Below, piece by piece: positions 1 through 35,492 of a stretch of 35,492 nt of DNA; the first letter of the stretch is position 1, and each line of letters begins with the position of its first letter. The notes below the pieces were generated by a model. The model was not told the origin of the DNA. It made no database searches and saw only the letters and a list, made by a program, of their open reading frames with translations. Where the stretch lies: NCBI RefSeq assembly GCF_004799395.1, contig NZ_SSMZ01000025.1:1-35492 (forward strand). Direction: 5' to 3'. The stretch is from Phenylobacterium sp. Lineage in GTDB: Bacteria; Pseudomonadota; Alphaproteobacteria; Caulobacterales; Caulobacteraceae. The position numbers and the translations under genes were made by a program.

Positions 1-1
1 C

Positions 2-133
2 CTGGAGGCCATGAAGATGGAACACGCACTGACGGCCCCCTTCGACGGGACGGTGGAGGCGGTGTCGGCGACCCTCGGCGCCCAGGTCAGCGAAGGCGCG
101 GTGCTGGCCAAGCTCAGCGCAAGCGAATCCTAG
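2..133 (+). CDS. Biotin carboxyl carrier domain, C-terminal end of an acyl-CoA carboxylase alpha subunit (5' partial)
   Basis: Only the last 43 codons are in the window, and the reading frame is open to the left edge. It contains the biotin attachment motif EAMKMEH, whose second lysine carries biotin, followed by the usual beta-strand pattern of a biotinyl/lipoyl domain ('GTVEAV', 'GAQVSEGAVLAKL'). In acyl-CoA carboxylases (3-methylcrotonyl-, propionyl- or geranyl-CoA type) this domain ends the alpha subunit, after biotin carboxylase, and shuttles carboxyl-biotin to the beta subunit. EAMKMEH is typical of methylcrotonyl-CoA carboxylase alpha subunits, but the substrate cannot be fixed from this fragment. 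Its TAG stop overlaps the stop of the convergent thiolase gene in the tetranucleotide CTAG. Confidence 0.9.
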   Translation: MEAMKMEHALTAPFDGTVEAVSATLGAQVSEGAVLAKLSASES

Positions 134-1425
134 TCCCGCCGCAGCAACGCCACCGTGCCCTGCCCGCCGTCGGCGCAGATGCTGACGATGGCCCATGACC
201 CACTCGCCATCGCATATAGCTCCTTGATCCCCTGGCTGAGGATCCGCGCGCCGGTGGCGCCGAACGGGTGGCCTATGGCGGTTGAGCCGCCGTTGGGGTT
301 CAGGCGATCCGTGGGGAACTTGCCGAGCTTGGCGGTGACCTTGGCCTTGTCCTTCAGGAACGCCGGGTCCTGGATCGCTTTGATGTGGGTCGCCACCTGA
401 GCGGCGAAGGCTTCGTGCAACTCCCAGAGCGCCACGTCGCCCAAGGTCAGGCCGTTGCGGGCCAGGAGGCGCGGGATCGAATAGGCCGGCGCCATCAGCA
501 GGTACTCGTCGAACAGGTTGATGGCGTTGACCTCATAGTCCACCAGCCGAACCCGCGGGACCTGGGCCGGCAGGCGCTTCAGCCCTTCGGCGGTCGCCAC
601 CCACATGGCCGCCGCGCCGTCGGTGAGCGGGCTCGAGTTGCCGGCGGTCAGCGTGCCTTGCCCGCTGGTGCGGTCGAAGGCGGGGCGCAGTCTGCCCAGT
701 GCCTCCAGGCTGGTGTCCGGCCGGATGATGTTGTCGCGGCCGACCTCCTCCAGGCGCAGCACCAGGTCGTCGAAAAAGCCGCTGGCCCAGCCGGCGGCGG
801 CGCGTCTGTGGCTGGCCAGCGCCAGTTCATCCTGCTCGGCGCGGCTGATGGCCCAGCCTTTGGCCATCTCCTCGGTATGTTCGCCCATCGACTTGCCGGT
901 CGCCCGGTTCTTGATTTCCGGGATGAACAGGCGGACGTCGCTGAACCGGCTCTGGCGGATCGCGCCCCAGCGGCCGGCGAAGTCACGGGCCTCCATGAAT
1001 TTGCGCAGGTCGTCGGAGAGCGGCTGTGACAGGCCAATCTGGATGCGGCTCATGGCCTCCGCGCCGCCGACCAGGGCGAGGCTGCGGCCTGCCCCGTCGT
1101 CCAGCATTCCGGCCGCCTGGAAGGCGCCCATCATGCTGGTGGAGCAGGCCATCACCGTCGACGAAGCCGGGACCTGTGGATCGCCGCCCGCCGAGATCAG
1201 CGCCTCGCGCGCCAGGTTGCTCATGGTCAGGTTGGGGATCACAGCGCCCCAGTTCATCAGGTCCGGCCGCCCGCCTTTCGCCAGCATGGCCTTGACCACC
1301 GGAACCGACAGATCGAGCGCGTCCAACTTCGCCAGTGGTCCGCCGGCCTTGGTGAAGGGGGTGCGCACCCCCGCGGCCAGCCAGATGTCGGATTTACCTG
1401 AAACCGCCTTCGCCGCGCGCGCCAT
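130..1425 (-). CDS. Acetyl-CoA acetyltransferase / 3-ketoacyl-CoA thiolase
   Basis: A 431-residue thiolase that cleaves 3-ketoacyl-CoA to acetyl-CoA plus a shortened acyl-CoA, or catalyses the reverse condensation. All catalytic elements are visible: nucleophile Cys94 in 'VMACSTSMMGA', the 'NSSPLTDGAAA' segment (263-273), His337 in 'ELHEAF', His386 in 'GGSTAIGHPFGATGAR', and Cys417 in 'SICADGGQG'. It is somewhat longer than biosynthetic thiolases (about 390 residues), as in FadI-like beta-oxidation enzymes. A clear AGGAGG ribosome binding site precedes the ATG. It lies 59 bases downstream of the secreted-protein gene on the same strand and is probably the last gene of the AKR-CoA transferase-secreted protein-thiolase operon, consistent with acyl-CoA catabolism. 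The chain-length preference is unknown. Confidence 0.92.
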   Translation of the reverse strand: MARAAKAVSGKSDIWLAAGVRTPFTKAGGPLAKLDALDLSVPVVKAMLAKGGRPDLMNWGAVIPNLTMSNLAREALISAGGDPQVPASSTVMACSTSMMGAFQAAGMLDDGAGRSLALVGGAEAMSRIQIGLSQPLSDDLRKFMEARDFAGRWGAIRQSRFSDVRLFIPEIKNRATGKSMGEHTEEMAKGWAISRAEQDELALASHRRAAAGWASGFFDDLVLRLEEVGRDNIIRPDTSLEALGRLRPAFDRTSGQGTLTAGNSSPLTDGAAAMWVATAEGLKRLPAQVPRVRLVDYEVNAINLFDEYLLMAPAYSIPRLLARNGLTLGDVALWELHEAFAAQVATHIKAIQDPAFLKDKAKVTAKLGKFPTDRLNPNGGSTAIGHPFGATGARILSQGIKELYAMASGSWAIVSICADGGQGTVALLRRD

Positions 1426-1484
1426 GTGGGCCTCCTGTCAGCCCGCAACAGATGGCCCCGCGAGCCACGCCTGCAATCCCAAAT

Positions 1485-2468
1485 TCAGGGTTTCGTGGCC
1501 GCCGCCTTGTCGCGTTCCTGCCGCCGGGCGCCCGCCAGGATGTTGGGCAGGGAATAGTTGCCCTCGTGACAGGCGAATTCGAAGATCGGCTTGTCGGTCC
1601 GGTAGAGCGAATATTCCGCCAGCCACGGCGCGGTGTAGATCGTCGGATCGACCACCGTGTATTGGTAGAGGAGCTCGGTCTTCGAGACCCGCGTATAGCG
1701 CTCGATCACCTTGGCGTTGGCGGGCACGAAGAGGGTCGGGAAGGGCCGCAAGGCGTCCTTCTCAGGCAGGCCGATGGTCTCGATGACCAGGGTCTCGCCC
1801 TCCCAGTGGGCGATGGCGTCGCCGAGCGCCGAGGCCTGCAGCGGCGGGCCGTGCTTGTCCGTAATGGGGATGATGCGCAGGTCCGGGCCGTATTCGGTCA
1901 GGATCACCACCACGTCGCGGGTCTGGACGATCTGGCGCGGGTTGATGTCGCCGGTGCTGGCGATCGGCGGCTGGCCCCAGCCTACGACGCAGCGCTCCCA
2001 GTTCGGCCGGAGCTCGGGGCCTTCGGTGGGGAACGGCGGCTCGGTCTGGGTGCGCAGCAGTTGCTCGATAAAGCGCATCTGGCCGCGCATGCCGCGGGTC
2101 AGCGGCAGCATGCCGTCGGCAGGCTGCACCACCTGGCGGGTGCGCCGCTGACCGCGCACGATCGCCAGATTCGAACGGCTGGGGTCGCTGCGGATTTCGG
2201 CCACCTCAGGATCCTGGGCGAAGATCGCCAGCTTGCCGGCCTCGACGTTCAGCTTGCGGGCGAATTCAGTGGCCTCAGCCTCCGGCAGGGTCAGGCTCGG
2301 CATGTCCGGCCGGGCTTCCATCGGCAGGATGAAATGGGTGTTCCAGACGCCCTGCAGATCGGGCTGGCCCAGCGCGTTGCGAGGCGCGCGATAGTTGTCC
2401 GCCGCCGCCGCACCGCCGAGCAGCGCCATCGCGATGGCGCCCAGGATCAGCCCTAGCCGTCTCATCAT
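1485..2468 (-). CDS. Secreted protein of unknown function with N-terminal 'GQPDLQGVW' motif
   Basis: 327 residues. The N-terminus (MMRRLGLILGAIAMALLGG, then AAAA-D) is a typical Sec signal peptide, so the mature protein should be periplasmic. It is followed by 'APRNALGQPDLQGVWNT', the hallmark of a large, poorly characterised secreted family common in Caulobacterales and sphingomonads. Near the C-terminus are 'YTVVDPTIYTAPW' and 'EFACHEGNYSLPNIL', also typical of that family. I recognise no catalytic motif. Its ATG overlaps the stop of the CoA-transferase gene (ATGA, 4 bases), which implies translational coupling to a cytosolic CoA enzyme; that is an odd pairing for an exported protein. Function is unknown; a role in handling the same substrate outside the inner membrane is a guess. 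Confidence 0.85.
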   Translation of the reverse strand: MMRRLGLILGAIAMALLGGAAAADNYRAPRNALGQPDLQGVWNTHFILPMEARPDMPSLTLPEAEATEFARKLNVEAGKLAIFAQDPEVAEIRSDPSRSNLAIVRGQRRTRQVVQPADGMLPLTRGMRGQMRFIEQLLRTQTEPPFPTEGPELRPNWERCVVGWGQPPIASTGDINPRQIVQTRDVVVILTEYGPDLRIIPITDKHGPPLQASALGDAIAHWEGETLVIETIGLPEKDALRPFPTLFVPANAKVIERYTRVSKTELLYQYTVVDPTIYTAPWLAEYSLYRTDKPIFEFACHEGNYSLPNILAGARRQERDKAAATKP

Positions 2469-3685
2469 CCGTCCGCTCCCGCGACGACACCGGCGTCATG
2501 CAAGCGTGCGATCTCGCCGGCGCCCATGTCCAGCACCTCCGCCAGAACTTCGTCCGTATGCTGCCCCAGCCGCGGCGCGGGCGCCACCGGGCCACGGGAG
2601 TCCTGGAGAATGGTCGCCATGGCGCCGGGCGCCGGATAGGTCAGGCCGCTCGGGTGGCGGATCGCCTCGAACACTGGATTGTCCTTGTAGAGTCGCGGAT
2701 CAGCAAGCGCGGCCTCCAGCGGCTGGTAGGCGCCCCAGGTGACGCCGCCAGCGTCGAAGGCCGGCGCCAGCTCCGCCGCCGTGCGCCGGGCGAAGGCCGC
2801 CTCGAACAGCGGATAGAGCCGGCTTCGATGGGTGAAGCGCAGGCCCTCATCCGCGGCGAACGACACGCCGAGCTTGGCCTCCAGGGCCGCGACGGCGGCG
2901 CCCAGGCCTAGAGCCTCCAGCGCCTTGCTCCATTGCTTGGGTGTAATCGCCAGCAGCATCAGGGTCTGGCCGTCGCGAGTTCGAAAATCGCGCCCGAAGG
3001 CGCCGAAGATGTCATTGCCCATCCGCGGACGCTGATGGCCCGCGAGCGCCGTCTCGGCGGTGAAACCGAGGTTGGCCATGGTCGCCGCCCCGATGTCGGA
3101 CAGCGGGCAGCGGATCTCGCGCCCTGCCCCTTCACGCGTCCGCGCCAGAAGGGCCGACACCAGGGAAAAGGCGCAGTAGGCTCCGGTCAGCAGGTCCCAG
3201 GCGGCCAGCACGTGGTTCACCGGCCTGAGATCGTCTGCCGGCCCGGTCATCTGCGGCAGGCCGAGCGCGGCGTTGATCGTGTAGTCCATCCCCTGGGAGC
3301 CGTCGGCCCAGCCCATGACGCGCACGCAGATCAAGTCCTCGCGCAGCTTCTTCAGCGTCTCGTAGGACAGGAACCCGTCCGCAGGGAAGTTGGTGACGAA
3401 GAGCCCGGCGTCCTTTCCCGGCGCGGTCGCCAGCCGTTGCGCGATCTCGCGGCCGGCGGGGCTCGAGAGGTTGAGCGCGACCGATTTCTTGCCCTTGTTC
3501 AACCCCTCCCAATAGAGGCTCGACCCGTTCTCCGCGAGCGGCCAGCGGCGGAAATCCGGCCCGCCGCCGATGGCGTCGAAGCGGATCACCTCGGCGCCCA
3601 TCTGCGCCAGATAGAGCCCGCAGGTCGGCGCGGCCACGAAGGCCGAGCCCTCCACCACGCGCAGGCCTTTCAGGAGGTCGTACAT
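2465..3685 (-). CDS. CaiB/BaiF (family III) CoA-transferase
   Basis: 406 residues, the usual family length. Family III CoA-transferases move CoA between carboxylic acids through an aspartyl-CoA intermediate. The N-terminus ('LLKGLRVVEGSAFVAAPTCG', 'LAQMGAEVIRFD') is the conserved CoA-binding Rossmann-like opening, and 'NLSSPAGREIAQRL' is also characteristic. The likely catalytic aspartate is Asp164 in 'VLAAWDLLTGAYCA', judged by position and the following helix. It is the second gene of the minus-strand set, 22 bases after the aldo/keto reductase and coupled by ATGA to the downstream secreted-protein gene. Together with the thiolase this points to activation and beta-oxidation of an organic acid. 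The substrate cannot be read from the sequence. Confidence 0.9.
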   Translation of the reverse strand: MYDLLKGLRVVEGSAFVAAPTCGLYLAQMGAEVIRFDAIGGGPDFRRWPLAENGSSLYWEGLNKGKKSVALNLSSPAGREIAQRLATAPGKDAGLFVTNFPADGFLSYETLKKLREDLICVRVMGWADGSQGMDYTINAALGLPQMTGPADDLRPVNHVLAAWDLLTGAYCAFSLVSALLARTREGAGREIRCPLSDIGAATMANLGFTAETALAGHQRPRMGNDIFGAFGRDFRTRDGQTLMLLAITPKQWSKALEALGLGAAVAALEAKLGVSFAADEGLRFTHRSRLYPLFEAAFARRTAAELAPAFDAGGVTWGAYQPLEAALADPRLYKDNPVFEAIRHPSGLTYPAPGAMATILQDSRGPVAPAPRLGQHTDEVLAEVLDMGAGEIARLHDAGVVAGADG

Positions 3686-3707
3686 TTATCCCCGCTCGGA
3701 ACCGGGG

Positions 3708-4637
3708 TCACCCGATCAACTCGCCTACTTCCTTCACGTCCTCAGGTGTCAGCGTCCAGCCCGAGGTCGCGGCATTGGTCTTCACCTGCTCCGGCGTTGT
3801 CGCCCCGGCGATCACCGAGGAGACGACCTCATGGCCCAGCAGCCAGGCGAAGGCCAACTCAAGTATCGTGTGGCCGCGTTCGCCCGCCCACGCCTCCAGC
3901 TTCTCGACCTTGTCGAAATTCTTGTCGTTCAGGGCTGCTTGGCCGCGCGGCCCCCAGGCGGCGAGCCGCGTGCCTTCCGGCGGCGCCTCACCGCGCTTGT
4001 ACTTGCCGCTGAGCAGGCCCGAGGCCAGGGGGAAGAACGGCAGGAAGCCCAGGCCGAAATGCTCGCAGGCTGGCAGGACCTCGAACTGCACCTTCCGCTC
4101 CAGCAGCGAGAACTGGTTTTGAGCTGAGACGAACCGCGTGGCGCCCGCCGCCGTCCAGTCGGCGTCGGCGATCTGCCAACCGGTGAAGTTGGAGTTGCCG
4201 ATGTAGCGGACCTTGCCCTGGGTCACGAGATCGTCGAGCGCGCGCAGCGTCTCGTCGATCGGGGTGTCCGGGTCGGGCTGATGGAATTGGTAGAGGTCGA
4301 TCCAGTCGGTGCCCAGGCGCTTCAGACTGTCTTCGACCGCAGTCATGATCCAGCGCCGCGAGCCACCCTTGCGGCGGTCGTCATCGCCGATCCTCATGCC
4401 GAATTTGGTGGCCAGCACGACATCGCCGCGCCGCTTGCCCAGCGCCTTGCCGAGGAATTCCTCCGACTTGGTCCCGCCGTAGATGTCGGCGGTGTCGAAG
4501 AGGGTGATCCCGGCGTCGAGCGCGGCGTCGACCACGGCCTGAGTGGCCTTGTCGTCGATGCGCATGCCGAAGTTGTTGCAGCCCAATCCGACCTCGCTGA
4601 CCTTCAGGCCCGAGGTCCCCAGCCGGCGCAGCTTCAT
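3708..4637 (-). CDS. Aldo/keto reductase
   Basis: 309 residues; an NAD(P)H-dependent TIM-barrel oxidoreductase. The AKR tetrad is complete: Asp48 ('LFDTADIYG'), Tyr53, Lys78 ('LATKFG') and His119 ('LYQFHQPDP'). 'RYIGNSNFTGWQ' and 'SAQNQFSLLER' are also standard AKR segments. The whole resembles the YghZ/oxidoreductase-like subgroup (AKR11 to AKR14) rather than a named enzyme. It appears to be the first gene of the minus-strand operon, followed after 22 bases by the CoA-transferase. It could reduce or oxidise a carbonyl or alcohol in the same pathway; the substrate is unknown. Confidence 0.93.
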   Translation of the reverse strand: MKLRRLGTSGLKVSEVGLGCNNFGMRIDDKATQAVVDAALDAGITLFDTADIYGGTKSEEFLGKALGKRRGDVVLATKFGMRIGDDDRRKGGSRRWIMTAVEDSLKRLGTDWIDLYQFHQPDPDTPIDETLRALDDLVTQGKVRYIGNSNFTGWQIADADWTAAGATRFVSAQNQFSLLERKVQFEVLPACEHFGLGFLPFFPLASGLLSGKYKRGEAPPEGTRLAAWGPRGQAALNDKNFDKVEKLEAWAGERGHTILELAFAWLLGHEVVSSVIAGATTPEQVKTNAATSGWTLTPEDVKEVGELIG

Positions 4638-4760
4638 CGTCGTCCTCCGCGGAAAGTCCTGAATATCGTAGCGGCCGGCGGAGGTCCGACCGCGCGGCGC
4701 GCTGGGACCCTAACCGCATCCCTTCCTCAGGCAAGGCCGATCGCGGAGCCCGCGCCATGG

Positions 4761-4790
4761 TCAAGCTTCTTCATGGTTCAGCATGCTTGA
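4761..4790. promoter_or_regulatory. Inverted repeat TCAAGC-N18-GCTTGA in the divergent region before cpaB
   Basis: The 244-base gap between the aldo/keto reductase (-) and cpaB (+) holds no convincing gene; in particular no small Flp-pilin-like ORF is seen. It contains a perfect six-base inverted repeat, TCAAGC at 4761-4766 and GCTTGA at 4785-4790. The right arm overlaps a possible -35 element TTGACG (4787-4792), but no well-spaced -10 box follows. It could be an operator or chance; no regulator in the window is an obvious partner. Confidence 0.3.
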
Positions 4791-4881
4791 CGGCCTATTC
4801 ACTAGGTTTGTTGGGGATATCGCAAGCCTCCCCTCCCTAAGGTCACGATCTCAAAAGAGCTTTTTTGGCGGACGGATTCCC

Positions 4882-5856
4882 ATGCGCGTCGTCACCATTG
4901 TCAGCCTCGGAGGTTGCGCCCTGTTCGGGCTGGCCGCCCTGGTGGTCGCCAAGACCATGATCCCCAACCCCGGGACCGTGAAGGTCGCCACGGCGGCGCC
5001 CGTCGCCGGTGTGCCGGTGGTCGTGGCCAAGGGTCCCCTGAAGTTCGGCGACAAGCTGGACGCCAGCAAGATCGAGATCCTGAACATCCCGTCCAACGCG
5101 GTGCCGGAGGGCGCTTTCACCACCACCGCCCAGGTGCTGTCGCAGGACTCGGGCGGGCCGCCGGTGGCGCTGACCCCGATCGCTGCGCGCGAACCACTTT
5201 TGCCGGCCAAGCTCAGCGGACCTGGCGCGCGCGCCTCGGTCGCCGCCGAGATCCGGGACGGCTTCCGCGCCTACACCATCAAGGTCACCGACGTGACCGG
5301 CGTCGGCGGCCATGCCCTGCCCGGCGACCGGGTGGACGTGGTGCTTATGCGTGACACCTCGAGCGATCCGCAGAAGCACAGCTATGTGTCGCAGGTCGTG
5401 ATCCAGGACGTGCGCGTCCTTGGCGTCGACCTTAACGCCGACCTGGCCTCCAACAAACCCGCCACCCCCAACACCGCGACCCTCGAGGTCAGCGTGCCCG
5501 ACGCCCAGAAGCTGGCGGTGGCCGGCGACCTGGGCAAGCTGAGCCTGGCGCTACGCCGCACCGGCTCGACCGAGGTCGCCCAGACCGCGCCGATGAACGC
5601 GAGCTTCGCCGGCGGCGGTCAGGCGCGGCCGATCCACGCCTCTGTGCGCCGCGCCGCGACCGCGCCCTCCGCGCCCGTCACGCCCATGATCCTGATCGTC
5701 GAGGGCGACGGCCGCGGCGACGGTTCGCACAAATCGTCGCACAAGGACCGCGCGCCCAAGCCGCCCGCAGCCCCCGCGCCCCCGGCCGTCCCCGCGCTCG
5801 ACCCGCCCAAGGCGACGGCGTCGCTGTCGGTGGCGTCTTCGGGGCAGCCCTCGTGA
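4882..5856 (+). CDS. cpaB: Flp/Tad pilus assembly protein CpaB
   Basis: 324 residues from this ATG. The longer ORF start at 4783 would add 33 residues before the membrane helix and is less likely. An N-terminal transmembrane anchor (residues 4-24) is followed by an SAF-like domain ('GVPVVVAKGPLKFGDKL', about 41-112) and an RcpC/CpaB domain ('AYTIKVTDVTGVGGHALPGDRVDVVL', about 118-240). The C-terminal tail is rich in Ala, Pro and Lys. CpaB/RcpC is a periplasmic component that works with the secretin in Tad pili. It is the first gene of the six-gene operon, and its TGA overlaps a GTG codon of the next frame. A missing upstream pilA/cpaA makes this locus unlike the canonical Caulobacter cluster. 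Confidence 0.92.
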   Translation: MRVVTIVSLGGCALFGLAALVVAKTMIPNPGTVKVATAAPVAGVPVVVAKGPLKFGDKLDASKIEILNIPSNAVPEGAFTTTAQVLSQDSGGPPVALTPIAAREPLLPAKLSGPGARASVAAEIRDGFRAYTIKVTDVTGVGGHALPGDRVDVVLMRDTSSDPQKHSYVSQVVIQDVRVLGVDLNADLASNKPATPNTATLEVSVPDAQKLAVAGDLGKLSLALRRTGSTEVAQTAPMNASFAGGGQARPIHASVRRAATAPSAPVTPMILIVEGDGRGDGSHKSSHKDRAPKPPAAPAPPAVPALDPPKATASLSVASSGQPS

Positions 5857-5891
5857 GTTTCCCCGCTTCGCGATTCCGGGAGTTCCTGACC

Positions 5892-7361
5892 ATGCCGCGC
5901 CAACTGGCCGCCGCGGCGGCCGCCGCCCTGACCCTGTTCAGCGCCGGCGCCGTCGCCCTGCCGGCCCACGCCGACGCCATGATGAGCGAGCAGGCCCCCA
6001 GCCGCGTCATCACCGTGCCCAAGGACAAGTCGCTGTCCTTCCGCCTTGACGAACCGGCCAGCAAGATCGTCGTCGCCCAGCCGGACATCGCCGAGGTGGT
6101 CGCCACCACCGACCGCAGCTTCTATGTCCGCGGCCTCGACATCGGCTCCACGAACCTCCTGGTCTACGGGCCGGGCGGACGGCTGATGCAGGTGATCGAC
6201 GTCCGTGTCGGCGTCGACGCCCAGGCCCTGGAGCGCGACCTGGCCCAGGCCCTGCCCGCTGAGCACATCAAGGTCCAGTCCCTGGGCGAGGGCGTGCTCT
6301 TGACCGGCGATGTCTCCAGCCCCGGCGTGGCGCTGCGCGCCAAGGCCATCGCCGACAAGCTCGCGCCGGATGGCGTGACCTCGATGTTGCGCACCGCCAA
6401 CGCCCAGGTGGTGCTGGAAGTCCGCGTGCTTGAGGCCACCCGTAACGCGTCCCAGGACATCGGCCTGGGCGCCACGCTCAGCAACAACTCGGTCAACTTC
6501 AGCTTCGGCACCGGATTGATCGGCAACTCCCCGCCCAATGGCGTGCTGAGCTTCTCCGGCCACTCGGGCAACACCACCATCGACGCCACCCTGCAGGCCC
6601 TGGAGTCGAAGGGGGTTATCCGCACCCTTGCGCGCCCGAACCTGGTGGCGCTGTCCGGCGAAAAGGCCAGCTTCCTGGCCGGCGGCGAGTTCCCGTTCCC
6701 GATCCCCAGCGGCCTGGGCCAGATCTCCATCGAGTTCCGCCAGTACGGCGTGAAGCTCGACTTCACGCCGACCGTACAGGAAGACGGCAAGATCAGGCTC
6801 TTGGTGGCCCCGGAAGTCAGCGCTCTCGACCCCACCAACACCGTACGCGTCGACAACGTGACCGTCCCTGCGCTGACCGTGCGCCGCGCCAACACCACTG
6901 TGGAGCTGAGGAGCGGCGAATCCCTGGCGATTGGCGGCCTCTTCCAGCACACCGCCCAGACCGACGTGAACCAGATCCCCGGGCTCGGGAACATCCCCAT
7001 CCTGTCGGCCCTGTTCCGCTCGAGCCGCTATCAGCGCAATGAGACCGAACTGCTGATCGTGGTGACACCGCGCATCGTCACCCAGGCCGATATCGACCGG
7101 GACAAGGACCGCACCCTGAGCGGCGTCGAGCCGGACATGGCCGGCTTCCTGCTGAACGGCAAGGCGCTGGACAAGCCGATGTCCCACGACATGCGCGGTC
7201 CGATCGAGCCTCCTGCCCCGGCGGCGGCTCAGGCCAAGGCCCAGACGCCGGCCGCGGCAGCAACGCCGATCCCGGCCCAGGCGCTGCGCGGCGAGATCGC
7301 GCCGCCGGTTCCGACGGCCGCCTCCCTTGAAACCCCCACGGTTCCCGCGTCCGGAAAGTAA
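5892..7361 (+). CDS. cpaC: Tad pilus outer-membrane secretin CpaC
   Basis: 489 residues from the ATG at 5892, which has a GGGAG ribosome binding site nine bases upstream and starts directly with a Sec signal peptide ('MPRQLAAAAAAALTLFSAG', cut after 'AHA'). A GTG at 5853 overlapping the cpaB stop (GTGA) would add 13 residues and is possible. After the signal come the pilus-formation N-terminal domain ('SRVITVPKDKSLSFRL'), a BON-like segment and the secretin core ('ALESKGVIRTLARPNLVALSG', 'IPGLGNIPILSALFRS', 'ETELLIVVTPRIV'). The C-terminal 70 residues are Pro/Ala-rich. It forms the outer-membrane channel for Tad pili or related secretion. Confidence 0.93.
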   Translation: MPRQLAAAAAAALTLFSAGAVALPAHADAMMSEQAPSRVITVPKDKSLSFRLDEPASKIVVAQPDIAEVVATTDRSFYVRGLDIGSTNLLVYGPGGRLMQVIDVRVGVDAQALERDLAQALPAEHIKVQSLGEGVLLTGDVSSPGVALRAKAIADKLAPDGVTSMLRTANAQVVLEVRVLEATRNASQDIGLGATLSNNSVNFSFGTGLIGNSPPNGVLSFSGHSGNTTIDATLQALESKGVIRTLARPNLVALSGEKASFLAGGEFPFPIPSGLGQISIEFRQYGVKLDFTPTVQEDGKIRLLVAPEVSALDPTNTVRVDNVTVPALTVRRANTTVELRSGESLAIGGLFQHTAQTDVNQIPGLGNIPILSALFRSSRYQRNETELLIVVTPRIVTQADIDRDKDRTLSGVEPDMAGFLLNGKALDKPMSHDMRGPIEPPAPAAAQAKAQTPAAAATPIPAQALRGEIAPPVPTAASLETPTVPASGK

Positions 7362-7371
7362 GCGTACTTCG

Positions 7372-8552
7372 ATGAGTCTCCAGTCCCTCAGCGGCAAGCG
7401 TGTCCTCACTCTCGGCCCGGCGCTCGCCGGTCTCGCCGCGGGACCGCTGGCGGGCGCACAGATTGAAGTCGCCGGCCTGGAGCGGCTGATCGGGATCGGC
7501 GCGGCGGACGCCGAACTGATCCTTATCGACGCCGACGCCTGGAGTCCGCCGGCCCTGGCGGCCGCGGTGCAGGCCCTGTCGATCTGCGCGGCGCCACCGC
7601 CCGTCCTGCTCGTCGGTTCGCATCTGCCGACAGCCGTAGTGCGCGGCCTCCTGCGCCTCGAACGCTCCGACGTGCTGGACGCGCCCTATACGCCTGAGGT
7701 GCTGGCGGCCGTCATCGGCACATTGATGGAGCAGAAGCCCGCCCCGGCTGCCCAGCCGGCCGCCCCGCCTCACGCCGTCGATGTCGCCCGTTGCTGGTCT
7801 GTGATCGGCGCGGTGGGCGGCTCAGGCGCCACCACTATCGCCATCGAGGTGGCCACCCAGCTCTGCGCGCGGCAGACCAAGGACAAGAGCGTCTGCCTGA
7901 TCGACCTGCATCTCGCCGACGGCTCGGCCTCGGCCTATCTGGGCGCCCATCCGTCGCTGCGGCTCGCCGAACTGGGCGCCGCTGCGGAAAAGCTCGATGC
8001 GGCCATGCTGCAGGCCTTTGTCACCCCAGTGACCAGCCAGCTCGACCTGCTGGCCGCCCCGCGCGACCCCGACGCCTTCGAGGCCGTCCCGCGCGAGGCG
8101 ATCCTGCGGATGCTGGAGATCGCCTGCGAGAGCTACGACTGGGTGATCCTCGACATGCCGCGCCATCGTCGGAGCTGGAGCCTGGAGGTCCTGGGCGGCT
8201 GCGACGAGGTGCTGGTGGTTTCCGAGCTGACCGTCCCGGCCCTGCTGGCCGCCCGTTCGCTGTCCGATGAGATCGAGCGCGACCTGGGATCCGGTCAGAA
8301 ACCGAGAATCGTCCTGAACCGCCTGGCCAGCCGCATGTTCGGCCCGGCGCCGTCCATGGCCGAAGCCGAGAAGGCCCTACAACGCAAGGCCGAGGCGGGC
8401 GTCAGCTCCGACTGGGAGGCCGCCGCCGCCTCGGTCAACCTGGGCGGACCGATCTCCACCCACCGGCCCAAGTCGAAGATCGTCAAGGACATCCAGACCA
8501 TGGTCGAGCGCCTCGCCAGTCAACCGGCCCGCAACGGCGTGAAGGCCGCCTG

Positions 8553-8553
<1 letters not shown>
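7372..8553 (+). CDS. cpaE: Tad pilus assembly/localisation ATPase-like protein CpaE (TadZ family)
   Basis: 393 residues from ATG 7372; the track's TTG at 7327 would overlap cpaC by 35 bases. The N-terminal part (1-125) resembles a receiver-like domain, followed by a MinD/ParA-type domain. The P-loop region reads 'GAVGGSGATT' (146-155): it keeps the glycines and threonines but lacks both the P-loop lysine and the MinD signature lysine. CpaE/TadZ proteins often have an atypical Walker A, but this one is strongly diverged. 'VCLIDLHLADGSASAYLG' and 'DWVILDMPRHR' match the switch and Walker B regions. CpaE/TadZ targets the pilus machine to its cellular site. The next gene, cpaF, starts on the last base of its stop codon (TGATG). 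Confidence 0.88.
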
Positions 8554-9992
<1,439 letters not shown>

Positions 9993-10000
9993 GCCCCGCC

Positions 10001-10960
10001 ATGAAATTCGACGGCCACCTCATCTTCCTGATCCTGGTCTTCGCCGCGGTGTTCACCGCCGGCCAGGCCGTGATCGGCCTCGTGTCGGTGGCCACCCAGA
10101 AGCGCAAGGTCAACAAGCGCCTGAAGGTCGCCGACAAGATCGACGGCGTCTCGGCCCTGGTCATGGAGCTGCGCAAGCAGCGTGGCCTGAACGCCGACGG
10201 TGAGCGCGGCGAACGCTTGCGCTGGCTGTCCAACCTGATCGTCGCCTCGGGCCTGCCGTACAATCCGAAGAAGTGGGCGGTCTATTCGGTCCTGGCGGGC
10301 CTGGTCGGCGGCATGGGCGCGTTCGTCGCCACCAAGAACCCCCTGCTGTTTCCGGTCGGTCTTCTGCTCGTTGGCGTGGGCGGCCCGATCTTCTACCTGA
10401 AGCACTCGGTCAAGAAGCGCGCCAAGGCGCTGGGCTTCCAGCTGCCTCAGGCCCTGGAGATCATCGTGCGCAGCCTTGAGGCCGGCCACCCTGTGCCCAC
10501 CGCCATCAACCTGGTGGGCCGGGAAATGGTCGATCCGATCGGCTCCGAGTTCGGCATGGCCGCCGACGAGATCGCCTATGGCGCCACCATGGAACAGGCC
10601 ATCGCGCGGATGGCCGAACGCTGCCAGCACCCGGACGTCGACCTGTTCGCGGCCACCGTGCGCCTGCAGGAACGCACCGGCGGCAACCTGACCGGCCTCC
10701 TGAAGCTCAACGCCTCCACGGTGCGCGAACGCCACAAGATGCGCCTGAAGATCCAGGCCGCCTCATCGGAAGGCCGCGCCTCGGCGATGATCCTGACCTC
10801 GGCGCCCTTCGTCGCCATCGGCTTCATCGTGATCTCCTCGCCGCATTTCTACGGCGACGTCATCCACGAACCCGTCGTGAAGTGGGGCCTGACCGGCCTG
10901 GGGATCTGGATGTTCATCGGCAACATGGTCATGCGCCGCATGATCGATCTTCGGCTCTAA
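10001..10960 (+). CDS. tadB: Tad inner-membrane platform protein TadB (CpaG)
   Basis: 319 residues. An N-terminal membrane helix (about 5-25) and a pair of helices near 88-130 precede a type II secretion F domain ('LPQALEIIVRSLEAGHPVPTAI', about 150-175, through 'TGGNLTGLLKLNASTVRERHKMR'). Two C-terminal helices follow ('SAMILTSAPFVAIGFIVIS' and 'GLGIWMFIGNMVMRRMIDLRL'). TadB pairs with TadC to form the membrane platform that CpaF acts on. It lies eight bases after cpaF and sixteen before tadC, in the standard order. Confidence 0.94.
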   Translation: MKFDGHLIFLILVFAAVFTAGQAVIGLVSVATQKRKVNKRLKVADKIDGVSALVMELRKQRGLNADGERGERLRWLSNLIVASGLPYNPKKWAVYSVLAGLVGGMGAFVATKNPLLFPVGLLLVGVGGPIFYLKHSVKKRAKALGFQLPQALEIIVRSLEAGHPVPTAINLVGREMVDPIGSEFGMAADEIAYGATMEQAIARMAERCQHPDVDLFAATVRLQERTGGNLTGLLKLNASTVRERHKMRLKIQAASSEGRASAMILTSAPFVAIGFIVISSPHFYGDVIHEPVVKWGLTGLGIWMFIGNMVMRRMIDLRL

Positions 10961-10976
10961 GCCTGGGGGCCCCGCC

Positions 10977-11921
10977 ATGCAGCTCCAGAACATCATCACC
11001 ATCGTCGGCGCGATCTTCATCCTGGCGGGCCTGGGCGGCGTCGCCTGGCTGGCGGCGGGCGAGTTTCGCCTTCGCGCCATCCGCCGCGGCCGCCTGGCCA
11101 CCGCCGGCGGCCCCGGCTTGGCCACGCGCCGGCGCGATCCCAACAGCGGCATCAGCGGCCAGTTCATGGGCCAGATCCGCCGGCTCGGCCAGCAGAGCGC
11201 GGTGCGCGATCCCGCCAAGCTTTCGGTGCTCCGCTCGCGCCTGATGCAGGCCGGCTTCTACAATCGCGAAGCCCCGGTGATCTATCTGGGCGTCCGCGCC
11301 GCCTCCCTGGCCGTCGCCACCTTGGGCGTGATCCTGGTCCTGCCGCTGGTCGCCGGCGGCAAAGCCAGCTTCATGGGCATCGTGGTCGCCGTCGTCCTGG
11401 CGGGCATCGCGATGCTGGGTCCCGACCGCATCCTGAACATGCGCCGCGGCAAGCGCGAGCGGGAGTATTCCGACGGCTTCCCCGACCTCCTGGACCTCTT
11501 GGTGGCCTCGGTGGAAGCAGGCCTGAGCCTGGACGCCGCGGTGACCCGGGTCACCGAGGAATTGGCCCGGCGCTATCCGAACCTGACGGTGCACCTGAGG
11601 TTCCTGGTGCTCGAGCTGCGCGCCGGCAAGTCGCGCAAGGACGCCTGGTCGGCGTTCGCCGACCGCCTGGGCATCGACGACGCCCGCCAGCTCGCCACCA
11701 TGCTGCGCCAGGCCGAGGAGATGGGCACCAGCCTGGGCGAGACCCTCACCGTGTTTTCGCAGGACATGCGCTCCAAGCGGATGCTGCGGGCGGAAGAGAA
11801 GGCCCTGGCCCTGTCCGCCAAGCTGACCGTGCCGCTGATCCTCTTCATCTTCCCCTGCCTGCTGGGCTCACTGATGCTGCCGGCCGCCGCGCGACTGATG
11901 AAGGTCTTCGGTCACCACTAA
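10977..11921 (+). CDS. tadC: Tad inner-membrane platform protein TadC (CpaH)
   Basis: 314 residues. The N-terminal helix (5-27) is followed by an Arg-rich linker, two central membrane helices (about 105-150), and the F domain starting at 'YSDGFPDLLDLLVASVEAGLSL'. It ends with 'LFIFPCLLGSLMLPAAARLMKVFG'. It is the partner of TadB in the Tad platform and the last gene of this operon, directly followed by a strong hairpin. In canonical Tad clusters tadD and pseudopilin genes often follow; here a minus-strand unrelated gene does. Confidence 0.94.
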   Translation: MQLQNIITIVGAIFILAGLGGVAWLAAGEFRLRAIRRGRLATAGGPGLATRRRDPNSGISGQFMGQIRRLGQQSAVRDPAKLSVLRSRLMQAGFYNREAPVIYLGVRAASLAVATLGVILVLPLVAGGKASFMGIVVAVVLAGIAMLGPDRILNMRRGKREREYSDGFPDLLDLLVASVEAGLSLDAAVTRVTEELARRYPNLTVHLRFLVLELRAGKSRKDAWSAFADRLGIDDARQLATMLRQAEEMGTSLGETLTVFSQDMRSKRMLRAEEKALALSAKLTVPLILFIFPCLLGSLMLPAAARLMKVFGHH

Positions 11922-11942
11922 CCTTCCCGCTGCGCGGGAAGG
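11922..11942. terminator. Bidirectional hairpin between tadC and the convergent gene
   Basis: Perfect nine-base stem CCTTCCCGC / GCGGGAAGG with a TGC loop, starting directly after the tadC stop and ending four bases before the stop of the convergent gene. There is no T tract, so it may work as a Rho-independent-like or RNA-stability hairpin. Its core CCCGCTGCGCGGGA recurs at 24743-24756, which suggests a dispersed repeat recruited as terminator. Confidence 0.75.
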
Positions 11943-11946
11943 GAGA

Positions 11947-13026
11947 TCAGAGCCCATAGGGCCGGTAGGGCCCCGCGATCAGCTGTTCGAAAATGCCCAC
12001 GCCTGTCAGCGTGGCTTCGCCGGGCGCCTCGAACGTCGCGGTGGAGATCGCCTGGATATGCCAGTTCTCCGGCGCGGCCATGTCGACGGCGGCCAGGTCG
12101 ATGTCCTCGCGCGCCACCGCCAGCTCGCCCTTCAGCGCCCCATGGCGCCATTCGCCGCCATAGCCGATGCCGCGCATCAGGAAGACGCTCTTCGGAGCGA
12201 TCCGCACCGTCGCCTCGCCCTGCGCCAGGGGGATCCTCAGCGTCCCGCCCAGCGCATGGCGCGTGCCGGCCTTCAGCGTCACCTCCTCCATCCGAGGCGT
12301 ATCGCAATGCCAGCCGCCTTCGGGCCCGGCGCCGTCGGGCAGGATCACCGCACGGGTGTTCCAGGGCTTGCCTTCGGTGTCCGCGTTGACGTGGAAAAAC
12401 ACGCTGCGATCGGCGAAGTTGAGCGGCGCCCACTGCCAGAAGAAACCCATGATTCCGCCGCCCGGCGTCGGTTGCGGGTCCGGCGCGCCGACGGGGCGGA
12501 TGCCCCAGGAACGGTCGCGGGTGCCGGTCCAGCCGGCGGCGCAGACGCGTCGGTCCCCGTCGACCTCTGTCCAGCCGGAGACCCGCACGTTCTGGGTCAG
12601 CCGCGTGTAGTCCATGAACATCCTGGGCCCGCTGCGGCGGGTGAAGCGGGGCTCTTCGATCGGGAAGGCCCGGCCCTCGAAGGTCAGCTCGCAGGCGAGG
12701 CCCTCGGCCTTTTCCAGCGTGACCTTGAGGGTCTGCAGGGGTTCGACCACCTCGATCCGCACCGGCCCGACGATCAGCTCCATCCGCTCCATGCCGAGGA
12801 TCCGCGAGGCGTGCAGGCACCGCTGCCCCCCGTCGCGGATGATCGAGATGTGGGCGTCGGCCACGTTCAGCGCCGGATAGACCCCGAAGGCCACAGCTAC
12901 GAACTCCGACCCGTCCGGCGAATAGCCGTTGAAGAAATAGCGGTCGTAGAAATTGCGGTCCGACCCGGCGTAGGCGATCGGCTCCGGCGTCTGGTGGATC
13001 GGGAAATCGTCGCCCTTGGTCAGCAT
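11947..13026 (-). CDS. Uncharacterised protein, possibly AttH/CrtC-like double lipocalin fold
   Basis: 359 residues without signal peptide or membrane helices. It opens with 'HQTPEPIAYAGSDRNFYDRYFFNGY' and is beta-rich throughout, with frequent Trp and Arg ('SGWTEVDGDRRVCAAGWTGTRDRSWGIRPVG', 'WQWAPLNFADRSVFFHVN'). The 'RDRSWGIR' segment and overall texture recall the AttH / hydroxyneurosporene-synthase-like family and proteins currently split into two DUF domains. I am not certain of the family and see no catalytic motif. It faces the cytochrome P450 gene across a 98-base divergent region, and neighbours of this type are often seen in steroid, terpenoid or fatty-acid catabolic regions. A shared control site is plausible. 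Confidence 0.75.
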   Translation of the reverse strand: MLTKGDDFPIHQTPEPIAYAGSDRNFYDRYFFNGYSPDGSEFVAVAFGVYPALNVADAHISIIRDGGQRCLHASRILGMERMELIVGPVRIEVVEPLQTLKVTLEKAEGLACELTFEGRAFPIEEPRFTRRSGPRMFMDYTRLTQNVRVSGWTEVDGDRRVCAAGWTGTRDRSWGIRPVGAPDPQPTPGGGIMGFFWQWAPLNFADRSVFFHVNADTEGKPWNTRAVILPDGAGPEGGWHCDTPRMEEVTLKAGTRHALGGTLRIPLAQGEATVRIAPKSVFLMRGIGYGGEWRHGALKGELAVAREDIDLAAVDMAAPENWHIQAISTATFEAPGEATLTGVGIFEQLIAGPYRPYGL

Positions 13027-13046
13027 TCGTGATCCTCCAGTCCCAT

Positions 13047-13059
13047 TGACGCGCCGTCA
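13047..13059. promoter_or_regulatory. Inverted repeat TGACG-CGC-CGTCA between divergent genes
   Basis: The 98-base region between the unknown gene (-) and the P450 operon (+) contains a perfect 5-3-5 dyad, TGACGCGCCGTCA, 20 bases upstream of the minus-strand start. A plausible operator for a dimeric repressor controlling one or both directions. No -35/-10 pair with good spacing was found, and no cognate regulator gene adjoins. Confidence 0.35.
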
Positions 13060-13124
13060 CGCTTGCGGGTCGCCGCCGGCGCGTATCAAGTGTGCGCGAC
13101 AAGAAGAACACAAGGGAGGGTCAA

Positions 13125-14411
13125 ATGAGCGTCATGACCGCTGCAGACCATCGAATCCCGAAAGACCAGGCCGCGATCCTGGTCGAGCCGGCGGCTTACG
13201 CCGACGGACGCATCCAGGAGACCTACCGCTGGCTGCGCGCCAACGAGCCGCTCGGCGTCGCGAGCATCGAAGGCGTCGATCCCTTCTGGGCAGTCACCCG
13301 CCACGCCGACATCCTGGAGATCAGCCGCCAGAACGACCTGTTCCACAACGGCGACCGCTCGCCGACCCTGGTCAGCCAGGACGCAGATCGGCAGGTCCGC
13401 GAGATGATGGGCGGCAGCCCGCACCTCCTGCGCACCCTGATCCACATGGATGCGCCGGATCACCTGAAGTACCGCCTGCTGACCCAGGCCTGGTTCATGC
13501 CCCAGAACCTGAAACGCCTGGAGGACCAGATCCGGGCGATCGCCAAAGCGGCCGTCGAGAAGATGGCGGCGGCCGGCGGACACTGCGACTTCGTCCAGGA
13601 GGTCGCCCTGCACTACCCGCTCAGGGTCATCATGAGCATCATGGGCGTGCCGCAGTCCGACGAACCGCGCATGCTGAAGCTCACCCAGGAGCTGTTCGGC
13701 GCCGCTGACCCCGAGCTGGCCCGCGACGCGTCCACGCCGCCCGCGGAACGCAAGTTCGACATGAGCGTGGTCATCGACTTCTCGAATTATTTCCGCGCCA
13801 TCTCCGAGGACCGTCGCGCCCACCCGACCGACGACCTGGCCAGCCTGATCGCCAACTCCCAGATCGACGGCCAGCCGATCAGCGACCTCGAGGCGATGAG
13901 CTACTACATCATCGTCGCCACCGCCGGGCACGACACCACCTCGTCCTCCACCGCCGGCGCGCTCTGGGCGCTGGCCGAGAATCCCAAGCAGCTGGCCAAG
14001 GTGAAGGCCGATCCGTCGCTGATCCCCGGCCTGGTGGACGAGTCCATCCGCTGGACCACGCCGGTGAAGACCTTCATGCGCACGGCCACCGCGGACGTCG
14101 CCTTTGCCGACCGCGACATCAAGAAGGGCGATTGGCTGATGCTCTGCTACGCCTCGGGTAATCGCGACGAAGCCGCGTTCGAGGCGCCCGATGAGTTCCG
14201 GGTCGACCGCAAGCCCAACCGGCATCTGGCTTTCGGCTATGGCGCGCACCTGTGCCTGGGCCAGCACCTGGCCAAGATGGAGATGCGCATCCTCTGGGAG
14301 GAACTGCTGCCCCGGCTCTCCGAGCTGGCGCTGGACGGCGTCCCGGCCATGAGCGAGGCCGTGTTCGTCAACGGACCCAAACGCCTGCCGATCCGCTTCC
14401 GGATGGCCTGA
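13125..14411 (+). CDS. Cytochrome P450 monooxygenase
   Basis: 428 residues from ATG 13125, which follows a strong AGGGAGGG ribosome binding site (13113-13120); the track's GTG at 13092 is less likely. Bacterial soluble class I P450: I-helix 'AGHDTTSS' (267-274) with the acid-threonine pair, K-helix ExxR as 'ESIR' (306-309), and haem loop 'FGYGAHLCLGQHLA' with axial Cys377. It needs ferredoxin and ferredoxin reductase partners, which are not in the window. It resembles P450s acting on terpenes, steroids or fatty acids, but the substrate cannot be told. It is the first gene of an operon with a kinase three bases downstream, a small helical protein and an exporter, so a hydroxylated product handled by the kinase is a natural hypothesis. 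Confidence 0.95.
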   Translation: MSVMTAADHRIPKDQAAILVEPAAYADGRIQETYRWLRANEPLGVASIEGVDPFWAVTRHADILEISRQNDLFHNGDRSPTLVSQDADRQVREMMGGSPHLLRTLIHMDAPDHLKYRLLTQAWFMPQNLKRLEDQIRAIAKAAVEKMAAAGGHCDFVQEVALHYPLRVIMSIMGVPQSDEPRMLKLTQELFGAADPELARDASTPPAERKFDMSVVIDFSNYFRAISEDRRAHPTDDLASLIANSQIDGQPISDLEAMSYYIIVATAGHDTTSSSTAGALWALAENPKQLAKVKADPSLIPGLVDESIRWTTPVKTFMRTATADVAFADRDIKKGDWLMLCYASGNRDEAAFEAPDEFRVDRKPNRHLAFGYGAHLCLGQHLAKMEMRILWEELLPRLSELALDGVPAMSEAVFVNGPKRLPIRFRMA

Positions 14412-14414
14412 CGC

Positions 14415-15443
14415 TTGCCGGTTCATCCCCTGGAGCCGCGGCTCGCGGCCTATATCGCCGGCCGCCTGCCAGGCGCCGCCGATGTGACGGTGAGCGGCCT
14501 GGAGCGCATCTCCGGCGGCGCGTCTCGCGAGACATACCGGTTTCTTGCCAACTGGCGGCAGGGCGACGAGATGGTGACGCGGCGGCTGATCCTGCGGCGC
14601 GATCCGCCGGCCAGCCTGATCGACACCGAGCGTCGGGTGGAGTTCGCCGCCTACCGGGCCTTCCACGGCTCGGCCGTGCCGGTGCCGGCCATGTTGTGGC
14701 TGGAGGAGGCGGACGGGCCGCTGGACCATCCGTTCTTCATCGCCGAGGAGCTCGGCGGCTATCAAGCCTCGCCGCAACTGATGTTCGCGGGCGGCTATGA
14801 GGCGGTCCTGCCGCGGCTTGCCGAGCGCAAATGGACCATCCTGGGGCAGATCGCCCGCGCCGACCCGGCCGCGCTTGGCCTGACGCAGGTGATGGAGCCT
14901 GTAGCGCTCGACGGCTGCTGGCGGCGCGAACTGGACCACTGGGAGACGATCCTCGACTCCGACGAGGCCGAACCGCAGCCGATCGCGCGCGCCGCCATCC
15001 GTTGGCTGCGCAAGAACCCGCCGCCGCCCGCCCAGAAGCTGTCGGTCGTCCATGGCGACTACCGCACCGGCAACTTCCTCTACGACGAGACCGGCGAGAT
15101 CCACGGAGTGCTGGACTGGGAGATGGCCCACCTGGGCGACCCGCTGGAGGACCTGGCGTGGGGCTTCAATCCGGTCTGGCAATTCGGACGAAGCCTGGCC
15201 GGCGGCCTGGCGCCCCAGGACGAGGCGATCGCGATCTGGGAGCGCGCCAGCGGGCTCACCGCCGATCCGGGGGCGCTGCACTGGTGGATTCTGTTCAATT
15301 GCGTGAAGGGCCAAGGAATCTGGATAGGCTCGGCGCGGGCGTTCATCGACGGAGGCAATACCGATCCGATCATGGTCTACGCCGCCTGGTGGCTGCTGAA
15401 CGCCCAGGACCGGGCGATTCTGAAGGTGATGGGCAAGCTATGA
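14415..15443 (+). CDS. APH-family phosphotransferase, LvaA/ACAD10-11-kinase-like
   Basis: 342 residues starting at a TTG three bases after the P450 stop. Aminoglycoside-phosphotransferase-fold kinase: nucleotide-binding region 'ISGGASRETYRF' (32-43), catalytic loop 'HGDYRTGN' (213-220) and metal-binding 'LDWE' (233-236) followed by 'AHLGDPLEDLAW'. This pattern is the 'phosphotransferase family' common in acyl-CoA catabolic loci rather than in antibiotic resistance. Characterised relatives include LvaA, which phosphorylates 4-hydroxyvaleryl-CoA, and the kinase domains of ACAD10/11. Its stop overlaps the ATG of the small downstream gene (ATGA), the arrangement expected for LvaA with its LvaB partner. 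The actual substrate is unproven. Confidence 0.88.
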   Translation: MPVHPLEPRLAAYIAGRLPGAADVTVSGLERISGGASRETYRFLANWRQGDEMVTRRLILRRDPPASLIDTERRVEFAAYRAFHGSAVPVPAMLWLEEADGPLDHPFFIAEELGGYQASPQLMFAGGYEAVLPRLAERKWTILGQIARADPAALGLTQVMEPVALDGCWRRELDHWETILDSDEAEPQPIARAAIRWLRKNPPPPAQKLSVVHGDYRTGNFLYDETGEIHGVLDWEMAHLGDPLEDLAWGFNPVWQFGRSLAGGLAPQDEAIAIWERASGLTADPGALHWWILFNCVKGQGIWIGSARAFIDGGNTDPIMVYAAWWLLNAQDRAILKVMGKL

Positions 15444-15823
15444 CGCCGCAGGTCCCGTCCGTCCTGGCCGAGATGGCCCAGCTGTTGCTGCGCAACGCCG
15501 CGCCCGACGTTCCCGCAGCCGAACGAGCCAATGCGCTCGGCCTGGCCGCCGCTGTGCTGGGCGTCGCCGCCGAGGTCTGGGACGAGGCCGCGGAGAACCT
15601 GGTCGCCGAGAACCGCGCGCTCGCGGCCTTGCTGGACGACACCGTCGACGAGGCCAGCCTCAGGCTCTCGGCCCTGCGCGTCGAGAACCAGCGCCTGCGC
15701 GAACGCCTGATCGCCGCCCACATCGCCGCCGAAGAGGCCGGCGACTTAAGACGCCAGAACGCCATCTGGGCGGAACTGATCGCCTCGACCGAGCGGCGCA
15801 AGCTCTCGATCTCGCCGGTCTGA
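15440..15823 (+). CDS. Small helical protein coupled to the kinase; LvaB-like candidate
   Basis: 127 residues, not listed as its own ORF because the track merges it into a longer shadow frame (14831-15823). ATG overlaps the kinase stop by four bases. The protein is almost wholly alpha-helical and rich in Ala, Leu, Glu and Arg: 'RANALGLAAAVLGVAAEVWDE', then a heptad-like 'LRVENQRLRERLIAAHIAAEE' and 'NAIWAELIASTERRKLSI'. No signal peptide or membrane helix is clear. Size, position and coupling fit LvaB, the small protein required for LvaA kinase activity in Pseudomonas putida levulinate catabolism. That assignment rests on gene order and general character, not on an alignment. Confidence 0.8.
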   Translation: MTPQVPSVLAEMAQLLLRNAAPDVPAAERANALGLAAAVLGVAAEVWDEAAENLVAENRALAALLDDTVDEASLRLSALRVENQRLRERLIAAHIAAEEAGDLRRQNAIWAELIASTERRKLSISPV

Positions 15824-15837
15824 CGGGGGGTCTCACC

Positions 15838-17364
15838 ATGGCCTCGCAGCAGGACATCGCCAACCGCATCCCGATCACCGGCGCCTTGATGCTGGCGACG
15901 CTGATGAACACCTTGGATTCGACCATCGCCAACGTCGCCCTGCCGCACATACAGGGCAGCGTCTCGGCCTCGGCCGAGGAAATCGTCTGGGTGCTGACCA
16001 GCTACATTATCGCGACCGCCATCATGACGCCGCTGTCGGGCTGGCTCTCCATGAAGATCGGCCGCAAGACCATGTTCCTGGCGTCGATCGCCGGCTTCAC
16101 CCTGGCCTCGATCCTCTGCGGGATCGCCACCTCGCTGCCGGAGATCGTCATCTTCCGGCTCGCCCAGGGCGTCGCCGGCGCTTCGCTGATCCCGCTCTCA
16201 CAGACGGTGATGCTGGACATCTATCCGCAGCGGATGATCCCGCGGGTGATGAGCATCTGGAGCGCCGCGGTGATCCTGGGTCCGATCATAGGGCCGACCC
16301 TGGGCGGCTGGCTGACCGAGGACTTCTCCTGGCGCTGGGTCTTCTACATCAACGTGCCCATCGGCATCCTGGCCTTCTTCGGCATCTGGACCTTCATGGA
16401 CCGCGACGACGGCGGGCGAGAGCGGCCCTTCGACTTCCTCGGCTTTGGCGCGCTCGTCCTGTTCATCGGCGGCTTCCAACTCATGGTCGATCGCGGCCCG
16501 ACGCTCGACTGGTTCGACTCCAAGGAGGTGTGGTTCGAGGCGGCGATCTGCGCCACGGGCCTTTGGGTGTTCGTGGTCCAGACGATCACCGCTAAGCACC
16601 CGTTCTTTCACCGCGACCTGGCCAAGGACGGCAACTTCATCGGCACCACTATCTTCGGCATGTTCGTGGGCGTGCTGCTGTTCTCCACCAGCGCGCTATT
16701 GCCCTCGATGATGCAGACCCTGCTGGGCTATTCCGCCTTCCAGGCGGGCGTCGCCAGCATGACCCGGGGCCTCGGCTCGCTGATCGCCTTCCTGGCGGTG
16801 CCGATGCTGGTGGGGCGCTTCGGGCCGCGCACCGTCCTGCTGGTGGGCGTTCTGCTGTCCAGCCTGGCGCTCTGGCAGATGGGCCAGTTCGACCTCTCCA
16901 TGACGCCCACGCCCATCGAGATCGCCGGCTTCATCCAGGGCCTCGGCACCGGCCTCCTGTTCGCGCCGCTCAATACGCTGGCCTACGCCAAGCTCGCCCC
17001 GATCCACCGCACCGAAGGGACCATCGTCTCGACCATGGCCCGCAGCATCGGCTCCAGCGCCGGCATCTCGGTGCTGCAGGCCCTGCTGATTCGCGACGCC
17101 GCCACCGCCCATGCCGGCCTGACCACCCACATCACGGTCACCAATCCGGTGCTGCGCTGGGCGCTCCCGTCGATGTTCAGCCTGCAGCCCGGTCCCGGTC
17201 TCAGCGCCCTCAACGGCGAGGTCACCCGCCAGGGGACGATGATCAGCTACGACGCCCTTTTCAGCGGCATGGCTGTTGGCTGCCTGTTCCTCGCGCCCAC
17301 CCTGTTGTTCCTCAAGCCGGTGCGCGCAGCGGCGCCTTCGGCGCACGACTTGGTCGCTGACTAG
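15838..17364 (+). CDS. MFS exporter, DHA2 (EmrB/QacA) family
   Basis: 508 residues, the length of 14-helix DHA2 drug:proton antiporters. The first helix contains 'NTLDSTIANVALPHIQGS', the classic DHA2 opening with Asp in helix 1. 'GWLSMKIGRKTMFL' is MFS motif A, and 'GPIIGPTLGGWLTEDFSWRWVFYINVPIG' spans antiporter motif C and the EmrB signature. It lies 14 bases after the small helical gene with a G-rich ribosome binding site, as the last gene of the P450 operon. No EmrA-type membrane-fusion partner adjoins. It probably exports the substrate, product or a toxic analogue of the pathway encoded upstream. Confidence 0.93.
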   Translation: MASQQDIANRIPITGALMLATLMNTLDSTIANVALPHIQGSVSASAEEIVWVLTSYIIATAIMTPLSGWLSMKIGRKTMFLASIAGFTLASILCGIATSLPEIVIFRLAQGVAGASLIPLSQTVMLDIYPQRMIPRVMSIWSAAVILGPIIGPTLGGWLTEDFSWRWVFYINVPIGILAFFGIWTFMDRDDGGRERPFDFLGFGALVLFIGGFQLMVDRGPTLDWFDSKEVWFEAAICATGLWVFVVQTITAKHPFFHRDLAKDGNFIGTTIFGMFVGVLLFSTSALLPSMMQTLLGYSAFQAGVASMTRGLGSLIAFLAVPMLVGRFGPRTVLLVGVLLSSLALWQMGQFDLSMTPTPIEIAGFIQGLGTGLLFAPLNTLAYAKLAPIHRTEGTIVSTMARSIGSSAGISVLQALLIRDAATAHAGLTTHITVTNPVLRWALPSMFSLQPGPGLSALNGEVTRQGTMISYDALFSGMAVGCLFLAPTLLFLKPVRAAAPSAHDLVAD

Positions 17365-17373
17365 GCGTTGGGG

Positions 17374-17718
17374 CTAGCCGTTGGCGGCGCGCGAATCCGC
17401 AGGCGCCTCGGCGCGCTCGGTCATGCCGTAGTCGCGCATCACGCTGGCCACCCGCAGGCGATAGTCAGAGAACACCTCCGCCCGTCCGGCGGCCTGGGCG
17501 CGGCGGTGGGCCTCCAGCGTCCGCCAGGCAGCCACCGCCGCCTCGTCGCGCCAAAAGGACAGCGACAGGATCTTGCCGGGCATCGTCAGGCTCTCGAACC
17601 GCTCGATGGACAAGAACCCGTCCATCGCCTCCAACCGGGGCTTCAAGGCCGCGGCGATGTCCAGGTAGTCCTGACGTCGGTCCGGATGCGGCTCGACCTC
17701 AAAGATGACCGCGATCAC
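17374..17718 (-). CDS. Antibiotic biosynthesis monooxygenase (ABM)-domain protein
   Basis: 114 residues from a GTG at 17718 that overlaps the stop of the upstream NIPSNAP gene (GTGA); the track's 159-residue version reads backwards into that gene and should be trimmed. '[22 protein letters not shown]' begins a ferredoxin-like ABM fold, with '[34 protein letters not shown]' and a closing '[14 protein letters not shown]'. ABM proteins are small dimeric alpha+beta barrels; some are cofactor-free monooxygenases or haem-degrading enzymes, many have unknown roles. It is translationally coupled to a NIPSNAP protein with a related fold, so a complex is possible. Confidence 0.85.
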
Positions 17719-18026
17719 CGCGGCCGCACCGGCTGCAGGAAGGTTCGCGTTTCCTCCAGGATGAATTTCCGCTCCTGGGCGAACTTGAGATTGGCCAGCG
17801 AGGCGGCGTCGGAGCGCAGGCGGCCGCGATAAATCTCGTAAGACGCCAGGCATTCGAAACCGATCATCGCGAGCGCGACGTTGTTGGTCCCTTCATGCGG
17901 CAGGAAATAGCCCAGCAGGTCGCCGCCCAGCGCCGGGATGATGGTCAGCCACTTCCTGGCGTAGTCTTCAAAATCGTCCTTCTTGTAGGGGTCGATGACG
18001 TAGCGGATGCAGCAGGTGATGCTCAT
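17715..18026 (-). CDS. NIPSNAP-family protein
   Basis: 103 residues. '[52 protein letters not shown]' is the typical NIPSNAP half, and '[19 protein letters not shown]' its usual end. NIPSNAP proteins are ferredoxin-like dimeric barrels related to ABM proteins; bacterial members have no settled function. It is the first gene of a two-gene minus-strand operon with the ABM protein and is divergent from an ArsR-like regulator across 116 bases, making it a likely regulatory target. Confidence 0.9.
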
Positions 18027-18081
18027 GGCGGTCTCCAGATTCAGGCCGCCGTCTTGCTACCCGGTTCGCGCTGCCGGACGT

Positions 18082-18097
18082 TTCGATCGCGCTCGAA
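18082..18097. promoter_or_regulatory. Candidate operator TTCGA-N6-TCGAA between NIPSNAP operon and regulator
   Basis: In the 116-base divergent region lies TTCGATCGCGCTCGAA, a perfect 5-6-5 dyad of the size bound by winged-helix dimers of the ArsR class. A second dyad, GGTCG-GG-CGACC, is at 18109-18120, and an 8-base palindrome GCCTAGGC at 18128-18135 just before the regulator start. The first is best placed to control both directions. Binding is inferred. Confidence 0.4.
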
Positions 18098-18142
18098 GCC
18101 TCACCCATGGTCGGGCGACCACGATGCGCCTAGGCTCGAAGT

Positions 18143-18850
18143 ATGAAAGTCGGCCCCGACATCGCCACGATCGCCGCGTTGCTGGGCGACCCGGCCCGGG
18201 CCAACATGGTCACGGCTCTCAGCGGCGGCCAGGCCCTGACCGCCGGCGAACTGGCCCGCGAGGCCGGGGTCTCCGCCCAGACCGCCAGCTCGCACCTCGC
18301 CAAGCTCGCAGCCGGCGGGCTGATCGAGGGCCGCAAGCAGGGCAGGCACGTCTACTACGCCCTCTCCGGTCCGGACGTGGCCGGCGTGATCGAGGCGCTG
18401 AGCGGCCTGGCGGCGCGCACCGGCCACACCCGCGTCCGCACCGGACCCAAGGAGCCGGCGCTCCGCCGCGCGCGGGTCTGCTACGACCATCTGGCCGGCG
18501 ACCTGGGCGTGGCCATGCTGGACAGCCTGACCCACCGCGGCATGATCGTCGGGTCAGGCGAGACCCTGGTGCTGACTGCCCCGGGCGAAGCCTTCATGAC
18601 GGCGCTGGGCCTCGACCTGCCGGCGCTCTCCAGCCTGCGCCGCCCGCTCTGCAAAGGCTGCCTGGACTGGAGCGTGCGCCGCTCGCACCTGGCCGGCGCG
18701 CTGGGCGCGGCCCTGCTCGAACGCTTCTTCGGCCTGGGCTGGGCCAAGCGAGAGCCGGACAGCCGGATCGTCAGTTTCAGCCCCCGCGGACTCGAGGCCT
18801 TCCGCGAAATCTTCGGAGTCCCGACGGAGAACGCGCAAGCCTTGGCGTGA
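18143..18850 (+). CDS. ArsR-like winged-helix transcriptional regulator with C-terminal cysteine-containing domain
   Basis: 235 residues, about twice the size of a minimal ArsR repressor. Residues 1-80 form the winged helix: 'IAALLGDPARANMVTAL', recognition region 'AGVSAQTASSHLAKLAAGGLI', wing 'RKQGRHVYYAL'. The classic ArsR ELCVCDL metal site is absent. The C-terminal half holds 'ARVCYDHLAGDLGVAM' (Cys113, His116) and 'RPLCKGCLDWSVRRSHLAGALG' (Cys170, Cys173, His182), conserved features of this extended subgroup as I remember it. These could bind a metal or sense redox state, but that is inference. Divergent orientation suggests it controls the NIPSNAP-ABM operon and itself. Confidence 0.85.
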   Translation: MKVGPDIATIAALLGDPARANMVTALSGGQALTAGELAREAGVSAQTASSHLAKLAAGGLIEGRKQGRHVYYALSGPDVAGVIEALSGLAARTGHTRVRTGPKEPALRRARVCYDHLAGDLGVAMLDSLTHRGMIVGSGETLVLTAPGEAFMTALGLDLPALSSLRRPLCKGCLDWSVRRSHLAGALGAALLERFFGLGWAKREPDSRIVSFSPRGLEAFREIFGVPTENAQALA

Positions 18851-18890
18851 CATTCGTCGCCCGCTCGGCTTTGCTGGCGGCGCCGCCGAT

Positions 18891-18902
18891 TTGGCGCGCC
18901 AA
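18891..18902. promoter_or_regulatory. Perfect 12-base palindrome TTGGCGCGCCAA before the DUF35 gene
   Basis: Between the regulator stop and the DUF35 start are two perfect 12-base palindromes: GGCGGCGCCGCC (18876-18887) and TTGGCGCGCCAA (18891-18902). They sit inside a larger dyad, CGGCTT (18865-18870) with AAGCCG (18901-18906). This may be an operator for the DUF35-thiolase pair or a hairpin ending the regulator transcript. The GC-rich composition raises the chance rate for the first; the second, with TT/AA ends, is more notable. Confidence 0.35.
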
Positions 18903-18938
18903 GCCGCAAATCCATTTTCGATAGGGACGGATTTCAAG

Positions 18939-19352
18939 ATGCCACCACCACGGATGTTGCCCGAACCGACGCCCGAGACCCGGAATTTCTGGGACGGCTG
19001 CAAGGCGGGCGAGTTGCGCCTGCAGCGCTGCACCGACTGCGACGGCGGAAGCTATTTCCCGCCCCGGCCCTTCTGCCCCAGGTGCGGCAGTCGCAAGGTC
19101 GAGGCCTACAAGGCCAGCGGCCAGGGCGTTCTCTGGTCCTACGTGATCAACATGCGCCCGCGCCCCGACATGGGAACCGAGCCCTACGCCATCGCGGTGG
19201 TGAAGCTGGCCGAGGGTCCGCAGATGATGACCAACATCGTCGGCTGCCCGCAGACGCCGGAGGCGCTGGTCCTGGACATGCCGGTGAAGGTCACCTTCGC
19301 GCCCCAGAACGACGACATCTCGCTCCCCTTCTTCGAACCGGCGGGAGCTTAA
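18939..19352 (+). CDS. Zn-ribbon / OB-fold (DUF35) acyl-CoA-binding protein
   Basis: 137 residues from ATG 18939, preceded by a TAGGGA ribosome-binding-like segment; the track's TTG start at 18891 falls in the palindrome and is unlikely. 'ETRNFWDGCKAGELRLQRCTDC' leads into a rubredoxin-like zinc ribbon with Cys31, Cys34, Cys46 and Cys49 ('CTDC...CPRC'). An OB-fold follows ('GVLWSYVINMRP', 'PYAIAVVKL', 'DMPVKVTF'). DUF35 proteins pair with thiolase-fold enzymes such as the Ltp2 steroid aldolase and acyl-CoA synthases, supplying part of the CoA-binding site. The gene is four bases upstream of such a thiolase-like gene, as expected for a complex. Confidence 0.93.
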   Translation: MPPPRMLPEPTPETRNFWDGCKAGELRLQRCTDCDGGSYFPPRPFCPRCGSRKVEAYKASGQGVLWSYVINMRPRPDMGTEPYAIAVVKLAEGPQMMTNIVGCPQTPEALVLDMPVKVTFAPQNDDISLPFFEPAGA

Positions 19353-19356
19353 GGCC

Positions 19357-20499
19357 ATGAAGCGCAAATCCATCGCGGTCGTCGGCGCCGCGGAAACCAC
19401 CCAGATGGGCAAGATCCCGAACGTCTCGGTTATCGGCCTGCACGCCGACGCCGCCCTGAACGCCCTGGCCGACTGCGGGCTGAAGCCCAGCGACATCGAC
19501 GGTGTCGCCACCGCCGGTATCAGCCCCGTGGACCTGGCCCACTACATGGGCATCACGCCCACCTATGCGGACGGCACCAGCGTCGGCGGCTGTTCCTTCA
19601 TGCTGCATGTCCGCCATGCCGCCGCGGCGATCAACGAAGGGCTCTGCAACACCGTCCTGATCACCCACGGCGAGAGCGGCCGCTCCCGGGTCGGCGCCGG
19701 CGGCTTCGGCCGCGCGGCCTCCAGCCTCGCCGGCCAGTTCGAGATGCCGTACGGCCCGGCGGGCCCACCGACCATGTTCACGGTTCCCGTGCTCCGCTAC
19801 CTGAAGGCCCGCGGCTACACCGTCGAGGATCTGGCCCAGGTGGCGGTGATCCAGCGCGAGTGGGCGGCGAAGAACCCGCGCGCCAGCTACAAGGACCCGA
19901 TCACCGTCGAGGACGTGCTCAAGTCCGACATGATCGCCTGGCCGTTCACCAAGCTGATGTGCTGCCTGGTCACCGACGGCGGCGGGGCGCTGATCCTCAC
20001 CTCCGCCGAGCGGGCCAAGGACTTCCCGCAGAAGCCGGTCTACATCCTGGGCACGGGCGAGAGCGTCGAGACCCCGATGGTCAGCCAGATGGAGGACTTC
20101 ACCTCGTCGAAGGCCTTCCGCGTCTCCGGCAAGAAGGCGTTCGAGGAGTCCGGCGTCAGCCACGCCGACGTCGACCACCTGATGATCTACGACGCCTTCG
20201 CCCACCTGCCGCTCTACGGCCTGGAGGATCTCGGCTTCTGCAAGCCGGGAGAAGCCGCGGGCTTCATCAAGGGCCGCAACACCGCGCCGGGCGGCAAGCT
20301 GCCGCTCAACACCAACGGCGGGGGCCTCTCCTACATGCACTCCGGGATGTACGGCATGTACGCCCTGCAGGAGAGCGTTCGCCAGATGCGCGGCGTCGCC
20401 CCGGCCCAGGTCCCCGGCGCCAAGATCAGCATCGCCCACGGCGTCGGCGGCATGTTCGCTGCGTCTGGCACCATCGTGTTCTCCAACGAGGCGCCTTAG
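19357..20499 (+). CDS. Thiolase-fold protein, SCP-x/Ltp-like, partner of DUF35
   Basis: 380 residues. 'IAVVGAAETTQMGK' and 'LGLKPSDIDGV'-like opening segments mark the non-classical thiolase family known as lipid-transfer / SCP-x thiolases. Cys79 in 'GTSVGGCSFML' occupies the nucleophile region. The second and third classic motifs are altered: 'HEAF' is 'YDAFAHLPLYGLEDLGF', 'GGxxxxGHPxGxSG' is 'NGGGLSYMHSGMYGMYAL', and the C-terminal 'CxGxG' is 'HGVGGMFAASG'. Such proteins with DUF35 partners include retro-aldolases acting on steroid side chains (Ltp2) and acyltransferases. A true thiolase reaction is therefore uncertain. A REP-like hairpin follows the gene. Confidence 0.9.
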   Translation: MKRKSIAVVGAAETTQMGKIPNVSVIGLHADAALNALADCGLKPSDIDGVATAGISPVDLAHYMGITPTYADGTSVGGCSFMLHVRHAAAAINEGLCNTVLITHGESGRSRVGAGGFGRAASSLAGQFEMPYGPAGPPTMFTVPVLRYLKARGYTVEDLAQVAVIQREWAAKNPRASYKDPITVEDVLKSDMIAWPFTKLMCCLVTDGGGALILTSAERAKDFPQKPVYILGTGESVETPMVSQMEDFTSSKAFRVSGKKAFEESGVSHADVDHLMIYDAFAHLPLYGLEDLGFCKPGEAAGFIKGRNTAPGGKLPLNTNGGGLSYMHSGMYGMYALQESVRQMRGVAPAQVPGAKISIAHGVGGMFAASGTIVFSNEAP

Positions 20500-20509
20500 C
20501 CGCTGTCAC

Positions 20510-20541
20510 GGCTCCTTCTTCCTTGGCTGGGAGAAGGAGCC
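20510..20541. repeat. REP-like intergenic hairpin, possible terminator
   Basis: Ten-base perfect arms GGCTCCTTCT (20510-20519) and AGAAGGAGCC (20532-20541), extendable inward by a T-G pair and two C-G pairs to a six-base loop. It is followed by CCGCAGATAAGTCGGGTGAGGG. The 'CTCCTTCT...GGGAGAAGG...GGGTGAGGG' layout matches a dispersed intergenic element I recall from Caulobacterales genomes. It lies just after the thiolase-like gene and may end that transcript; there is no T tract. Its right flank supplies the GGGTGAGGG ribosome binding site of the next gene. Confidence 0.65.
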
Positions 20542-20570
20542 CGCAGATAAGTCGGGTGAGGGCGATCGAC

Positions 20571-22067
20571 ATGCTGGGACGGTGGGTCAGGCGGCTTGGG
20601 TTCGCGCTTTTCGCGGTGGGCCTTGCGTCCGCCGTCCAGGCGCAACCGACGCCCGATCTCACCCTCACCGGCGTGATGACCCACGCCGACCATGAGCATT
20701 ACCGCGAGGTTCCGTTCAAAGTGCCGCCCGGCACGACGCGGGTGACGGTTGAGTTCGCCTACACCGGCAAGGACCAGAAATCGGTGATCGACCTGGGCGT
20801 GCGCGACCCCGAGCGGTTCCGAGGCTGGAGCGGCGGCAACAAACAGGGCTTCACGATCAGCGACGCCGAGGCGACGCCGTCTTACCTGCCCGGCCCGATC
20901 CCGGCCGGGACCTGGAAGCTGATGCTGGGCGTCCCCAACCTGCGCGCGGGAGTCGAGGCCCACTACACGGCCAAGGTCTTCTTCGGGCGCGGGACCGGCT
21001 TCGCCGGATTCAGCGCGGCGCCGGTCAAGGCGGGTCCGGGCTGGTACCGCGGCGACCTGCACATGCACACGGCCAACTCCGACGGGACCTGCCTGTCGAT
21101 GAAGGGCGTCCACGTCCCCTGCCCGGTGTTCCGCACCGTGGAGGCGGCCCACGCCCGCGGCCTCGATTTCATCTCGGTGACCGACCACAACGACACGGCG
21201 CAGAACAACGCCTTGCGCGAGCTGGCTCCCTATTACGACGACCTGCTGCTGATCCCGGGGCGCGAGCTCACCACCTTTTGGGGCCACGCCAACATCTGGG
21301 GGCCGAGCGCGCCAATGGACTTCCAGCTTGGCTCGACGCGCGCACCCACCCTGGCGGCGATCCAGACCGAGGTGGAAAGGGCCGGCGGCCTGATCTCCAT
21401 CAATCATCCGGGCCAGCCGTCCGGCGAGGCCTGCATGGGCTGCGGCTGGACGGTCAAGGACACCGACTTCTCCCGCATCCAGGCCATCGAGGTGGTCAAC
21501 GGCGGGGCGCTGCGCCTGCCCGGCGGCGCCGAGAGCGTGATCTCCGGAATTCCCTTCTGGGAGGCGCGGCTGAACGCCGGCTTCCGGATCACGGCGGTGG
21601 GAGGCTCCGACAGCCACGACATCGACATCAGCAAGGTGGCCGCGGCCGGCGTCGGCCATCCGACCACCGTGGTCCACGCCACGGAGCTCTCGCAGCCGGC
21701 CATCCTGGCGGCGATCCGCGCGGGCCACGTCTTCATCGACATCGCCGCCAGCCGCGACCGGCGCCTCGAAGTGACCGCGGCCTCGGGCGGCCGGACCGCC
21801 GAGATGGGAGATGCGATCGCAGCGCCGACGGGTCAGCCGGTGCGGGTCACCGTCCACGTCAGCCATGCGGCCGGCGGCTCGCTGTCGCTGGCGGGCAACG
21901 CGCCGAAACCGAAGCTGGCGGACACGGCGCTGAGCAGCGACGACGAGACCCGCACCTTCGAGGTCTCAGGCGACGGCCAGCATCACTGGCTGCGCATCGA
22001 CGTGCGCGGACCGGACGGAAAGCTCTGGCTGCTGGGCAACCCGATCTACTTCAACGCGGTGCGTTAG
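20571..22067 (+). CDS. Exported CehA/McbA-family PHP-domain metallohydrolase
   Basis: 498 residues from ATG 20571 (the track frame runs far upstream in error; an in-frame GTG at 20556 is an alternative). N-terminal signal peptide 'RWVRRLGFALFAVGLASAVQA'. A beta-sandwich-like domain follows (about 28-150, 'FKVPPGTTRVTVEFAYTG', 'IPAGTWKLMLG'). The PHP domain has 'RGDLHMHTANSDG' (His164, His166, Asp171), 'VTDHND' (204-208), 'PGRELT' (Glu232), 'GHANIW' (His239), 'INHPG' (His279) and 'GGSDSHD' near 347. These are the metal ligands of PHP phosphoesterases. The family includes the carbaryl hydrolase CehA, but most exported members have unknown substrates. A periplasmic phospho- or carbamate-ester hydrolase is likely. 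Confidence 0.9.
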   Translation: MLGRWVRRLGFALFAVGLASAVQAQPTPDLTLTGVMTHADHEHYREVPFKVPPGTTRVTVEFAYTGKDQKSVIDLGVRDPERFRGWSGGNKQGFTISDAEATPSYLPGPIPAGTWKLMLGVPNLRAGVEAHYTAKVFFGRGTGFAGFSAAPVKAGPGWYRGDLHMHTANSDGTCLSMKGVHVPCPVFRTVEAAHARGLDFISVTDHNDTAQNNALRELAPYYDDLLLIPGRELTTFWGHANIWGPSAPMDFQLGSTRAPTLAAIQTEVERAGGLISINHPGQPSGEACMGCGWTVKDTDFSRIQAIEVVNGGALRLPGGAESVISGIPFWEARLNAGFRITAVGGSDSHDIDISKVAAAGVGHPTTVVHATELSQPAILAAIRAGHVFIDIAASRDRRLEVTAASGGRTAEMGDAIAAPTGQPVRVTVHVSHAAGGSLSLAGNAPKPKLADTALSSDDETRTFEVSGDGQHHWLRIDVRGPDGKLWLLGNPIYFNAVR

Positions 22068-24562
22068 GCGACCTCAACGGCCGCCTCGACCGGCGGCTGG
22101 GCGGAGATGGCGTCCAGGATACTCTCGATCAGCGCCTGGGCGTGGATCGGCTTGGAGAGGTGCAGGTCGGCGCCGGCGTCCTGGCTGGAACGGATGTGCT
22201 CGTCCAGGGCGTTGGCGGTCAGCATGATCACTGGCGTGCGGGGCGCGCCCGTCTCGCGCTCCCACTCGCGCAGCAGGGCGGTCGCCGACAGGCCGTCGAG
22301 CTCCGGCATCTGCATGTCCATGAGCACCACGTCGAAACGTTCGGTCTTCAGCAGGTCGAGCGCCAGGCGGCCGTTCTCGACGATCACCGGGATCACGCCC
22401 ACCGACTCCAGGATCAGCTCCACGACCTTCTGGTTGGTCGGATGGTCCTCGGCCACCAACACGCGGCAACCCGCGATGTCCAGCTCCGGCGCCGCCTCGG
22501 CGCCCTCGACCGTCTGGCCCTCGGCGATCCGCTCCAGCGGGACATAGACCGAGAACACCGAGCCCTGGCCCGGCGTCGACTGCACGACGATCCGCCCGCC
22601 CATCAGTTCGACCAGCGAACGGCTGATCGCCAGGCCGAGGCCCGTGCCGCCGAACCGGCGACGGATCGAGGCGTCGGCCTGCTCGAAGCGGCGGAACAGG
22701 CGCGCGCCGGTTTCCTCGTCGAAGCCGATGCCGCTGTCGGAGACCTGGAAGCGCACCTCGTCGCCGAACGCGATCACATCGAGGACGACCTCGCCGGCTT
22801 CGGTGAACTTCACGGCGTTGGAAAGCAGGTTGGACAGCACCTGGGTCAGGCGCACGGTGTCGCCCGCGTAGTGGCCGGCCGCGTCGGGCGCCACCGACCA
22901 GTGGAAGTCCAGTCCCTTGCTGTAGGCCGAGGCGCTGTGCAGTTCGGCGATGTGGCCGACCAGACGCTCCATGCTGAAGTCGTCGCGGCTCAAGCTGATC
23001 TCGCCGGCCTCGATCTTGGAGAAATCCAGGATGTCGGTCAGCACTCGCTCCAAAAGGCGGCCCGACGAGACGATCAGTTCGGCCAGCTCACGGCCCTTGG
23101 GCGTCGACTGCTGACCGGCCAGGGTCTCGGAAATGGCAATGACGCCGTTCAACGGCGTGCGCAGCTCATGGCTCATGTTGGCCAGGAAGCGCGACTTCTC
23201 GGTGTTGGCCCGCTCCAGCTGGGCGGTGCGTTCGCTGACGCGGTCCTCCAGCGAGGCGAGCACGGCCTCGGTCTTCTCGCGTTCGGTGCGCAGCGAGGTA
23301 GCCAGCACGCCGATCTCGTCCTTGCGGCGCTCCACGTCGCTGACGTCGACACGCTCGTTCGCGCCCGGCTCGCAGGAGGCCGCCAGGCGCTCCACCGGAC
23401 GCACGATGCTGGAGCGCGCCAGGAGCACGACGGCCAAGGCCTGGATCGCCGAGGCGATGCCGCCGATCAGCAGCACCCAGGACGCCGAGCTCAGGGCGGA
23501 CGCCACGACGTTGGCCTTGGGATAGGTCAACAGCAGATACCAGTTGGGCCCGTTCAGCCGGCCGAAGGCCACGATCTGGCGGCCGTCGCGGCTCTCCACC
23601 ACCCCGTTCTCGCGGCCGGTCTTGGCGGCGCGGGCGACGATGTCGGTGAGGGCGAATTTCTTCTCGTACTCGGCGAGGGTCTTTTCCGGCGAGTGCGTCT
23701 GGTCGGTGAACCCCGGATAGGCGATCAGCTCGCCCTTCGAGGTAATGATCATTGGCGAGGCGCCTGAGGGGGTGTCCTTGAGCGCGTTCAGGAAGAAGTG
23801 GGTCAGGCCCATGGAAGAGCCGAAGGACCCGATGTAGCGGCCGTTCACATATGTCGGCGTGATGCAGGCTGTGGAGAGCCGCTTGCCGACGGTGTCCTGC
23901 ACGAGGCGTTGCAGGTTCGTGCAGCGGGTCGCCCGGCCTGGGTCGTTCTGCGGCAGGGTGATTGTCGCCATCTCCTCCTTGTCGATGGAGAAGTCTGACG
24001 GCGCCTCGTGCCGGTAGTACATCAGGTGGTCGGCCCGGTCGGGGCCGTACATGACCAGGCGGGTCGTCCAGGGCGTGAAGAAATATAGGTTGTCGTAGTC
24101 GTGGCGCGCCGCCGGGCCCAGGTCACTGACCAGCCGGAAGGCGGCGACGAAGGCTCTGAGTTCGTCGATTGGCACGTCCTTGCCGTGCGCCAGATAGGCG
24201 CCCATGCCGTAGGTGAGGTCGCCGTCGCGCACCGCGCCGTCAAAATACTTGTCGCGGCTGCGACGCGTGCCGTCGGGCTGGAGCGGGAAATAGTCGTCGG
24301 CCAGACGGCGGACCTGGGTGTCCGAGAGGGCCTTCATCCGTTGCGCCAGCTCCTCGCCGGCGGCCTTGTGCAGGGTCGAAAGGTTGGAGAACTGACGATC
24401 CACATTGGAGCTGCGCTCCCGGACATAGTCCGTGAGGTAGCCGATCTGGCGGTTCGAGAGCTCGCGCTCGAACACGACGAATGCGCCGAAGGTGCCGAGC
24501 ACCGTCATGATCAGCGACATCAGACCGACGCTGACCAGGAACCGACGCGAGAGCGATTTCAT
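22064..24562 (-). CDS. Membrane hybrid sensor histidine kinase with Cache-like sensor and receiver domain
   Basis: 832 residues. First membrane helix 8-31, a long periplasmic region (32-350) of double-Cache texture ('MIITSKGELIAYPGF', 'GRLNGPNWYLLLTYP'), and a second helix (361-383). A HAMP-like linker (384-435) is followed by a coiled segment and HisKA with phospho-acceptor His465 in 'ANMSHELRTPLNG'. HATPase_c motifs are 'NLLSNAVKFT', 'VSDSGIGFD' and 'RRFGGTGLGLAISR'. The C-terminal receiver has Asp749 in 'VVLMDMQMPELDG' and 'LSKPI'. No response regulator or phosphotransfer gene adjoins, so the output is elsewhere. Its TAA stop overlaps the stop of the convergent PHP gene by four bases. The signal is unknown; Cache domains bind small metabolites. 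Confidence 0.96.
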   Translation of the reverse strand: MKSLSRRFLVSVGLMSLIMTVLGTFGAFVVFERELSNRQIGYLTDYVRERSSNVDRQFSNLSTLHKAAGEELAQRMKALSDTQVRRLADDYFPLQPDGTRRSRDKYFDGAVRDGDLTYGMGAYLAHGKDVPIDELRAFVAAFRLVSDLGPAARHDYDNLYFFTPWTTRLVMYGPDRADHLMYYRHEAPSDFSIDKEEMATITLPQNDPGRATRCTNLQRLVQDTVGKRLSTACITPTYVNGRYIGSFGSSMGLTHFFLNALKDTPSGASPMIITSKGELIAYPGFTDQTHSPEKTLAEYEKKFALTDIVARAAKTGRENGVVESRDGRQIVAFGRLNGPNWYLLLTYPKANVVASALSSASWVLLIGGIASAIQALAVVLLARSSIVRPVERLAASCEPGANERVDVSDVERRKDEIGVLATSLRTEREKTEAVLASLEDRVSERTAQLERANTEKSRFLANMSHELRTPLNGVIAISETLAGQQSTPKGRELAELIVSSGRLLERVLTDILDFSKIEAGEISLSRDDFSMERLVGHIAELHSASAYSKGLDFHWSVAPDAAGHYAGDTVRLTQVLSNLLSNAVKFTEAGEVVLDVIAFGDEVRFQVSDSGIGFDEETGARLFRRFEQADASIRRRFGGTGLGLAISRSLVELMGGRIVVQSTPGQGSVFSVYVPLERIAEGQTVEGAEAAPELDIAGCRVLVAEDHPTNQKVVELILESVGVIPVIVENGRLALDLLKTERFDVVLMDMQMPELDGLSATALLREWERETGAPRTPVIMLTANALDEHIRSSQDAGADLHLSKPIHAQALIESILDAISAQPPVEAAVEVA

Positions 24563-24690
24563 GGACCGATGAGGACTCCGCTTAACCGGCGGACCTTAGC
24601 CATCGAGTGTTAGGGTCAAGTTTACACGGTACAGTGTTTTGCGACCGGGCCGCCAGCGGCCCGCAGCTGACCTCGCTGCGGAGTGCGAGC

Positions 24691-24760
24691 CCTTCCATTC
24701 ATGGAAGGAGAGGCCGCCCGTCGTAGAGCCGGCGGTCGCCTCCCCCGCTGCGCGGGAGAG
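24691..24760. terminator. Tandem hairpins between the Lrp-type regulator and the histidine kinase
   Basis: The 202-base gap 24563-24764 holds no gene. It has two stem-loops: CCTTCCA-TTCA-TGGAAGG (24691-24708, seven-base stem) and CTCCCCCGC-TGC-GCGGGAGAG (24740-24760, nine pairs with one mismatch). The second lies just downstream of the minus-strand regulator stop and shares the core CCCGCTGCGCGGGA with the hairpin after tadC. They probably terminate the regulator transcript and look like a REP-type element. The kinase-proximal part (24605-24640) is more AT-rich, with TTGACC and TAAGGT on the minus strand as weak promoter-like elements. Confidence 0.6.
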
Positions 24761-24764
24761 GAAT

Positions 24765-25190
24765 TCACCGGTCGAACTTTGTCGCCAGGACGATCGAGGA
24801 ATTGGTCCGCTCCACCCCGCGAAGCGCGCCGATCTCGTCGATCAGTCTGTCCATCTCGCCGACGTTGGGCGCCTCGACGGCCGCGATCATGTCCGACGGG
24901 CCGCTGACCGACTGCAGCTTGCGCACGCCTGGCATGCGCTTCAACGCGGCGGTGACCGCGGCGGCCTGCTTCGGTTCGACCGTCAGCATGATGAAGGCAT
25001 GGATCAGAGCGGCCTCGCGCGCCTCCGACAGCTTCACGGCATACCCGGCGATGACGCCGGTGCGTTCCAGCCGCGCCAGCCGGCTCTGCACCGTGGTGCG
25101 CGAGAGGCCGAGCGTGCGGGCCAGTTCCGCCACCGGCGCCCGGGCATTGTCCCGCAGGCGTGCGAGCAGGTGGTCGTCGAGATCGTCCAT
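24765..25190 (-). CDS. Lrp/AsnC-family transcriptional regulator
   Basis: 141 residues from ATG 25190, the position expected for this family ('MDDLDDHLLARLRDNARAPVAELARTLGLSRTTVQSRLARLERTGVI'). A GTG at 25235 would add 15 residues. The N-terminal helix-turn-helix is followed by the RAM ligand-binding domain ('HAFIMLTVEPKQ', 'MPGVRKLQSVSGPSDMIAAVE', 'LRGVERTNSSIVLATKF'), which usually senses an amino acid. It is divergent from a lysine-catabolism operon across about 120 bases, so lysine or a product such as aminoadipate is the likely effector by context. Lrp-type regulators commonly also control their own gene. Confidence 0.93.
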   Translation of the reverse strand: MDDLDDHLLARLRDNARAPVAELARTLGLSRTTVQSRLARLERTGVIAGYAVKLSEAREAALIHAFIMLTVEPKQAAAVTAALKRMPGVRKLQSVSGPSDMIAAVEAPNVGEMDRLIDEIGALRGVERTNSSIVLATKFDR

Positions 25191-25214
25191 GGGCGTTTCG
25201 CCGAATGCTGCAGT

Positions 25215-25243
25215 CGATATGTCCAAATATGCCACGAATATCG
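25215..25243. promoter_or_regulatory. Dyad CGATAT-N17-ATATCG in the Lrp / lysine-catabolism divergent promoter
   Basis: The intergenic region is notably AT-rich for this genome (for example 'gtccaaatatgccacgaata'). It carries a perfect six-base inverted repeat, CGATAT at 25215-25220 and ATATCG at 25238-25243, with an AT-rich centre, the style of site Lrp/AsnC dimers bend. It is upstream of both genes. Binding is inferred. Confidence 0.4.
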
Positions 25244-25310
25244 CCGAGCTGCGAATTGATACCGACGGCGATGCGAATCATCCTGAACCTGCACAGGAAT
25301 GGAGCAGGAC

Positions 25311-26423
25311 ATGCGCAAGATCGCCGTCGTCGGCGCCGGCAAGATCGGCTCCACCATCGCCAGCCTGCTGGTCGGATCCGGCGACTATGAGGTGCTGCTG
25401 ATCGATCAGAGCCCGGCCGCGCTGGCCGAGGCGGAGGGCGGCGCCCGGACCCTCACCATGGCCATCGACGATCCTGAGGCCTTGGCTAGCGCGCTCACCG
25501 GCGCCTTCGCGGTGATCAGCGCCGCGCCCTATCACCTGACCACCGCCGTCGCCCAGGCCGCCAAGGCCGCGGGCGCGCACTACCTCGACCTCACCGAGGA
25601 TGTGGCCGCCAGCCGTGTGGTTCGCGATCTGGCAAGGGACGCAGGCACCGCCTTCATCCCGCAATGTGGTTTGGCCCCCGGGTTCATCACCATCGCCGCC
25701 TGGGACCTGGGGCAGCATTTCGACGAACTGCACGACGTGCGGCTGCGGGTCGGCGCCCTGCCCCGCTATCCGTCCAACGCACTGAACTACAACCTCACCT
25801 GGTCCACCGACGGGGTGATCAATGAATATTGCGAGCCTTGCGAGGCGATCGTCGGGGGCAAGCTGCGCGAAGTCCCCGCGCTGGAGGAATGCGAGGAATT
25901 TTCCCTCGACGGCGTCACCTACGAGGCCTTCAACACCTCGGGCGGCCTGGGCACCCTTTGCCAGACCCTCGACGGCAAGGTGCGCAACCTCAATTACCGC
26001 ACCATCCGCTATCCCGGCCACGCGGCGATCATGAAGGCGCTGCTCAATGACCTGGGTCTGCGTAACCGGCGCGCGCTGCTGAAGGACATTCTGGAACACG
26101 CCGTGCCGGCCACCCTGCAGGACGTGGTCATCGTCTTCGTGACCGTCAGTGGGCTGAAGGATGGCCGCCTTATGCAGGAGACCTACGTCAACAAGGTCTA
26201 CGCCCAGCCGGTGGGCGGCCGGATGATGAGCGCGATCCAGATCACCACCGCCGGCGCCGCCTGCGCAGTTCTGGACTTGCTTGCCCAGGGCAAGCTTCCG
26301 CAGGCCGGCTTCGTCCGCCAGGAGGACATCCCGCTCGCCGACGTCCTGGGCAACCGCTTCGGTCGGTTCTACGCTGAGGCCGACGCTGTCTTCCAACCCG
26401 CCCTGCGCGCCGCCGCCGAGTAG
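25311..26423 (+). CDS. Lysine 6-dehydrogenase-like enzyme (saccharopine dehydrogenase family)
   Basis: 370 residues from ATG 25311, which has GGAGCAGG just upstream; the track's ATG at 25299 lacks spacing for its own site. N-terminal NAD-binding Rossmann fold 'IAVVGAGKIGSTIASLLVGSG', then 'SAAPYHLT', 'GAHYLDLTEDV', 'IPQCGLAPGF'. The central block 'LNYNLTWSTDGVINEY', 'EEFSLDGVTYEAFNTSGGLGTL' and 'NYRTIRYPGHAAIMK' closely matches, from memory, lysine 6-dehydrogenases of Agrobacterium type, which deaminate L-lysine at C6 to aminoadipate semialdehyde/piperideine-6-carboxylate. A saccharopine dehydrogenase role is the alternative. The next gene, five bases away, encodes the enzyme for the next step, which favours lysine degradation. 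Confidence 0.88.
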   Translation: MRKIAVVGAGKIGSTIASLLVGSGDYEVLLIDQSPAALAEAEGGARTLTMAIDDPEALASALTGAFAVISAAPYHLTTAVAQAAKAAGAHYLDLTEDVAASRVVRDLARDAGTAFIPQCGLAPGFITIAAWDLGQHFDELHDVRLRVGALPRYPSNALNYNLTWSTDGVINEYCEPCEAIVGGKLREVPALEECEEFSLDGVTYEAFNTSGGLGTLCQTLDGKVRNLNYRTIRYPGHAAIMKALLNDLGLRNRRALLKDILEHAVPATLQDVVIVFVTVSGLKDGRLMQETYVNKVYAQPVGGRMMSAIQITTAGAACAVLDLLAQGKLPQAGFVRQEDIPLADVLGNRFGRFYAEADAVFQPALRAAAE

Positions 26424-26428
26424 ACGAC

Positions 26429-27958
26429 ATGACCCTGCAGACCCCCATCGGCTCGGCCCGCGCCGAGGCCGCTGACGTCCTGATCCGCCTGGGCGTGACC
26501 GAGGCCCTCTGGACCGGCGGCGGCCGCCCGGTGCGCTCGCCCGTCACCGGCGAGATTGTCGCCGAGGTGCATGACACGACGCCCCAGGCGGTCGGCGAGG
26601 CGATCGAGGCGGCCCACGCGGCCTTCCTGGCCTGGCGTGCGACGCCCGCGCCGCGCCGCGGCGAACTGGTGCGCCTGCTCGGTGATGAACTGCGCGCCGC
26701 CAAGGCCGACCTGGCCGGCCTTGTCACCCTGGAAGCCGGCAAGATCGTCTCCGAGGCCGCTGGCGAGGTGCAGGAGATGATCGACATCTGCGACTATGCC
26801 GCGGGCCTGTCGCGGCAGCTGTTCGGGCTGACCCTGGCCACCGAGCGGCCGCAGCACCGGATGATGGAGACCTGGCACCCGCTGGGCGTGGTCGGCGTGA
26901 TCAGCGCCTTCAACTTCCCCGTCGCCGTCTGGTCGTGGAACGCCGCCCTTGCCTTGGTCTGCGGCGACGCCGTGGTCTGGAAGCCGTCGGAGAAGACGCC
27001 GCTGACGGCGCTCGCCGTCCAGGCGTTGTTCGAACGCGCCGCGGCGAAGTTCGGCGATGCGCCGGCCGGCCTCTCCGCCGTGATCGTTGGCGGCCGCGAA
27101 GTGGGTGAAACCCTAGTCGACCACCGAAAAGTCCCACTGGTCTCGGCCACCGGCTCGACCGCCATGGGCCGCGCCGTCGCTCCGCGGCTGGCCGCCCGCT
27201 TCGCCCGCGCGCTCCTCGAACTGGGCGGCAACAACGCCGCGATCGTCGCGCCCACCGCCGATCTGGACCTGACCCTGCGCGGCGTCGCCTTCGCGGCCAT
27301 GGGCACGGCCGGCCAGCGCTGCACGACGCTGCGCAGGTTGTTCGTGCACGACAGCCTCTATGACGCCTTCGTCCCGCGCCTGAGGGCCGCCTACGCCTCG
27401 GTGCCGGTGGGCGATCCGCGCAAGGCGGGAACCCTGGTCGGCCCGCTGATCGACGCTGCGGCCTTCGAGGCGTGCCAGAAGGCCCTGGCCGACGCCCGCT
27501 CGGCTGGGGGAAAGGTCACCGGCGGTGACCGAATCGAAGCCGGCGGCGCCGAGGCGGTCTACGTCCGCCCCGCGCTCGTGGAGATGCCGACCCAGACCGA
27601 CATCGTCCGCCGCGAGACGTTCGCGCCGATCCTCTATGTCATGCGGTACTCGGATATCGCCGACGCCATCGCCGCGCAAAACGACGTGCCGCAGGGCCTC
27701 TCGTCCTCGATCTTCACCAACGATGTGCGGGAAGCCGAGCTCTTCACCTCGGTGAACGGCTCTGACTGCGGGATCGCCAACGTCAACATCGGCCCCTCAG
27801 GCGCCGAGATCGGCGGGGCGTTCGGCGGCGAGAAGGAAACCGGCGGCGGCCGCGAAGCCGGCTCCGATTCCTGGAAGACCTACATGCGCCGGGCCACCAA
27901 CACCGTGAACTACGGCGCCACGCTGCCGTTGGCGCAGGGCGTCAAGTTCGACGTGTGA
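26429..27958 (+). CDS. ALDH7-type aminoadipate-semialdehyde dehydrogenase (AmaB-like)
   Basis: 509 residues, ALDH superfamily. Catalytic residues: Asn162 in 'ISAFNFPVAVWSWN', Lys185 in 'VWKPSEKTPLT', Glu264 in 'LLELGGNNAAI', and nucleophile Cys298 in 'GTAGQRCTTLRRLFVH'. The C-terminal 'GEKETGGGREAGSDSWKTYMRR' and 'TNTVNYG' are the ALDH7 (antiquitin/AmaB) signature, where the enzyme oxidises L-2-aminoadipate 6-semialdehyde to 2-aminoadipate. It lies five bases downstream of the lysine 6-dehydrogenase-like gene, so the two carry out consecutive steps of lysine breakdown, probably under the divergent Lrp-type regulator. A strong hairpin follows. Confidence 0.93.
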   Translation: MTLQTPIGSARAEAADVLIRLGVTEALWTGGGRPVRSPVTGEIVAEVHDTTPQAVGEAIEAAHAAFLAWRATPAPRRGELVRLLGDELRAAKADLAGLVTLEAGKIVSEAAGEVQEMIDICDYAAGLSRQLFGLTLATERPQHRMMETWHPLGVVGVISAFNFPVAVWSWNAALALVCGDAVVWKPSEKTPLTALAVQALFERAAAKFGDAPAGLSAVIVGGREVGETLVDHRKVPLVSATGSTAMGRAVAPRLAARFARALLELGGNNAAIVAPTADLDLTLRGVAFAAMGTAGQRCTTLRRLFVHDSLYDAFVPRLRAAYASVPVGDPRKAGTLVGPLIDAAAFEACQKALADARSAGGKVTGGDRIEAGGAEAVYVRPALVEMPTQTDIVRRETFAPILYVMRYSDIADAIAAQNDVPQGLSSSIFTNDVREAELFTSVNGSDCGIANVNIGPSGAEIGGAFGGEKETGGGREAGSDSWKTYMRRATNTVNYGATLPLAQGVKFDV

Positions 27959-27973
27959 AAAGCGGCCCAAGGT

Positions 27974-28005
27974 CCGCTCGTCCCGGCCAAGTCCGGGAGG
28001 AGCGG
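27974..28005. terminator. Bidirectional hairpin between the ALDH7 gene and the convergent globin gene
   Basis: CCGCTC-G-TCCCGG (27974-27986) pairs with CCGGGA-G-GAGCGG (27993-28005): twelve pairs and one G-G mismatch around a six-base loop CCAAGT. It sits between convergent stops. No T tract, so its efficiency as an intrinsic terminator is uncertain. Confidence 0.7.
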
Positions 28006-28013
28006 GATCTGGT

Positions 28014-28532
28014 TCAGCGTTCCACAGCCTGACGCTGCATCGGCGCGAGCTTGGCCAGGAAGCGGTTCTGGTCGCGGAAGCCGATCTTCTCGTGATCCAT
28101 GGCCACCTGCAGGTGCTCCACGAGCGCGTTGAAGTCGGTGTTCTGCAGACCCATGTCCTTGTGCACGGTCTTCATGTCGCGGCCCGAATAGTCGCAGCCG
28201 CCATTCAGCAGATAACAGAATTGCTCTTTCAGCGTGCGGCGCAGGCGCACCATGTCATGGCTCTTGAAGATGTCGGAGATGCGCGGATCCGCCAGGCTGC
28301 GGTCCACGAGCTCGTCCACCACCCGATCCACTCCGGCCTTTTCGTGGAAGGCCTTCCACATGCCATCGCCTTCGAAGGGCGTGGTCCCGGCGTTCGCGGG
28401 CGCGTGGGCGTAGTCGGCGATTTCTTCCTCGCCGGGATACTTCGTTGACGGATGTTCGATCTTGAAGGTGGGAGCGGCGGCGGGCGCCGGCGTGGTCGCC
28501 ACGGCCGCGGCGAACAGAAGAGCTTGGATCAT
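28014..28532 (-). CDS. Group 1 truncated haemoglobin with export-like N-terminal leader
   Basis: 172 residues from ATG 28532, two bases past the stop of the upstream DUF3034 gene (TGAGATG). An ATG at 28607 would overlap that gene by 74 bases and has no visible ribosome binding site. The start 'MIQALLFAAAVATTPAPAAAP' looks like a signal peptide with AxA cleavage but lacks basic residues. After a 40-residue linker comes the globin: 'ISDIFKSHDMVRLRRTLKEQFCYLLNGG', 'YSGRDMKTVHKDMGL' with probable proximal haem ligand His124, and 'FNALVEHLQVAMD', the usual group 1 ending. These globins bind O2 or NO; a periplasmic location would be unusual. Function probably relates to the adjacent redox genes. 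Confidence 0.88.
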   Translation of the reverse strand: MIQALLFAAAVATTPAPAAAPTFKIEHPSTKYPGEEEIADYAHAPANAGTTPFEGDGMWKAFHEKAGVDRVVDELVDRSLADPRISDIFKSHDMVRLRRTLKEQFCYLLNGGCDYSGRDMKTVHKDMGLQNTDFNALVEHLQVAMDHEKIGFRDQNRFLAKLAPMQRQAVER

Positions 28533-28533
28533 C

Positions 28534-29409
28534 TCAGAACCCCGCTTGCAGTGAGAGATAGCCGCCGCGCTGATTGCGGAAGGTGGCGATCTCGCCAAGG
28601 TCCACATAGGCCGCGGTGACCGACAGGTGCTTATTGAGCGCGTAGGCGACGAAGACGTCTTTCCAGTCGTCCTCCTTCAGGCCAAGGTTGTTCGGCTTGG
28701 TGCGGTACTCTACGCCCGCGGCGAACCGCTTGGTGAGCAGGAGCGCCGCTGAGCCCTCGAACTCGGTGTGGTAGTTGTCGTTGCCCGGACCGCCGAAGCC
28801 CAGCAGGCCCGTCTGATTGGCCTTGGTCTCGCGCACGGCGCCGTTCAGCACCAGGCTTTCGTTGAGGAAGACCTTGGAGGCGGCCACGAACCAATCGACG
28901 CCGGAATTGTCCTTGGCGCCCAGGAAACTCAGCACCCCGCTTTGTGAGGCCCTCTTGTACTGCGCGCCCACCGAGACCTGCGGGACCCAGCTGTCCTGGT
29001 CGTAGACCGCGTCGCCGAGGAGCTTCACCTTCGCGCCATAGACGTCCTGGGAAAAGGTGAAGTCGCGGCCGAGGCCCAGCTTCACGCCAGTGCCCTGGGT
29101 GTCGAATTCCTGGTGCGCGTAGCTCAGCTCCACCCGGTCGCGGATACCGACCGCCGCGCCATAGGCGCGGAACTGATAGTCCTTCAACTGGATGCCGGTG
29201 GCGTGGACATTGGCGCCGATCCCATCGCGGGTCTCGTAGCCGGTGATCAGGGCCCAGGTGGCGATGCCGCCGCCGCCGGCGCCCTCGATGTTGCTCACGC
29301 CCTCGGTCAGCAGCAGCTTGCCGCCTTCCCGCATCTCGGTCTGCGCCTGTGCGGCCTGTGCGCACAGAACCATCCCGGCGCCAAGCAGCGCCGCGCAAAT
29401 TTTTCGCAT
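28534..29409 (-). CDS. DUF3034-family outer-membrane-like beta-barrel protein
   Basis: 291 residues from ATG 29409, with GGGGG about eight bases upstream; the track's TTG adds five residues. Signal peptide 'MRKICAALLGAGMVLCAQAAQA'. Mature sequence 'GGKLLLTEGVSNIEGAGGGG', 'RDRVELSYAHQEFDTQG', 'GAKVKLLGDAVYDQDSWVPQVSVGAQY', 'TKANQTGLLGFGG', 'KHLSVTAAYVDLGEIATFRNQRGGYLSLQAGF' matches DUF3034 as I recall it. Alternating strands and a terminal aromatic residue (Phe) fit an outer-membrane beta barrel. The function of the family is unknown. It is the first gene of a pair with the truncated globin and divergent from the cupredoxin gene. Confidence 0.88.
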   Translation of the reverse strand: MRKICAALLGAGMVLCAQAAQAQTEMREGGKLLLTEGVSNIEGAGGGGIATWALITGYETRDGIGANVHATGIQLKDYQFRAYGAAVGIRDRVELSYAHQEFDTQGTGVKLGLGRDFTFSQDVYGAKVKLLGDAVYDQDSWVPQVSVGAQYKRASQSGVLSFLGAKDNSGVDWFVAASKVFLNESLVLNGAVRETKANQTGLLGFGGPGNDNYHTEFEGSAALLLTKRFAAGVEYRTKPNNLGLKEDDWKDVFVAYALNKHLSVTAAYVDLGEIATFRNQRGGYLSLQAGF

Positions 29410-29445
29410 CCCTGGAACCCCCAAAGCCCCGCGTTTTGCGGTAGT

Positions 29446-29460
29446 TAGCCTCAGAGGCTA
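29446..29460. promoter_or_regulatory. Perfect palindrome TAGCCTC-A-GAGGCTA between DUF3034 and cupredoxin genes
   Basis: Seven-base arms around a single A, 37 bases upstream of the minus-strand start and 50 bases upstream of the plus-strand start. A central position in a 100-base divergent region makes it a good candidate operator for joint control of the globin/DUF3034 and cupredoxin transcripts. A smaller dyad AACG-AAACA-CGTT is at 29486-29498. No adjacent regulator gene is evident. Confidence 0.5.
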
Positions 29461-29509
29461 TGGGGAAACCATTTACATAGCGTTCAACGAAACACGTTAG
29501 GCGAACGGC

Positions 29510-30160
29510 ATGCGCTTAAATTTCCTGCCCATCGCGGCCCTGGTTGTAGCCCTGGCCTTCGCCGGGCCGGCGCTCGCCGCCGACCTGACCGTCACCGTCA
29601 AAGGCGACGACGGGACCCCGCTTCCGGACGCGGTCGTGCTGGTGCATCCGGCTGGCGGCGCGGGCATGGGCGGGCCGATCCACTACAGCTGGCCCATCGT
29701 GATGACCCAGCAGAACATCTCCTTCAATCCGTACGTCCTGATCGTCCCCGTCGGCTCCACGGTGGCCTTCCCCAACAAGGACAAGGTCCGCCACCACGTC
29801 TATTCCTTTTCCGCGGCCAAGAAGTTCGAACTGAAGCTCTACGGCCAGCAGGAGGAGCGTACGGTCAACTTCGACAAGGCCGGCGTCGTCGCCCTGGGCT
29901 GCAACATCCACGACGTCATGATCGGCTACATCTATGTCGCCGACACGCCCTTCGCGGCGAAGACCAATGCGGCCGGCGAGGCGGTGATCCACGGCCTGCC
30001 CGGCGGCGCCGGGACCCTCACCGTCTGGCATCCCGACATGAAGGCCAAGGCTCCCATCGATCAATCCCTGGCCGCCGGCGCGGACACCGCGGCTGTGGCC
30101 CTGGGCCTGAAGCCGGTCTCGCTGCGCCACAAGAAGTCCACGGCCTCGATGGCGATGTAG
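29510..30160 (+). CDS. Periplasmic type-1 copper (cupredoxin) protein, 'methylamine utilization'-like
   Basis: 216 residues with a clear signal peptide ('MRLNFLPIAALVVALAFAG', cut after 'ALAA'). Plastocyanin-like fold: 'PYVLIVPVGSTVAFPNKDKVRHHVYSFS' gives the first His ligand (His95 or His96), and 'GCNIHDVMIGYIYVADTPFA' gives Cys131, His134 and Met137, a full CxxHxxM type-1 copper loop. The C-terminal part ('AAGEAVIHGLPGGAGTLTVWHPDMK') is a carboxypeptidase-regulatory-like beta domain. It is usually annotated 'methylamine utilization protein' without evidence for that pathway, and no other mau gene is present. Probably an electron carrier or copper-dependent redox sensor beside the EAL signalling protein. 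Confidence 0.9.
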   Translation: MRLNFLPIAALVVALAFAGPALAADLTVTVKGDDGTPLPDAVVLVHPAGGAGMGGPIHYSWPIVMTQQNISFNPYVLIVPVGSTVAFPNKDKVRHHVYSFSAAKKFELKLYGQQEERTVNFDKAGVVALGCNIHDVMIGYIYVADTPFAAKTNAAGEAVIHGLPGGAGTLTVWHPDMKAKAPIDQSLAAGADTAAVALGLKPVSLRHKKSTASMAM

Positions 30161-30161
30161 C

Positions 30162-32483
30162 CTAGCCGTAGGCCTGGTTGCGCTGGTCGTCGGACAGGAA
30201 GGCCAGCAGGTCCTTGATCGGCATCGGGCGGGCGATCAGGTAGCCCTGCGCCAGGTCGCAGCCCATGGCGCTGAGGATCGAATAGCAGTCGTTTGTCTCG
30301 ACGCCCTCGGCGGTGACCTTGAGGCCCAGGCTGTGGGCCAGGTCGATGGTCGAGCGCACGATCAGCGCGTCGCGCTGGCTTTCGGTAACCCCTTCCACCA
30401 GCGACTTGTCGATCTTCAGTTCCTGGCCGTGAATCTGTTTCAGATAGGCCAGCGACGACAGGCCCGTGCCGAAGTCGTCGATGGAGATCGCGATGCCAGC
30501 CGCGGCGAAACGGTTGAGCATGGCCAACGCCAGCTCCGGGTTCTCGATGACCGCGGTCTCGGTGACCTCGATGGTCAGCCCACCGACCGCCCGCTTGGCC
30601 TCGGCCAGGGCGAAATCGGCGAAGTCCGGCTCGCCAAGGGTGCGGCCCGAGACGTTCACCGACATATCGACGACGTGACCGGCCTCGGCGAGGGTCCGCT
30701 GGACGTCGATGGCGCGCTTGAACACCCACTCGGTCAGTGTGCGGATGTGGCCGGTCTCCTCGGCCATGGGAATGAACAGGTCCGGCGGCAGCATCCCGCG
30801 CGCCGGGTGACGCCAGCGTGACAGCGCCTCGACGCCGGTGACCTTGCCCACCCGCATGTCGAATTTCGGCTGGTAGAAGAGGTCGATGGACCCGTCTTCG
30901 ATGGCGCGCAGCATCCCGCTCATCAAGGACAGGTTGGTGGCCGGGTCGCCGTAGGCCACGGCGTCGAAGAAGGCGACCTTCTTCTTGGCGCCGCGGGCCT
31001 GGTCGAGGGCGATGTTCGCCTGCTCGATGGCTGCGCCGGGGCCGGCGCCCCGCTGGATAGGCGCCAGGCCAAGGTGCAGGGTCACGTCGATCACGTCGCC
31101 GCCGACGTTCAGCGGCGCCTCGAGCTCGATCATCAGCTGGGCCGCGCCTTCTTCGGCCGCAACCAGGTCCTCGGCGATCAGCACGAAGCCCAGCACGTCG
31201 CTGGCCACCCGGGCCACGCCGGAAGCCGGCGCGAGGCCGGCCAGCCGGTTGCCGATCATCCGCACGGCCTGGGCCGCCAGCGAATAGCCGATAGCTCCGC
31301 GCAGGTGGTCGAAACGATGGACGCCCAGCGCCGCCACATAGACCTGGCCTTCCGGCAGGTCCGACAGCGCCTCGACCACCCGCTCAAGGGCCAGGCGATT
31401 GGGCAGGCCGGTGTCGCCATCGTGCAGCGCCAGGTGGGTGATCCGCCGCTCGCGGTCTCGAATCTCGGTGGCCATGGTGTTGAAACTACCGGCCAGGCGG
31501 CCGATCTCGTCGTTGGTCTCGATCTCGACCTGGGCTTCCTCGCCGCGCTGCAGGCGGTGCGCCGCCTCGTCCAGCGCGGTGATCGGCCGGGTGATGCCGC
31601 GGGCCAGCACCCAGGAGCCCCAGCCCACAACGGCCAGGCCGATCAGGCCGCCCAGCGCCACGATGGCCAGCATCAGCTGATAGGGCCGAAGCGCGAGCGC
31701 CAGCGGATAGCGCAGCACCAGCACCGACGGCGCGGTCTTGGTCAGGCTGGGCAGGGGTTTCACCAGCGCCAGGGTCGTGCCGCCGCTTTCGTCGATCGCC
31801 TGGGCGGTGGCCAGCTTCCTGGCTGTCGCCTGGTCGATGAAGCGGCTGAGTAATGTGCGGTCGTGCTCGCTGACACGCCCCTCCTGCCGCCAGCCGCGAG
31901 CGTCGCGGTTCAGCACCGAGGCGCTCAGCGGGATCGACGACAGCTTCTCCAGGCTCGACATCTCGTCCCGGTCGAGCTGCACGGCGAACACCAGCCAGCC
32001 GATCTGGTCGGGGGACATCACCGGCGCCGCCACCACCTGGAAGGACTTGCCGCCCAGAGTGACCACGCCGGCCGGGTCTTCGGCGTTGTCGAGCGCCTTC
32101 TCCAGACCGGGGCCGTCAGCGGCCAGCGCCTGGGCGTCCGCGCCGATCATATGGCCGTCCGTGGTGACGATGAATGCCGCGTCGACGTTGAAGCGCGCCT
32201 TGAGGTTTTCCAGCTCCGAACCGATGGTCGGTCCGTCGTGGGTGGCCACGGCCTCGCGGAAGCCGAAGTCCTTGGACAGCAGCGCTGAGCCCTCGCGCAG
32301 GCGGTCCGACCGCAGCGACCAGACCCGGTCGAACACCGTGCCGGTGGCGGTCAATTCGCCGCGCACCTGACGCTGGGCGGCCTGGTTGACCGCGGCCCAG
32401 ATGCTGACCGACACGACCAGCAGCGTCGCGCCGAATAGGGCGACGTAGAGGACGGTCAGACGGGTGCGAAGGCGGGTGAACAC
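30162..32483 (-). CDS. Membrane Cache-HAMP-(degenerate GGDEF)-EAL cyclic-di-GMP phosphodiesterase
   Basis: 773 residues. Membrane helix 10-32, periplasmic double-Cache region (33-265, 'AAFIVTTDGHMIGADAQAL', 'GWLVFAVQLDRDEM'), second helix 270-293, HAMP (294-345), a GGDEF-like domain (350-505) and EAL (525-765). The GGDEF signature is replaced by 'ASDVLG' (427-432), so diguanylate cyclase activity is probably lost. The EAL domain is complete: 'EALSRW' (Glu552), 'SVNVSG' (Asn610), 'IEVTET' (Glu639), 'IDDFGTG' (Asp669/Asp670), 'IDKSLV' and 'AEGVET' (Glu727). It should hydrolyse c-di-GMP in response to a periplasmic signal. It ends one base from the cupredoxin stop, convergent, suggesting a conserved functional neighbourhood rather than an operon. 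Confidence 0.94.
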   Translation of the reverse strand: MFTRLRTRLTVLYVALFGATLLVVSVSIWAAVNQAAQRQVRGELTATGTVFDRVWSLRSDRLREGSALLSKDFGFREAVATHDGPTIGSELENLKARFNVDAAFIVTTDGHMIGADAQALAADGPGLEKALDNAEDPAGVVTLGGKSFQVVAAPVMSPDQIGWLVFAVQLDRDEMSSLEKLSSIPLSASVLNRDARGWRQEGRVSEHDRTLLSRFIDQATARKLATAQAIDESGGTTLALVKPLPSLTKTAPSVLVLRYPLALALRPYQLMLAIVALGGLIGLAVVGWGSWVLARGITRPITALDEAAHRLQRGEEAQVEIETNDEIGRLAGSFNTMATEIRDRERRITHLALHDGDTGLPNRLALERVVEALSDLPEGQVYVAALGVHRFDHLRGAIGYSLAAQAVRMIGNRLAGLAPASGVARVASDVLGFVLIAEDLVAAEEGAAQLMIELEAPLNVGGDVIDVTLHLGLAPIQRGAGPGAAIEQANIALDQARGAKKKVAFFDAVAYGDPATNLSLMSGMLRAIEDGSIDLFYQPKFDMRVGKVTGVEALSRWRHPARGMLPPDLFIPMAEETGHIRTLTEWVFKRAIDVQRTLAEAGHVVDMSVNVSGRTLGEPDFADFALAEAKRAVGGLTIEVTETAVIENPELALAMLNRFAAAGIAISIDDFGTGLSSLAYLKQIHGQELKIDKSLVEGVTESQRDALIVRSTIDLAHSLGLKVTAEGVETNDCYSILSAMGCDLAQGYLIARPMPIKDLLAFLSDDQRNQAYG

Positions 32484-32604
32484 GTTCGGTGAATCTGGTC
32501 TTCGTTTCAGGGCGCGCCGGTCGGCACTGCCTCATCGTCTAACCGACCTTTGGTGAAGCCCCCGTAAACCACGGAAAAGTTTTGGTTTCTGGATTCAACC
32601 GACG

Positions 32605-32682
32605 CGCGAAACGGGTTCGCGTTTGCCCTGGCGCGGGCCGCTTGGCACAATCAAGAGATTAGAGATCGCTTCCCGCGCGGGA
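32605..32682. promoter_or_regulatory. Divergent control region with two palindromes upstream of the moxR-like gene
   Basis: The 226-base region 32484-32709 separates the EAL gene (-) from the MoxR gene (+) and holds no gene. It includes CGCGAA-ACGGG-TTCGCG (32605-32621) and the perfect 12-base palindrome TCCCGCGCGGGA (32671-32682), 28 bases before the MoxR start. An AT-richer stretch 'ggaaaagttttggtttctgg' lies at 32574-32593. No convincing sigma-70 pair was found. Confidence 0.35.
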
Positions 32683-32709
32683 TCTTCGCGCACCCATTTT
32701 TGAAAGCTT

Positions 32710-33666
32710 ATGGCTTTGACGATTTCCGCGCCGGCCCCAGTGGGCTCCATCAACCCCTTTGCGTCGGTGGACGCCCTGGTCGAGGGCCTGGGCGGCGTCG
32801 GCTACATCGCCTCGCGCCGCATCGCGACGGCCCTCTACATGGCCGTCCACCTGCAGAAGCCGATCCTGGTGGAGGGCTCGGCGGGCGTTGGCAAGACAGA
32901 GCTGGCGCTTTCGACCGCTCGCCTGCTGGCCCAGCCCTTGATCCGCATGCAGTGCTACGAGGGCCTGGACGAGTCCAAGGCGCTCTATGAGTGGAAGTAC
33001 GGCAAGCAACTGCTCTACACCCAGATCCTGAAGGACCGCATGGGCTCGGCGCTGGCCGACGCGCCGGACATGGACGCGGCCATGGACCGCCTGCACGGCA
33101 TGGGCGACCTGTTCTTCTCCGAGCCCTTCCTGGAGCCCAGGCCCCTGATGCAGGCGCTGCGCCACGACGACGGCTGCGTCCTCTTGATCGACGAGATCGA
33201 CAAGTCCGACGAGGCTTTCGAGGCCTTCCTGCTGGAGGTGCTGTCGGCCTACCAGGTCTCGGTGCCCGAACTGGGCGTCATCGTCGCCAAGACCCCGCCC
33301 CTGGTGTTCCTCACCTCCAACAACGTCCGTGACCTGGGCGATGCGTTGAAACGGCGCTGCCTGCACCTGCACATCCCCCTTCCGGAGCCGGCGCTGGAGG
33401 AGCGGATCGTGGCCACTCGCGTGCCGGGGATCGAGCAGGCGTTGACCGGCCAGCTGGTGGCCTTCGTCCAGTCGTTGCGCATGCTCGACTTGCGCAAGGC
33501 CCCTTCGATTTCCGAGACCGTCGACTGGGCCCGCGCGCTGATCCTGCTGCACGCCCGGGACCTCGACCCGGCGATGGTGCGCGACACCCTGAACGTGATC
33601 CTGAAGTTCGAGCAGGACATTGCCGCCGTCGAACCCCAGATCGTCGAGCTGCTCGCGCGGCGCTGA
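32710..33666 (+). CDS. MoxR-family AAA+ ATPase (CoxD-like)
   Basis: 318 residues. Walker A 'GSAGVGKT' (56-63), Walker B 'VLLIDEIDKSD' (157-167), sensor 1 'PLVFLTSNNVRDLGDALKRRC' including the arginine-finger area, and sensor 2 region 'LRKAPSISETVDWARAL'. This is the MoxR AAA+ subfamily closest to CoxD, a chaperone-like ATPase acting with a VWA protein to mature metal enzymes or remodel complexes. The next gene, 11 bases downstream, encodes such a VWA partner. No carbon-monoxide dehydrogenase (coxMSL) genes are in the window, so the client is unknown. Confidence 0.93.
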   Translation: MALTISAPAPVGSINPFASVDALVEGLGGVGYIASRRIATALYMAVHLQKPILVEGSAGVGKTELALSTARLLAQPLIRMQCYEGLDESKALYEWKYGKQLLYTQILKDRMGSALADAPDMDAAMDRLHGMGDLFFSEPFLEPRPLMQALRHDDGCVLLIDEIDKSDEAFEAFLLEVLSAYQVSVPELGVIVAKTPPLVFLTSNNVRDLGDALKRRCLHLHIPLPEPALEERIVATRVPGIEQALTGQLVAFVQSLRMLDLRKAPSISETVDWARALILLHARDLDPAMVRDTLNVILKFEQDIAAVEPQIVELLARR

Positions 33667-33677
33667 GGGCTCAGGCC

Positions 33678-35036
33678 ATGCAGCACACCCTCGAAGAGTT
33701 CCTCCGCGCGCTCCGCGCCGCCGACGTGAAGGTCTCGCCGGCCGAGGCGATCGACGCGGCGCGGACGGCGGCCACGGTGGGCTACGCGGACCGCGAACTC
33801 TTCAAGGACGCGCTCTGCGCCACCCTGGCCAAGTCGAAGGACGAGGTGGTCCGCTTCGACCAGGCCTTCGAGACCTTCTTCACGCGCGCACCCTTCGCCC
33901 TCGGCGCGCCGCCGCCGGACGAGGGTGAAGGTCGGGAGGGCGGTCAGGAAACGCCCGGCCTGGCGCAATCGCCGCTTGCCCAGATGCTGCTGAAGGGCGA
34001 CGCCGCTGGGCTCGCCCAGTCGATGGAAGAAGCCGCCGCACGCGCCGGCGTCGCCGAGATCCGCCTCTCCACCCAGCGCAGCCGCCTGACGCGGCGCCTG
34101 CTGGACGAGATGGGCCTCGCCGAAATCGAGAAGATCATCGCCAATGCGCGCCGCATGCCCGACGGCCAGGGGGTCGCCGACCGCCTGGACGCGGCGAAGA
34201 AGGGCCTGGTCGCCCAGGCCCAGGCCTTCGTCGAGCGACAGCACGAGCTCTACGCCTCCGGCTCCGGCAAGCAGTTGCGCGAGGAGATGCTGGCCAAGAA
34301 GGCGCTGAACGCCGACGGCGGCATCGATCCCGTCGACCTCGTCATGATGCAGGCCCTGGTCAAGCGCATGGCCAAGCGCCTGGCCGACCGCTATTCGCGC
34401 CGCCGCCACACCGCCAACCGAGGCCACCTCGACGTGCGCAAGACGCTCCGCAAATCCATGGCCCACGGCGGTGTGCCCTTCGAGATCGAGTGGAAGGTCA
34501 AGAAGGTCGACAAGCCGTCGATCGTCGCCATCTGCGACGTCTCCAAATCGGTGGCCGCCGCCGCCCAGTTCCTGCTGACCTTCCTCTATGCCCTGAACGA
34601 GGTGGTCGACCGGCTGGACGCCTACGCCTTCTCCGGCCGGCTGATCCCGGTCAACGCCATCCTCGACGACAACGGCGTCGAGGGCGCGATCCTCAAGGTG
34701 CTGCAGACCATCGGCTTCCAGCAAACCGACTACGGCCGCGCGCTGGAGGACTTCGTCGACAACCACATCGACCGCCTCGACCGCCACACCACGGTGATCA
34801 TCCTGGGCGACGGCCGCTCCAACTTCGCCGACCCGCGCCTGGACCTGATGCACCTGATCCAGCAGCGGGCCCGCGCGGTGATCTGGCTGAACCCCGAGCC
34901 CGAGAGCTATTGGGGCCAGGGCGACAGCGTCATGTACCGCTACGTCCGCTTCACCCACGTGGCCAAGCAATGCAACACGCTGGGCCAACTGGAGCGGATC
35001 GTCGAGGACGTGCTCCGGACCTACTCGGCCCACTAG
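33678..35036 (+). CDS. CoxE-like VWA-domain protein, partner of the MoxR ATPase
   Basis: 452 residues, cytosolic. The N-terminal helical part ('TLEEFLRALRAADVKVSPAEAIDA') and an acidic/Gly linker (79-95) precede a long helical region and a C-terminal von Willebrand A domain. Its metal-ion-dependent adhesion site is 'CDVSKS' (Asp287, Ser289, Ser291), with 'AYAFSGRL' and 'VIILGDGRSN' completing the site. 'RRRHTANRGHLDVRKTLRKSM' is a hallmark of CoxE-family proteins. It works with MoxR/CoxD ATPases in protein-complex activation. It ends two bases before the stop of the convergent cytochrome gene. Confidence 0.92.
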   Translation: MQHTLEEFLRALRAADVKVSPAEAIDAARTAATVGYADRELFKDALCATLAKSKDEVVRFDQAFETFFTRAPFALGAPPPDEGEGREGGQETPGLAQSPLAQMLLKGDAAGLAQSMEEAAARAGVAEIRLSTQRSRLTRRLLDEMGLAEIEKIIANARRMPDGQGVADRLDAAKKGLVAQAQAFVERQHELYASGSGKQLREEMLAKKALNADGGIDPVDLVMMQALVKRMAKRLADRYSRRRHTANRGHLDVRKTLRKSMAHGGVPFEIEWKVKKVDKPSIVAICDVSKSVAAAAQFLLTFLYALNEVVDRLDAYAFSGRLIPVNAILDDNGVEGAILKVLQTIGFQQTDYGRALEDFVDNHIDRLDRHTTVIILGDGRSNFADPRLDLMHLIQQRARAVIWLNPEPESYWGQGDSVMYRYVRFTHVAKQCNTLGQLERIVEDVLRTYSAH

Positions 35037-35038
35037 GC

Positions 35039-35492
35039 CTATTGGCGCATCCGCCAGGGGGATCGATCGTCCCACTTGGCGATCTCGCCTGTGGCCCAGG
35101 CGGTCGTCTTGTCGGCGTGGCAAACGTTGCAGGCGTTGGGGATGCCGAGATTCTCCGTCGCGGTGGGCGTCACGAAGTGGAACGTGTGGCTGGCGACATT
35201 CACCTTGCCCAGCGTCTGTTCGATCTTCGGCATGTGACAGGCCACGCAACTGTCCCCGGCGCTTCCGACCGCGTGATGGGTGTGCGCCTCGATCGTCGCC
35301 GCGCGGGGCCCGTTGCGGCCATTGGCGCTGTGGCAGGTCAGGCAGACCTCGTTGACCGGCTTGCGAAGCATGGCTTGATTGTCCGTACCGTGCGGATCGT
35401 GGCAGCTGAAGCAGGTCACGCCCCGCGCGTACATCAGGCTCTGAACGAAATCGTTGCCCTGCATCCGGTTCTTGTGGGCCGTGTCGTCCGGG
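35039..35492 (-). CDS. Multihaem c-type cytochrome, C-terminal part (5' end outside window)
   Basis: The ORF track starts at an internal Met (35464), but the frame stays open to the window edge ('PDDTAHKNRMQGNDF'), so the gene continues beyond 35492. The visible 150 residues contain four CxxCH haem sites: 'CFSCHDPHG', 'CLTCHSANG', 'CVACHMPK' and 'CNVCHADKT', with extra His residues as possible distal ligands. The 'MQGNDFVQSLMYARGVTCFSCHDPHGT' block is typical of long periplasmic multihaem cytochromes in the cytochrome c3/DmsE-like or TPR-containing group. It should be exported and carry electrons; its partners could include the copper protein nearby. The total haem number and any signal peptide are not visible. 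Confidence 0.9.
   Translation of the reverse strand, partial: PDDTAHKNRMQGNDFVQSLMYARGVTCFSCHDPHGTDNQAMLRKPVNEVCLTCHSANGRNGPRAATIEAHTHHAVGSAGDSCVACHMPKIEQTLGKVNVASHTFHFVTPTATENLGIPNACNVCHADKTTAWATGEIAKWDDRSPWRMRQ

Follow-up and report, generated by a model that had tools for sequence, protein, structure and literature searches.

A phosphosteroid-lyase relative divergent from a P450–kinase operon in Phenylobacterium points to a possible module for ATP-dependent alcohol dehydration

The window, a 35,492-nucleotide stretch of DNA from Phenylobacterium (Caulobacteraceae), carries genes for a cytochrome P450, an APH-fold kinase, a small helical protein and an MFS exporter, all of which are genuine open reading frames on the forward strand (Table 1). 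From the P450 to the exporter, the junctions comprise a 3-base gap, an ATGA overlap and a 14-base gap, in agreement with the initial annotation, which had placed these genes in one operon. The kinase and small protein genes are read in different frames. A sphingomonad source, which the P450 and its neighbours might suggest, was rejected, as the named relatives are Phenylobacterium. A further gene, divergent from the P450 gene and missing from that annotation, encodes a predicted lyase. A sequence scan of the intergenic region between the two divergent genes detected no sigma-70-type promoter or terminator match. The unit must be extended to the left as far as position 11947 to take in the lyase gene, and it probably extends to the right as far as 20499, taking in the genes for a DUF35 protein and a thiolase.

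Table 1. Features of the locus, with positions in the window
Feature	Position	Strand	Basis or remark
Rv3169-family protein, predicted phosphate (C–O) lyase related to 25-phosphosteroid lyase	11947..13026	-	NF053593, PDB matches; divergent from P450 operon
98-base divergent intergenic region	13027..13124	.	Presumed shared promoter region for lyase and P450 operon
Cytochrome P450	13125..14411	+	PF00067; closest solved relative P450terp (CYP108A1)
APH-fold small-molecule kinase, TTG start	14415..15443	+	PF01636, catalytic motifs, tree
127-aa all-helical protein, predicted obligate kinase partner	15440..15823	+	Remote relative of DUF6285
EmrB/DHA2-type MFS exporter	15838..17364	+	TIGR00711
DUF35/ChsH2-type OB-fold and zinc-ribbon protein, TTG start	18891..19352	+	PF01796, PF12172
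SCP2-type thiolase, thiolase or retro-aldolase partner of DUF35 protein	19357..20499	+	PF22691, PRK06158

The product of the divergent gene belongs to the 25-phosphosteroid lyase (25-PSL)/Rv3169 family. It matches the NF053593 model with 377 bits (cut-off 150), and its only PDB matches are the 25-PSL structures 9fzn, 9g2i and 9g4c (E = 3e-42, residues 2–304), with 36.7% identity over 300 aa. The gene is divergent from the P450 operon in 58 of 62 Caulobacteraceae loci. The lyase also occurs apart from the kinase, since no kinase was found nearby in 7 of 15 Rv3169-family loci.

The kinase is an APH-fold phosphotransferase that matches PF01636 with 118 bits (cut-off 23.2) and retains both the HxDxxxxN motif, as HGDYRTGN, and the DWE motif. 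Its PDB relatives comprise 3dxp, 9o56, 9fsg, 3ats (Rv3168) and ACAD11, and a literature search found no paper for the 9fsg and 9o56 structures. The 9fsg protein, labelled APH-like in the PDB, is probably 25-HSK, the steroid alcohol kinase of Sterolibacterium denitrificans; on this assignment, the window kinase is not a 25-HSK ortholog. In the kinase tree, whose deep branching order is weakly supported, the kinases linked to a small protein of the window type form a clade of their own (support 100/100), while 9fsg groups with Rv3168 (100/100) and not with the window kinase. The DUF6285-linked group holding the kinase of a Stutzerimonas lva operon stands apart from this clade, and the ACAD10/ACAD11 kinase domains fall in a different branch. 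Since the window kinase is distant from 9fsg (E = 4e-13) and lies in its own clade, it may act on a compound very unlike a steroid. The sequence of its glycine loop, GGASRET, is close to GGASQET, a version frequent among DUF6285-linked kinases; because those kinases carry this motif too, the loop was dropped as a marker of 25-HSK kinship. A second kinase pair, truly DUF6285-linked, is encoded elsewhere in the same genome (G000:C271).

Directly 3' of the kinase, an ORF of 112–154 aa is present in 77 of 80 loci. This conservation, a dN/dS of 0.37–0.42 and a confident AF2 model of four helices (pLDDT 90) mark the small ORF as a genuine gene. The protein has no match to the Pfam DUF6285 model. When compared by hhalign with a DUF6285 profile, in which a fusion protein had been trimmed, it gave E-values of 1.6e-4 and 4.1e-4 (probability 50% and 35%), and HMM matches to DUF6285 proteins reached 15–22 bits versus at most 10.5 bits for 3,100 shuffles. 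These values suggest that the small protein is a weak but detectable, remote relative of DUF6285. The latter follows a kinase or is fused to one in 28 of 30 loci, and it is taken as the family of LvaB by operon order only, from its place in an lva-type operon of Stutzerimonas. The LvaB-like character proposed in the initial annotation may hold through this remote relationship, in which the last link, from DUF6285 to LvaB, is positional. A Foldseek search of the small-protein model against the PDB returned nothing below E = 0.001, and the predicted DUF6285 model is poor (three sequences, pLDDT 63), which limited the fold comparison to helix order. No paper on DUF6285 was found in the literature search. 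The small protein may bind the kinase as its partner.

The P450 shares 49.6% identity over 417 aa with P450terp (E = 5e-137), and its heme (FGYGAHLCLG), I-helix (AGHDTT) and ExxR motifs are intact. With identity above 40% to a member and an intact heme-thiolate motif, it belongs to the CYP108 family, the same P450 family as P450terp by sequence. The terp operon encodes alcohol and aldehyde dehydrogenases together with its own redox partners, and it differs from the window operon in containing neither a kinase nor a lyase. No ferredoxin was identified beside the window P450.

The P450 gene lies directly 5' of the kinase gene in 62 of 67 Caulobacteraceae loci, and the small protein gene lies directly 3' of it in all 67, mostly with an ATGA-type overlap; the arrangement is therefore not due to chance. 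This coupling of P450, kinase and small protein, which the initial annotation had proposed to survey, is kept across Phenylobacterium, where it is near-universal. Outside Caulobacteraceae, the lyase, kinase and small protein are retained without a P450 of the window type, and the presence of the P450 in homologous operons thus holds within the family and not beyond it. Other CYP108 relatives are placed elsewhere in related genomes. In other bacteria, the lyase, kinase and small protein genes form one tight operon, with overlapping genes in two loci (L076 and L077). A Rhodococcus plasmid carries consecutive genes for a ligase, another P450, a DUF35–thiolase pair, an Rv3169-family lyase, the kinase, the small protein and an aldehyde dehydrogenase. 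Operons joining a kinase and a lyase of these families occur across Alphaproteobacteria and are also carried by actinobacterial plasmids.

The exporter, which had been counted as part of the pathway, matches TIGR00711 with 362 bits (cut-off 230) and directly follows the small protein in only 7 of 65 loci; it is a lineage-specific neighbour outside the conserved unit. An ArsR-type regulator, ABM and NIPSNAP proteins adjoin it. The DUF35 gene directly follows the small protein gene in 24 of 65 loci, and its product is a probable associated partner in CoA chemistry. The thiolase, whose match to PRK06158 (393 bits) is slightly below the cut-off of 421, is found within 8 kb downstream in 41 of 54 loci. 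A minus-strand ORF at 18777–19511 was rejected as a neighbour marker, being a shadow of the DUF35 gene.

In Sterolibacterium denitrificans, 25-HSK attaches phosphate to tertiary C25 alcohols, and this phosphate is then removed by a lyase (PMC8449060; PMC11061730). The window module shares with this 25-HSK/25-PSL system (PMC8449060; PDB 9fzn, 9g2i, 9g4c) an APH-fold kinase, a lyase of the same family (37% identity) and, as proposed below, a scheme in which hydroxylation steps flank an ATP-dependent dehydration. However, the Sterolibacterium hydroxylases are Mo-enzymes rather than a P450, no lyase candidate lies near its kinase gene, whereas the linkage in the window module is tight, and the two kinases are only distantly related. 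Furthermore, 25-HSK is a monomer acting alone, in contrast to the window kinase with its dedicated small protein; a small partner is thus not general. The Pseudomonas lva operon for levulinate catabolism resembles the window operon in that an APH kinase gene (LvaA) is followed by an overlapping gene for a small helical protein (LvaB), a slot filled in the Stutzerimonas operon by DUF6285. In contrast, LvaC (acyl-CoA dehydrogenase), LvaD (SDR) and LvaE (ligase) have no counterpart among the neighbours scanned; the predicted phosphate lyase replaces the acyl-CoA dehydrogenase, and a P450 is added. These absences and the separate kinase clade speak against membership in the LvaA/LvaB system, to which the initial annotation had likened the pair. 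Rv3168–Rv3169 form an operon in Mycobacterium tuberculosis that has been seen only through its regulator Rv3167c (PMC5340868). It likewise unites a kinase relative with an Rv3169-family protein, but it consists of two genes, without a P450 or small protein. ACAD10/ACAD11 share the kinase fold and phosphorylate-then-eliminate chemistry (PMC12440821), although their kinase domain, unlike the window kinase, is fused to an acyl-CoA dehydrogenase.

We propose, with a probability of about 0.6, that the module serves the degradation or conversion of a hydrophobic alcohol through ATP-dependent dehydration, spending one ATP for each hydroxyl removed. The kinase, bound to the small protein, would phosphorylate a possibly tertiary hydroxyl of a terpenoid or a steroid-like compound, either free or as the CoA ester, and the Rv3169-family protein would remove the phosphate to leave an alkene. 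The P450 may act at either of two points. It could make the hydroxyl before phosphorylation, which is possible, or it could oxidise an allylic methyl after dehydration, as the Mo-hydroxylases do in anaerobic cholesterol breakdown. P450terp likewise attacks an allylic methyl, that of alpha-terpineol, and converts this tertiary alcohol to 7-hydroxyterpineol (PMC7794910). The DUF35/thiolase pair would then probably cleave a CoA ester. The earlier idea of hydroxylation, phosphorylation and elimination is broadly supported, with the difference that the elimination resembles the kinase/lyase route of anaerobic cholesterol breakdown; it is unlike the levulinate LvaC step because the operon has no acyl-CoA dehydrogenase. 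As judged from sequence, phosphate elimination probably falls to the divergent 25-PSL relative rather than to an enzyme of the LvaC type.

The evidence can also be read as an LvaA/LvaB-type 4-hydroxyacyl-CoA route, in which an acid hydroxylated by the P450 is phosphorylated as its hydroxyacyl-CoA by the kinase pair, and the phosphate is then eliminated by an acyl-CoA dehydrogenase from another locus so that beta-oxidation continues. The remote kinship of the small protein to the occupant of LvaB's slot, the GGASQET-like loop, the presence of ACAD11 and 3dxp among the PDB relatives of the kinase, and the nearby CoA-active thiolase/DUF35 genes are consistent with it. We regard it as unlikely, however, as the conserved unit has no acyl-CoA dehydrogenase, no SDR and no CoA ligase but a phosphate-lyase relative in their place, the kinase lies outside the DUF6285/LvaA group, and the genome holds a separate DUF6285-linked kinase. 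Still less probable is a role in biosynthesis or detoxification, with the P450 and kinase modifying a secondary metabolite or xenobiotic that the DHA2 exporter removes. The closeness of the exporter and its regulator, ABM and NIPSNAP neighbours would fit such a role, but the exporter accompanies few of the modules, ordinary metabolism is suggested by the DUF35/thiolase genes and by the presence of the module in nearly all Phenylobacterium, and the lyase would take off rather than retain a phosphate tag. The APH family name, the PF01636 fold and weak APH(3') and Mph matches might suggest an antibiotic-inactivating phosphotransferase; this is highly improbable, given that every NCBIfam resistance model scores far below its cut-off, that the closest PDB relatives of the kinase have a metabolic role or no assigned one, and that the operon context is one of P450, lyase and thiolase.

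To our knowledge, very few systems dehydrate unactivated alcohols at the expense of ATP, chiefly that of anaerobic cholesterol breakdown, and no gene was assigned to the lyase step before the 25-PSL structures. The dehydration module proposed here may, somewhat short of even odds, represent an aerobic pathway not described before. In it, a CYP108-type P450 would be coupled to a two-component kinase (the kinase with an LvaB-like activator) and a phosphosteroid-lyase-type enzyme, and the ATP-dependent removal of hydroxyl groups would allow bacteria to degrade branched alcohols that are terpenoids or resemble steroids; the same kinase–lyase chemistry in several phyla would explain Rv3168–Rv3169. 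The conserved small partner, through its remote sequence relationship, would tie the kinase and lyase to the LvaA/LvaB kinase type, with the P450 linked to them in Caulobacteraceae. The Rv3169 family, DUF6285 and its relative, and many "phosphotransferase family proteins" would thereby be connected to one testable reaction, and a predicted function for the Rv3168–Rv3169 operon would follow from the linkage.

The initial annotation placed the P450, kinase, small protein and exporter genes correctly: all four reading frames are real, and the operon and its junctions stand. It had proposed that the P450 supplies a hydroxyl group for an LvaA/LvaB-like kinase pair to phosphorylate. The decisive addition to this reading is a divergent gene directly to the left of the operon, separated from the P450 by 98 bases. 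In the PDB, its product matches only three structures, all deposited as 25-phosphosteroid lyase (E=3e-42), and the shared blocks include SDRNFYDRY and RDRSWG(I/V)RPVG. Sterolibacterium denitrificans uses a kinase to phosphorylate cholesterol derivatives at their tertiary C25 hydroxyl and a lyase to eliminate the phosphate, giving an alkene; the allylic C26 is hydroxylated afterwards (PMC8449060; PMC11061730). When that kinase was reported in 2021, the lyase gene was not known and no candidate lay close to the kinase gene (PMC8449060). In Mycobacterium tuberculosis, the APH-fold kinase Rv3168 and Rv3169 form one operon under Rv3167c (PMC5340868).

Features of the module and its neighbours in the window
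Feature	Position	Strand	Assignment
Thiolase	130-1425	-	left end of window
CoA-transferase family III	2465-3685	-	left end of window
Tad/Flp pilus genes	4783-11921	+	CpaB, secretin, CpaE-like, TadA ATPase, two TadB/C proteins
Rv3169-family (predicted lyase) gene	11947-13026	-	NF053593, 377 bits
P450	13125-14411	+	heme, I-helix and ExxR motifs; nearest P450terp (CYP108A1), 49.6% identity
Kinase	14415-15443	+	APH fold; HGDYRTGN and DWE motifs intact
Small protein	15440-15823	+	127 aa
MFS protein	15838-17364	+	DHA2/EmrB exporter
ABM- and NIPSNAP-domain ORFs	17374-18026	-	overlapping as called; called ABM start probably too far upstream
ArsR-type regulator	18143-18850		
DUF35 and SCP2-type thiolase pair	18891-20499		
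MoxR-like AAA ATPase, CoxE-like VWA protein	32710-35036	+	

Across the family, 98 of 299 genomes carry the small protein, among them 64 of the 73 from the window's own genus. Gene neighbourhoods were counted over 40 fetched and 80 named loci. Within the Caulobacteraceae, the P450 lies directly upstream of the kinase (62/67), the small protein directly downstream (67/67, most frequently through an ATGA-type overlap), and the lyase is divergent (58/62). The pair of DUF35 (ChsH2-like) and SCP2-type thiolase occurs ≤8 kb downstream in 41 of 54 loci and directly 3' of the small protein in 24 of 65; the exporter comes next in only 7 of 65. More distant bacteria carry a compact lyase, kinase and small protein operon without a P450. 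MAGs that bear the labels Myxococcota, Deltaproteobacteria and Chloroflexi also contain the kinase together with the small protein. A Rhodococcus oxybenzonivorans plasmid encodes in a row an AMP ligase, a P450 of another type, a DUF35-thiolase fusion, a member of the Rv3169 family (364 bits), a kinase, a small protein and an aldehyde dehydrogenase, so P450s seem to have become associated with this module on more than one occasion.

Several neighbours recur as well. The pilus genes end beside the lyase in many Phenylobacterium loci, and the ABM/NIPSNAP/ArsR set is recurrent near the module. At one homologous locus (L236), a MoxR-like/CoxE-like pair and a molybdopterin-binding protein adjoin the lyase gene, an arrangement reminiscent of the Mo-hydroxylases that act in anaerobic sterol breakdown. 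A Sphingopyxis macrogoltabida plasmid (L266, NZ_CP013345.1) may hold a further form of the module: two unknown proteins, of which one matches the Rv3169 family weakly, are followed in a row by kinase, small protein, alcohol dehydrogenase, P450 and rubredoxin.

LvaB, a protein of 12 kDa, binds LvaA (PMC6692424). In 28 of 30 loci, DUF6285 either follows an APH kinase directly or is fused to it, and the natural fusions (L089, L093, L095, L099 and L175, 4866-6326) directly support DUF6285 as a kinase partner. One locus (L173) groups SDR, acyl-CoA dehydrogenase, kinase, DUF6285 and ligase. A Stutzerimonas plasmid has the order regulator, kinase, DUF6285, phosphatase, acyl-CoA dehydrogenase, SDR, acyl-CoA synthetase, DUF485 and acetate symporter, which matches that of the levulinate (lva) operon. 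A Pfam search assigned no family to the small protein, and its AF2 model (four helices, pLDDT 90) had no match in the PDB. With hhalign, its N-terminal 65-70 residues aligned with DUF6285 at E=1.6e-4 (score 29.6 versus ≤20.5 for 200 column-shuffled profiles) and, in a second comparison, at E=4.1e-4 (27.6 versus 23.0). The small-protein HMM scored real DUF6285 proteins at up to 21.9 bits (the Stutzerimonas protein at 16.2) and 3,100 shuffles at ≤10.5 bits. These sequence comparisons are suggestive, not proof, of homology. At L145 (9944-10588) and L123, a kinase partner apparently midway between the small protein and DUF6285 adjoins a divergent Rv3169-family protein; at L230, L234, L235 and L245, a DUF6285-linked kinase pair stands divergently beside the module's own, so that both partner types are adjacent.

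In a 64-row kinase tree with weak support for the deep order, the small-protein-linked kinases form one clade (100/100) and the DUF6285-linked kinases, including the lva-type one, another; the PDB entry 9fsg pairs with Rv3168 (100/100), and ACAD11 groups separately with 3dxp and 9o56. The same 4.4 Mb genome, whose closest named relatives belong to Phenylobacterium, has its own DUF6285-linked kinase on another contig. The pair in the window thus resembles LvaA/LvaB in design but is not a member of that system.

In the best reading of the module, the kinase and its small partner would phosphorylate a hydroxyl group, the lyase would eliminate the phosphate, the P450 would act before or after these steps, and the DUF35/thiolase pair would later cleave a CoA ester. 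The P450 may act first, as originally proposed; alternatively, it may oxidise the allylic methyl group that dehydration creates. Models for this second order are the anaerobic breakdown of cholesterol and P450terp, which hydroxylates alpha-terpineol to 7-hydroxyterpineol (PMC7794910). The chemistry is not of a new kind, but this combination of genes is undescribed, and it opens several widespread, uncharacterised families to direct tests of their function.
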